DNA from: Strigamia acuminata
Lineage: Eukaryota; Arthropoda; Chilopoda; Geophilomorpha; Linotaeniidae
Assembly: GCA_949358305.1 (NCBI GenBank)
Contig: OX442322.1
Location: 2,604,001 to 2,668,000 of the forward strand
Reading direction: 5' to 3'
DNA length: 64,000 nucleotides
Position numbers and translations under genes: made by a program. The notes under the pieces are model-generated. The model saw only the letters and a program-made list of their open reading frames with translations, was not told the DNA's origin and did not search any database. Shown here in pieces: positions 1 through 64,000 of this stretch; the stretch's first letter is position 1; each line of letters starts with the position of its first letter.

Positions 1-2
1 TC

Positions 3-3000
3 TGCCATCTGCTTCATTATTGCGTCAAATTTAGCGTCTTCTTTCGCTGTTCTTGGGCACTCATTGGAATAGTGACCCGGTTGGTTACACTTGAAACAAC
101 GAATATTTGATTTGTTTCTTGGGGCTTCAGTCGATTTTTTCTTTTCAGGGTCTGCTTTCGACGGTGGCGTGTAATTCTTTCGAAAATACTTCGGAATTCG
201 GCCGGCATTTGGTTTTAACCTGGCGCGAAATTCTTCTACCGCTCTATCTCGATGGATGAGATGTACTAGCGGTCCTTCCTCATCGCAACCCGTTGATAAG
301 GTATCGCGATAGCTTCGTATTTCTTCGTCCGTCGAATAATCGTCTTTTTCTTCTTTTTCGTCTGATTTTCCGGCATCTTGTCCGGCTTCCTCCCCCTCCT
401 TGACCTCCTCCAGTGTCGCTTGCATGGCTGACGCTGTCGGTGCCTTTTTAGGGGCGGCCAAAGGGTTGGAAGGCAGCGTGGATGTCAGTTTATTTTTTAT
501 TTGTAAACCAACGCTAGCTTCTGCCAGCTCCATTATACCGCTAAGATATTCAGTAGGGCGCATAATTTTATCTGTCGCCCCATATCTTTCCGCACTCAAC
601 TTGAGACGTTTAGCGGTTGCTGCTTTCTCCGCTTCTGGTAAAGCGGAATAATATCTCTTCTCGATATCTATCGTGTTCTCAAACAGGAAGGCGCTCATCT
701 CCTCGTAGCTGCCTCCTGTCGGTGCCCTTTCTTCAAGTAACACCCGTTGCGAGTACTCCGACAAACCGCCGAGAAAGAAAAGGTTGAATCCCGTGGCATG
801 AAATTCCATCGGGGCCTTTTCGAACAACAATCTGGCGCGAATGTCGTAATCCATTATGGTTTCACCAGGCATCTGGCGAAGACCTCGCATCTTTCGGCTC
901 ACCTCTTCGGGTGTCTCGCCGTAGCGTAGGTCGAATCTCATTAAAAAGTCGTCCCAATTGACGCCTTTCAATCCTTGGTACCACTCACGTGCCGAGCCTG
1001 TCATTAGCTCGACAATACCGTGGGTGAGCATGTCTCCTACGGTGGCTTTAGTGGCAGTCTTAATTCGAATTACTTCGTCAAGGAAGCGATCTCCCGCTTT
1101 CCATGACCCGTCGAAACGGTTCTGAATATAAAATTGCCACCTAATATTCCCGGTAACACTCATGGTGTCACGTCGGGAGACAGCGTATTTTTTCTTTACG
1201 CGGTCACCAGTGCTACGATTACGATCGTTTCGTTTGCTCAGATCGATTCCCTCGGCCTTCAACGAGCCAAGCAGGGCTCTTCCAAGCTCTCCCATTGTAT
1301 ACTGTCGACCCGTCGAATCGGTAAACGCGCTTTGTCGGGGAAGGTCCTGAAACTCCTCCCGTCGGTGGTCGCTATTTTCCGATCGACGTCGTTTCTCTCT
1401 ATCGCGCGGAGAGTTGGATCTCTTCCGGCGATTACTTGATTTATCCTTTCGTCTGTCGTCGTTGGATGAGGGGTCGGAGCTGGGGTCGGGAGACGGTGAG
1501 CGGCGTGGCGGGTTGCGCCGTGAAGAGTTTGACTCTTTCCGGCCCCTACGACGGTCGTCACGTTCCCTTTCCCTGCGTTCATCGCGTTCTCTTTCCCTTC
1601 GTTTTTCTCCGGAACCTCTCTCCGAATCGTGATGACTGGGTGCATTTGACTCCAGTCCATCTGACGACGAATCACTATTTCCGTAGTGATAATATTTCGG
1701 TCTTTCATCGCGTTTGCCTTCTTCTCGCGAAGAGGTGCGATCATGCGATTGTCTCCTTGACGACTCGTCGTCTTTAAGGATGGGCACTGGTTGTTGCCAC
1801 TCAGTCCCTTGCGGATTATCTTGCTGTTGGCTTGTGAGAGCTTGCTCTTCATTTCGCCTAGCATTATTAGCGTTGATTAACCGTGTTATCGCATTATTTG
1901 TGGCTGAATCGAGAGCTTGCATGCGGGGCCGAGTTTGTTGTTCTCTGGCCGACGCATCTCTCTTGCGCGGAGTAGCTGGTGTCGCCCTCTCCGGCTGGGG
2001 TTTGGGTTTGGCCTTCGGCGTGCGCTTTGGGTCTCCCTCTAGGCTCTCGTCGGACAGCTCGGATGAACTGACCTCTGGTTTGCGAACGGATTTCGGGTCA
2101 TCTCGTCGCAATCTGGCCATAAATGCTCGCTCTGCTTCTTGTTGCGAGTGGAAAGCATATCGATGTGCTCTCAGGGCTCGGTCAACTATTTCTACCTCCT
2201 CGGGAGTAGTCGGATTGGGCTGGGTTCTGCCGTACTCGAGAGCTTGCGCTTCTCTTTCCGCCAGCTTCCTCCGTCTCTCGCGAATGGCTTGTCGAGCCTC
2301 ATTCTCTGCATCCGCTTCAAATTGAGCGGAATCAACCAATTGTTGAGCGTGTGCACCTTCAACAATGGTGATTTGTGGGGATACACTGTGCGCTTTTAAA
2401 GCTGCACGTACGATTTGTAACGTTTCGTACACTGTAATCTTCCCCGTCGGAAGGGTGTATCTCACTCCCTCTGCTTGTGCCAATTGCATCGCATCAATCA
2501 AGGTGCCCGAGACGCTGTAAGGCTGGCTCGAAACACGCTTGACAGAGGACGAGTTGGACTTGTGCCCTTCAGACACTACCGAGGCTGGTCGACTGTGCGT
2601 AATTGGCGTGTTTAGCGCTGAATTCGCTGTCGTGTCGGACGCCGTCCTTTGTATCGAAGACGTCGCTCTCGGATCGCTCACCTCGGTATCGTGCGTTAGA
2701 CGAGGCGATTGGTTACGGGATAAAACCTCGTTTCCGCTCGTCTCGCCGTCACGATTGGGACGCGGCGGTTTGGAGTGGGACGGATCCTCACTCCGCTCCG
2801 TCTCGTCTAATCGCTGCCTCGTCTCGGCGTGAGACGGGTGCGATGCCTCCGAAGCGCTTCGTCGGTCTGGCTTGGCCTTTCGGCGTTTTTGCCTAGACTC
2901 GTGCGCTGAGGCTTTGGGCAAAGGACCTCCCGACCTCAAATGATAGTCGGTTCCTTTGCGACTACCGGCTCGTTTGTTAACGTCTGAGTCAGAGTCTGTT

Positions 3001-3020
3001 ACTCGAGTATTATCTGCCAT
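3..3020 (-). CDS. gag: Element A: Ty3-like Gag, 3' end beyond window
   Basis: The minus frame is open without a stop from the ATG at 3020 to the window edge (1006 codons), checked codon by codon. Residues about 430-560 are dominated by R, E, D and S runs. About residues 640-760 resemble a retrotransposon Gag capsid domain, with motifs such as EWYQGL and FLMRFDLRYGE. A CX2CX4HX4C zinc knuckle (C975, C978, H983, C988) follows near the end. The ATG lies 50 bases downstream of the putative PBS. Gag would form the particle and bind element RNA. The length is unusually large for Gag. Protease and pol should continue beyond base 1. Family assignment (Ty3 rather than BEL) is inferred from Gag motifs only. 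Confidence 0.8.
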   Translation of the reverse strand, partial: MADNTRVTDSDSDVNKRAGSRKGTDYHLRSGGPLPKASAHESRQKRRKAKPDRRSASEASHPSHAETRQRLDETERSEDPSHSKPPRPNRDGETSGNEVLSRNQSPRLTHDTEVSDPRATSSIQRTASDTTANSALNTPITHSRPASVVSEGHKSNSSSVKRVSSQPYSVSGTLIDAMQLAQAEGVRYTLPTGKITVYETLQIVRAALKAHSVSPQITIVEGAHAQQLVDSAQFEADAENEARQAIRERRRKLAEREAQALEYGRTQPNPTTPEEVEIVDRALRAHRYAFHSQQEAERAFMARLRRDDPKSVRKPEVSSSELSDESLEGDPKRTPKAKPKPQPERATPATPRKRDASAREQQTRPRMQALDSATNNAITRLINANNARRNEEQALTSQQQDNPQGTEWQQPVPILKDDESSRRQSHDRTSSREEGKRDERPKYYHYGNSDSSSDGLESNAPSHHDSERGSGEKRRERERDERRERERDDRRRGRKESNSSRRNPPRRSPSPDPSSDPSSNDDRRKDKSSNRRKRSNSPRDREKRRRSENSDHRREEFQDLPRQSAFTDSTGRQYTMGELGRALLGSLKAEGIDLSKRNDRNRSTGDRVKKKYAVSRRDTMSVTGNIRWQFYIQNRFDGSWKAGDRFLDEVIRIKTATKATVGDMLTHGIVELMTGSAREWYQGLKGVNWDDFLMRFDLRYGETPEEVSRKMRGLRQMPGETIMDYDIRARLLFEKAPMEFHATGFNLFFLGGLSEYSQRVLLEERAPTGGSYEEMSAFLFENTIDIEKRYYSALPEAEKAATAKRLKLSAERYGATDKIMRPTEYLSGIMELAEASVGLQIKNKLTSTLPSNPLAAPKKAPTASAMQATLEEVKEGEEAGQDAGKSDEKEEKDDYSTDEEIRSYRDTLSTGCDEEGPLVHLIHRDRAVEEFRARLKPNAGRIPKYFRKNYTPPSKADPEKKKSTEAPRNKSNIRCFKCNQPGHYSNECPRTAKEDAKFDAIMKQMA

Positions 3021-3070
3021 TTCTTGCTTTGGGTATGGTGTAATCACAGGTTAGAATCAGTTATTCAACT

Positions 3071-3090
3071 TGATCCCGGACAGGCCCCCA
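3071..3090 (-). promoter_or_regulatory. Element A primer-binding site
   Basis: The minus strand reads TGGGGGCCTGTCCGGGAT starting two bases after the inferred LTR end. It begins with the TGG expected for pairing with a tRNA CCA end and resembles the complement of tRNA-Pro with two mismatches. The tRNA assignment is tentative. Confidence 0.6.
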
Positions 3091-3092
3091 CG

Positions 3093-4108
3093 TGTCGCGC
3101 TCAACTCTAACCGTCGCTAACTCGTGGGTTGATTACTTAATTCGACTAACTCACTACCGCTTTGCTCAAGCGGTTTACCCAAAGAAATGATTACACAGAT
3201 ATAAAAGGTAAAATATAATATAGATTTATTCTGCGGGGCAATGTACAGATATATCTTATATATATATATATAAAGGGTAAGTAAAAGGTAAATCGGAATG
3301 GGTGATGGGAATGGAAAGGTAAAGGTAAGATGAAAGCTGGCTGGAATCGGCGAGGTCGTCTGTTGTCTCGTGCGTGTCCAAGATGGCGTCCTCGTTGTAG
3401 CAACGTGATGTCGTCTTGGGCCGGCGTGGCAATATGGCGTCCTCGACTCGTCTCTGGCTGGTCCTTCGGGCTCACGCTGGTCAGGCGCGAGTGAATGCTT
3501 AGTTAAAAGGCTTACTTCGGTCTGTTGTCTAGGTTTTTGTGTGGTGTCCGGCGATCACACAGCGGCGGACTCTTCTGGCTCCCGGCGGTCACACAGCGGC
3601 GGGAACGCTCGTCGTGGTTTTACTGCAGTTTAGGCTTGTGCGACCGTTTGTCTGCACAACTCGCTAAACTGGAGTGGTTTTTACTATTTCTAGCTGGTGT
3701 GCTAAAATAGTGTGGTAATCTTATCTCGCAGGTTACTCTGCGGAGTTTGACACTGACCAAACGTACTCACGGTAAATTGTCCTTTGTCCTTGGTCAATCC
3801 CAGTATATTTACTTGGGCCTGATCTTGTAGGACGACGGGTTTACGTGTGTTTCTCGTTTGGTGGTTGTGTTGGTTCTGCCCGCTCAGTGCAAGGCACATT
3901 CCTTTGCACAAAGCGGGGTTGACAGGTGACCGGAATCACCCAATGGTGGGGTGGACGAGCCATCCCCACTCCCTCAGGGCAGACGCCTGTCCATTGACTA
4001 GATGTCAATGCACTGAGGGAAGGGAGACGCGCTTGCGGCTCCCCTTACACCCGAAACGAGGTCACGAGAGAAACTCTTCGTTGACCCCGGTCCAGTCGGG
4101 TCACAACA
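3093..4108 (-). mobile_element. Element A 5' LTR (about 1016 bp)
   Basis: On the minus strand it begins TGTTGTGACC at 4108 and ends GCGCGACA at 3093, just before the PBS. A TATA-like alternating TA tract lies at about 3255-3275. An AATAAA signal (minus, 3230-3225) follows it in the transcribed direction. The partner LTR is outside the window, so the ends and TSD cannot be confirmed. Confidence 0.65.
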
Positions 4109-5044
4109 TCGTAAATAATAAAAAACATGTGGCTTCTTTCAGTTTATTTTGTTCTTAAAATTTTTTGAGTTAAATCAAATGCTAGTCCACGCTATTGATT
4201 CTGAAGTTAATAGATGATTTGCATGTTTGATCATTTTATTTCATTGCTCGCCATCACAATACAGTTTAATTTTCGAATTATATGTCTGTATCAAACTCAA
4301 CTCGATAATCTAGAACCAAAACATGCATCCAAACACGATGGCTGACACGCGCCACGTATTGCAACCAGTATTAAACCCGATAACTCTGGATAACTTTTTT
4401 AATGTTTTTGAAATAGCGGAAATATAAAACCAAGATGAAACGATTAAAGCGGGTTCAAATATTCGTTCTAATAAACACGAACCAGATGTCGGAGACGGAC
4501 ATGCATTTGGTCATCATTTTGACACAATTAGAAAGTCTTGTTTTAAAGGTGAAACGCAATAAATTGGCGGAATTTGTCATACTTGTACTGAATTGGGAAA
4601 TAAGACACGTGGACGACGAGAAAACAACACAACTTGGGACCATATCTTTTGGATTAAGACGAAACACCATTCAACTATTTGCTGACAGTTTCGAGCACAG
4701 TACACATATTTTATTGCAGTTTATCCGGTTACCGAAGGTTGGAGTGTGCTGGTTTCGTCCCCGAATATTACGGGTAGCTTTTTAATGGTGACATTGAAGT
4801 CGCAACTGGGCATTAGCCCAGAATTCGTACGCGCGACATCGCAGACGTACAAGTGTAATGTCCGCGCTACGTCGCACAAACAAAGTGACGGCAGCGGCGC
4901 CCAGCCCAAGTCGTCGGCGTCCAAGTCGCTCGTGTCCGGCTCGAAGGCGGGCGCGGTGTTTTCTACGATGAGGACTGTTTAATATTCGAAAGTACACATA
5001 CGGGATGTAATATACATTATTTATATACATTATTTGCAGAAGAT
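4109..5044. other. Unassigned DNA, no convincing gene
   Basis: Several short ORFs occur on both strands but none shows a recognisable domain. One plus frame from about 4470 to 4982 reads almost continuously with one stop and ends in a GC-rich stretch (4800-4980). It may be a decayed coding fragment of unknown origin. Confidence 0.3.
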
Positions 5045-5820
5045 GCAGTATGTCAGGGAATTAAACATGGTATTTTGCATTACGATGCCAGTTCTTTTAG
5101 TGAATCATTACTACACGGTTGGCCTTTTCAGTTGTATAACAGTTTTTCAATTTCCCGCGTGATTGGTGATAAATATGTGAAAAATTGTTAAAAATTATAA
5201 CCAAGACTGTATATATTGAAAAATAAAATGGAAAAATGTTTAACCAAAATGGTATTTATTGGAAAAAAAATTGAAAGAATGTAACCAACGAAGGCAACGC
5301 TCACACATTTTCGGTACAGGCGGCACTAACCAAAGTACCAAACGCGTGTGGGCCGTGTGAAGCATTCGAGATGTGTACAAATTCGTCGTATTCCGCAAGA
5401 AAAAAAATGCAAATTTTGCATAAAAATTTGCGTAAAAACCGTAACAAGGTCGTACGTTACCCCCCCCCCCCCCCCCCGCTCGTTGTTCGGTCGAGTAGCG
5501 TATTTGTTTCGATGTTTTTTTTAGTTGAAATGAATGCATTAGGCTTAGTGTGAATTCGTGTTGAAAACAATGAAGAGACGGAAATTTTTTTGTTTTATAA
5601 CATGGTATCTTGCATGCCAGTTTTTTTAAAAATTAATCGGTATATGGTTTGCCTTTTTAGTTCTATAGCAGTTTTTCAATTTCCCGCGTGGTGAAAAAAT
5701 GTGAAAAATTGTTAAAAATTATAACCAAGCCCAAGACTGTAAATATTGGAAAATAAAATGGAAAAAGTTTAACCAAAATTATATTTATTGGAAAAAAAAT
5801 GGAAAAAATGTAACCAAAAT
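5045..5820. repeat. Two diverged direct repeat copies with a C18 tract between
   Basis: About 5045-5290 and 5590-5820 share the order: catggtatTTTGCAT-like segment, a block CAGTTTTTCAATTTCCCGCG, GTGAAAAATTGTTAAAAATTATAACCAAG, then two blocks of the type TTTAACCAAAAT...ATTTATTGGAAAAAAAA. A homopolymer of 18 C lies at 5460-5477. The copies differ by indels and substitutions. No protein domain was recognised. Confidence 0.6.
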
Positions 5821-6236
5821 TTAAAATATTGAAATAATGTAAAGGAAATGTACAAAAATCATAAACATATGAAAGAAATGGCAGATAGTAAAACGAACGT
5901 CTACCCGAACAACAGAACGTCTGCCCATAGAATAATGAAGATTGAATTTAAATTTGAAGATGGAAAATCAGCGGCCGAGGAAACGCGAGAACGAATTACC
6001 GTAATCGATCATATACAATTCGCAAGCAATTGGTTGAGAATTGACAGTTGCAACTGTCAAGTACAAGAACTGAACAATCTTCAGAACCAGTACTTGGAGT
6101 TACGTTGCTACAGCAACAAATCCTGCAGGTTGAACTGGAAAAATAAGAAAAAAAATCGTTTTTGCTTGATTTTATTTGGTTTTATTAAATTTCATTTGAT
6201 TTTTTTTAAATTTTCTGGCAGCAGCCGTTTCTTCTC

Positions 6237-6430
6237 GGGGCGGCGGGCATTCCGGCGGCAGGCATTCGGGCGGCAGGCATTCGGGCATTCGGGCGGCGGG
6301 CATTCGGGCGGCGGGCATTCGGGCGGCGGGCATTCGGGCGGCGGGCATTCGGGCATTCGGGCGGCGGGCATTTGGGCATTCGGGCGGCGGGCATTCGAGC
6401 ATTCGGGCGACGGGCATTCGGACGGCGGAA
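6237..6430. repeat. GC-rich 15-bp minisatellite (GGGCATTCGGGCGGC type)
   Basis: Around a dozen units and half-units of the pattern GGGCATTCGGGCGGC occur in tandem. They are open in several frames: HSGGG repeats on plus, (R/A)MPAAR and ECPPP repeats on minus. The longest ORF (plus, 5848-6456, 202 residues) is probably a by-product because its non-repeat part shows no domain. Confidence 0.8.
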
Positions 6431-6479
6431 ATATGAAATATAAAATCAATCAGTGATGTGGATATGTAAAACTAGAATT

Positions 6480-6790
6480 ATAATGGAAATACATCTTTCC
6501 ATAACCGCCAATCTGTAAATTAAGTATCCGTAATGGAAATATAATGTAAATACATCTTTTCATATCCATAAGGGAAATATTGTGGAAGTACACCTTTCCA
6601 TAACCATTTAAATTTACAGTACTGGAAATATTGTAAAAATACACCTTTCCATAACCGTTTAAATTTACAGTACCGGAAATATGATGGAAATATAACTTTC
6701 CATACATGAACTTTCCATACATATTTCCATAACATGGAAAGATGACCTTTACACACTATATTTCACAATGACTTTCCACATGGAAATCTC
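6480..6790. repeat. AT-rich tandem repeat, unit about 60 bp, next to the truncated 5' end of element B
   Basis: Repeated blocks contain CTTTCCATAACC, TTTAAATTTACAGTA(C) and GGAAATATTG. TGGAAA and TTTCCA occur in both orientations, so the array can fold on itself. It ends where homology to the B/D leader begins (about 6800). Confidence 0.6.
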
Positions 6791-6799
6791 TCTTTTTTT

Positions 6800-7524
6800 G
6801 CAGTGTTTGCATTAATAATCGCCGAAAATTCCGCGGGTTTCGCGAATTTCGCGGCGATTTTTTATTTTGCAGATTCCCGACGTTTTGACGACGTTTTTCG
6901 ATTCGACGACGTCGAGCTGACGTCCGCCATCGAGAAACAAGATCAATTCTCGCTGTGTTGTACCCCGGTGTATGCACAGTATCGCCGATTTTGAATTTAT
7001 CACGACGATTTCTGATTTTTGACACGAAGAGCCTCGTTAATTCGAGAAGTATTCGGATTTTTGAAGTCCGAATAGCGCTTTTTGGTAATTTTTCTATAAA
7101 ATCACTCCATGTTTTCTTATTGCACGAGGTTGTGTGCTTGCACACAACAGATTCATCTATTTCTCCTATTGTCGAATTTATATTGTTAGAATTAAGTTTT
7201 TGGATTGGGCCCTTTTGTATCGATTTCACCCTTAGTCCAGTCGGGCTCGTGAAGTTTGTATTCTGGGTTAAGGCTATCTCTGCGCCACCTAACGTTTCCG
7301 TGGCCCTAGGCGGTTTGCAAAGGGCGTTAGGGAGATACTTAACTCAGGTTATTAAGGCAATTGTAGCATTGCCTCCCCGTCTCGGTTTCCGCTTTGACAG
7401 TACTTTGTGTATTTTGTGCAACGATCAGTGTGTGCTTCGCAACAGTGCGCCGTTATTTGAAATCGAACCGCCCATACCACTTCTAATTCCACGATATTTT
7501 GCACGTGTGTGCTCCAATCTCCAC
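6800..7524 (+). other. Element B untranslated leader
   Basis: This is homologous to 27160-28183 of element D, including blocks such as AATTCGCGGCGA-like palindromes, CACGACGATTT and TTCTTATTGCACGAGGT. Homology starts about 45 bases after where the PBS lies in D, so the PBS and LTR are gone. Confidence 0.7.
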
Positions 7525-8025
7525 AATGCAGAAATCCTCGGAACTTTCGATGACGCGTGTACCCATACTTGCCGTAGGAAACTATGAGATGTGGGCGCGC
7601 AGTATGAAGATGCTGTCTGTCTTTCAATTTCTGGACGTGGTAATCCACACGTCCCAGAAAATCAGCCATCTCTTCCCCCTTTTCCAATCGCAGTCCGAGG
7701 AATTCACGCCGTAAAGCCGCTTTTCTGGGTGCGTAGATCTTTGCCATCGTGTCCCATGCCTCTTTAGGCGTATTACAGTTGTCGAGCGCTGATTTCTTAG
7801 GCTCGAAGACAAAACCATAAATCAAACCGAGTGCTTTGTCTTTGCGGCGTTCATGTTTCTTCAATTCCTTCGGATCGGCTGTTTTCTTAATTTCCTCTTC
7901 GTCCTCTTCTGTGACGTGATGCCACAAAGATTCGGACTTCAACAGCATCTTCATACTGCGCGCCCACATCTTGTAGTTTCCTACGGCAAGTATGGGTACA
8001 TGCGCCATCAAAAGGTCCGAGGAAA
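7525..8025 (+). pseudogene. Element B gag: N-terminus followed by an inverted gag segment
   Basis: Bases 7525-7614 encode the expected Gag start (MQKSSELS... GNYEMWARSMKML). From about 7616 to 8025 the sequence is gag in reverse: read on the minus strand from 8025 it repeats the same start (VPILAVGNYKMWARSMKML) and continues with WHHVTEEDEEE through AWDTMAKIYAPRKAALRREFLGL. The arms 7533-7614 and 7944-8025 are inverted repeats with a few mismatches. The C-terminal half of gag, including the zinc knuckle, is absent before the protease begins. Gag cannot be made. Confidence 0.85.
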
Positions 8026-9258
8026 GAACAATCCTAACAAGTCGAATGATGGTCGTCCGAAGGGCAGTTCCCAAGTCAGGCTTGACGCTAACTTCTTCGT
8101 AAATGCGCCGCCGAAGATCACGGAGTTGCCAGCTGCTAATTTTATGCAGGGCCACAAATGGATCGTGGACTGCGGATCGACGGACCATGTTTCCCATGTC
8201 GCGTCGTGGTTTACGGATTTTGTGAAAGTTGTGCCATTCGACATAGAACTTGGCCAAGGCACCTCCCAAGTGACCGGCAAAGGAACGGTTCAAATTCAGA
8301 CTAGAATTGATGGATGCTTTTGTGTGGTGAATTTACGAGATGTATTATACGCACCGAATTTTGAAGCCAATTTGATTTCGGTGTCAAAGATTGATAAGAA
8401 CGAATTCCACATCCACATTTTCAAAGGCGAGGTAAACATTTTTAAGTCCGATATTCAACATTCTGTTCTTCGTGCCAAAGAAAAGAGCGGACTTTACTAC
8501 GTAGATGGCTTGTCTCCACCCGTGGCTTCGATGACAAGTGCGATTTCGACTTCCCAAGCTCTACCTCCAGTACAGACATTAGTGACCGTTGAGGAGGACT
8601 TTGTGAAAGTTCCTAAATCCAAAAAGAAATCGAAGGAACGTGAACTTACAGATTTTCGGTTGGAATTTCCCTCATTGACGCAGGAAACCAAATCACTTCC
8701 TGTCCCGAAATCTCCTCCCGTTCTCACACCTGTCACTGATCCACCAGTCCAAGCCAATATCAATCCTACCTCTCCCTCATTACAAACCTTTGCCGAAGTG
8801 TTGCAGACAATCCCGTCCTTGAAAGTACCTCCTCCTAAAGTCAATGTGAAGAAGGTCGCAGCTCCAACTGCAAAAAAGGACGCGGCGGGCATATGGCACA
8901 GTAGACTTGGCCACTTACACACGAATGCCATGAAGTTATTAGCAGCTAATGAACAGGTCTACGGTATCGAGCCAAGTGAAGTCGCAAAGGAGTTGGCCTG
9001 CAATCACTGCAGGGTGGCCAAGTCAACCAGGGCATCCCACAAGCCTGATGAACATCCACTCACGTCAAAAGCGTTGGATCTCCTCCACATGGATCTTTGG
9101 GGACCACATCAAATTGACTCTTTTGGCGGTGCTCGTTACATATTAACCATCATTGATGATGCAACGCGCTACACGTGGATGTTTCCTTTAGCTCAGAAAT
9201 CGCAAACTTTCGAGTACTTTAAAGACTTAGTTTCTCCTATCGAGCCGATACTCGAGTG
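8026..9258 (+). pseudogene. Element B protease, GAG-pre-integrase and integrase N-part
   Basis: One open frame encodes a copia protease with IVDCGSTDH at the active site (Asp-Cys-Gly instead of Asp-Ser/Thr-Gly). It continues with the NLISVSKID block, a proline-rich spacer, the pre-integrase motif LWHSRLGHLH-like, CNHC, and the first integrase aspartate in LLHMDLWGP. The frame stops at the TGA ending at 9259. Alignment with D shows a net 7-bp loss near 9240, between the first and second catalytic aspartates. Confidence 0.85.
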
Positions 9259-10524
9259 AAGGCAATTCGAACTGACCGGGGCGGTGAGTTCATTTCTAAT
9301 GAATTTACTGATTATCTGCGCAAAAGCGGGATTCAGACACAACGCACGAACCCTGCAAGCCCCCAAATGAACGGCACGGCTGAGCAAATTAACCGAACTA
9401 TGGCCGACTTTATGCGGGCAACGCTGGACGAAACGCGTCTACCCGAGGAATTATGGGCCGAAATTGCAGTTTCGTTTTCGTACATCAAGAACCGCTGCCC
9501 ACATTCCCGTATTAAGAATGAAGTGCCGTATATCCTATGGCGACAGCGTGCTCTCTCCGTTCGGCATTTGCGCAGACTAGGATCTAAATGTTGGGTCCAT
9601 TATACCGCGCCTGGACGCAACAAATTGGCGCCACGCGCATGGGAAGGATTTTTGGTCGGCTATGCGGTGGGAACTCGAGGATATCGAGTTTGGAACCCCG
9701 TCGACAACAAAGTCGTGGAGTCGATCCACGTGAAAATTGACGAACGACAGTCCTATCGTCGCTCTCAACGTGCTTCCCAACCGACATTCGAAGAGTCTTT
9801 CCAACCCGAACCTCGAACATCTTCCCTGCCACCATCTCAAGTCAAGTTCAATGACACAATCCAGTATGTGCCATGGTCGGCAGGTTCTGATTCGGATGAT
9901 CCAGACTCGACAGACTACGACTCCGACGATTCAGCACCTCCACGCTTGCCTCCGCCAGGTATTCAGTCCCCTCCACCTGGTAGACAATCTCCCGTACTCG
10001 GAGCAGAAGCGATGCCATTGCTCCTGCAAATGCCAGCATTGGAAACTACGTTACCATCAGATTTGACCCAAGATGCTTCCCTCGGCACTACACCGACGGG
10101 GTCTCCTCTGGACTCTTCGCCCGGCTCTCCTACGAGGCACGTATCGACAAGGAGAGGTTCCGCGACTGCACGTCCCACGGCAGAACCAGTAATCGTTACT
10201 ACAGGCGCCACATCGTACAAATGGCGCCCCGTGGGAAGCAATAATCCGTGCAGCAACTGGCGACGAGAGGAGCACCTATGCAAAGATCAAGTTCCGGGCC
10301 AAATTAAAATCGATGTCTATTATTTCCCGAAACCTGGTGTACGTCTGCGATCTAAACCAGATATTCAGGCATATTGTGATAAAGAAGGGATTCTTTATGA
10401 CGAGGATTTATTCTTTTTCGGGAACATCGAACACCAATTACCAGTCGCTCCGGCACTCCGTCACCGAGCTCATTTTTGCCGTCGAGAACCAAGGTCGTAC
10501 GCAGAGGCTGTCAAGTTTCCGGAT
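9256..10524 (+). pseudogene. Element B integrase C-part with MBD-like module
   Basis: After the frameshift the integrase resumes with AIRTDRGGEF (second Asp) and QMNGTAEQINRT (the Glu). The integrase C-terminal block WEGFLVGYAVGTRGYRVWNP follows, then an acidic, proline-rich linker. At 10258-10377 is the MBD-like block: NWRREEHL, DVYYFPKPG, RLRSKPDIQAYC. The first arginine of the MBD signature is Cys here. The next segment (DEDLFFFGN...SYAEAVKFPDA) is conserved with D, then the frame runs into the LTR of element C at 10525. Confidence 0.85.
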
Positions 10525-10687
10525 GCTTGGATTGGAAAGAAGAACGCATTTAATGGGAAAAACTCAGCAAACCTATTTATTCCATGGTTGCCAAGCAAGT
10601 AACATAACAAAAAGTAACAACATACACAGCAGTGTCACCATGTGACAATAACAGATAACATAATAATTTACAGATAAAACATCAACA
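10525..10687 (-). repeat. Element C 3' LTR, end-truncated
   Basis: Matches 23927-24103 with several indels. It lacks the terminal TGTTGAG seen in the 5' copy. It carries the shared blocks CAAACCTATTTATTCCATGGTTG and CACAGCAGTGTCACCATGTGAC. The conserved inner end CATCAACA abuts the PPT. Confidence 0.8.
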
Positions 10688-10814
10688 TCCTCCCCTGTTT
10701 TTCTGTAAAATACGACAGTCTCCAAAAGAGAATAACAACATAATACACAAATTGTGTCAATCACATCAAGAGAATTAACTTAACAAAAGTTGATAACTAA
10801 TTAATACTAATGAA

Positions 10815-12047
10815 TTAAACGTTACAATGAGGTAAATCAACTAGAAATGAATCACGATATGTTGTAAATTTGTTTCTAGCTAACCATTTGGTAAATATAT
10901 CAGCAGGGTTCATTTTCCCTGCAACGAGTTTTAACATAACTCGTTTATCCTTGATCCAATCTCGGATGAAGAAGTATTTTATTTCCACATGTTTATTCTT
11001 AGTGTTTTGAATTAAATTCCTTGAGAATTGAACAGCACATTGGCTGTCAGAATAAACAACCGGGAAATGTCGTAATGTTAATTTTTCGAAGAATCTATGC
11101 TTGAGCAATCGTGCGAACCAATCTATCTCCCGTGAGCACTCTATAATGTTAATAAATTCGGCCTCCATGGTGGACAATGCCGTTCTTTTCTGCTTATTGC
11201 AGGACCAGGAAATAGGTACACCTCCATAGGTCACTACATGCCCTCTATAACTCCTACGTTCATCTACGTCATTAGCATGGGAGGCATCGCAATAACCAAA
11301 CAGGTTCTTCGAAATTACATCACTAAGACAAATAACCTTGTTTTTAGTACTCAATAAATAGCGTAACACTTGTAATAACATTCTCACATGAGTGTTTGTA
11401 TGTTTTTCGTTATATTGCGAAAGCAATATAGTCGAGAACAAAATATCTGGACGTGTTCTTGACGCCAAAAAGAGGAGACTACCAATCAAAGATCGATACG
11501 GAAAAGTCGTATTAAGTTTTTCCTTCTTCGTTGGCTTACATACAACTACGCCCTGATTACCGGGTAAACTAACTTTTAGATCATTTCTGATTTTATATTT
11601 TGCACATAGTTTTTCGATAAATTTAATTTGGTGCATGTAGACTTTGTCATCAATCTTAACAAAGCCCACCCCGAGAACACTTGTAACTGGACCAAGGGAC
11701 ACAATATCAAATTTAGATTTCAATAAATTTACAATTGTCATTTGAGTCTGATCATTATTGGAAAACAATATGAGGTCATCCACATAAACAAGCAATATTG
11801 CGTGACGTCAAAAATAATAAACACAATTAAAACCCGTCAAGCCCTTAAAACCAATTTCGTTGAGAGCATTATCGAGCGTAAAATATCACTCTCTACCGCT
11901 TTGATGGAGACCATATGAAGCACGTTTTAATAACCAAACAATGTTGGAGTTGGGATCACTCTGATCGTATCCTTTCGGCCTCTTCATATAGATGGGTCGA
12001 TCCAACTTTGCGTACAAATACGCATACTTAACGTCCAGATGTTGGTT
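10815..12047 (-). pseudogene. Element C RT C-part and RNase H
   Basis: Reading from 12047: HLDVKYAYLYAKLD, the GLHQSGRE block, then in-frame stops after GRE and after CVYYF. A clean frame follows from 11795 to 10815 with LVYVDDLILF (RT catalytic YVDD), SRTRPDILF, and RNase H motifs YCDASHAND, STMEAEF, VVYSDSQCAVQF and NPADIFTKWLA. Domains and order are those of copia Pol. The two stops upstream of the YVDD make it inactive as it stands. Confidence 0.85.
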
Positions 12048-12052
12048 CATCC

Positions 12053-14331
12053 TGTTGATTTCTTGTTGAAATCACTTGTGAATGCATAGAAATGCAGTGG
12101 TGTGAAGAAAACTAGTAGTGAAATAATGTGCCAGGTGTTTGCAGGAGAGAAATCAAACATAGAGTGAATTTATTCAGGTATGTGACGGTGACGAACACAA
12201 CTTCCTAGCTCTGCTAGTACCGGATATAAGTCGCATAAACAGTGAATAATAACGAGATAAATACGAGACAAACATGGCTATCAAAACAACTACATTTATT
12301 GTTACCAAACAATATGATCGCTACTAAAGTTATACAAAAGATTAAGCCGACATTTGGCCAGTTAAAAGTACAATTAAACTATACAGAAGTTGGCTGTAAA
12401 ACAGCCCTGAAATAATAGCATTACGTATCCTGGAAGCGGGAATGGTCTGGTCAACACTCGACCGGGTTTACAGATGTCATCGGGGCTGGTCTGGCTGCGC
12501 TCTCGAGTCCGGGATGGCTTCGTGATCCTCGTGGCTTCCGTCGGTGTCGTAATTGTAACTCTGGTTCGTGTAATGCTTCGCTGGGTTGATAGATCAGTTG
12601 ATCCGAGAGGGGCGGTTGACTTTGTCTGCACCGCCACAACCTTGGGAGGATATTGGTTTAAGTAAATGGATTTATTTACTTACCAATATTCCGACTTCGA
12701 GTTATATTCAACCCGAAGCGTTGTGATTTAGTTCGCTGATAAATTGTCCCGAATTTATCGTTACAAAACAATGATTTGTTATGCATGTAATTCAATCGTA
12801 AGATTGATTGTTTGACTTGTCTTCAAGTCAATTCTTGGTGTCCTTATTGTTGCTGTAAAATAATAATGTTTAGGCTTCCCGTCGCAACACACAATTGCCG
12901 TCGATAGAATACGCCTTGCCATGCAGAACGGTATCAAGCGTCCCCTGCGTAGCAACACGGTCGTTCGTCTAGCGATTGACGGTATCGCAAACACAGGAGT
13001 CGATAGCTCGCGGCTCCGCACAGCAGTTTTACCTTTCGTGGTACTAATTGCAAACCGACTGCTTTGGCACCAAATACCATGGGAATCAGCTTGCCAAACA
13101 CTTGGTGCTACTCGTGGTTACTGTCAAACAGACTGCTTTGGCACCAACAGGTGAAGGAACCAATTCCCAACAATACCGGTGCTTACTTGCGGTAACAGAA
13201 TACGTTCATACCGCAAATGGCCACTTGGTCCTGTCCGGAGGATACTGAATTGCACAGACGGCGGGTTCTCCTCGGCGCAACCGTACATTGGAACATGTAA
13301 GCAACGTAACAATCCAATACGTCGACTTCAATCGCCGGTGGTTGCATGATTCGGTAGAATCATGCCGAGGTTCTTTGCGAATAAATCAACAAAGAACCAA
13401 AAGGTTTTTTATGTGAACAACGAATCATATTTCATAAGTAACAATACCAAACAGAAATAATCAAACAGAGCTGCCGAATGGCCGGTTGTTCGGGTTTATA
13501 TAACCTGACTGGATTAAGGATTAATCCAGTTATCCAATTGGAACATGGGTTCCACGAATCCCTCCAATCCCGTATCACCGGAAGTGGATACGGAGGAACA
13601 ATATGCTAATTCACACCACAACCGGAACTGGATACCCAGGACGGGAAATGGATCCACCAATCAGGTCGAAGGAACAATCGATTGATCGCTAAATGTCCTG
13701 TCCCGCAGAAAATGGAAGTTACATTGTATTTAACAATGTCAGACATTTAATATATATTAATATTAATGTTTAACACAATTTATTCACTTGATTAAATGTA
13801 CGTTTATATTTAATCAGCAAGTTTTCAAGTTCGTATTCGAATTTACCGCTAATTGCGATCGCGCCATCTAGTGGCGATATGGAGCATTGACAAATGCGGG
13901 TTTTTAGCAGACGACTCTTCGTAATTTGGCCGTGATATATTTATATCGTGTAGAAATGAGTGTTCATTCTTAATAAACGAACATCTTTCTATTTGAAACA
14001 TCCCAAATATCTTTATTTAGGAATTATACCAGATTTACACAGAATATCTTTGAAATACTATGATAATGGCGCAACAGCGCTTCTTCGGCAGAAAATAGGC
14101 ATTTATACCCCTTGTAAACCGTCACAGGTAGTCATGTGACTTGCCATCAGGTATACGGCGCCACCTTCTGGCAGAGAATACAAACACTTTGTAAACAAGG
14201 CTGTTGCAATTGACGCAACTAATTGCAGACAGAAACAAATGGTCACATAAATATAGAAAGCGTTATTGCTTTGACAATACGACATAAGAATACATATACA
14301 ATGATTGGTAATGACATATACTATTCTAACA
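12053..14331 (-). repeat. Element F 3' LTR, interrupted by G
   Basis: 12053-12180 plus 14131-14331 join to a 329-bp LTR colinear with 19662-19990. It runs TGTTGATTTC to TATTCTAACA. The interruption lies exactly at the duplicated GGTA. Confidence 0.9.
12181..14126. mobile_element. Solo LTR G (1946 bp) of an unidentified LTR element
   Basis: It is flanked by a 4-bp TSD GGTA (12177-12180, 14127-14130). The ends are TGTGACGG...CCGTCACA. No gag or pol motif was seen inside. A TATA-like ATATATTTATAT (about 13937) followed by AATAAA (about 13971) suggests plus orientation. An imperfect direct repeat, CAAAC(C/A)GACTGCTTTGGCACCAA, occurs at about 13052 and 13125. A 4-bp TSD fits a Ty3-type insertion reduced to one LTR by recombination. 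Confidence 0.7.
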
Positions 14332-14347
14332 ATCGGCCCCCGTATTG

Positions 14348-16144
14348 TCAAGCACTTAAAATACTTAAATCAACTAGGAAACGATTACAAAATTGTACAA
14401 GATCGTTTTTGTCAACGGATTTCGTAAAGATATCCGCAAAGTTACATTTTGTCCCTACATGTGTGATTTGAAGGTTATCTCTCCTTACAAGCTCCCGAAT
14501 AAAGTGGTACCGCACATCTATGTGTTTAGTTTTCCGATTTTCCACATTGGATCTCGTAAAGTCAACCGTCAAAATATTATCACACAAAACGTGGTGATGA
14601 AATTCATCCGCCAACTCGGGAACAATTTCATAAAGAACTCGCACGATCCATATGTAGTCCTTGACTGTTTCAGTAAGGGCCACATACTCCGCTTCCATTG
14701 TCGATAATGTGACGTTTCGTTGTTTGAAGGTCCTCCAGTAAATAGGCGAACTTCCCAGTGTTACTAGAGTTCCTCCAATGGAAATTCTGTCGTCTCGATT
14801 ATTTGCATAGTCGAAGTCACTGTATCCAACGACTTCGACTCGATCATTCGAAAATAGCATTAGTCCAAAGTTCTTGGTCGTCCTCAGATAGCTGAGTAAA
14901 TCCAGCAATGCGATCCAATGGTCCCATCCTGGATTGGACTGGAATTGACTCAAGATATTGACAGCATAGGTGATATCAGGTCTTGTCCTCGAACTAATGA
15001 ACGCCAATCATCCAAGCAGATTCCTGTATGGTATCCCTTCCATGATTTTAAAATCTTCAATCGTACTCGGACATTGTTGCTTTGTGAGGATGGTGGATTT
15101 TATCATCGGCTGCAACCTTATCTTCACTAATTTCAGATGGTCCTCGAATTTCAGTAAGACTTTGTTGACATACGATTTTTGATGTAAAACCATCTCTTGT
15201 CCGTAGGGATAGAATTCAACTCCTAGTAATTTTCTGGTCTGTCCTAGGATGACCAAATCAAACTGTGTTTTGATCATGTCAAGTACGTGTATTGCGTCTT
15301 CATATTTCTTGCCAAATACAACGATGTCATCGACGTACACGATTAAATACGCAGTATTTCCGTACTTGTAGACGCAATTGCACCAGTTGACATGTTGCAG
15401 TCCAAGCTTTAAAAGGGTGTCTTCTAATTCTATTCCCCATTCTCGTCCCGATTGATGTAGTCCATATATTGCACGCAGGAGTCTGCAAACGTAGTTCTCT
15501 TTGCCTGGGCAGACAAATCCTTTTGGTTGACGCATATATATAGTCTTATGCAGTTTTGCGTAAAGATACGCGCATTTGACATCAGCCTGGACGTAGGACC
15601 ATTTCAGCATGCATACCAATAGCGTGAACATGAAGCGTACTATGGAGAAGTCGACTGCAGGTGAAAAAGTTTCTTCGTACGACTCGCCATAGACTTGTGA
15701 AAAGCCTTGTGCTACGAGTCTTGCTTTGTATCGTGCAATCTCCAGTTTGTCGTTCTGTTTGACTCTGTAGATCCACTTGCATCCTATTATCTTGGTGTCG
15801 GATGGTGGTGGAACCAATTCCCACACTTCTCATTCATGCATCGTATCTATTTCGTCATGCATCGCTTGATTCCATTCCTTCTTCTCCGGTAAATTGGCTA
15901 TTTGTTCAAAACGAGTAGGAATGCAAACATCGAGATGATTCGCTTCAAAACTGAGAGTTGGCTCATCAAGGTCCAAATCGACATCACCCGTTGTTACATT
16001 TGACTCAGAAGGCTTCTTCTTTCTTTTGTCTTCAAAAAGATGTTCTGGAACGCAAAAATTGTGATCGGCACAATAACGTTTGACGTCTGGTATTGAGCGT
16101 AACTTCGGTTTATCGTATCCCACGATCGTATACAGAGTACTCAT
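14348..16144 (-). pseudogene. Element F linker, RT and RNase H
   Basis: Segments: 16144-15830 (linker ending in EWNQAMHDEIDTMHE, then TGA), 15826-15008 (RT with ARYKARLVAQGF, ADVKCAYLYAKL and YLIVYVDDIVVFG, ending in TGA where E has Cys), 15007-14348 (RNase H with GYSDFDYANN, LSTMEAEYVAL and CNFADIFTKS). A frameshift near 16130 separates this from the upstream frame. Relative to E, the stops are single substitutions. F is coding-dead but structurally complete. Confidence 0.85.
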
Positions 16145-18836
16145 AGTCTTTGTGTCCAGTAGGTCTTGTCTTTTCGGTTTTTCTCCAAACTAGCGCAGGT
16201 ATAGTTGGAACTAAATTCAAAATATCTCCGCCGGGTTGTGGTATGTTGTCCTGCAACTCTACTCTTGTTTCAGCTCCTGGTATGTTGGGTTTAAGTTCAG
16301 GAAGTCTTGTTTGCAATTTAGCATTCGGCAATCTAAATTTGAGTTTTACTTCAGGCTGTTCTTGTTGTTGAGGCTCTTTCTTCTTGATTGGTTGTGGTGG
16401 AGGTAGCGGTGGCCTGATATCTTCGTCGGAATAATATTGACGATCCTCATTTTCTAGGTTGTCGTTTAAATTGTCAATATAGGTGGTATATTTTTCCGGT
16501 AGGCCCAGCACACCTTCAACTCCGCGCTTGCTTTCCACAAATTTAACATCGCTGGTCTCGATCACTTTGGAAAATTCTGGCAGCCATACTCGATATCCTT
16601 TTGTGATCCTTGAATATCCCAGCATGATTCCATATATTCCTTTGTTATCTATCTTGCCATCTCGAATCCTCTTCTGTACGAAGCACAAACTCCCAATTTT
16701 TCTCAAATGTCGAAGCGATGGTTTTCGACCATAATATAATTCCATGGGTGTCTTGTTCGAGTTCAGTTTGGCAATTCTATTCCTAAGATAGTTGAAAGTA
16801 AGGATTGCTTCACCCCAAAAACGGTGTTCCAACTGCGCATCATAAATAAGGGCTCGCATCCCATTTGCCAAAGTCTGGTTTAATCTTTCAGAAACGCCGT
16901 TCTGGGCAGGCGTATACGCGTTGGTCCGCTCGTGGGCAATCCCTTGTTGTTCCAAATACTGTCCAAATTTGTTAGAACAGAATTCCATTCCGTTATCTGT
17001 TTTAATTGCGAGAATCTGCTTCCCAAGCAGTCGCTCTATGCGTTTCGCATGTTTACAAAACAAGCCGAACACTTCATCTTTCCTCTTCATTAGGTAAACT
17101 GATGAATAACGCAAATAGTCATCAGTAATGGTGAGGAAATACTTGTTTCCTGAGAGCGTTTCTGTTGAAAAAGCTCCGCATACATCCATATGCAAAAGTT
17201 CCAGAGGTTGCTTTGATCTTATTCCTGGAATGGACTTGTGAGAAACTGATTTCTTCTTGGCCAGGTCGCACACGTCGCATTGAGTTATTGGCACATTCAA
17301 AGTGGGCAATCCAATTACCGCATCCCCTTTGCTCATCGCTTGTACACTAGGAAAGTGAATGTGTCCTAAACGCTCGTGCCAAAGCCTTGCTTCTTCTGGA
17401 TTGGATGTAGTTTTAGTTGGTGCAATTGACGGTTGTGTTTGCTGTTCGCCAACATTTGCTTTCCTGTTTTGCTTCTGTTTCAACTTCTCAATATCGGGTT
17501 TCTGGTCACTTGTCTTAATATAATAAAGCCTATCCTTCTTTTCCGCTTGCATTAATTGTCTTTGCCACTGCGGATCGTAAACTTTGACAATTCCAGAGCC
17601 TATTGCAACCTTGCATCTCGCTTCATCGATGCACGGCCCCGACATCAAGTTTCGTCTCAAATCTGGCGCGTAATAAACCTTCTTTAAGGTTATCGGAATC
17701 GTTTCCTTTCCCACAACACACATCACGCAGACATCACCAACTCCTTGTATTTGAATTAATGTCTTTTTGTCTGCTTGGCTAATTGTCCCAGTGGTTTGTT
17801 TAAAGTTGAAGAATTGTTCTTTTTTCTTACAGAAATGTCCAGTGGCCCCGGTGTCGTATATCCAACAATTGTTGGCCATACTGCACTGTAACATCTCCTC
17901 CTTGTCCAGTTCGGTCAGAAAGCCAACATCCATCATATTGGCATCCAGTTCTTCAACACTGCTCGTGTTTAGATTGTTGTTTGGCAGGAGCTGCACTGTG
18001 CAGTCTCTGGCCCAGTGTCCTGGTTGGTTGCACTGAAAACACGGCCCCCGTCCTGATTATCCGGTTGGATTCCCTCTAAAATTTCTCGTGTTTTTGTTTC
18101 CTCGATAATTTGATCGTCCTCCCTTCTGTCCGCCTTGATTTCTTCTATTATTCTGGTTGTTGGTTCCGTGTTGTTGGAATTTTGGCGAATTGTCACCACT
18201 CTTCGAGTTGATTGAGCTTGGTCCCATGCTGAAGGCATCTGTGATCGGCCCCTGGCCTGAATCCCTTTGCTGCTGTGCCAAGCGCCCTTCTTCGGCGACT
18301 AATTCTGCTTCGACCTTCTCTAAAGTGAAGTTTATGTCCTCCCATCTGTAGATACTTTGGACGATCGATTGGTACTCCTGTGGTAAGTATCGTATGAGTT
18401 GGAAGGCCTGATATAAATCTTCTAATTTGTGTTTCACATCGGCGAGCTTCTTCGCCGCATTGCGTATTTTCGCCGCGAAAACTCCAATTGTTTCAGTTGT
18501 CGGATCATATTTGAGACTGAAGAATTCATCTAGTAGTCGAATGATCCGTGCTCGAGAGACTGGTTCAAAATTCGCCTTGGCGTCTTCAGTTCCGCTGAGC
18601 AATTCGTGATATTGCTCCTCTATAGAATAGTAAATTAAACTGAACGCTCTGCCTTTTCGCAATTTGTAATCCGAGCGATCACGCCAAGACGCTCCGAGTG
18701 CCAATGCCTCTTCAGTTTCATCCGTGAAACCCTAGCAGCCGTGGTGCATTAAAAGTACTTTGATCTGCTGTTTCCACGCGTCATAGTTCTCTCTGTTGAG
18801 TGAGGCGATTTTTCTCTCTGGTTTGTCCGTATCCAT
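16110..18836 (-). pseudogene. Element F gag, protease and integrase
   Basis: The ATG at 18836 begins MDTDKPERKIASLN. An in-frame TAG replaces Trp after LLMHHGC (about 18735). Another stop replaces Ser just before the zinc knuckle CFQCNQPGHWARDC (18059). An in-frame loss of about 8 residues relative to E lies after EDAK. The frame then encodes protease WIYDTGATGHFC, YYAPDLRRNLMSG, pre-integrase LWHERLGHIH, CDVCDLAKKK, and integrase LLHMDVCGAF, IKTDNGMEF and AQNGVSERLNQT. A divergent MBD-like region lies at about 16185-16068. Confidence 0.85.
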
Positions 18837-19661
18837 TGTGAAATTGTAGCACTAACTTGTCGACTAGTATACACTTTTCCAGCAAAAACACTTTTCTTAC
18901 TGTTACTTACGAAATAAGTGCAATTTTCGTGAGGTTAGTGCGCTACTTATAGTTAGGTTAGTATAATATCCTGCCACAACACTAAACTAATAATGTAACA
19001 ATGAAATTCAAGAATAAACACCAAATAAAGTTCATAAATATGATGTTTTCCTGCTGCAAAAAGTCCAATTGTTTTCGTGTCGTTCCTAGACCGTCTTTGT
19101 TGATAACCATGCTGAAAGATTCTAATTCACACTTCACGTGTGGTTGAGAATAAACATCATCCTCGTGCTGCACATGGTCATTCGTTTCTCGTCCAAAATA
19201 AAGCCAAATTGTCCAGTAATTCTCACGTTCGTTTCCCGTTCGTTCCTCGGAATTCCTTACGTCTGCACGTGTGGTTGAAAAGAATCTCCGCTGTCGTGTA
19301 GTATTTGACGACACGTTGGCACGTTGACTAGCCGTTTCTCGCTCGAGAATAGTGACACGTCGTCGACGCGTATTCCGGCTCTCTCCAATTCCGAAGCAAA
19401 TTCCCGAAAACAGGAAAAGAAAATGTAAATAAAAAGAAAATACTGTAATTGTTCGAACCAAATTAATGTTCCTGGGCTGCTTGTTGTCCAGTTGTTGCCT
19501 CTAACACCATAGAAACTGGCCACAAAAACAAGTTGTTGATTTTCACTATGAGCGCCGCCATTTTGGATTTTCAGAGGTTATTTTCCAAATGACCTCCAAT
19601 TTGTTGAAAATCGCTCCAAATCGTTTCCTAGTTTCTTCCTACGTTGTTTGGCCCATAACCT
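18837..19661 (-). other. Element F leader and PBS
   Basis: The PBS is at 19660-19646 (minus GGTTATGGGCC), one base inside the 5' LTR. It matches the anticodon-loop half of animal initiator tRNA-Met, as in Drosophila copia priming. The remaining leader of about 800 bases has no domain-bearing ORF. Confidence 0.7.
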
Positions 19662-19990
19662 TGTTGATTTCTTGTTGAAATCACTTGTGAATGCATAGAA
19701 ATGCAGTGGTGTAAAGAAAACTTGTAGTGAAATAATGTGCCAGGTGTTTGCAGGAGAGAAATCAAACATAGTGTGAATTTATTCAGGTAGTCATGTGACT
19801 TGCCATCAGGTATACGGCGCCACCTTCTGGCAGAGAATACAAACACTTTGTAAACAAAGCTGTCGCAATTGACGCAGCTAATTGCAGACAGAAACAAATG
19901 GTCACATAAATATAGAAAGCGTTATTGCTTTGACAATACGACATAAGAATACATATACAATGATTGGTAATGACATATACTATTCTAACA
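19662..19990 (-). repeat. Element F 5' LTR
   Basis: 329 bp, TGTTAGAATA...AAATCAACA on the minus strand, identical in layout to the reconstructed 3' LTR and followed by TSD CATCC. Confidence 0.9.
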
Positions 19991-20968
19991 CATCCAATTT
20001 AATGTGACGACCAATAACACATAAAACAGGCGCACCAACACAAAATTCACAACGGGGCTGAAACATTCGTCAAAATTGATCCCCTCCCGTTGAGAAAAGC
20101 CTTGAGCTACTAATCGGCTTCGGTAACGAAATTGTTCTCCTGCCTCGGCTGACCGCTTTAATTTGTAGATCCACCGATTGCCGACTGGTTTAACATCAGT
20201 GGGACAGGGAACCTCTTCAAAAACCTCCCGCACTCGGAGAGTTGAGATTTCGTCCTCCATTGATGCTTTCCATTCCTCGCTGTGCGGCCCACTAACTGCT
20301 TCTCCGTAAGTGGCAGGTTCCAAGCACACATGATGACATTCATGAAACATGTCCTCATCTGTTTTCTCCTGGTCAATTTCGTCTTCGGTTAAGTCATGTC
20401 TTCTCGGTATTAAAAGATCAACTTGTGCATGTGCACGAGTAAAATCAAAAGCTGCAGGATCAAAAACTTCATGTCTGCTTTCATGTCATCTGCAGACATC
20501 AGACATCGATCGGCAACGTTTTCCATCTGGGGAATAATAATAAATGTCCACCATTCCTGCCGTTTTGCCTTTCTTACGCCTGAAAACCTTCTTCGTCCAT
20601 CCAGGTGGAGCAGCAATATACGTGGAGGTCGAGGGTAATGGCTCAGATCTTGTGTTAATGGTCCTTGAAGTAGACTTCCTTTTAACACGTTTACCCTTAA
20701 CCTCCGATGATGACAGTGGTTTGGGAGATCCCAGAAAATCAGGAACATCCTCCCCTGTATTGTCTGTAGTAGCAAGGTCCTCCCAAGATGTGGACTTGGA
20801 TGACTTAGCCGATTCAGCAGTGGAAAATCACTATCCGAAGATGACGAACTGTAACTGAACACCGGCATCTTGGCTGAAGTCGGCACAAAAGAGGGTATTA
20901 ATGCTCTCGATACTTGCTCTTTAGCCCCAGCCCAAATTGAATTTTCATCTACTACTACAGCCTTACTG
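19991..20968 (-). pseudogene. Element C linker with the best-preserved MBD-like module, and RT N-part
   Basis: Downstream of the integrase C-terminus the frame shifts at about 20980 and again at about 20830. The Ser/Lys-rich linker then leads to the block at 20608-20492: PPGWTKKVFRRKKG, TAGMVDIYYYSPDGKR, CRSMSDVC. The Trp, the DxYY strand, the PDG turn and two arginines spaced -10 and +12 around the Asp all match the MBD pattern. A TGA at 20488 follows. The frame from 20350 has YGEAVSGPHSEEWKASMEDE and RT start RYRSRLVAQGFSQREGINF, interrupted by element F at 19990. Confidence 0.8.
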
Positions 20969-22635
20969 TCAACAATACAGAATGCCTGTCTCGGGATTCC
21001 AAATTCTATATCCTTTTGTTGCACGTGAATATCCCAAAAAGACACCTTCCCAAGCATGAGGATCCATCTTTCCCCTGTGTGGTTTTGGGACATTCACGTA
21101 ACAACGCGAACCAATACGCTTCAAATGTGACACATTACACTTGCGATTATAAAAGAAAACGTAAGGTACTTTGTACTTTAACCGAGCGTGCGGGAAACGG
21201 TTCTTAAGGTAAACAACAGTATGCAAAAGCTCACCCCACAAGACTCTTGGCAAGCCAGTTTCTACAAAAACAGACCGAATCGCCTCAACAAGAGTTCTGT
21301 TAAGCCTTTCGGCGACCCCGTTTATTTCGGGCGCATAAATATTAGTCTGTTCATGAACAATACCGTTTTTCTTACAAACCTCGCGAAAAGACGTATTTAC
21401 AAATTCTAAACCATTATCCGTCCTGAGTCGTTTCAATTTGTGACCAGTTTGATTTTCCACTTGGGTTTTCCATTTAACAAAAGCCAAGAAAGTATCTGAT
21501 TTACTCTTAAGTGGGATTGCCCAAACAAAACGACTATAATCATCCGTTATGCCCAAAAAGTAGAGACTCCCATCAACAGCAGGATATATAGTAACTGGTC
21601 CCCACAGGTCACAATGTATCAACTCAAGAGGACGCGTGGTAGATATACGATCAATGCCTTTAAAAACAGCCCTAGTAGATTTAGAAATCTTACAGGTCGG
21701 ACACATCGGGTCAAATTTATTATTCCTAAGCTTAATTCCATTAATGTCACCATCATGTGCCAGATTTACAATACCACGCATGTGAAAATGTGCAAATCGA
21801 GCATGCCACACTTCAATATCTGGACATGATGTCGATAGTGAAATCTGTCCAGGTTCCTTATCTTGTACGGATTTATTCAAAACAGTTGAATAAAGCTGTT
21901 TGGTTTGAGGGGCTAATTGTGGCAGTCCCGTGTGACCTTTCAATACAAACAAATCACCACGCTGTACAGCCTGCAACAAGACTGTATCGCGGTTCCTGCC
22001 TAAAATCTCTAAAAGACCATCAGCGCCGCGAACTGCCTCCCCTGCACGAAGAACTTTCCCCAAAGAAATCAAATTTCTGCCAAAATTCGGGGCGTACAAG
22101 GAATTATATAAACAGAGTTCACGCTTAACACCATTAACATCAGTTTCAATTACAATTGTGCCCCTAGCCAGTACACTCGAAGTTCCTTCACCCAGAGTCA
22201 AGCCAAAAAATTTAATTGGTTCTAAATCACGAAACCAATGTTTTTGAGAAGAAATGTGATTGGTAGTGGCCGAATCAATAAGCCACTCGGTTCTGCGATC
22301 CCCAACGTTAACAATATTTCCCTCGCATAGACTCTGTGTAAAGAAACCCCCTAATTCCTCAAGAGTATATTGGGCTTCGGGCGTCATAACAATCGGCTGC
22401 TCGGTCGCCTGTGCTGTCGGTTTTATTTTATTAAATCTCTTCTTCTTCGATGACCCGACAGGCGATGCCGTCTGCGTCAATGCCGACTGATTTGCGCTGC
22501 GCTCGATCCGTTGATCGCTGCTAATTGGCCTTTGTTGACCTGGTGACGGACAATTTCTGGCAGGATGTCCTAAACCACCACAGTTATAACATCGGAATTC
22601 TCCTTTAGATCCTGATGACAAAGGCCAGGCCGATC
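20969..22635 (-). pseudogene. Element C zinc knuckle, protease and integrase
   Basis: A single open frame encodes CYNCGGLGHPARNC (CX2CX4HX4C) and the protease site WLIDSATTNH (Asp-Ser-Ala rather than Asp-Ser-Gly). It continues with LYAPNFGRNLISLG, pre-integrase VWHARFAHFH, CPTC, integrase LIHCDLWGP, LRTDNGLEF and INGVAERLNRT, and the C-terminal block WEGVFLGYSRATKGYRIWNP. It stops at the TGA near 20969. The Gly-to-Ala change at the protease site is probably inactivating. Confidence 0.85.
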
Positions 22636-23379
22636 AGACGGTCCGGAACGTGCAGGAAATGCCTGCTTGGTGCCCACTTTTCGCCAGTTGGAGTTCAGAA
22701 ACGGTTTCTTAACCGTCGCCGGATCCACTAAAGAAAAAAAATGTGCATTAGAAAAAGTTTCAGCAAAATTATCTTTAGCCAAAAGGCGATTATATTCGTC
22801 AAAAAGCCTTTCTTTGACTTTGACAAAAGTTAAATCATGAGCTGGCCAATGATGAATTTGTCCGCAAACAAGTTCATATGCCGGAGGAAGCCGGCTAATT
22901 AATTGGCAAATTTTATCATCATCTCCCACAGGCTTTTTGGCATCAGCTAAACGCAAACACAAGCGTTCAATTCGGTTCACAAACTCGAGAATTGATTTGT
23001 TCGGTTGAATGGTTAAATCCCAAAAGTCCCTAGTCAACTGAAGTTTGTGTGCCATGGTGATGGGAGAATATGCCTCTTTGAGAGCTTCCCACGCTTTCTT
23101 TGCATCATCATGTGCCATGGCAATCTGGCGGCGGACTTCATCACATGCAAAACCAATAATTGTCCGGGCACGCTCCTTTCTGTCCTCATAAACTCGTTTT
23201 TCTTTCGCAGAGGCAGTGCGGAGGTCAGGTACAACTTCAGTTCCAAGAATAAACTTCCAAAGTCCCTTTTCACGCAACAAAAGTTCACAGTTATCCTTCC
23301 AGGAATTGTAGTTTGATCCATTCAGCAAATCAAAGGTTGGTCTGTCCTTAGAAGTCATGATGCAAAAATACAAAACCAA
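22570..23379 (-). pseudogene. Element C Gag
   Basis: The ATG (alternative upstream in-frame starts exist; MTSKDRPTFDLLNG begins at about 23358) opens a copia Gag. Conserved blocks: GSNYNSWKDNCELLL, KAWEALKEAYSP, DFWDLTIQPNKSI, LISRLPPAYELV, FDEYNRLLA. The frame shifts by one base near 22630, just before the zinc knuckle, so Gag ends in a nonsense tail. This is not at a gag/pol boundary and looks like a mutation rather than programmed frameshifting. Confidence 0.8.
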
Positions 23380-23901
23380 TTCTCAATAATAACAGTGAGA
23401 GAAATGAGCAAATATTATATAACACACAGTAAATATCAACTAGGCTTAGAGGAAAAACAATGGCAATGATACAAAACAATTCTTTTTTACAGGAAAAATA
23501 AATGCAAACATTAAATGAAAAGTGACAAGTTAATGTCCAGCAAAATTTCACAAGAAGACATCAGCAAATGTGTCCTTTAGCACTGGAAACATCAATACGC
23601 CAATTATTCAGTATAATTCCTCGTTTTTCAACTGCATTCTGAATCCCGAAACTCGCAAGGAAACCACATGTCGATCAAACGTACCGAAACCACATGTCGA
23701 TCAAAAGTACCGAAACTACATTTGAACTCGCACTTGCACTTCGTCTCGAAAAACACTGGAAACTCGACGAAATACCTCGCGAATCCACTGATCGTCAATT
23801 TCGCGATGATTCGCGGCTGCCGTGCGCCGTTACGAGTTGTTCCTGAGCCAGTTTTGGACGTGGAAACCGAATTTGGCACTTAAATAATCGTCAAACGCTC
23901 A

Positions 23902-23919
23902 CCAAATCCTCTGCTACCA
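23902..23919 (-). promoter_or_regulatory. Element C primer-binding site
   Basis: The minus strand reads TGGTAGCAGAGGATTTGG directly after the LTR. The first 14 bases are complementary to the 3' end of animal initiator tRNA-Met. Confidence 0.85.
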
Positions 23920-24103
23920 TGTTGAGGCTTGGATTGAAAAAGAAGAGCGCATTTAATGGAAAGAACACAGCAAACCTATTTATTCCATGGTTGCTAAGCA
24001 AGTAACATCACAACAAGCAGTAACAACATACACAGCAGTGTCACCATGTGACAATAACAGATAACATGATAATTTACAGATAAAACTAACTCAAACATCA
24101 ACA
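23920..24103 (-). repeat. Element C 5' LTR (184 bp)
   Basis: Ends are TGTTGATG...CTCAACA on the minus strand, with the PBS adjacent. It is homologous to 10525-10687. Confidence 0.85.
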
Positions 24104-24577
24104 AAGCTATCGACGAAGAATTGGGAACCTTCAAGAAACGCGAGGTTTACCAAGAAGTTCCGAAGCCACCGAACACGACAATCCTCGGCTGCAAATGGTT
24201 GTTCAAATTAAAAACCGACACCTCCGGACAAATTACTCGTTACCGCGCCAGGTTTCAGACAGATTTTTGGCGTGGACTACGATAAGGTCTTCAGCCCGGT
24301 TGTAAACTTCGTATTCATCCGATTCTTCTTCTGTCTACTCGTCATTCTACAAGGGTGAAAAGACGCGCACCTGGATGTAAAGTGCGCGTATCTTTACGGA
24401 GAATTGGAGCATCGAGTTTACAAGCGAATTCCAGCCGGCGCCCATTGTTCGAACCCCGACAACGTCTGGCTCCTCATTAAATCACTGTACGGTCTCCACC
24501 AATCTGGCCGTCAGTGGTATGAGAAGTTAGATGAAACACTACGAGGACTCGGATTTCGGAAACTTCCAGCGTGTAAC
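24104..24577 (+). pseudogene. Element B RT N-part
   Basis: It resumes after element C with KAIDEELGTFKKREVY and LGCKWLFKLKTD. The expected LVAQG segment after RYRAR is deleted, causing a frameshift. A TGA replaces Trp in the GWKDAH motif. GLHQSGRQWYEKLDE and the CNC motif follow. The sequence stops at the E insertion (TSD GTAAC at 24573-24577). Confidence 0.85.
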
Positions 24578-24911
24578 TGTTGATTTATAGTGGAAATCAT
24601 CAGCAAATGTCTTGTTTTGCAGTGGTGTGGAAAACCCAAATTGGAGAAAAGAAGAGTCAGGTGTTCTTAGGTGAAAAACCAAACATAGAGTGAGTTTAAT
24701 CTATCTAATCACGTGATCCAAAGGTATACAAGTGCCACCTATAGGCGCAATATAGAAGTTATACATATCAAAAGTAAACACTACAAATGCTCGTAACGCA
24801 AAGTATAAATACAAATGATATATGTACAGAAAGAACGATGGTAAGCATGATTGCTTGATAATACGATATAATAATATATACAATGCCTTTAGTAAATATT
24901 ATAACCCAACA
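24578..24911 (-). repeat. Element E 3' LTR
   Basis: 334 bp, identical by eye to 38077-38410. It contains the segment GATCCAAAGGTATACAAGTGCCACC. Confidence 0.92.
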
Positions 24912-24929
24912 ATCGGCCCCCTCGTATAA

Positions 24930-26156
24930 TCAAGCGCTTAGCGCACAAACGTCAACAAGGAAAAGATTACAAAAGTGTAAGAGGTCAACCTTGTCGACAG
25001 ACTTAGTAAAAATATCTGCGAAGTTATACTTTGTTCCGACGTGTGAGATCTGGAGGTTGTTTTTCTTAACAAGTTCCCTAATGAAATGATATCTTATATC
25101 AATGTGTTTAGTTTTGCGATTCTCAATATTGGATTTAGTGAAATCTACAGTGGAAATGTTATCGCAAAGAACACGATGGTAGAAGTGATCCGCAAGATTA
25201 GGGACGATCTCGTGTAGGACTCGGACGATCCAAATGTAGTCCTTAACCGTTTCCGTAAGGGCCACATATTCGGCTTCCATAGTGGACAGGGTCACGTTTC
25301 GTTGTTTAAAAGTTCTCCAATAAATTGGTGCGCCGCCTAGAGTTACTAATGTCCCAACAATGGAAATCCGATCGTCTCTATTATTAGCATAATCGGAGTC
25401 GCTGTATCCGATGATCTCAATTCTGTTATTTGGGAAAAGCATCAGTCCTAAGTTTTTAGTTGTTTTAATATAGCTGAGTAAGTCCAGTAGGACGATCCAG
25501 TGCTCCCATCCTGGATTGGATTGGAATTGGCTCAGGATGTTAACTGCATATGTAATGTCCGGTCTGGTTCTCGATGCGATGAATGCGAGACATCCAAGCA
25601 AATTCCTATACGGGATTCCTTCCATATGCTTAAAGTCGTCTATCGTGGTTGGGCACTGCTTCTTTGTAAGAACAGTCGATTTTGTCATCGGCTGTGATCT
25701 AATCTTGACTGGTTCTAGATGATTTTTAAATCTTAGCAGGACCTTATTGATATAGGACCTTTGGTGCAATACCATCTGTTGATTATGTGGATGGAATTCC
25801 ACTCCCAGCAATTTCTTCGTTTTTCCCAAAATCACGAGATCAAATTGCGTTTTGACCATATTCAGGACGTTCATGGCATCCTCGTATTGTCTGCCGAAAA
25901 CAACGAGGTCGTCGACATATACAATTAAGTATGCAACGTTTCCGAATTTGTAAACGCAATTACACCAATTGACATGCTCCAGACCAAGTTTTAACAAAGT
26001 GTCCTCCAACTCGATTTCCCATTCTTGGCCTGATTGGTGTAGACCGTATATTGCTCGAAGGAGTTTACAAACGTAGTTTTCCTTTCCTTTGCAAACAAAT
26101 CCCTTCGGTTGGCGCATATATATGGTCTTGTGTAGTTTTGCGTAGAGATAGGCACA
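24930..26156 (-). pseudogene. Element E RT C-part and RNase H
   Basis: Uninterrupted from the MITE junction: CAYLYAKLHKTIYMRQPKGF, GLHQSGQEWEIELED, YLIVYVDDLVVFG (catalytic YVDD), LLGVEFHPHN, SRTRPDITYAVNILSQ, GYSDSDYANN, LSTMEAEYVALTE and FADIFTKSVDK, ending at the stop at 24930. All expected RT and RNase H blocks are present. It is separated from the RT start by 8 kb of inserted DNA, so it is not expressible as one protein. Confidence 0.88.
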
Positions 26157-26536
26157 TTTGACATTAGGGTTGCACCGAATATTAAAAAAGCCGAATACCG
26201 AATATTCGGAACCGAATACAGTGGCCGAATATTCGGTATTCGGCCATTTTATGTCATCGTTATGTCAAATTTGCTATAAAAATTCAGGTAAAATCGCAAA
26301 TTTTAATGTAAAAATGGCTTTTTAAATGTAAAAACCGCAATTTTTATGTAAAAATGACATTTTAAATGTAAAAGCGTCATTTTAAACGTAAAAACGTCAC
26401 TTTTTCACCGTAAAAACGACTTTTTCCCCATATAATGACTTCGTAAAGCCAAAATTAAAATTATTTTGTCAAAATTGCATTTTTTCATTGAAAAATATAA
26501 AGTTTTCTGATGAAATGCAATTTATATAGTAGAAAC

Positions 26537-27112
26537 TGTTGGTCTAAAAGACCATTTTATATGTCGATGAGACATAGAATCTTATTATGTTACATTCTAA
26601 TCATTTATTCCGATATTTATTTTATATCAAATCCCAATTGTCTTTATATAATTTGATATAATGATTTAATGTTTATTTACATCTCAAATAGCTTATTTCC
26701 AATGTTTACAATTGTATTTGATTTTTAAGCATGGAGTATCATGCTTTATTTAGCCACAATGTTTAATTCACTTTAATTTTATGTCATGTGTTTACAATTA
26801 CCGACACAAGGTGTAGCAATGTACACTTTTCCACTTGTCAACATGGCGCCCACCTCGAGAGCGAGCTGCTCCGCCATTTTTCATTAATTCTGGACTCAAT
26901 TGTTAAGTATGTTATTATTAAACCTTATTTTATAGTTTTAACAAGTGTTAAGTCTTGTTTTTTCGGCATATAAGCGCTTTCTGCGCGGCCGTCGTTCGTT
27001 TCCTTGCAAAACGTCGTCGACACGTTCGTGCGTGCAGCACGACGCCATCTTGGCTATAATTCGCTTCCACGTTTCGGTTCACGCCGAATTTGCGACGCTC
27101 TCCTCTGCTACA
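26537..27112 (+). repeat. Element D 5' LTR with promoter
   Basis: TGTTGGTC...CTGCTACA. A TATAAG motif at 26969-26974 sits in the block CGGCATATAAGCGCTTTCTGCGCGGCCG. The same block occurs in the 3' LTR of element B, which supports a core promoter role. Confidence 0.9.
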
Positions 27113-27114
27113 AT

Positions 27115-27132
27115 TGGTAGCAGAGGATGGTT
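27115..27132 (+). promoter_or_regulatory. Element D primer-binding site
   Basis: TGGTAGCAGAGGATGGTT, two bases after the LTR. It is an 18-base perfect complement to the 3' end of animal initiator tRNA-Met as I know that sequence. Confidence 0.9.
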
Positions 27133-28183
27133 GGTTTCCCTGCATTGTACAACCTTTGTTTGCCTTAATTATCGCCGAAAATTCCGCGAATTTCGCGAAT
27201 TTCGCGGCGACTTTATCTTTTTCAGAGTTATCGCCGATTCCCGACGCTTAGACGACGATTTAACGATTCGACGACGTCGGAACGACGTTCACCATTCGTC
27301 CCGTTCAATTATCGCCGAGTATTCTGCGAATTTTCGCGAATTTTGCGGCGATTTTCATATTTATAGGTTTCGACGAATTACGGCCCGATTTCCGTGCTCA
27401 GAACGTCGCCGACGTATCACCGACATTACAAAGCAGCCCACGCTGCTTTCCACTCGATTCTGCGTTTAATTCCGACCAGAATTCCGCGGTCTCGCGAATT
27501 TTGGGTTGAATTTTCAATTTATTTTCAGTTTTCGACGGATTTTCGTCTCGACGACGATTTTTCGACGATTCTTCAACGGAAACGAGACGTTTCTTGCTTT
27601 ATACACCCCGGCGTGTATATAGTATCGGCAAACTCACGACGATTTATTTGTTTTCAACGCATTTTTGTGAAGAGCCTCATTTTATGAGACGAATTTGGAT
27701 TTTCGAATCCAAATTGCGCTTTTTATCCGGTTTTTTCGAGAAAAACCGAGCCGTGTTTTCTTATCGCACGAGGTCGCAACCGCGCCAGATTCATCAATTT
27801 CTCCTTCTTGTCGCAATAACCTTTGTTAGTTGTTTAAGTGGGTATTTTGGTTGGGTCATTATTAGAATCGCAATAGCCCTTCGGACAAGTCTGTCCAAGC
27901 TATTGTTGTATTCTAGAGTAAGGGTGAGCCCTGCGCCACCTAGTATTCCCGCGATCCCAGGAGATCTCAAAGGACACTAGGGGGACACTTACTCTAGGTT
28001 ATCAGCTGATTGTAGCATCGGCTCCCAATTTGTGGTTTTCCGCCTCGAAAGTGCTTCGATTTGTGATCGTGATTGTGCCATTGGATTGTGCAGTGCTACG
28101 AGTGTCTTCTACTACGCCCGTACCACTCTCTACGCCTTTGAGTTTTTCGCGGTGTGGGAAATCTACGAATTTTTCACGTCAGG
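27133..28183 (+). other. Element D leader with internal repeats
   Basis: A long leader of about 1050 bases. The block AATTATCGCCGA...GCGAATTTCGCG(AATTTCG)CGGCGA occurs at about 27170-27215 and again at about 27305-27350, with a weaker third copy near 27480. CGCGAATTTCGCGGCGA is partly self-complementary. TTTCAG-like acceptor strings occur, but no intron was demonstrated. Confidence 0.6.
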
Positions 28184-31100
28184 ATGTCAAAATACGCGGA
28201 ACCAACGGTTGGAAAATGTCCGATGTTGGGCATAAATAACTATGAATCATGGCGTCGTGCCATGTGCATGCTCCTAAAGTCAGAAGGCCTTTGGAGGCAT
28301 GTAACCGAAGAAAAAGAAGCGGAATATTTATTGACATTGACCCCGAAGGAGACTGAAAAATACAAGTTGAAGAAGGATAAAGCGTTGGGACACATTTATT
28401 GCCACGTGAGCGAGGCTAAACGCTCCACATTGGACAACGCCAATACTCCGAAGGAAGTTTGGGACATTTTGTCAAAAATCTTTGCTCCCAGCTCTCTGGC
28501 TCGTCAAGCAGCCATGAGATGGCAATTTTTGGGCTTACACCTCGAGCCAAACGAGGACATGGTCGATTTTGTGGGTCGCGTTGACCTGCACGTACGTCAA
28601 CTACGAGATATGCAGGAAGAAGTATCGGACAAGCATCATGCTTACCAGTACTTGAATCGCCTACCTCCGGAATATGCCCAGGCCACATTCGCCATATATC
28701 ACTGGCCGATAGCGAATTTTACACCGGCTAAAGTGTCCGAACAGTTAATATCAGAGTATCTTCGCCTCAAATCAGTTGGTTTACACAATGTTTCATCATC
28801 AGCTCACGCGTCTGCACAGAATCCACAACAATCTCGTCAAGGTTCACGTCCACGTCGTCCGTTATCGCAGATCAAGTGCTTCAACTGTCATGAGATGGGC
28901 CATTACGCGAACAAGTGCCCATATCCCAAACGTGACGACAGGAACCAGCAACCGGCAGCTTCCCTTCAACGCTCTCGAAGTAAGAGCAAGAAGCGCGGCA
29001 AGAACTCGGCTCCCAAACCCGAGGACAATCGCCTGAGAGGAAGTTCTCATCCGGTTCGCAACGCAGTGTTTTTCGTGAATGCTCCGCAAATTATTGAATG
29101 TCCCGTTGCCCATCTGATGCAGTCACATGAATGGATAGTCGACTGCGGCGCCACGGACCATGTTTCCCACGTACGATCGTGGTTTTCCGATTTTTCGAAC
29201 ATTGTCCCTTTTGACATCGAGCTGGGACAAGGGAAATCACAGGTGACTGGCCGAGGAAATGTTCAATTGCAGACTCGTGTGGACAATTCTCATTGCAATG
29301 TGACGTTGACGAATGTGCTTTATGCACCCAATTTTGAAGCAAATCTAATCTCTGTCTCAAGGATCGATAAAACAAATCACCACATCCATACCTACAACGG
29401 GGAGATTAATATTTATAAATCAAACATCGCTGAAACGATTCTAAGAGCAAAGGAGAAAGGAGGATTGTATTATCTGGATGGATTGTGTACTAATCCAACG
29501 GTTGCTACCTCATCTTCGCCAATAATTCAACAATCACCCGTACAGACATTTGTCACGACGGAAGTTGACTTTGTGAATATTCCAAAGAAGCAGAAGACTA
29601 AGCAACAGAACATGTCGGATTTTAGGATTCAAATGCCGCCATTGCCTGCAACTGAGACCCCGGTGTCAAATCCGGTTGCCACGAATCTTATACTCCAATT
29701 ACAACCTTTGCCTATCCACACCACTTCTCCAATCCATTCATATGCTAATGCCCTTCAGCATATCCCAAGTAGTCCTCCACCTGTCACATCTCCTTCTCCT
29801 ATCCAATCCGCTGGTAATCCTTCTCAATCACAAAAGAAGATTATTGCTAATCCTGTCCAAACACCAAAGAAAGTTCTTGCTTCTGTCAAAGATGCAACCG
29901 GTTTGTGGCATAGTCGCCTTGGACATTTACACACCAACGCGATGCGGTTGTTAGCCAATAACGACAACGTATATGGACTTGAACCGGCGGAAGTGTCGCA
30001 AGAATTAGCGTGCAACGACTGCCGTCTTGCGAAATCCATAAGGGCTTCTCACAAGCCGGATTTACATCCTTCAACATCTCAGCCCCTCGATCTCTTACAC
30101 ATGGACGTGTGGGGACCGTATCCGGTTCCTTCATTTGGGGGTGCTCGCTTCGTTTTCACCGTCATTGACGACGCGACGCGATACACCTGGATCACGCCTT
30201 TAGCTCAAAAATCCCAAGTCTTTTCGTGCTTCAAGGAAATCGTCGCCAGGGTCGAGCGCGTTGCGAACACGCGCATTAAAGCCATTCGATCTGATAGGGG
30301 CGGCGAATTCATGTCCAATGAATTTCAACAGTACTTAAAAGAAAAGGGGATCCAGGGGCAGCGAACAAATCCGTCAAGCCCCCAAATGAACGGCACAGCC
30401 GAAAGAATTAACCGGACAATGGTTGACCACATTAGAGCTGTTTTACAGGAGACACAACTTCCGGCCGGTTTATGGGCTGAACTCGCTGTCAACTTCGCGT
30501 ACATCAAAAATCGAAGTCCACATTCCCGTTTGAATAACCAAGTGCCATACATACTTTGGCGTCAACGTGCCCTTTCTTTGCGTCACTTGAGGAAAATTGG
30601 ATCCAAGTGCTGGGTGCACTTCACTGCACCGGGACGCAGAAAGCTCGACCCCCGTGCTTGGGAAGGTTTCCTCGTAGGCTACGCCACAGGTACACGTGGT
30701 TACCGCATATGGAATCCTATGGACAATAGCGTAACGGAATCAACTCACGTACGCATTGATGAACATCAATCTTATAAAAGGACATTGAGAAGTCAAAATG
30801 GTCATCGCAATCAAATTTTCGAGGAACCCGATGTTAGCCAACAACAACATGTGTCATTCGACGATAACGTCCACTATTTGGATTGGCCAAAAGCCGACAC
30901 TGACGGGGATTCATCGAGTACATCCGACGACGATGACGATGATGATGATGGAAATGGATCAGTTTCGAAATCGATATCCATCTCACTGGTGCACATTTCC
31001 CCGCTTAACACACCTGAACGTCAGTTGGTAGAAGCATGCGCACTGGCATTACCGGATTCTGCGAGTTTGGGACGATCAGCATCATATCCAATCCTTTATC

Positions 31101-33187
31101 AAGAGGAAAGACAGGATACGGATGAAGATGTTGGACAGATTGTTGATGAGGCAATTCAACCGGACGCGGCAGAGTTGCAACAGATTCAGTCTCAACACGT
31201 CTCACCGGAAACGTCTCAAACTAGTTCTCCTGGGCTTTCACCGCCTGGCTCACCAACTCGTTTCGTCACAACGCGCAGAAGAGACGGCCGAAATGTTTTG
31301 CAACATATGATGCCAATATTTGATCAAGGAGCTTTATCACCATTGCCTCCTGGCCCTACTCATGTTGCAGCACCGTCAGCCGGGAAAACGTCTTTCTTTT
31401 GGCGTTATGTTGGCGGTGATACAGTCTTCAGACGATGGATTCGGGAGGAACATCTCCGAAAAGATCAACGCCCTGGATGTATAGACACCGATGTCTATTA
31501 TTTCCCGGAACCTAATCTCCGATTACGTTCGAGACGGGACGTTGAAGAATTCTGCACGATGAATAATCTCCCCTACGATCCAGAACTTTTCTTTTTCGGC
31601 AATATGGAGCACACACTGCCTACGATTCCCGGTCCTCGACATGCCGCTCATCTTTGCCGTACGGAACCATCATCGTACGCGGAAATTCCGAAGTTTCAAG
31701 ATGCTCCGAAATGGCGTGAAGCCATTGACGAAGAATTGGGAACGTTCAAAGAAAGGCAGATATACGTCGAAGTTCCGAGGCCACCCGAGACTACAGTATT
31801 AGGCTGTAAATGGATCTTCAAGCTTAAGTCGGATGCGGCTGGAACAATAACTCGCTATCGTGCCCGACTCGTCGCACAAGGCTTCCGCCAAACCATCGGG
31901 GTTGATTACGACGAGGTTTTTAGCCCAGTCGTGAATTTTGTCTTAATCCGACTGTTCTTCTGTCTTCTAGTCGTCCTCAGAGGATGGAAAGATGCTCACC
32001 TCGACGTCAAATGTGCATACCTGTATGGGGACCTGAAGCACAAGATATACATGCGCATCCCCGCAGGTGCAGCCTGTACGAATCCCAACAACGTATGGCT
32101 GCTTATCAAATCTCTCTATGGTCTTCACCAGAGTGGGAGACAATGGTACGAGAAATTGGATGAGACACTTCGAGCCCTCGGTTTCCGGAAGATGCCTGCG
32201 TGCAATTGTGTGTACATTTACGGCAATTGTGCAGTCATGCTGGTGTACGTTGATGACATCGTTTTGTTCTACGCTTCCGACACCGTTTTAGCCCGGATCA
32301 TTCGACTCATCTCGTCCAAATTCGACATTGTTAACCTTGGTCCCATCACGAAGCTATTGGGCATCGAGTTCATTCGAGACGCTGGTCGAACCTTCATCAC
32401 GCAACGCGCCTACATTGCAAAGCTCGTTAAGAAGTTCGAGGTCTCTATCAATCGCCTCGTGAAGGTTCTCGTCACACCCGGGACGACACTCGTGAAGGGA
32501 TCAACCGATAATCTACCGGACTTTCCTTACCGATCCCTCATCGGCTCACTTTTATTCCTCGCGTTGAGAACACGCCCCGACATCTTATTTTCGGTCATTT
32601 CGCTGAGCCAATTCAACACATGTTACGACAAGACGCATATCCGAGCCCTCCTCCAAGTCCTTCAATATGTGGCCAACACTATCGACTATCGCATCGAACT
32701 TTCGGGCTGTAATTCTAGCCAACTGTGGGCTTTTACGGATGCGTCATGGGCAAGCGAAGCAGCCACGTCTCTAAGTTTCGGTGGCTATATCAACTTTATC
32801 GGAAATGTGCCAATTGGCTGGTCGTGCCGAAAACAGTCAACGGTCGCACGTTCCACCATGGAAGCGGAATTTATCGCCCTGGTGGAATGTGTGAAGGAAT
32901 CCTTCTGGCTCGACAACATTTACACCGAATTTCCGATTCTCGACAGGCAATCCCGACCAATAATCTATTCCGACGCTCTCGCGGCTATCCAGTTTACTTC
33001 GAATGACGTGGAGAATTCCAAGACCAAACATATCCGCGTCAAATATCATTGGCTACGAGAGTGGTATACGGCGGGATGTTTCGACCTTCATAAAGTATCC
33101 GGTGAACAGAACGTTGCGGACATTTTTACCAAATGGCTTAGTTCCGAACGTTTGAAGTCGTTAATCTCCAAGATCTTCCGATTTTGA
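28184..33187 (+). CDS. Element D Gag-Pol polyprotein, 1667 residues
   Basis: The ATG at 28184 (MSKYAEPT) is preferred to the in-frame upstream GTG because element B starts at the matching place. Domains in order: Gag (GINNYESWRRAM, LGLHLEPNEDMVDFVGRVD); zinc knuckle C232, C235, H240, C245; protease VDCGATDH with Asp320; pre-integrase LWHSRLGHLH from L574; CNDC at 610-613; integrase catalytic D641, D704, E740 (DX62DX35E); C-terminal block WEGFLVGYATGTRGYRIWNP; acidic linker with a D run; MBD-like module W1085 to about C1126; RT with YVDD at 1355-1358; RNase H D1519, E1560, D1597; ADIFTKWL near the end. Gag assembles the particle, and the Pol enzymes process, copy and integrate the element. No stop or frameshift. 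The Cys in the protease site is unusual but shared with B. Confidence 0.95.
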   Translation: MSKYAEPTVGKCPMLGINNYESWRRAMCMLLKSEGLWRHVTEEKEAEYLLTLTPKETEKYKLKKDKALGHIYCHVSEAKRSTLDNANTPKEVWDILSKIFAPSSLARQAAMRWQFLGLHLEPNEDMVDFVGRVDLHVRQLRDMQEEVSDKHHAYQYLNRLPPEYAQATFAIYHWPIANFTPAKVSEQLISEYLRLKSVGLHNVSSSAHASAQNPQQSRQGSRPRRPLSQIKCFNCHEMGHYANKCPYPKRDDRNQQPAASLQRSRSKSKKRGKNSAPKPEDNRLRGSSHPVRNAVFFVNAPQIIECPVAHLMQSHEWIVDCGATDHVSHVRSWFSDFSNIVPFDIELGQGKSQVTGRGNVQLQTRVDNSHCNVTLTNVLYAPNFEANLISVSRIDKTNHHIHTYNGEINIYKSNIAETILRAKEKGGLYYLDGLCTNPTVATSSSPIIQQSPVQTFVTTEVDFVNIPKKQKTKQQNMSDFRIQMPPLPATETPVSNPVATNLILQLQPLPIHTTSPIHSYANALQHIPSSPPPVTSPSPIQSAGNPSQSQKKIIANPVQTPKKVLASVKDATGLWHSRLGHLHTNAMRLLANNDNVYGLEPAEVSQELACNDCRLAKSIRASHKPDLHPSTSQPLDLLHMDVWGPYPVPSFGGARFVFTVIDDATRYTWITPLAQKSQVFSCFKEIVARVERVANTRIKAIRSDRGGEFMSNEFQQYLKEKGIQGQRTNPSSPQMNGTAERINRTMVDHIRAVLQETQLPAGLWAELAVNFAYIKNRSPHSRLNNQVPYILWRQRALSLRHLRKIGSKCWVHFTAPGRRKLDPRAWEGFLVGYATGTRGYRIWNPMDNSVTESTHVRIDEHQSYKRTLRSQNGHRNQIFEEPDVSQQQHVSFDDNVHYLDWPKADTDGDSSSTSDDDDDDDDGNGSVSKSISISLVHISPLNTPERQLVEACALALPDSASLGRSASYPILYQEERQDTDEDVGQIVDEAIQPDAAELQQIQSQHVSPETSQTSSPGLSPPGSPTRFVTTRRRDGRNVLQHMMPIFDQGALSPLPPGPTHVAAPSAGKTSFFWRYVGGDTVFRRWIREEHLRKDQRPGCIDTDVYYFPEPNLRLRSRRDVEEFCTMNNLPYDPELFFFGNMEHTLPTIPGPRHAAHLCRTEPSSYAEIPKFQDAPKWREAIDEELGTFKERQIYVEVPRPPETTVLGCKWIFKLKSDAAGTITRYRARLVAQGFRQTIGVDYDEVFSPVVNFVLIRLFFCLLVVLRGWKDAHLDVKCAYLYGDLKHKIYMRIPAGAACTNPNNVWLLIKSLYGLHQSGRQWYEKLDETLRALGFRKMPACNCVYIYGNCAVMLVYVDDIVLFYASDTVLARIIRLISSKFDIVNLGPITKLLGIEFIRDAGRTFITQRAYIAKLVKKFEVSINRLVKVLVTPGTTLVKGSTDNLPDFPYRSLIGSLLFLALRTRPDILFSVISLSQFNTCYDKTHIRALLQVLQYVANTIDYRIELSGCNSSQLWAFTDASWASEAATSLSFGGYINFIGNVPIGWSCRKQSTVARSTMEAEFIALVECVKESFWLDNIYTEFPILDRQSRPIIYSDALAAIQFTSNDVENSKTKHIRVKYHWLREWYTAGCFDLHKVSGEQNVADIFTKWLSSERLKSLISKIFRF

Positions 33188-33395
33188 TTTCACCGTGACT
33201 TTATTGTGACATTCTTTAGTTCTTATACCCGACATCGAGGATCATCGAGTTCCAGTGGGAATTTTCGGGCTTTCGTAGCGTTCTTCAATAACAGTACCCG
33301 GCTCAATGATTCGACTTTATTGTTTTATTTTTTCGATCTCATATGCACTGTAATTCCAGTATCCGTTTATTATTTCCCCTGATCCTATTTCCATC

Positions 33396-33405
33396 GAAAG
33401 GGGGA
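33396..33405 (+). promoter_or_regulatory. Element D polypurine tract
   Basis: GAAAGGGGGA lies two bases before the 3' LTR and is the expected plus-strand DNA primer site. Confidence 0.85.
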
Positions 33406-33407
33406 AT

Positions 33408-33983
33408 TGCTGGTCTAAAAGACCATTTTATATGTCGATGAGACATAGAATCTTATTATGTTACATTCTAATCATTTATTCCGATATTTATTTTATATCA
33501 AATCCCAATTGTCTTTATATAATTTGATATAATGATTTAATGTTTATTTACATCTCAAATAGCTTATTTCCAATGTTTACAATTGTATTTGATTTTTAAG
33601 CATGGAGTATCATGCTTTATTTAGCCACAATGTTTAATTCACTTTAATTTTATGTCATGTGTTTACAATTACCGACACAAGGTGTCGCAATGTACACTTT
33701 TCCACTTGTCAACATGGCGCCCACCTCGAGAGCGAGCTGCTCCGCCATTTTTCATTAATTCTGGACTCAATTGTTAAGTATGTTATTATTAAACCTTATT
33801 TTATAGTTTTAACAAGTGTTAAGTCTTGTCTTTTCGGCATATAAGCGCTTTCTGCGCGGCCGTCGTTCGTTTCCTTGCAAAACGTTGTCGACACGTTCGT
33901 GCGTGCAGCACGACGCCATCTTGGCTTTAATTCGCTTCCACGTTTCGGTTCATGCCGAATTTGCGCCGCTCTCCTCTGCTACA
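33408..33983 (+). repeat. Element D 3' LTR
   Basis: 576 bp, TGCTGGTC...CTGCTACA, followed by TSD GAAAC. It differs from the 5' LTR at seven positions by eye, six of them in the second half. Confidence 0.92.
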
Positions 33984-34187
33984 GAAACTACGTAAAATAA
34001 TCAGTATTTGTCCTAAAAAGGCGAAACTTTCCATTCAAATGTGCAAGTTATTCTAATTTTCTAATTATTATGTATTCGGCCGAATATTAGGTTGATATTC
34101 GGCCGAATACTTAATATTCGGTTTTTTGGCCGAATAGGTCGAATAACCGAATATAAACCGAATATTCGGTGCAACCCTATTTGACAT

Positions 34188-34635
34188 CAGCCTGGATGTA
34201 GGACCACTTCAACATGCATACCAGCAACGTAAACATGAAGCGTACGATGGAGAAGTCGACCACAGGTGAGAAAGTCTCTTCGTAAGAGTCGCCGTAGATT
34301 TGCAAAAAACCTTGTGCGACCAGTCTTGCTTTATATCGGGCTATCTCTTCCTTTTCATTCAGCTTGATCGTGTAGATCCACTTACATCCAATCACTTTCG
34401 TGTCGGGTGGCGGTGGAACTAGCTCCCACACGTCGCGTTCGTTCATCGTGTCGATTTCTTCAATCATCGCTTGATTCCATTCTTCCTTTTGTAGTAAGTT
34501 GGCAATCTGTTCAAAGCGCGTAGGGATATGAGCCTCGAGATGGTTAGCTTCAAAGTCAAGAATTAGTTCGTCTATATCCACGTCTGAATAGTCTGCTGTT
34601 GCATTCGATTCGGATGGCTTCTTCTTTCTCTTGTC
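34188..34635 (-). pseudogene. Element E linker and RT N-part
   Basis: Reads DKRKKPSESNAT, LILDFEANHLEAHIPTRF, EWNQAMIEEIDTMNERDVWEL, VIGCKWIYTIKLNE, RYKARLVAQGF and SPVVDFSIVRF up to ADVK at the MITE TSD. It is separated from the upstream frame by one in-frame TAG at 34636-34638, where F has Glu. The remainder of RT lies at 26156-24930. Confidence 0.85.
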
Positions 34636-35795
34636 CTAGAAAAGATGTTCAGGAACACGAAGATTGTGATCTTTGCAGTAACGTTTTACTTCTGGTATTG
34701 AACGCAATTTTGGTTTGTCGTATCCCTCGATGGTGTACTCAATATCTCTCTGTCCAGTTGGTCTTGCCTTTTCAGTCTTCTTCCAAACGAGCGCGGGTAT
34801 CGTTGCAACTGGATTTAAAGGTTCTTGTCCTGGTTGTAGTAAAAGATTTGGCACGTTGTGTTGCAACTTTTCTTCCGGCAGTCTGAATTTCAGTTTAACT
34901 GGGGGCAATTCTTCTTCCTCTCTCTTCTTAATTGGTTGCAGCGGAGGTAGCGGTGGTCTCACGTCCTCATCCGAGTAGTACTGGCGATCATTGTTGTCGT
35001 CCAGGTTGTCTCCCAGGTTGTCAATATATGTCGTATATTTCTCGGGTAGCCCCAGCACGCCTTCAACTCCGCGCCTGCTCTCAACAAATTTAACGTCATT
35101 GGTTTCGATCACTTTGGAAAATTCTGGCAACCAGATTCTGTATCCTTTCGTTATCCGGGAATAGCCGAGCATAATCCCATGCAGTCCTTTGTTGTCTATT
35201 TTGCCATCTCGAATTTTCTTCTGTACGAAACATAAACTCCCAAACTTCCTCAAGTGTCTTAGTGATGGTTTACGACCATAGTATAGCTCCATTGGTGTTT
35301 TGTCCGAATTTAGTTTGGCAATTCGATTTCTGAGATAGTTGAAAGTGAGGATTGCTTCACCCCAAAATCGATGCTCCAATTTTGCGTCGTAAACAAGGGC
35401 TCGCATCCCATTGGCCAACGTTTGGTTTAATCTTTCCGACACGCCATTTTGGGCAGGTGTGTACGCGTTGGTCCTCTCGTGAATGATGCCAAGTCCCTCG
35501 AGATATTCTCCAAACTTATTTGAACAAAATTCCATTCCATTGTCCGTCCAAATTGCTAAAACTGATTTTCCTAACAATCGTTCTATTCGTTTGACATGTT
35601 TTTGAAAAATGTCAAATACCTCGTCCTTTCTCTTCATGAGGTACACTGTTGAATAGCGGGAAAAATCGTCTGTAATGGTAAGGAAATACCTATTTCCTGA
35701 TAGTGTCGCTGTGTTAAAAGCTCCACATACATCCATGTGCAGAAGTTGTAACGGTTCCTTCGACCGAATTCCAGGCAGCGATTTGTGAGTCCAAT
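34636..35795 (-). pseudogene. Element E integrase and divergent MBD-like region
   Basis: The frame begins at the deletion junction with KSLPGIRSKEPLQLLHMDVCGAF (split here between HKSLPGIRSK and LLHMDVCGAF). It continues with FLTITDDFSRYSTVYLMKR, WTDNGMEF, AQNGVSERLNQT and FWGEAILTFNYLRNRI, then the C-terminal block GIMLGYSRITKGYRIWLPEF. A proline-rich linker follows, then the region 34785-34677: VWKKTEKARPTGQRDIEY and GYDKPKLRSIPEVKRYC, which resembles a shortened MBD-like block. D, D and E of the catalytic triad are present. Confidence 0.85.
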
Positions 35796-37337
35796 TACTG
35801 CATTTCGCTTGCTCATTTCTTGTACGCTTGAAAAGTAGATGTGTCCAAGTCGCTCATGCCACAACCTCGCTTCCTCTGGACTGGATGCTTTTTTAGTTGA
35901 CTTAGTTGGTTCCTCGTTTTGTTGTTCGCCAGTATTCACTTTGTTGTTTTGTTTCTGTCTCAATTTTTCAAAGTCAGGTTTCTGGTCACTCGTTTTAATG
36001 TAGTAAAGTCTGTCCTTTTTCACAGCTTCCATTAATTGTCTCCTCCACTGTGGATCATAAACCTTGACTATACCGCAGCCAATTGCGACCTTGCATCTCG
36101 CCTTGTCAATACACGGTCCCGACATTAGATTTCTTCTCAGATCCGGTGCGTAGTAAACTTTTGTTAAAGTTATTGGAATTGTTTCTTTCCCTACGACGCA
36201 CATCACGCAGACATCGCCGACGCCTTGGATTTGAATTAATGTCTTCTTATCTGCTTGGCTGATGGTTCCAGTGGTTTGTTTGAAATTGAAAAACTGATCC
36301 TTTTCTTTACAAAAATGTCCTGTTGCCCCGGTGTCGTATATCCAACAGTTGTTCGCTGTACTGCACTGCAGCATCTCTTCTTTGTCCCACTCTGTTAAAA
36401 ATCCGACATCCATCATATTCAGGTCCAATTCTTCAACGCTATTAGTGTTTAAGTTGCTATTCGATGGCAATTGCGTTGTGCAATCTCTCGCCCAATGGCC
36501 CGGTTGATTGCAGCGGAAACACGGCCCCCGTCCTGATGATCCGGTCGCATTTCCGCGAAAATTCACTGAATTTTTTCCGCCTCTGTAGTTTGATCGGCCA
36601 CCCTTTTGTCCGCCTCCGTATCCACGATTGTTCTGGCTATTGTTTCCCTGCTGTTGGAATTTCGGCGTGTTTCCAGCGCTCTTTGTGTTGGAATTACTTC
36701 CTCCAGTGCTGAAGGCATCTATTATCTGTTCCTGACCCGAATCCCGTCTCTGTTGTGCAAGTCTGCCTTCTTCTGCCACCAATTCGGCCTCGACCTTTTC
36801 CAATGTAAAGTTTATGTCCTCCCATCGGTAAATGGCTTGAACAATTGACTGGTACTCTTGCGGGAGATATCTTATGAGTTGAAACGCCTGATACAAGTCT
36901 TCCAACTTGTGTTTCACATCCGCAAGCTTCTTTGCAGCATTTCTGATTTTTGCAGCGAAGACACCAATTGTTTCTGTTGTCGGTTCGTACTTCAAACTGA
37001 AGAATTCATCCAATAACCGAATGATCTGTGCTCTGGAAACTGGTTCAAAGTTTGTTTTTAGCGTATTCCACGCTATCTTCGCGTCTTCGGTTCCACTGAG
37101 CAGTTCGTGGTACTGCTCCTCGATGGAATAATAAATTAGGCTGAATGCTCGTCCCTTCCGCAGTTTGTAGTCCGAGCGGTCGCGCCACGACGCGCCTGGT
37201 GCCAGTGCCTCCTCAGTTCCGTCAGTGAAGCCCCAACATCCGTGGTGCATGAGGAGAATCTTGATTTGCTGCTTCCAGCTATCATAATTCAGTCTATTCA
37301 GTAGCGTGATTTTCCGCTCTAATTTGTCTGTGTCCAT
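35796..37337 (-). pseudogene. Element E Gag and protease
   Basis: The ATG at 37337 opens MDTDKLERKITLLN. Gag continues with YHELLSGTEDAK, LIRYLPQEYQSIV and a Gly/Asn/Gln-rich tail, then zinc knuckle C273, C276, H281, C286. Protease YDTGATGHFC has Asp335. YYAPDLRRNLMSG and pre-integrase LWHERLGHIYFSSVQEMSKR follow. The frame breaks at about 35796: about 65 bases present in F, which encode the integrase CX2C zinc ligands (CDVC), are deleted, and the frame shifts. Confidence 0.88.
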
Positions 37338-38076
37338 GGTTGTTTAGTCGCTTATTTGTGTTGACTAACACTGTGCACAAAGAATGCCTCAAAAACACTT
37401 TCTCTACTGAATACTCGCAACTGAGTGCAGTGTTGCGAGATTAGTTCGCTCTTAGTTTAAGTTAGTATAAATCCTCACACAACACTAAGCTAATAATTGT
37501 ATTCAAAATATAATCGAAACAAATAAAATGTTCTATTCTTCCAAATGTTGTATTGTTCGTTTCGCCTCGTTTGAATGTCATTTCCGCGTTGATAAACTCG
37601 TTCATAAAATCAGGTCTCGTCTCGTTACAAGAAGCCGCTTGTTTTCCGTCGTTTTTGTGTTTGTTTTCTTCTCTCTCGTTCACACTTCACGTGTGGTTGG
37701 CAAGAATGAATGTCCTCGTGTAACACTCGAAGAAACGTTTATCGTTCGTAAATCTCGACACGTCGCCGATACGTGCTTCGCCTCGTAGCACGGAAAAACG
37801 TCCAAAATCCAAAGTTTGGAAAAGAAAAACGAATAATTAATGGGTTTAATATCTTTCAAACCCCAAATAGTGTTCCTGTGTTGTTTAGTGACTCTCTGCT
37901 GCTTAAAAATCCATGGAATTCCGGCATAAACACTTGTTGTCATCCTCTCTTCTGGGCGCCGCCATTTTGAATAAATTAGAGGTAATTTCTTTCTTCACCT
38001 CTAATTGGTTCCAACCTGTTGAAAATGACTTCTAATGGTTTTCCAGGGTTTTCCCACGTTGTTTGGCCCATAACCT
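37338..38076 (-). other. Element E leader and PBS
   Basis: The PBS is at 38075-38061 (minus GGTTATGGGCC), one base inside the 5' LTR. It matches the anticodon-loop half of initiator tRNA-Met. The rest is a leader of about 720 bases without a recognisable ORF. Confidence 0.7.
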
Positions 38077-38410
38077 TGTTGATTTATAGTGGAAATCATC
38101 AGCAAATGTCTTGTTTTGCAGTGGTGTGGAAAACCCAAATTGGAGAAAAGAAGAGTCAGGTGTTCTTAGGTGAAAAACCAAACATAGAGTGAGTTTAATC
38201 TATCTAATCACGTGATCCAAAGGTATACAAGTGCCACCTATAGGCGCAATATAGAAGTTATACATATCAAAAGTAAACACTACAAATGCTCGTAACGCAA
38301 AGTATAAATACAAATGATATATGTACAGAAAGAACGATGGTAAGCATGATTGCTTGATAATACGATATAATAATATATACAATGCCTTTAGTAAATATTA
38401 TAACCCAACA
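38077..38410 (-). repeat. Element E 5' LTR
   Basis: 334 bp, no difference from 24578-24911 seen, followed by TSD GTAAC. Confidence 0.92.
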
Positions 38411-38415
38411 GTAAC

Positions 38416-39397
38416 TGCGTTTATATATTCGGGACATCGGTCGTGATGCTGGTCTACGTAGACGATATTGTTTTATTCTACTCGACAGACAGCATCTTGG
38501 ATCAGATTATTCGGCTGATATCATCGAAATTTGAAATCGTCAACCTCGGGCCCATCTCCAGATTACTTGGTGTCGAATTCATAAAATGAGCGGGGAGGGT
38601 GTTCATCATTCAGCGGTCTTATATCGACAAAATCATCAAGAAGTTCGAGGTTGCTGCCGACAAAATGATTAAGGTCCCCGTTACACCTGGAACCACACTA
38701 AAGAAGGGATCCACCAAAAATCTCTCCGACTTCCCATATCAGTCATTAATCGGATCCCTTCTATTCCTTGCCTCTCGAACTCGTCCGGACATTCTCTATT
38801 CAGTCATCGCGTTATCTCAGTATAACAATTGTTACAACAAGACCCATATTCGCGCACTTCTCCAAGTTCTTCGATACGTCGCGAATACGTGCCGATTTGG
38901 CGATTGAATTGTCCGGATGTACGACAAGCCAATTATGGGCATTCACCGACGCTTCTTGGGCCTCCGACACCGAAACATCACTTACCTTCGGGGGATTCAT
39001 CACGTACATCGGCAGCGTCCCCATCGGCTGGTCGTGTAAAAAACTGTCTTCGGTTGCGTGCTCGACGATGGAAGCGGAGTTCATCGCCCTCGTCGAGTGC
39101 GTAAAAGAACTCTACTGACTCGACTACATATTCGCTCAACTCCCGTTCTTGAACCGCATTTCTCGTCCCATCGTTTACTCGAATGCGCTTGCGTCCATAC
39201 AGTTCACTTCGAACGATGTAGAAAATGCGAAGACGAAACACATACGTGTAAAGTATCACTGGTTACGGGAGTGGTATGTGGCAAAAGTATTCGAATTACG
39301 GAAAATCACGGGTGATGATAACGTAGCGGACATTTTTACAAAATGGCTACCATCTGATCGATTTTGGAAGCTCACTTCGGGAATCTTCTGCCAGTAA
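38416..39397 (+). pseudogene. Element B RT C-part and RNase H
   Basis: Resumes inside the CNCVYIFG motif, then VMLVYVDDIVLFY with the catalytic YVDD. A TGA occurs at about 38587 (after VEFIK). The frame from 38599 has KFEVAADKMIKVPVTPG and SRTRPDILYSVIALSQ. A frameshift near 38890 is followed by AFTDASWASDTE and STMEAEFIALVE. A TGA replaces Trp near 39116. The final frame has IVYSNALASIQF (catalytic Asp changed to Asn) and NVADIFTKWLP, ending at 39397. Clearly inactive. Confidence 0.88.
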
Positions 39398-39633
39398 CCG
39401 ACTATGACATCTTCATTTTCCATCGTATTTTCGGACATTCTTTAGTTATTTTACCCGAATTCGAGGTTTTATCGTGTAGTTAGATTGGGAATTCCGAGCT
39501 TAGTCAAGTGATGTAAACAAAAGTACCCGACATGATAACTCGAAATTTTATGATTTTTCTTTCTTATCAGACACCGTAAACCCTGTGTTCTGTTTTAGTT
39601 ATTTACAGATCAATTGTGAATCTATATTAGATC

Positions 39634-39642
39634 ATGGGGGGA
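39634..39642 (+). promoter_or_regulatory. Element B polypurine tract
   Basis: ATGGGGGGA lies two bases before the inferred 3' LTR start at 39645. Confidence 0.7.
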
Positions 39643-39644
39643 TT

Positions 39645-40203
39645 TGTTGATGTATAAAACATCATATGATCTAGTATGGATCCCATTATATGAAAGTATT
39701 AATGTTATTTCGATCATTCATTGCCTTACGATGTATTTTACCATTTAGCAGTGTTTAGTTCAGTTAATCACGTTGTGATATCATGTTTTCGCTAATTCCG
39801 TGTTCGTTGCACGATACTGTATCTGTTGGCATTGAGTACAATGCTGGCTATATCGTTCTTTACTTTATTAATGTTCAATTCTGCCACTAGTTGGCGTATC
39901 GTTATTGTATTTTCCCAAGATGGCGGTGACCATTGGTTTTTGCTCTCGCCTCTTGTCATTTTCCAGCAAATGGTTTCCAAAATGTTAAGTATGATTAAAT
40001 TTATTGTTTTATATTTTTATTTATCGTATTATCACTGTATTCACGGCGTATAAGCGCTCCAGCGCGGCCGTTCATCGTTTTCTACACCGCCTACAACGTC
40101 GCGAGTGCGTATGAGTCGTACGCTGCCATTTTGCGGTTGAAAACATTGCTTTTCTTCGTTGAAACACGACAATTCGTGTTATTTATTTCATTCCTCTGCT
40201 ACA
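39645..40203 (+). repeat. Element B 3' LTR (559 bp)
   Basis: TGTTGATG...CTGCTACA. It shares with D the promoter block TATAAGCGCTCCAGCGCGGCCG (about 40050) and the end CTCTGCTACA. It abuts gag of element H at 40204. Confidence 0.85.
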
Positions 40204-40703
40204 ATATCGAACGCCCTCGGAATGCTGTGGTACGCTTTCGGCAGTGTCTGTATTATCATTGTCCCGACCTCGTGCTCCGAAATTTCGCCTCCGACCGCTC
40301 GCAACTGGTTTACCGTCGACTCCACGCGCTGTAGAAACTTTGTGGCCGTCTCCGCTTTCTCCCATCTCATTTTGGTCAGCTCTCGGCGCAAAATCGTTTG
40401 TCTTTGGCGCGCTCGCCCTCGATGGACTTCTTCTAGTTTCTCCCAGCATTCGCAACCCGTGTCTTTGTTAATGACATAGACGGTCTGGGCAGGTGATAAT
40501 GACTGGACGATCGCGTTCATTGCCTTTTTGTCCTTTCCTCGCCATGCGTTACGTACTGCTGCCGTCGTTCCGTTTCCCGGTGGCTCGTCCACAATCACCG
40601 TCCACCATTCGGATTTTCGCAGAAAAACACGCATTTTAAACGCCCATGTGGCGTAATTATCGTCCTCCAACTTTTCGATCCTCATCGCATCTCTTTCCGC
40701 CAT
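40204..40703 (-). pseudogene. Element H Gag, truncated
   Basis: The ATG at 40703 opens a copia Gag: MRIEKLEDDNYATWAFKMR, EPPGNGTTAAVRNAW, CWEKLEEVHRGRARQRQT, LTKMRWEKAETATKFLQRV. It is cut after about 166 residues by the end of the B 3' LTR. No downstream part of H was found elsewhere in the window. Confidence 0.85.
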
Positions 40704-40840
40704 TTTCGAAGGTTGATTGGCGAGCTACCACGCGTTGGATTTTAGGCCTAACGTCTCGTGGTCCGGTCAGTGGTCACTCTTTCGTCAAAACGCCCGGAAA
40801 AGTGTTTTTTACGAATCAAAAACTCATGCAGTTGAGGATG

Positions 40841-40856
40841 CTGTGGCCCATAACCC
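40841..40856 (-). promoter_or_regulatory. Element H primer-binding site
   Basis: The minus strand GGGTTATGGGCCACAG lies two bases inside the LTR and matches the anticodon-loop half of initiator tRNA-Met. Confidence 0.75.
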
Positions 40857-40858
40857 TT

Positions 40859-41044
40859 TGTTGGAATTGATTGAGAGGAGATGGCATCGATTGTTGCTGA
40901 TATACTTTGTTTTTCCATCGCACGTTATTGCAACGATCTACACGTCCCCACAACGTTACCGGAAGTCACGTGACAACGTGATTGATTCGTGAGATTACAC
41001 CCAACTCCCCCTGGTGGTGGGAGACCCTCATTCGGGATTTAACA
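40859..41044 (-). repeat. Element H 5' LTR (186 bp)
   Basis: TGTTAAAT...TTCCAACA on the minus strand, adjacent to the PBS. Its partner is not in the window. It borders copia I at 41045. Confidence 0.7.
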
Positions 41045-41062
41045 ATACAATTGGCCAGGTGA

Positions 41063-41812
41063 CACAAAATACCAACAAAACGTATTGAGCAATTACAAAG
41101 TAAGGGTCCAACTTATAAAAGTGTTTTGAAACAACCTCCACCAATTGTACAAAGTTTTTTGGTTTCCATCAACACGTGGCATAAACGTTTTGCACACATG
41201 CACGTACAGGGGCTGGCCACGTTATTGAAAAGTCAGGATACAACAGGGTTAGACTTTACTGTGAATTTGAATAACTTTACTTGTGATTCCTGTAGAATAG
41301 CAAAGTCAACTCGTTTCAACTACAAAATAAGAGATGATCGTGAAAGAGGGGAACCACTTGAGTTGCTGCATTTAGATGTTTGGGGCCCTAGTGGCACGAC
41401 ATCATTGGGAGGTGCGCGTTATTTATTGTGCATAGTTGATGATGCTACACGTTTTTCTTGGGTGTTTCCATTAAAAACAAAAGATGAGGTTTTTCCAGTG
41501 TTTAAAACATTTTTAGCACAAATTGAGCAAAGTTCAAATAGGAAAGTCCACGAAATAAGAACAGATAGGGATGGAGAATTTTGTGTAAATGCATTTAATG
41601 ATTTTCTGCAACAAAATGGAATTGGTGCACAAAGAACAAATCCGTATTCTGCCCAAATGAACAGCGTCGCTGAACGACTAAACCGTTCAATTTTGAACAA
41701 TGTGCGTGCCATTATTGAAGATACAAATTTGCCGTGGATTTTGTCGGCAGAATTGGCTGTCAGTTACATCTATTTAAAGAACAGATACCCACATTTATTT
41801 GCGAAGGGATAA
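41063..41812 (+). pseudogene. Element I pre-integrase and integrase core
   Basis: Reads INTWHKRFAHMHVQGL, CDSCRIAKSTR, LLHLDVWGP (first Asp), LCIVDDATRFSWVFPLKTK, IRTDRDGEF (second Asp) and NSVAERLNRS (Glu). It stops at a TAA at 41810-41812 after YPHLFAKG, with the same frame resuming 30 bases later. Confidence 0.85.
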
Positions 41813-41842
41813 ATTCCTTTCATTAAATTCAGACAGAAGAGT

Positions 41843-43133
41843 ATGGCAGTGAAGCATCTGCGTGCAATTGGTTTTTTATGTTTTGTACATATCCCTAAAC
41901 CTAAAAGAGATTGGAAACTTGACTCAAGAGCGTGGAAAGGCATACTTGTTGGGTATGCATTTACTACAAGGGGCTACCGGGTTTGGAATCCCATTACAAA
42001 CGAGGTGATTGAAACTAAACATTTAGTAATTGATGAGTCCAAAAACTGGAAGTCCTTTAATACAGTGGACACCAATGTTCAACAACCGGAACAAGAGACA
42101 AACGGTTACGATTCGGATGAGAGTGGGACATATCAACAAGAATTCAAAGAAACTGTCCCAACTACAACACCTCCAGGTTTTCCACCTGTAAAGCATAAAG
42201 CACCAGTACTCCTTGCTCAGGTTCCTCCTCAAGCAGAACCTGTGGCAAAGGTTCCAATCCCTACACAACCTGTGCAGGGTGGTGCAAAGGTGAAAAAGCC
42301 TCGAATTGCAACACAAACTAGTGATGGAGATGGATGGGAAAGGGAACAAGTAACCAGGCAAGGGGGTGTTACTGCAGAGAGAATTGATGTGCTTTATTAT
42401 GCACCAGATGGTACGGGACCTTTAAAAACAAAGAAGGATATCAAAACTTTCTGCAGAGCAAATAGGATTTTCTACAATGCTTTGAAATTTGATTTTACCC
42501 CCGCGAAAAAGCCCATTAATACAATTGAACAATCTTCTGATGAGGAAACAGAAGCAATGGAAACAGTTCTCACTGCAACAAAGCCCATTAGTGTTTATTG
42601 TGCAATTAGACAACCAAAAACCTACAAAGAGGCAACATCCTCACCTCAATCTAAAGAGTGGACAGGGGCGATGGAAAAGGAGATTGAGACATTGCAAAAA
42701 AGAGAAGTTTACACAGAAGTTCCACGACCAAAGGCCAAGGTCTTGGGTCATAAATGGGTTTACAAATTGAAGACAGATGAGGATGGGAATGTTGCGAGAA
42801 TCGTGACCCAAGGTTTCAGACAGAAACAGGGTGTTGATTACACAGAGTTATTTTCGCCCGTTGTCAACTTTACATTACTTCGGTTATTTTTCTGTTTGTT
42901 GGTGATTCTGCGTTTATTTGGACGTAAAATGTGCGTACCTTTATGGTAAATTGGACTGCCCGATTCACATGGAAATTCCGCAAGAATTCAAAACGCCAGG
43001 AACAGATAATGTTTGGTACTTAACAAAAGCATTGTACGGATTGCATCAATCTCATAGAATGTGGTTTGAGGAGTTAAATACCACTCTACTGGGTTTGGGT
43101 TTCACTAAAGTCATTGGATGCAATTGTGTATAC
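41843..43133 (+). pseudogene. Element I integrase C-part, MBD-like module, RT N-part
   Basis: Reads VKHLRAIGFLCFVHIPKPKR, then WKGILVGYAFTTRGYRVWNP. A Pro/Lys-rich linker follows, then the MBD-like block 42332-42454: GWEREQVTRQGG, DVLYYAPDGTGP and KTKKDIKTFC. RT starts with SKEWTGAMEKEIETLQKREV, LGHKWVYKLKTD and QGFRQKQGVDYTELF. A short deletion lies before the QGF motif. A frameshift near 42908 leads to DVKCAYLYGKLDCP, GLHQSHRMWFEEL and CNCVY, where element J begins. Confidence 0.85.
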
Positions 43134-43985
43134 TGTGGCAAGGTCGTTTTTGTGGTCGATGGAATTTAATGTGGGAATAAAACAAACTCATTTAAAAGTC
43201 AAAATGTTTATTAAGTAAACACAAATAAAAAAAATATAAAAGTAAAAAGTTATTCATTTGTCCTCTGTAGGACTGGTTCACACCAATTCTAATCTGCACA
43301 ATTGATTTTGTGTAATACAAGACACAAATCAAGCTAAACTAAATATAATAACACACAGCTAACATTTCAATTAGACTATCCATGTATAAATTCACAAAGA
43401 AAGAAAGTAATGGAATCTGACAAAAATCAAAATGGTACTCACACTTTAAGTTGATCAAAAGGCATTACACAAACACACAAGTTCACTAAAAAGTTAGTAG
43501 TTCTTGCATACTTCAAGTGGTCAAATCTAGTAGAGGAAAGTCTATCACTTGGAGGCCAATTCTCCTTGAAGTAGAAACTGCTTTTCCCTCTGTGTTCTGC
43601 TTGGATCAAAAGTTCTCCAACTGCCCTAACTCTGCTTGTCCTTTGTGGTGAGAAAACACATTTTGTTGGGACATCTCTAGGTGTTGTGCTCTGCTTGACT
43701 GCTGGTGTACAACTGAGTTTTCACTGCTTTTTCACAGGTGTTGAAATTGTGAGTTCAAACCCCTGCTAATCCTTGCAGTGTCAGCCCAGATGCCCAAATG
43801 CATGTATATTCGAGAGCAGATGATGGACTTGGCTCCTCCCTCTAATTGCCCAGTTCCCAGATTTGTGACTCATCACTACACCTGTTAGTAGGTATGTGAG
43901 CGTTTAAGTTGAAGTCATCCAATCAACTGCATCCTTTGTTTTGCCCTGCAGCGATGCACCTGTCATCATGATTTGTTATTTGACA
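43134..43985 (-). repeat. Element J 3' LTR
   Basis: TGTCAAATAAC...CTTGCCACA on the minus strand, colinear with 58535-59386. AATAAA occurs on the minus strand near 43210. Confidence 0.88.
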
Positions 43986-44769
43986 TCTCCCCTGTCGAGA
44001 TTCACTAAGTTCCTTGTGACATCGAGACATAACACATTCCAGTCCCTTGGAATCTGATTTTACACTAAAATCGCATCACTACAAAAATTATTCATCTGCC
44101 TTAATTGATCTACAAAAAAAAAAACATACCATGTGCCATTAATTCTATACACTAATATACCAAAACAAAATTCAAAATTGACATTCACGTGACATCTGAA
44201 GCAACAATAGTCATATGTCAGTAATTATACACACAATGTAATTCAAATTCCGAAACATTCTCGGCAATTACTAAAAGCAGGATACACAAAAAAAATGTTC
44301 AATAAAAATTCTTCATGTATTGCCAGTTCCATGTAATAAAATTTAATCACAAAATTTTCACAATAAAAAAAAAAAAAGGATTTTCAAAGAGGAAAAAAAA
44401 AATCGAGAAAGATGAGAAAAAGATACAACATGCAAAAAAAAATATCCCAATATATTCAATTATCAAATTTTACACACAAAAAGGGGTCACTCAGTCTGAA
44501 TAAGTCTTTCCTGTTAATCTCCTCATTAATCCCCCTATTGTCTTGACTCATGGAATGCAAGGTGGATCTGTATCCATGTCATCCATGTCATCTGTATCCA
44601 TGTCATAAATAAAATGACACTGATTGGCAAAACCCAATCTACTGAGATTAGCAAAAACCAATCCGAATAAAAAAAAACTAAAACTCAACTTCCTGTTCGC
44701 ATTGTAATCCGAAATTTTTACCATCACTCCAAACACAATCTAACCTGTCTCTATCGCAACACGACAACA
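43986..44769. other. J 3' untranslated region and upstream region of the antisense ORF
   Basis: AT-rich with A runs. A short tandem ATCCATGTC (about four copies) lies at 44571-44605. CCAAT-like strings occur at about 44660. No gene recognised. Confidence 0.5.
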
Positions 44770-45345
44770 ATGGACAACACGACCGATATCACGCTTGACG
44801 ACAATGACTGTGCCCGGGATGAGTATCTACACTTCGGCGGGGCTGACGATTGGGAGGATGATTCCAGTAACATGCAGTCCCCGTTTGATCACCTGGTCGT
44901 CAGTGTGGACGGCCACGTGCTCGTTTTTTCCCTTACGATGCTGCCCGCTGGTATGGAAAGCCCGTCAGCAGCGCACTCACTGCCCTATAACTTCGTATTT
45001 CTCGACCAACCGTCCCCCGACGATGATTGTGACGAGTATTTCGCTGAGGAACTGGCCCTAATCGGCACATCGGGCCTGAGTATTACGCTTGTTGATCCCC
45101 CTGATTTTAAAATAATCCGTTTCAGCTCTGCAGATTTCGGTACTGCACCTCCATCTTTGTGTCGGGACAATAGCGCCCGCAATCTCAACTTTCATAATTT
45201 TTCGTTAAGCCTTTTTCCCTTTTGTAGTGCTGACACCATCGAATCCACGGATGAAATCGGCGAAATCTCCCATCGTCTGCTGAAACAAACGCTCGCAGAC
45301 GACATCGACGCTCCGTCCTCGACTTCCATGTCAATTGACCAATAA
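44770..45345 (+). CDS. Antisense ORF inside Ty3-like element J, 191 residues, unknown function
   Basis: The ATG at 44770 is followed by an open frame to TAA at 45345. AATAAA overlaps the stop (about 45341-45346). The frame is much richer in G and C, especially at third positions and as CpG, than the A/T-rich DNA on both sides, as expected of a selected or recently acquired coding sequence. The protein is acidic (MDNTTDITLDDND, then GGADDWEDD) with a hydrophobic middle (DHLVVSVDGHVLVFSL) and a Ser/Asp-rich end. No signal peptide or known domain recognised. It lies opposite to gag-pol, between the integrase stop and the 3' LTR. Such antisense ORFs are known from some plant Ty3 elements. Function unknown. 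Confidence 0.6.
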   Translation: MDNTTDITLDDNDCARDEYLHFGGADDWEDDSSNMQSPFDHLVVSVDGHVLVFSLTMLPAGMESPSAAHSLPYNFVFLDQPSPDDDCDEYFAEELALIGTSGLSITLVDPPDFKIIRFSSADFGTAPPSLCRDNSARNLNFHNFSLSLFPFCSADTIESTDEIGEISHRLLKQTLADDIDAPSSTSMSIDQ

Positions 45346-45806
45346 AAAAAAATGTTCCTCGCGTCCTGTGCCGAACCAATATAAATGCCTAATCTCTCAT
45401 TCAATCATACCTTCATTGTAGTTTCCAATTCCGACTATAATTCCATTGGGGGAAAAAAAACACACCAAACACAACAAATAAAAACCCTTCGACCAACCAA
45501 AATTCAATCCACGCATATGGGGAAAAAAATTCTCAGATGTCGAAATCCTCATATCATACGGAAGTTCATGCAAAAACCATTCGCAAGAGTGAGAGGGAAA
45601 AAAAATCTCAAACCAAATTAACATGATTAATGTCCCCCAAAAAAATTCCACTATAATTAAATTATCTTGACCCAATTAAACAACAAAAAATTCTCTTCTT
45701 TAAAACTTCCAAAAAAAAAAATCTCTTGCCATTCCCAAAAAAAAACTAACTCAACACAGTTTTTATACACGAAACAACTCCTTTTTCTGTTTCTACCAGA
45801 AATACA

Positions 45807-47021
45807 TTAATTCTTCTCGAAAATTTCCCACAATAATTTGGCCATTTCATATTCGCCTAAACGTTTTGGAGGTCTCGTTGTGCGCTTGAGATACCTGCGC
45901 TCAACAACTTCTTCATCATTCAACTGTTCCGCTTGCGCCTCGGCCAATTGCTCACCGGCCTGTATGTCTTCTACCTGGGCGCTGTCAGTCTGTGCTGTAC
46001 ACTTTCTCTGAAAAATTTCCTCTCCCCAGTCCAACTCGCTATCCGAATCTGTACCCGAGTTTGACTCACTCTCCCCAGACTCTTCTGCTTTTTCGACTTC
46101 AAACTCCAAATAGGGATAAGTTTTCGGTTCCATTATTTTATTTAACCTATCCACATGTACAGTTTGCTCTTTAGACGGGTCCAACATCAATCTTATTCTA
46201 TAATTGACTTCATTTAGACGCGCCACTACTCTAAATGGCCCTTGATGTGGTTGTGCCAATTTTTTAATTTCTCCCGGTTTAATGCGAACATGCCTAAGGA
46301 AAACCAAATCCCCCACATCGATCTGTTTATCTCTTGCCGTGGATAAACTCTGCAGATGTTGAAATTCTGAAAAGTTGGTCAGTGCCTTTTTAACTCGATC
46401 AAACGTATTTTGCATCGCTTCACTGCGGTGTGCAGTATACTTAATTGAGCTTGAACTATCCCTAGTAAGCATTTCAACAGTACCAAATGGATCCCTTGAC
46501 GTGAACAAATACACTGGGGTGTGTCCAGTTACCTTATGCACTGCAAATCTATACGCCATTAGAACCCTTCCAATCTGCATATCCCAATCTTCATGTCCTT
46601 CTGTGAGCAAATGCGACAATATGGCTGCTATTGTTGCATTAAAACGTTCAACCTGACCATTGCACTGTGGCCTATAAGAAGTGATATTCACGTGCTCAAT
46701 ACCTAAACTTCCACACCAATCGTTAAAAACCTTTGACATAAATGGCGTCCCTTGATCCGTTAAAATGGTTTTCATTGGACCATATCTGTTTATGAGCATC
46801 AAGTCCAGTGCCGCAACAATTGTTTCGGCTCTTTGATCTCTCAAAGGCATGGCTTCTGGCCATTTGCTGAAATAGTCAACTGCGACGATAATGAACTGGT
46901 TGCCTCTATCTGTGGTTTTTAAAGGACCCAAAATAGCACAACCCATTTGCTCTAATGGCACTCCCACTGGTTGAAACATCTGAATTGGAGCCTTTTCCCT
47001 TGGTCCCTTTCTTGCATTACA
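45807..47021 (-). pseudogene. Element J integrase core and C-terminus
   Basis: After an in-frame TAG (47022-47024) within the HHCC zinc motif (VKSCE*CNARKG), the frame reads PLEQMGCAILGPL, IIVAVDYFSKWPEAMPL (first Asp), ILTDQGTPF (second Asp) and QCNGQVERFN (Glu). A C-terminal domain (VGDLVFLRHVRIKPGE, FRVVARLNEVNYRIR) and an acidic tail follow, ending at 45807. Apart from the one stop it is complete. Confidence 0.85.
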
Positions 47022-48149
47022 CTACTCACATGATTTGACATGTTGTCTAATGTCTTTGTAAATTCCCGGCCAATAGTACTTTTGCCTAATGGTTTCGAAC
47101 ATCTTCTCAATACCAAAATGACCCGCTCCTTCCCGGTTGTGCTCATGTATTAGCACTGCTGGTACCATGGCTTCTGGCACAACCAAAATCGAAATCACCT
47201 CCTCATGAATACTTCTAGCCAAATAAAGCATGCCATCATCTGTCAGATAGTATAAGTCCCATGTGGGAAACTTGCTCTTGAATTGAGCCGTCTCGCCCTT
47301 GGCTGCCCTAATCAAAAATTCCGATTTGGGGTCGACTGATTGCGCCTCAACTATTCTCTGCGGAATCCAATCGATCAACAACATATCCTTTGAATTTAGA
47401 ACGCTGATACCGTTCGTTTCACTCCCACCGTCCTGTGGTAGCAAACGTGACAGAAAGTCCGCTTTATTTTGTGGCCCTGGCTTGTACACAATGTCGTAAT
47501 CATACTCTTGGAGTTTCATACTCCACCTAGTGAACTGTGCTTTTGCATGCGAGTTTTGCAAAAGGAAGGTGAGGGGTGCATGATCCGTGATAAGTGTAAA
47601 TTTTCTTCCCATCAAATAATAGGTGAAATGCTTCACACCAAAAACGCATCCCATTGCTTCCAAATGCACTGCTGGGTAGCATTCTTCTGTCCTGTTTAGT
47701 CGCCTACTTGCAAATGCTATGGGGTGCATCCTACTATTTACTTGTTGTTTTAAAATAGCTCCCAACCCCTGTCCACTAGCATATGTTTCTAGAAAGAATT
47801 TCTTTTTCCAGTCTGGTAAAACCAGGATTGGCCCCTTGATCAGTTGTCCCTTTAATGTCTCATAGGCTAACTGTTGAGCTTCTCCGCCGTCGAACACTAT
47901 ATCCTTCTTGAGTAAATTGGTAAGGGGTGAAGCTATAGTTGAAAAATTCTTTATAAACCGTCTATAGTAACCTGTCATCCCCAAATAAATCCGTACTTCT
48001 GGTACATTTCTTGGTGCTCGACACTTTTCCAGAGCTTGGACCTTGGATTCAGTTGGTCTAATTGTTCCTTCCCCAATTACATGGCCTAAATATGTCACTT
48101 CTGTCACCCCCAATTGACATTTTGGTGGCTTCAGTTTTAATTTAGCCTC
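47022..48149 (-). pseudogene. Element J RT thumb, RNase H and integrase zinc region
   Basis: From the K TSD: EAKLKLKPPKCQLGVTEV, YLGHVIGEGTIRPTESKV, LGMTGYYRRFIKNFS. RNase H has LETYASGQGLGA (Tyr where the first catalytic Asp is usual), HLEAMGCVFGVKHF and LITDHAPLTFLL. Then a linker, and the integrase zinc motif with HFGIEKMF and HVKSCE before the TAG. The Asp-to-Tyr change suggests a dead RNase H. Confidence 0.85.
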
Positions 48150-48154
48150 TCTAA

Positions 48155-48279
48155 TGAAGAGTCAAACATGCAATGGAAACTTTTTATGTATCATTCACTC
48201 ATCTTCATTTTTTAATAAACAACATTTTGTTACATAGCAACTGAATTACATTGTTAATTTGTAAGGTATTGTTCCAACA
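48155..48279 (-). repeat. Element K 3' LTR, first copy
   Basis: 125 bp, TGTTGGAACAATACC...GACTCTTCA on the minus strand. TSD TCTAA is on the J side. Confidence 0.88.
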
Positions 48280-49620
48280 TTCTCGCCTTTCATCGTAACG
48301 ATGAATCACATGGTCGCAAATTAATAAAGTCCTTTGTTGTAATCAATTTCAAACCACCAGTTGTCTTAGTCATAATACCTGCAGGCATCTCTTCTGTAGA
48401 CATATACTCTGTAGTTCCGTCTTAAACATCCTCACGTAAAAATAATACTTTCCTGTGAAAGTGTTTTGTGCGCCGATGGTACTGAGGATTTTTCGTGAGG
48501 GCAATGACGGCTTGATTATCGGAAAAGATTTGAATCGGTCTCTGAATTAAATTGGTCATTTCAAGCTGTACCAGCAATGATGTTATCCATTTCAGTTCTT
48601 TTGCTAACTCTACCATTGCCACAAATTCCGATTCACATGTTGATAAGGCAATTAGCTTTTGCTTCTTTGATTGTCAAGTGATGGTTGAATTTCCCAGCAT
48701 GGTTATAAATCTTGCATAGCTCTTTGCATCCACCGAGGCACTGTTCCGAGATGCGTCGGCGTATCCTCGCAATAATCCAAATCCTTGAGGATAAATTAAC
48801 GATAAATCAGCCGTTCCTTTTAAATAGCAAAGGATCTTCTTTGCTGCTGTCCAGTAGGCGTCATGCGGATTCTGCAACCACTGTGATAGATAGAATACCG
48901 CATAGGCAATATCTGGTCGAGTAGATTGAGCCAAGTAGGATAAGGGCCAATTAATTCTCGATAGGGCTGGTTAGTTAATGGTGATCCGGGCGGATAATTA
49001 GGGTCCTCCAACTTCTGGGATGAGTCCATGAATGCTCTACTTGTCTTTGCATCCATCATGTTGAATTTAAGCAGGACCTCAAATATATACTTGGATTGGT
49101 CCAACAGAAGTGCATATGGATGGGTCTGTCGCCTAATCCTGATGCCCAAAATCTCTGTGACTTCTCCAAGGTCGATCAAATCAACTTGCTTCATCACTTT
49201 CCCCATTATCTGATCGAGCAACTGTGTGGCGTTAGTTGCCGGCATCAAATCGTCAACATAAGTGCCCATTATTATAATGTCAGTACCATTTATCCACAGA
49301 TGAACGCATGGAACAACTATCAACTTCTTAAATCCTGCTTGTGCGAGTACCTTGTTCAGGGCTTCATGCCAAGCGCGGCCTGCCTGAAGTAAACCATAAA
49401 CTGCTTTATTTAGGAGCCAAACGTCGTTTTCTTGCCCAGGTTGGATAAAACCTTGAGGTTGCTTAATGTAAACTACCTCCTTGAGTTTCGCATGAAGGTA
49501 TGCTGATTTGACATCGTAGTGCTTGACTATAAAGCCAAACATTGCAGCAATGGCTAAGATAATTCTGATGGTGGCCAATCGAGCCACAGGAGAAAAGGAC
49601 TCTGAATAGTCAATGCCCTT
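48280..49620 (-). pseudogene. Duplicated copy of element K RNase H and part of RT
   Basis: Identical by eye to 50149-51489. Includes YVDDLM (RT), IAYAVFYLSQWLQ, LLRGYADASRN, VELAKELKWITSL and IFSDNQAVIALTKN. It is cut at 49620 by the duplication junction, where K RT is fused to J RNase H sequence. Confidence 0.9.
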
Positions 49621-50023
49621 AAAATAGCTCCCAACCCCTGTCCACTAGCATATGTTTCTAGAAAGAATTTCTTTTTCCAGTCTGGTAAAACCAGGATTGG
49701 CCCCTTGATCAGTTGTCCCTTTAATGTCTCATAGGCTAACTGTTGAGCTTCTCCGCCGTCGAACACTATATCCTTCTTGAGTAAATTGGTAAGGGGTGAA
49801 GCTATAGTTGAAAAATTCTTTATAAACCGTCTATAGTAACCTGTCATCCCCAAATAAATCCGTACTTCTGGTACATTTCTTGGTGCTCGACACTTTTCCA
49901 GAGCTTGGACCTTGGATTCAGTTGGTCTAATTGTTCCTTCCCCAATTACATGGCCTAAATATGTCACTTCTGTCACCCCCAATTGACATTTTGGTGGCTT
50001 CAGTTTTAATTTAGCCTCTCTAA

Positions 50024-50148
50024 TGAAGAGTCAAACATGCAATGGAAACTTTTTATGTATCATTCACTCATCTTCATTTTTTAATAAACAACATTTTGTT
50101 ACATAGCAACTGAATTACATTGTTAATTTGTAAGGTATTGTTCCAACA
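50024..50148 (-). repeat. Element K 3' LTR, second copy
   Basis: Same as 48155-48279, shifted by the 1869-bp duplication. Confidence 0.88.
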
Positions 50149-50289
50149 TTCTCGCCTTTCATCGTAACGATGAATCACATGGTCGCAAATTAATAAAGTC
50201 CTTTGTTGTAATCAATTTCAAACCACCAGTTGTCTTAGTCATAATACCTGCAGGCATCTCTTCTGTAGACATATACTCTGTAGTTCCGT

Positions 50290-51675
50290 CTTAAACATCC
50301 TCACGTAAAAATAATACTTTCCTGTGAAAGTGTTTTGTGCGCCGATGGTACTGAGGATTTTTCGTGAGGGCAATGACGGCTTGATTATCGGAAAAGATTT
50401 GAATCGGTCTCTGAATTAAATTGGTCATTTCAAGCTGTACCAGCAATGATGTTATCCATTTCAGTTCTTTTGCTAACTCTACCATTGCCACAAATTCCGA
50501 TTCACATGTTGATAAGGCAATTAGCTTTTGCTTCTTTGATTGTCAAGTGATGGTTGAATTTCCCAGCATGGTTATAAATCTTGCATAGCTCTTTGCATCC
50601 ACCGAGGCACTGTTCCGAGATGCGTCGGCGTATCCTCGCAATAATCCAAATCCTTGAGGATAAATTAACGATAAATCAGCCGTTCCTTTTAAATAGCAAA
50701 GGATCTTCTTTGCTGCTGTCCAGTAGGCGTCATGCGGATTCTGCAACCACTGTGATAGATAGAATACCGCATAGGCAATATCTGGTCGAGTAGATTGAGC
50801 CAAGTAGGATAAGGGCCAATTAATTCTCGATAGGGCTGGTTAGTTAATGGTGATCCGGGCGGATAATTAGGGTCCTCCAACTTCTGGGATGAGTCCATGA
50901 ATGCTCTACTTGTCTTTGCATCCATCATGTTGAATTTAAGCAGGACCTCAAATATATACTTGGATTGGTCCAACAGAAGTGCATATGGATGGGTCTGTCG
51001 CCTAATCCTGATGCCCAAAATCTCTGTGACTTCTCCAAGGTCGATCAAATCAACTTGCTTCATCACTTTCCCCATTATCTGATCGAGCAACTGTGTGGCG
51101 TTAGTTGCCGGCATCAAATCGTCAACATAAGTGCCCATTATTATAATGTCAGTACCATTTATCCACAGATGAACGCATGGAACAACTATCAACTTCTTAA
51201 ATCCTGCTTGTGCGAGTACCTTGTTCAGGGCTTCATGCCAAGCGCGGCCTGCCTGAAGTAAACCATAAACTGCTTTATTTAGGAGCCAAACGTCGTTTTC
51301 TTGCCCAGGTTGGATAAAACCTTGAGGTTGCTTAATGTAAACTACCTCCTTGAGTTTCGCATGAAGGTATGCTGATTTGACATCGTAGTGCTTGACTATA
51401 AAGCCAAACATTGCAGCAATGGCTAAGATAATTCTGATGGTGGCCAATCGAGCCACAGGAGAAAAGGACTCTGAATAGTCAATGCCCTTGTGGACATTGT
51501 AGCCTTTAACAACTAGACGGGCTTTATATTTCTTCTTGAACTTGTATACCCAGTGAGAGCCAATTACTTTTGCATCCTGTGGTCTTGTAACCAAAGTCCA
51601 AGTATTTTGTTGGGTGTGGGAGGCTATTTCCTCTTCTATAGCCCTTATCCATTGGCTCGCCTGATCAGGTGCCAC
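50290..51675 (-). pseudogene. Element K RT and RNase H
   Basis: From 51675: QASQWIRAIEEEIASHTQQ, VIGSHWVYKFKKKYKARLV, DYSESFSPVARLATIR, DVKSAYLHAKL, YGLLQAGRAWHEALN and IIMGTYVDDLMPATN (YVDD). RNase H has GYADASRNSAS and IFSDNQAVIAL. Frame changes occur near 50820 and at about 50530, between RNase H blocks. The polypeptide is interrupted. Confidence 0.85.
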
Positions 51676-51756
51676 TGCCTCAGCAAATGTCTATGGTTCA
51701 TAAATCGGTACTTCAACCTGTGGGTTGGTGTTCACCACATGTGCTCGCTGGTTCTC

Positions 51757-52737
51757 TCAACGTTGTGTGCGGTGCTGTCGCCAATCGATTGCCTGATAAG
51801 GCTGGACCTGACGTCGTATCCTTGAAGGATATCTCTGCTCTGGACCCGGTGTCGGTCGGGTGGGTTGTCGAAAAACAACTGGGGGTTGGGAGCTTACATC
51901 TCCCTCAGGTATGTACACCATTTCTGGTTCATCATCGGGTTTTATATTCTCTGCTGATAATAATTCCACTCCCAATCTGGACTCATTGAACTTAACGTCT
52001 CGTGCCACAATGATATTATTAGTATCTGGGTCATAAAACCTCCAGCCCGGCTTCAACAAGAGATAGCCCATGAAAATGACCGGTTTAGCACGGAAATCCA
52101 ACTTATTCCTATGTTGCTTTGGAACCCATGCGTAGGCAATGGTGTCAAAAATCTTCATATTAGATATATCTGGTTTTCTTCCAGTAAGTCTTTGATAAGG
52201 TGTCTCGCCCGGAAACCTACGTGTTGGTGAGCAATTTATTGCATAAGCAGCACATGCCGCAGCTTTAGCCCAAAACTTGTGTGGCAACTTGGAATCATTC
52301 AATAGTGTCCTTGTCTTGTCAAAGAGGGATCTATTTGCCCTTTTAGAGACTCCATTTTGGGATAGACTATAGATGACAGTAGTTTGATGTTCAATTCCTC
52401 TTGTGTCCAAGATTGCCCAGAAGTGTTGATTTAAAAATTCAGTCCCGTTGTCTGAACGAACCATCTTGACTTTGGCTTCGAACTTATTTTTATGTGTGTC
52501 TATAAATTGTTCAAAAACACCCGAAGTCTCAGCCTTTGACACCAAAAAACGAGGGAACAAGCATCTTGAATAGTCATCTACAATCATGAAGATATAATTT
52601 GATCTTCCAATTGAAGGGTGTGGCATGGGACCACACAGGTCTACATGAAGCATCTTTAGCGGTCCACTGGCTCTAATTGATGGTGCAGGCAAAAATGGGC
52701 TTCTGGTGTACTTTGCTGTGACACATTCCTCACACAC
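51757..52737 (-). pseudogene. Element K integrase
   Basis: CEECVTAKYTRSPF, MLHVDLCGPM (first Asp), FMIVDDYSRCLF, VRSDNGTEF (second Asp), then SLSQNGVSKRANRS, where Lys replaces the catalytic Glu. The C-terminal block is FMGYLLLKPGWRFYDPDTN. The linker to RT has no MBD-like block. The Glu-to-Lys change makes it catalytically dead. Confidence 0.85.
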
Positions 52738-52772
52738 TGTCTATTTATGAACTTTATCAATTGACATCCCTG

Positions 52773-53264
52773 TCACCATATTTTTTTTACCAAATCCTTT
52801 AAGGCACGATTGTTTATGTGTGCCAACCTGCGGTGCCACAACTCTGATCCCGCCAATGGAGGTTGTGATTGGATGGCCATCACTACTGCTTTGTCTTCCA
52901 TTGTGGGTGCATTGGGGCTTCTGGCTTGTAATCTGAACAATCCCCGATGGGATGAAGTTTGGAACACTTGTACATTGTCAATTGTAGAAACTGTACAGCC
53001 ACGGGTGGTAAATGCCACTTTATAGCCCAAATTAGTCATTCTGCTTATTGATAACAGATTACCACTCAATTCAGGCACATACCAGGTGTCTTCCAACAGA
53101 TTACCACTCAATTCAGGCACATAACAGGTGTCTTCCAACAGATTACCACTCAATTCAGGCACATAACAGGTGTCTTCCGACAGATTACCACTCAATTCAG
53201 GCACATAACAGGTGTCTTCCAACTTGAGTATTTTGGCTTGGTCACCAAACCAAATATTTAGCAT
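52773..53264 (-). pseudogene. Element K protease C-flank and pre-integrase, with 42-bp tandem expansion
   Basis: The conserved block YVPELSGNLLSISRM is preceded by three extra copies of EDTCYVPELSGNLL, then ELWHRRLAHINNRALKDLV. The protease active-site segment (Asp-Ser/Thr-Gly) expected upstream is absent between this and gag, so it is deleted. Confidence 0.85.
53055..53222. repeat. Four 42-bp direct repeats inside element K pol
   Basis: Unit CAGATTACCACTCAATTCAG followed by GCACATAACAGGTGTCTTCCAA. Copies are nearly identical, and length in multiples of three keeps the frame. Confidence 0.92.
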
Positions 53265-53301
53265 GATTACACCAGTTTATGATGCTTTAATCTCTCTGCC
53301 A

Positions 53302-54027
53302 TCAACCAGATGATCCTTGTCCTCTGGGAACCCTAGGTCTTGATCGAGGAGGGAAACCACGATTGGCAGATGTGGATGGTTGAGTGTCTTGGTTCTGCTG
53401 GGGTGGGCAGAAACAATCCACTTGTCTATGGCCTGGGATCCCACAATTCCAACATTTGAGTTTGGTTAGACCTCTGGCTGGTCTGCCACCTCTGCCCCGT
53501 TGATAGGAGATTGCATCTCGTACCCAATTGGCACTCTTCAGCTTTGGAGTTGGCTGGTGTGGCTTTCTTGTTTCCTCAGCCAATAAGGCACGTTGCAAAA
53601 CTTGAATTGTCATTGCTGCCACTCCCAGCACATCACAGCTGCGTACAACATTAATATAATCAGCAGTCAATCCTTTCAAGATGTGTGAGCAAAGTTCTGG
53701 TTCTACAGTCACTACTCCCAATGATTGCAGTTCCTGAGCTGCTGCTGTGGCACGCCCAATATATTCCAAAATTGTCTCACTAGGTGTCATCTAAATTCTT
53801 CCCAAGTCAGTCTTTAATTGAACTTTTAATTCTGCTAAGGCACCTTGATTCTGGACTTGCAATTTCTCTCATGCTTCTGCTGCAGTAACAACATTCATAA
53901 CATATTTCATTTGAGTAGCATCTATTGTGGATAAAATTGTATTCAGCACTTCCACATCTTTAATCTGCCATACTTCCAATCTGATATTGAAGGTTTTCTC
54001 ATCTTCAGTTGCCAATTTAATAGGCAT
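53302..54027 (-). pseudogene. Element K Gag
   Basis: The ATG at 54027: MPIKLATEDEKTFNIRLEVW, VLNTILSTIDATQMKYVMN. Stops at about 53870 (TGA) and 53793 (TAG), then in the same frame MTPSETILEYIGRATAAAQE, LTADYINVVRS, and zinc knuckle CWNCGIPGHRQVDC. Ends at 53302. Confidence 0.82.
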
Positions 54028-54228
54028 CACTAATCAGTCCAGGGCTTAATGTTGCACAGGCTTATCACTTTGTTAGTTCAGGGTGAGGCTTATCACTGAG
54101 GCAATTCTGGGCCTAATTCTCATGGAACATTTAAAACTGCATTAAAACTTCAGATTTCCAACCTTTGCTCACAATATACAATTGTTCAGTCAAAAAAACA
54201 GTCCATATTTCACATAATAAATTTGTGT

Positions 54229-54244
54229 CTGGGCTCATAACCCA
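54229..54244 (-). promoter_or_regulatory. Element K primer-binding site
   Basis: The minus strand TGGGTTATGAGCCCAG lies directly inside the 5' LTR. It matches the anticodon-loop half of initiator tRNA-Met with one mismatch. Confidence 0.85.
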
Positions 54245-54369
54245 TGAAGAGTCAAACATGCAATGGAAACCTTTTATGTATCATTCATTTATCTTCATTT
54301 TTTAATAAACAACATTTTGTTACATAGCAACTGAATTACATTGTTAATTTGTAAGGTATTGTTCCAACA
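54245..54369 (-). repeat. Element K 5' LTR
   Basis: 125 bp with ends TGTTGG...CTTCA on the minus strand. TSD TCTAA follows on plus at 54370. Confidence 0.88.
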
Positions 54370-55867
54370 TCTAAACTGTTGGAAAATCTGACGCAATAAC
54401 GATGGATGCTCTAAAAATATTGCTGTCCATCCCAATACGTCATCCACAAATACCCCACTTTGCTTAATACTATCTAAGGTTTTACTTAGCAAACCCTGAA
54501 ACCCTGTAGGTGAAGTCTTTAATCCCATGGGTACCCTTGTCCATTGGTACAATCCAAAAGATGTGATAAAAGCTGTTTTCCCCCGGTCGCCCACTGCTAC
54601 CGGTACCTGCCAAAACCCATTACTACAGTCCATTGAAGAGAAAATCCTCCCGTCTCCTAATTGTGACAGTAAAATTTTTATCAGTGGTAGCGGATATTGA
54701 TCTGATATGATCTTAACATTTAACCCTCTATAATCAATTACCAAGCGTGGTGCTTTGCCCGGTGCATTGACCAACATGCAAGGTGCTGCATAAGGTGAGG
54801 TGCTATTTTCAATTATCTCCGCCTCTAATAACTGATCTATGATCCCTTTCAAAACCTTCATTTGTGCTTCTGGCACTGTGTAAGGTCTCTTACTAACTGG
54901 CACTTCATCTGTGAGGTGTATCTGGTGTTCCATTTTGTCAGTATATCCTAACCCAAAAATGTCCATTGCAAACGCATCAATGTATTCAGTTATCAATTTT
55001 TCAATTAATGACCTGTTTAATTCTTCCAAATGGTCTAATTTTAAGTCTGCCAAAGTGATGGTAGGCTTGACTGGTAGTACTGTTGTAATTGAGTACCCGT
55101 CGCCATCCCCCATTTTAAAAGGATTAGTCTGAATAAGTGAGTCCATCTCTTCGATATAATTGAAAAATGAGTCGCCCCCTTTCTGACTTTCCCACAAATT
55201 ATCCACATTAAACACTAGCTCTCTTAGAAGTTGTTGCCATGGTAATTCCTCCTTAACACTAGCAGGATCTTGTAGTGCCAATAGAAAATCATCGCAACTT
55301 TTCCGAACTGGAGGGAAACCATATTCTTCCAGCTTCTTTCGTCTGTAAGTAACGTTGGCCAACACGTGTACTGGCTTTGTTGAGTTTGAAAAGCGTATTT
55401 CATGAGTTTTCGTATCTATCTTAGCCTTAAACCGTTGTAACAAATCCAACCCCATTATTCCACTCAGTCTCCCTTTAAGGTTCGTAGTGGTGGTGTAGAT
55501 ATATACCTAATGGTCAACACTTGTGTGCCCTACTGTGATGTTCAACTTCACTTTTTTTATTAATTGCATGTCGTCGCCTGTCACCCCTGTCAGTACACAA
55601 TCTACCTTGTCTTCTTCATACGTTACATTACGAGCCAATAATTCCTGCCATATGCCAATGGCCAACACGCTAGCAGATGCACCAGTGTCTATCATTAAGC
55701 TGACCGGTACGTCCCTTATGCTTGCTGCTACCCAGTACAGATGCGTGATGGGATTAATCCTAAGGGCCTTTAACCCACCCACATGGTGTATTACCTTATC
55801 TTCCCTTTTCTGTACCTCTAATATTGTCCAAGTTACTGCACTTAATGTGCCTAGGGATCTTCATTTA
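54370..55867 (-). pseudogene. Element J protease and RT
   Basis: The frame opens after a TGA near 55868: protease VSLMIDTGASASVLA (Asp-Thr-Gly). A TAG lies at 55507-55509 and the same frame then continues: RT EIIENSTSPYAAPCMLV, RLVIDYRGLN, FSSMDCSNGFWQVPV (first catalytic Asp), YQWTRVPMGLKTSP and SGVFVDDVLGW (VDD catalytic pair). It is interrupted at the K TSD after LLRQIFQQF. The order protease-RT-RNase H-integrase is that of Ty3. Confidence 0.87.
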
Positions 55868-55915
55868 TGAGCCACCCTTTTGTAAAACCTTCTTGATAGT
55901 CTCCAACTATTAACC

Positions 55916-56728
55916 TTAAAGCCTATCAGTTCTATTCCATTTCTTGGATAAAAGTCTAAATCTGTCCCGAAATTTAAACCAATTACTGTTGACTAATCTG
56001 ATTTGCGATTCTCCCCATTCCCTTGTCCTCCTAGCAACTGGCAAAATTCTTGCCCCTTGTTTAACTAGGCCCTGGAGCGAATAATTCATACACTTATAGA
56101 GATGCCTGCCTGCAGGTCCTGCCTTGGATCCTGCCCTTACCAAGAATTCTATGGAGAATCCACAAATAATCATCAAAGCATATACCCCATACAGGAGAAA
56201 AATCCAGAGAAACTGCCACTGCCCGCCCCATTGCGTTGTGTTTTCCTTGTGATCGTGGCTGACAATGCGCTCTATTTCCCTGTCCTGTAACCACTGGCTG
56301 ACCCACTGTACCTGTGTACCCACTGGTGTGTCATTTGTTCCCAACACTGAGTTTTCCATCTTGACAATTGTAACCTTAGAATAAAATTCAATTTCAGCTT
56401 CTATTAATTCCCCATCACAGAAATCATAGTGGTTGGGAATGTCCTCATAGCTAGGCGTGTTTTTCCCCTTTTCCACTGTACAAAAGTTGAACTGTTCTGG
56501 AATGTCCTTAACTTTTGGCGTGTGTTCTATTTTCATCAATTCTGTTTTCCCCTCTGCTTCCAATGTCCCTATGTTAGAACCAAAAGTCCTGCAAACCTCT
56601 TCCCACTCATCTGGTTGCAAACTATCATCCTTTCCTAAATCTTCTACCACTACCCCATAGCTTCCAAAGCTTTCTAGACCTGTTGTTACAACTATTTGGG
56701 TTGTGACGAAACTTGGTCTTTGTTCCAT
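55916..56728 (-). CDS. Element J accessory ORF with one predicted membrane helix, 270 residues
   Basis: The ATG at 56728 lies 15 bases after the gag-frame stop, and the ORF ends before the protease frame opens. The N-terminal 170 residues are acidic and polar (EDLGKDDSLQPDEWEE, NHYDFCDGELIEAEIEFY). About residues 172-197 form a hydrophobic stretch (FLWIFLLYGVYALMIICGF) followed by a basic C-terminus (ARRTREWGE, KFRDRFRLLSKKWNR). This predicts a single-pass membrane protein. No recognisable domain. The position between gag and protease is unusual: envelope-like ORFs normally follow integrase. Function unknown. Confidence 0.65.
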   Translation of the reverse strand: MEQRPSFVTTQIVVTTGLESFGSYGVVVEDLGKDDSLQPDEWEEVCRTFGSNIGTLEAEGKTELMKIEHTPKVKDIPEQFNFCTVEKGKNTPSYEDIPNHYDFCDGELIEAEIEFYSKVTIVKMENSVLGTNDTPVGTQVQWVSQWLQDREIERIVSHDHKENTTQWGGQWQFLWIFLLYGVYALMIICGFSIEFLVRAGSKAGPAGRHLYKCMNYSLQGLVKQGARILPVARRTREWGESQIRLVNSNWFKFRDRFRLLSKKWNRTDRL

Positions 56729-56744
56729 CTGCCTATCTAGTTTA

Positions 56745-57751
56745 ACGGTTTCTCTGGGGCCTGCTGACTCTTTTCAACCTCCTTTGAGTCATCCTTTTTC
56801 TCAGTGAACTGTCCTTTTGTCCATGGTTTCTTTTCAAATCGTGGTTTGAAACCCTGTTGCCTACCCTCGTTGTTCGCGCATTAGAAGCTGCCATGCCCTT
56901 TCCCACCACACAACAAACACTTCCACTCTTGTTTCGGGACATTGCAGTCCCTACTCCAATGACCTTCTTTCTGGCATTTAAAACAAGCCGTTCCTGTAGA
57001 TGACCTTTCCACACTACTAACATGAGTGGTTGACTTCTGTTGCATTGCCACTGTGAGATCCTTTATGGCCCTAAGAATTGTCTGGTTCGGGGTCTTTTGG
57101 CTTTGGTGTTGCGCTAGCACTGGCCAATTCCAGCCATGAGTTCCCTCTGTTTGCGTAGAACGAGAGCTCCAGCTCTTGTTTTGCCGTCCAGGCCACACAT
57201 TCGTCGAAGGTGAGGAAATCTGAGGCCAAAATGACCAGTTTTGATAACTTTCTCGTGAGCTCTGCAATAAACCTGGATTGTAGCTGAAAATTGTCGCGCA
57301 CTCCAGCCACTTCCCCTTCTTCAAAACATAATTTCCACAACCCTTTAATACGCGACACAAAAGTCGTAGCTGACTCCCCTTTCTTTTGGGCAGCCTGGCT
57401 AAATCTATCGAACTTAGCGTGCCTCGTCTCATGTATACCAAATTGTGCCAATAGCATTTTCTCAAAGATTGCAACCACCTCACAATCCATTGCAATGGAG
57501 TGGTCATCAACCCAAACCCTGGCTTCATCACTAAACTTTGAACGCATCAGGCTACAAGTGAAGCTTTCACTCCACTTGCCTAGTTTTGCTGCTGCCTTTG
57601 CATTCTTTATAAACCCTTCAATCTTGGCACCCTTCCCATTGCCTGTAAACTTTAGTACCAGACTCTGCATCATCAAAGGCGTAATTTCACATTTCTCATC
57701 CCTCCTATTACCTTCATCACCTCCATCACCCCCATCACCTCCATCAGCCAT
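56745..57751 (-). pseudogene. Element J Gag
   Basis: The ATG at 57751 (MADGGDGG, followed by Asp/Gly repeats). Gag block: LKFTGNGKGAKIEGFIKNAK, FSDEARVWVDDHS and FEKMLLAQFGI, with FVSRIKGLWKLCFEEGE after it. A frameshift near 57075 is followed by QTILRAIKDLTVAMQQ, zinc knuckle CFKCQKEGHWSRDC, then a second one, CLLCGGKGHGSF, whose last Cys lies just behind a TAA. The frame runs on to a stop at about 56744. Confidence 0.8.
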
Positions 57752-58534
57752 GGTAGGAAATAAAAGTGGATAATTATGTAGGATGGCTGTAAACTCCTCC
57801 AACAAATGCAAACAGGAAATGTCTATAACTAAGTCAGGTATCTTAACCTCTAAAGCCAGTCTCACCAAATTATCTTAAAGCAACAGTACAATTCCAAAAT
57901 CACCATTGAATTCCAAAAGTCAAAACCAAAATTTTATGTCTAAAGTCTGACAAAATTCTTTAATCCTTAAAAAAAATTTAAACTACTTCAAACTAATCTT
58001 TCAAAGCATTCAAACCCTCTTTTAAACCAATCCCTTAAAGTATTTAAACCAAAAATATTTAAACCAAGTTAAACTAATCCTTTAAAACATTTAAAAGGAC
58101 CATTCTATTGTATCCAATAATCACTTGAGTTATGCATTCCTTCCTAATCCCTTGAAGTATGTTCCAATTTCCTTCCAATGCTCTGAACAATAGAGTCCAA
58201 TTAGGGGTAACCAAAAACAAACAAAGGAATTCCACACCTGGAAATTCCACAAAACTTTTCTTTGTCTCAACCAAACAATACCTTTACCTCCAAAATTCAG
58301 AAATGGAAAAACAAAAAAAGAAAATGCACAAATCTTGCTCAATCCACACTAAATTCGGATTCACTCTGACTGCTTTTATAACAACAAAATTTCCCATCCA
58401 GTCACCTTTATCCTAAAACTAGAAAAAAAAAATTTTCCCAAAAAAAAAAATTAACAAAAATTCAAGTTTTCAAAATTTTAACGCTAAATTTCTTTCAAAC
58501 AATACAGTCAGATTCCTTATTGTCACGTCACCAT
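57752..58534 (-). other. Element J leader and PBS
   Basis: The putative PBS on the minus strand starts TGGTGACGTGACAATAAG at 58533, one base inside the LTR. I could not assign its tRNA. The leader is A/T-rich with repeated TTTAAACCAA-like strings (58020-58090). No ORF of note. Confidence 0.6.
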
Positions 58535-59386
58535 TGTGGCAAGGTCGTTTTTGTGGTCGATGGAATTTAATGTGAGAATAAAACAAACTCATTTTAAAAG
58601 TCAAAATGTTTATTAAGTAAACACAAATAAGAAAATGATAAAAGTAAAAAGTTATTCATTTGTCCTCTGTAGGACTGGTTCACACCAATTCTAATCTGCA
58701 CAATTGATTTTGTGTAATACAAGACACAAATCAAGCTAAACTAAATCTAATAACACACAGCTAACATTTCAATTAGACTATTCATGTATAAATTCACAAA
58801 GAAAGAAAGTAATGGAATCTGACAAAAATCAAAATGGTACTCACACTTTCAGTTGATCAAAAGGCACTACACAAACACACAAGTTCACTAAAAAGTTAGT
58901 AGTTCTTGTATACTTCTAGTGGTGAAATCTAGTAGAGGAAAGTCTATAATTTGGAGGCCAATTCTCCTTGAAGTAGAAACTGCTTTTCCCTCTGTGTTCT
59001 GCTTGATCAAAAGTTCTCCAACTGTCCTAACTCTGCTTGTTTTTTGTGGTGAGAAGACACATTTTGTTGGGACATCTCTAGGTGTTGTGCTCTGCTTGAC
59101 TGCTGGTGTGCAACTGAGTTTTCACTGCTTTTTCACACGTGTTGAAATTGTGAGTTCCAACCCCTGTTAATCCTTGCAGTGTCATCCCAGATGCCCAAAT
59201 GCATGTATATTTGAGAGCAGATGATGGACTTGGCTCCTCCCTCTAATTGCCCAGTTCCAGGATTTATAACTCATCACTACACCTGTTAGTAAGTATGTGA
59301 GTGTTCAAGGTGGAGTCATCCAATCAACTGCATCCTTTGATTTGCTCTGCAGCGATGCACTTGTCATCACGATATGTTATTTGACA
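58535..59386 (-). repeat. Element J 5' LTR
   Basis: 852 bp, colinear with 43134-43985, ends TGTCAAATAAC...CTTGCCACA on the minus strand. Confidence 0.88.
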
Positions 59387-60291
59387 GATCTGATAAAACA
59401 GAAATTCAACTTAGTGAATTTAGGAAGAATAACGAAGTTACTCGGTGTACAGTTTTGTCGTGACAATGGAAAGATATGCTTGCACCAGAAACATTTTATT
59501 GACAAACTCGCAACAAAATACAACTTGGAACAGAATACAAGAGTAAAGGTTCCCATTGCGGCCGGTTCGACATTCAATCAAAATATCAATAAAGTTGATC
59601 AAGTTTTGATTTTCCATATCGTTCGTTGGTCGGGAGCCTGATGTTTCTTGCATCCCGATCCAGGCCGGACATACTTTACTCTATCATTTCCATGTCTCAA
59701 TATAACACGAATTTTACGCAGAAACATGTCAAAGCCCTCTTACAGATTGCTCATTACGTTGTAAATACTAAGAGTTATTGTGTAAATTTATCGAAATGTG
59801 TAAATACTGATTTAAAAATTTTCACTGATGCTTCCTGGGCGACTGATCTCAGTCATTGCAAAAGTTTTGGAGGTTTTGCATTATTCATGGGAGATGCCTT
59901 AATCAGTTGGGGTTGTCGAAAACAAAGTTACGTGGCTTGTAGTACAATGAAGGCAGAATATTTGGCTTTAGTTCATGCCGTTCAGGAAGGATATTGGTTG
60001 TCCAGCATATTTGAAAGTTGCGTGTTATTTGATTATATAAATGTGCCCATAGTGTATTCGGATTCTTTGTCCTCTATTCAATTCGTGGAAAATGACCTAG
60101 AAAACTCAAAAACGAAGCACATCCGGATACGTTATTGTTTCCTAAGAGATTTGTTTGAAAAAGAGTATTTTTCAATAGAGAAGATTCCGAGTAAGTGGAA
60201 TTTAGCGGATTTATTTACAAAATGGCTGCCACAGGATCGGTTGAAAGCCTTGTGTACCAATATATTGGATGTGTTGGAAATTGAAAGTTAA
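59387..60291 (+). pseudogene. Element I RT C-part and RNase H
   Basis: DLIKQKFNLVNLGRITKLLG, CLHQKHFIDKLATKYNLEQ, a frameshift near 59620, then MFLASRSRPDILYSIISMSQ, FTDASWATDLSH, CSTMKAEYLALVH (Lys beside the catalytic Glu region), IVYSDSLSSIQF and NLADLFTKWLP, ending at 60291. The YVDD segment that should precede it is absent. Confidence 0.87.
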
Positions 60292-60324
60292 GAAAAGGAT
60301 ACAACACGTTACATTTAAGGAGGT

Positions 60325-60794
60325 GATTATAGTGTATTGTGTAAATGTTTGATGTTGGTATCTTGTTAATATAACATTGGTGTAGTGTATGAATTGTAAA
60401 AGATTGAGATTAATTGTCATATGTCAAAATATAAGAAATATATGTTGATGTGACGCGAGATTGTGTTATAATAATAGTTTTATATAAACAATAGGAATTA
60501 CAGATAACGTGTATTATTTTCGGTGTATTTGAGTTGATAAGCTTGTGCATTGTTACTTATTTGCGGTGTGAGGGCGCTGTGTGTAAAATGATAACGTTCT
60601 TCTACCGCTCCAGTCTGTGATGATGATGTCATAGTAATGGCATCATCAGGTGTCATGATTGTTTCTTGTTTTATACTTTTACATGTAAATAACATGATTT
60701 ATTCTTTGTATATAAGTTTTTGGTCATGTGAATAAAACTTCACCATTCTGCTTATGTTTTCAACTGCAACTTGGTGTTTTCCTTGTGTCCTACA
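60325..60794 (+). repeat. Element I 3' LTR, putative
   Basis: It starts TGATTATAGTG directly after a purine tract (AAGGAGG) and ends TGTGTCCTACA. It contains TATATAAG (about 60709) followed by AATAAA (about 60731). There is no partner for confirmation, so the ends are provisional. Confidence 0.55.
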
Positions 60795-61772
60795 TCTCAT
60801 TACATATTCATGGATTTAGGGTTACATTTATCTAACTTCACCTAATTTGAGAACACATAGAACTGAGGATATCCCAGCATTACATTTAGGCATTGTGCAT
60901 AGGAAATTACAACATGTGCTAAGTTCATTCTTTATTTCAACTGGGATTTAATGTGATAATAAGACATTATCACATGTGAGTACTTTTATTTAATACAAAC
61001 ATTATTTAAATTTCCGTTTATCTTATCGGGAATCAGGCATCGTGTGCGAGGAACGCAACGACGACGTCCATCAACGTGCGACATACGTGTAGCGGCGCAG
61101 CCAAACGAATTGCTGCCCGACATATACGGATAGGACATTTGCATTTGTAAAATCGTTTCCACTGCTAATAATTGTTGTTGTTATTTGATGAATGTCCTAC
61201 ACGTAATGGCGGCGTTCCGTTATCAAAATTAACCAAGAAAAACTTGCGCGTGGCCTAATGCCACTTATAAGCGCTAACAAACTAAGCAAAGCACTTATAA
61301 TTGAGCCAAAACTAATAGGCAATGATTATAAAAGTAAAAATGTTTAATAAAAAGATAATTCTTACAACTGGGATTCATTTGTTAATGGGAAAACACAGAG
61401 CAGCTGCAAATTACGGAGGCGGCCATCTTGGAAAAGATATCATGTGAAAATAACGACACCTGGTGTCGATTACTAACAATAAGAAAAGAATAACTACAAA
61501 GTGCTTGATACTTCAAGCTTAAATACACAAAGGAAATAAATAACAAGGTGCTTGATGCACTTAAACATTAGTAAAATATGAGAATAAACATAAAAGTACG
61601 AAATACTGATGGAAACATAACTAAACAAACATATTTGCTCGAGATTAATTCTAATACATCAAAATATTGTGAACTTAGCAAAAACATTACATAATATTGA
61701 TATTAAAGTATAATCCTGATCCGTACCAAATTATATGACACAAAATATGCCAACATCCACTTCTCCGCTCCT
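60795..61772. other. Unassigned A/T-rich DNA
   Basis: No domain-bearing ORF. Two segments, about 60944-61015 and 61320-61370, have the look of LTR promoter or poly(A) regions (TTTAATAAAAAG, TTTATTTAATAC), but I found no ends or TSD. Confidence 0.4.
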
Positions 61773-62727
61773 ATGCAGAAATGGTTCGCGCCTAACTCGT
61801 CGCGGCCGGGTGTTGACCGTCGTCGCAACAGCCCAGCGGTGACTTGGATGAGCGTCAATTCTTGGGAGAGGCGGACGCAGGACTTGTTGCCTCACGGGCA
61901 TTCCCTTCTACCTCGTGGCTTGACGGTGGAAGCGGTCAGGGCAAGGCACCGGCAGCCCGGTCCATCGAGTACTGCGCTATCAGCGCCCAGGGTTCAGGCT
62001 GGACGAACGGCCTCAGCGAAGGCACCAGCCCAACCGAACTCAAACCGCCAGAAGCAAGAGCCGGAACCCTCCAAGTGAACAGGCTCGCCTCCCAGGTGGC
62101 GGAATGGCGGGCGACCCACCCGCTCGCGACGGCCTTCCAGATCGAGTGTGAGGGGAAGCGCTGGAAGTTGAACAGCAGTCGGGGGCGTGCGGAGACGAGA
62201 AACAGGCCAAACAGGCCGTGTCTCTCGCTTTGGACCTTTCCGGAGTGTCTAGCAAACAAATGGTCGAGATGCGCCCGGCGGAAACCAGCTACGATGAGCA
62301 GACGATCGCTTGCGCGTCTTTCACTCTTGGAATCCCTGTGGCACCATTCGACGGGTTAGGCAGACTGCCGAACCATACCTGGAGGAGCCTCATGTCACTC
62401 GCGGGATGGTCGGACCCATCCGTGCCACGAGGAGAATGCGTTATATCCCAAAGGCAGGACGGCGCCTGCACTGAACTGCCAATGGAGCAGTTCCAGTAGT
62501 CCGTGTCGGAGGAAGATGTGATGCAGCTATCTGTCTCGGAGGACGACGTGCTGCAGTTGTCCGTTTTAGAGGGTTTATCCTTCGAGGCGCAACTGCTGCG
62601 ATGCAGCGACCCCGAGATGGTGGATGTGGGATCAGAAGCTGCTTTGGGAAGCGAAGGACCTTCCCAAGGACCACGCCCCTCAGAGCAGCACGAAGGAGCA
62701 GAGTTCTTAGTGTTGACCTCTAATTGA
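61773..62727 (+). pseudogene. GC-rich degraded coding patch of unknown family
   Basis: Composition is strongly GC-rich against A/T-rich neighbours. The plus frame from about 61844 (QFLGEADAGLVASRAF ... AEWRATHPLATAFQIECEGK) passes by frameshift near 62150 to another (EVEQQSGACGDEKQAKQAV, SKQMVEMRPAETSYDEQT). The latter has one TAG at 62497-62499, then a duplicated 10-residue unit SEEDVMQLSV / SEDDVLQLSV, and ends at 62727. Looks like a decayed ORF of a repeat or captured gene. No domain recognised. Confidence 0.4.
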
Positions 62728-63163
62728 CCTCTAGTTGACCACTAGTAGACAACTAGTTGATGGATGGCAATGGCTGACCTAAATGAACAGTGGAAGCTTT
62801 GTTCATATCTAATGTTGCCTGGATAGTTGATTTCTGGATTCAATGCTTAGTATTTATAGAGAAATCTTAAATAGAAGTTATCTAAACTCTAAACTCTAAT
62901 ATGCAAATGTTAGCTAAATGAATATATTAAGTATGACTAAGCAAAAGAAGTAAAGTCAAAATCCTTTAATTAAATATTCATAAGTTTAATGAAACAATTA
63001 CCAAAGTTATTCTCCATAAAGTATATGAAACATGAAATCAAAACTGCTAAATGAACTATATAATATCAAAGTCAAAACATATTAACAGAACCTGAAAATA
63101 GACAAAGTCATTTAGGCTTAAGAAGAGAAAATATTCTAAGTTGAAATCTTAAACCTAACACTT
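62728..63163. other. Unassigned A/T-rich DNA
   Basis: Begins with short repeats TCTAATTGACC / TCTAGTTGACC / ACTAGTAGAC / ACTAGTTGAT. Nothing else recognised. Confidence 0.4.
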
Positions 63164-63713
63164 GTGAAATTGGCAAAAAATCAAGGAGAAAAATGGGTTA
63201 GAAGATCGAACACTAAGTGTGTTGTTCCTCTGGGATTTGGAGCAAAAGTGAGAAGAAGTGAGCTCCTCATTCAGCTATATAGACTGCTGTGTCTCTACCT
63301 TAGAGCAAGTTGACCAACTCACACAGCAGTGCTATCTAGTGACTAGGGTTTGCAGCCTGCACATGCTAAAGCCATCTATTGGCAGCATATGCAAACTGCA
63401 TACTGAAAAATGATGGATAAATACTAGATTCACTTCTAATATTTATCCAAGACCTGGAAACACATTTATCACACACTAAATATAGGATAAATCATATAAA
63501 TAATCCATATTTCAACTTTACAATCTGTATAATTACAAGTGTGCTTTATCTAAGACTAAACAAATGAAATAAACATTTAGAATGCATTCATTGCAAATTT
63601 AATAAACCAAACAATATAAGAATGCAATCCTAGAATCAATAATGATTATCTCACGCATTATTAACACATTAAATTCAGCAAATGAACAGCTTTTTATTTA
63701 CCAAAAGCTAACA
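63164..63713 (-). repeat. Element L 3' LTR, left end uncertain
   Basis: The right end GCTAACA abuts a PPT (minus AAAGGGGCGAT, 63714-63724) and the RNase H stop lies beyond. The interior contains GCCATCTATTGGCAGCATA, similar in place to the (G)CCACCT...TATAGGCGC segment of the E and F LTRs. The left end is a guess. Confidence 0.45.
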
Positions 63714-63767
63714 ATCGCCCCTTTAAATTAAAGCTGTTCTTAAATTAACAATTTTCGTATTAACTCT

Positions 63768-64000
63768 TTACTTACGAGACAATACACTGAACACGGTCCC
63801 ACATAACTGTTTGATCTTTTGGCCCGATACCCACTTAGTAAAAATATCTGCGATATTCCATTGGCCCGGGACTTTTAACAACTTGCACTTTTAACAAACC
63901 AGTCACGTAGAAAGTAATATCGAATACAAGCCCGTCGAGGGCCCGACCCCGCTCAAAATTGCCGATTTGCCACCCGTTGTCTGTACGGAGCTTGTTCAGC
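63768..64000 (-). pseudogene. Element L: copia RNase H C-end joined to an integrase-like motif
   Basis: The minus strand from the edge reads NKLRTDNGWQIGNF, like the integrase second-Asp motif. After about 25 codons it reads RYYFLRDWFVKS, then after a frameshift PGQWNIADIFTKWVSGQKIK and a stop at 63768. The two motifs are normally over 700 residues apart in copia Pol, so a large internal deletion or rearrangement is implied. Confidence 0.6.

Follow-up and report, generated by a model that had tools for sequence, protein, structure and literature searches.

A methyl-CpG-binding domain between integrase and reverse transcriptase in copia retrotransposons of Strigamia acuminata

Element D, a copia retrotransposon on chromosome Y of Strigamia acuminata (10.34 Mb; 10,344,242 bases, GC 42.5%), carries between its integrase and its reverse transcriptase a block with the layout of a methyl-CpG-binding domain (MBD), which raises the question of whether the block is such a domain and whether it could steer the placing of new copies. 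The window analysed, a stretch of 64,000 nucleotides, is rich in transposable elements and holds several copia elements in both orientations. The initial annotation knew of no described MBD in copia Pol; that such a domain is undescribed is not supported, as an arthropod family was published in 2019, and the basic discovery is thus already known. The features of element D are as follows.

26534..27112, plus strand: 5' LTR, as aligned, with TG at 26537 and GAAAC immediately before the TG
27115..27130, plus strand: primer-binding site, from the letters read in the sequence
28154..33187, plus strand: open frame, copia Gag-Pol, from the open reading frame list and Pfam on five pieces
31430..31597, plus strand: MBD-like block, divergent D-type, from profile alignment and AF2 model
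33405..33983, plus strand: 3' LTR, ending in CA, then GAAAC

Identity of the block

The domains of element D follow in the order Retrotran_gag_2, CCHC (20.3 bits, marginally under the Pfam cut-off of 20.8), Pol_BBD, gag_pre-integrs, rve, SH3, MBD block and RVT_2. The SH3-like end of the integrase (30566-30775) precedes the block and RVT_2 (31760-32452) follows it, and the Pfam pieces bear out the position between integrase and reverse transcriptase that had been given to it. The two LTRs share 98.6% identity over 579 bases (8 mismatches), the insertion is flanked by GAAAC as a 5-bp target-site duplication, and the primer-binding site is presumably complementary to the 3' end of the initiator Met tRNA. 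Three further elements of the window carry the block.

10255..10389, plus strand: MBD block of element B, D-type; PF01429 E 0.0037, 17.3 bits, under the cut-off of 21
20435..20617, minus strand: MBD of element C, with one internal TGA; PF01429 49.6 bits, above the cut-off
42329..42508, plus strand: MBD of element I; PF01429 E 9.2e-8, 32 bits, above the cut-off

The MBD of C, whose frame differs from that of the open reading frame listed at the same locus (the translation of which had no Pfam match), was the second best among the 150 scored PF01429 places of the genome. Weak matches to the MBD profile were also seen on the minus strand at 15833-16189 (17.4 bits) and 34639-35853 (15.5 bits), which suggests that the window holds additional, decayed copies of MBD copia. 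The CpG observed/expected ratio of the window falls to 0.63, 0.37 and 0.41 in three consecutive 4-kb bins (48001-60000) and is 0.82-1.45 in the other thirteen; the low stretch is perhaps older sequence that lost its CpGs through germline methylation.

With the Pfam gathering score of 21 bits as the threshold for PF01429 membership, neither D nor B reached the score themselves, and the D block had no Pfam match at E 0.001. A PDB sequence search with the D block returned no MBD chain, just capping protein at E 1.3-1.5, and none of the 82 candidates from a homologue search with the D block region reached E 0.01. When a profile was built from nine Pfam-level MBDs with D and B left out, D scored 39.7 bits and B 42.0 bits, and the best of 4000 shuffled controls scored 7.7 bits. 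Judged by these profile scores, D and B are diverged descendants of the MBD lineage, linked to it through intermediate members and not themselves Pfam members. The AF2 model of the D block had a pLDDT of 81.3, and in structure searches with it ranks 1-29 (Foldseek) and 1-35 (VIA-align) were all MBD or TAM domains, the first other folds following at a far lower Foldseek probability. The D block has the MBD fold by this comparison, ahead of other folds. As read from the family profile, the predicted fold and, for C and I, Pfam itself, the block is a methyl-CpG-binding domain, and its MBD layout in D, B, C and I is real. The Y-linked copia copy L001 matched MBD4, MBD2 and MeCP2 chains alike (E 3e-10 to 2e-9), and because of this no single source of the captured host MBD was picked out.

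Genomic distribution of the copies

In the S. acuminata genome (237,517,015 bases, 157 contigs) the PF01429 profile gave 1092 candidates, and all 150 places that were scored lay above the cut-off, so that there are at least 150, about 123 of them (a hand count from the table) in open frames of at least 1300 aa. A search with the D block gave 1243 candidates, and again all 150 scored places matched, with 74-100% identity (at least 150 places); the two lists were taken as non-overlapping by eye, not by script. Copies are near-identical, and counts on them are not independent. PF00145, the DNMT-type domain, was found at five places in the genome, and in the related S. maritima one study reports that transposable element methylation was gained genome-wide, with 0.758 of 719 elements in the highly methylated group (PMC7343188).

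The outer 10% at either end of the chromosomes held 54 of the 111 autosomal MBD copies (among 150 scored; 20% expected by length) and 47 of the 82 autosomal D-type copies (among 150 scored), as counted with the length of C11 entered as 9.84 Mb (9,836,499). Among the top-scoring RVT_2 copia (n=150, 30 checked and the other 120 presumed MBD-less from score and frame length) 15 of 135 autosomal copies were terminal, under the 20% length expectation. On the Y, which makes up 4.4% of the genome, lay 12/150 MBD, 27/150 D-type, 4/150 RVT_2 copia and 28/150 gypsy copies among the listed matches. The surroundings of MBD copies had a median of 51.4 CpG per kb vs 27.9 for MBD-less copia, the only group compared (p 0.004; 20 + 20 sites hand-picked out of 150 + 150, 6.8-7.5 kb upstream of the match, one of them, L092, itself within a D-type element). 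The positions along the chromosomes, as an indirect test, do not support the suggestion of steering to methylated gene bodies: the copies gather towards the ends of the chromosomes and on the Y, in CpG-denser surroundings.

We consider it probable that a host-type MBD was captured and fixed between the integrase and reverse transcriptase of one S. acuminata copia clade, within the arthropod family of 2019. Most likely the domain remains with the integrase part of the polyprotein and would act as a tether between the integration complex and methylated, CpG-dense DNA; new copies would then land in the transposable element-rich chromosome ends and the Y and would not be spread along the arms. The domain, its place, the selection on it, its clade, its abundance and the skewed positions are observed, and binding to methylated DNA, tethering, and the MBD as the cause of the skew are what we infer. 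Of the gypsy elements, found through H2C2, 42 of 94 on autosomes were terminal by the same measure (p 0.58 vs MBD copia, Fisher; top 150), and this control weakens terminal gathering as proof of MBD targeting, which is not proven. A chromodomain was considered as the cause of the gypsy gathering, and none was present in the two gypsy pieces scanned, the ends of which may be cut. Since gypsy is as terminal as MBD copia, terminal gathering needs no MBD, and the skew contrasts two kinds of copia, not MBD elements with everything else.

Alternatively, the MBD may be real but serve another step, such as binding to methylated copies of the element itself, retention in the nucleus or contacts between proteins, with the skew arising from low purging in gene-poor heterochromatin. 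The equal terminal and Y enrichment of gypsy speaks for this account and keeps an explanation by purging or niche alive, as does the fact that D-type copies kept their skew despite a rearranged loop and that the L007 and L008 copies do without the contact tyrosine (see below); selective retention in gene-poor ends would give a similar pattern. We regard it as unlikely, as MBD-less copia with equally intact frames is not end-enriched and purging alone therefore does not hit all copia alike.

Selection, descent and the methyl-contact surface

In all four pairs compared the block had a low dN/dS (0.10, 0.06, 0.03 and 0.06; range 0.03-0.10), including 0.03 and 0.06 in the two D-type pairs, and is under purifying selection; outside the block some cells of the dN/dS table were spoilt by frame changes. 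The statement that the linkers vary while the block stays held to a moderate degree between D and B, where dN fell from 0.75 in the linker to 0.37 in the block and 0.19 in SH3, with dS saturated. For a tree of reverse transcriptases, 70 segments were reduced to 21 at 97% and 4 more were dropped, with P0002 too short. The resulting unrooted tree has 19 rows, and the 10 that carry an MBD lay on one side of a branch with support 94/93, found in 100% of 200 bootstrap trees, with one of the rows (WIN_15011) tagged as MBD from a weak 17-bit fragment upstream. The D-type falls inside the MBD side, and the grouping fits one capture; by the reverse transcriptase tree, the MBD elements share common descent.

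Two arginines, an aspartate and a tyrosine, which we take from MeCP2 and MBD1 to be the methyl-CpG contact positions, are all present in L001, L003 and P0001. D has Arg -11, Lys -10, Asp 0, Tyr +2, Arg +12 and Ser +13, and the three residues singled out in the initial annotation (Arg -11, Asp 0 and Arg +12) are thus there. The first contact arginine is displaced by one in D, and B has Cys-Lys at that spot; in the alignment the SGxTAG loop is replaced in the D-type. The contact tyrosine has given way to Val in L005, Ile in L007 and L008, which represent an abundant type, and Leu in I. The host MBD2/3 gene (L117, C5:5.733-5.735 Mb) has Phe at this position, and mammalian MBD3 carries a similar change there. 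It is conceivable, if doubtful, that the D-type and the L007/L008 type rebuilt their methyl-contact surface (the loop, and Tyr to Ile/Val) and no longer recognise symmetric methyl-CpG but a different signal, for example CpG density or another chromatin feature, while still gathering at the chromosome ends and on the Y. If true, a reader domain of a retrotransposon would be diversifying into niches within one genome.

Another possibility is that the block of D and B has decayed, either to a relic that no longer binds or to mere linker sequence, and that other subfamilies kept the MBD. The lack of a Pfam match for D, the score of B under the cut-off, the failure of D to find an MBD chain in the PDB by sequence and the replaced SGxTAG loop would all agree with such decay; we nonetheless find it very improbable in view of the low dN/dS of the D-type pairs, the Arg, Asp, Tyr, Arg and Ser retained in D, the retained predicted fold, and the identity among all the scored D-type places. 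The captured domain is seen to diversify, with one branch no longer detected by Pfam.

The idea that all copia share the block as a normal part of the integrase C-terminus or the RT finger, which its position next to both domains invites, has next to no chance of being right and was rejected: the block was found in 38/38 positive loci (a count that is partly circular) and was absent from 30/30 control copia loci checked in the same genome, which refutes the idea for the copia families examined (few of them distinct); MBD copia frames are longer, typically 1540-1740 aa vs 1290-1470 aa in control copia, and Pfam separates SH3, MBD and RVT_2.

Relation to known systems

A 2019 report by de Mendoza, Pflueger and Lister (Genome Res 29:1277) reportedly concerns, by its title, an arthropod retrotransposon family that captured a functionally active MBD. 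The copia elements in question are reportedly from Strigamia maritima and further arthropods, and are reported to bind, and to accumulate in, CpG-dense methylated DNA. The elements described here are likewise arthropod copia with a captured MBD in Pol and a Gag-Pol order, and S. maritima is of the same genus; they differ in the host species and in the D-type with its diverged loop, and are placed in that family by domain order and host. No other papers on MBD-copia were found in the open-licence literature. No description was found there of the rebuilt loop of the D-type or of the loss of the tyrosine in L005, L007, L008 and I, although the 2019 paper may cover either.

Chromoviruses, gypsy elements with a chromodomain (Gao et al. 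2008, by title), similarly carry a chromatin reader in the Pol of an LTR element, next to or near the integrase. The parallel that the initial annotation drew with them would seem a fair analogy. Chromoviruses differ in domain, superfamily and ligand, presumably a histone mark, and the S. acuminata MBD sits between integrase and reverse transcriptase in copia. Copia elements have also taken up another kind of DNA-methylation protein, cytosine methyltransferases (de Mendoza et al. 2018); these are writers and not readers, and the hosts are other ones, streptophytes and dinoflagellates (PMC12344493). The MBD of the host MBD2/3 gene is homologous to that of the copia elements, but is split by an intron and followed by MBDa and MBD_C, whereas the copia MBD lies in one open frame.

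In this chromosome-level genome, MBD-carrying and MBD-less copia stand side by side with many open copies each, and steering by a captured methylation reader is therefore directly testable through a comparison of families. Given the 2019 report, the S. acuminata elements add to a known kind, to which S. acuminata as host and the diverged D-type are new.
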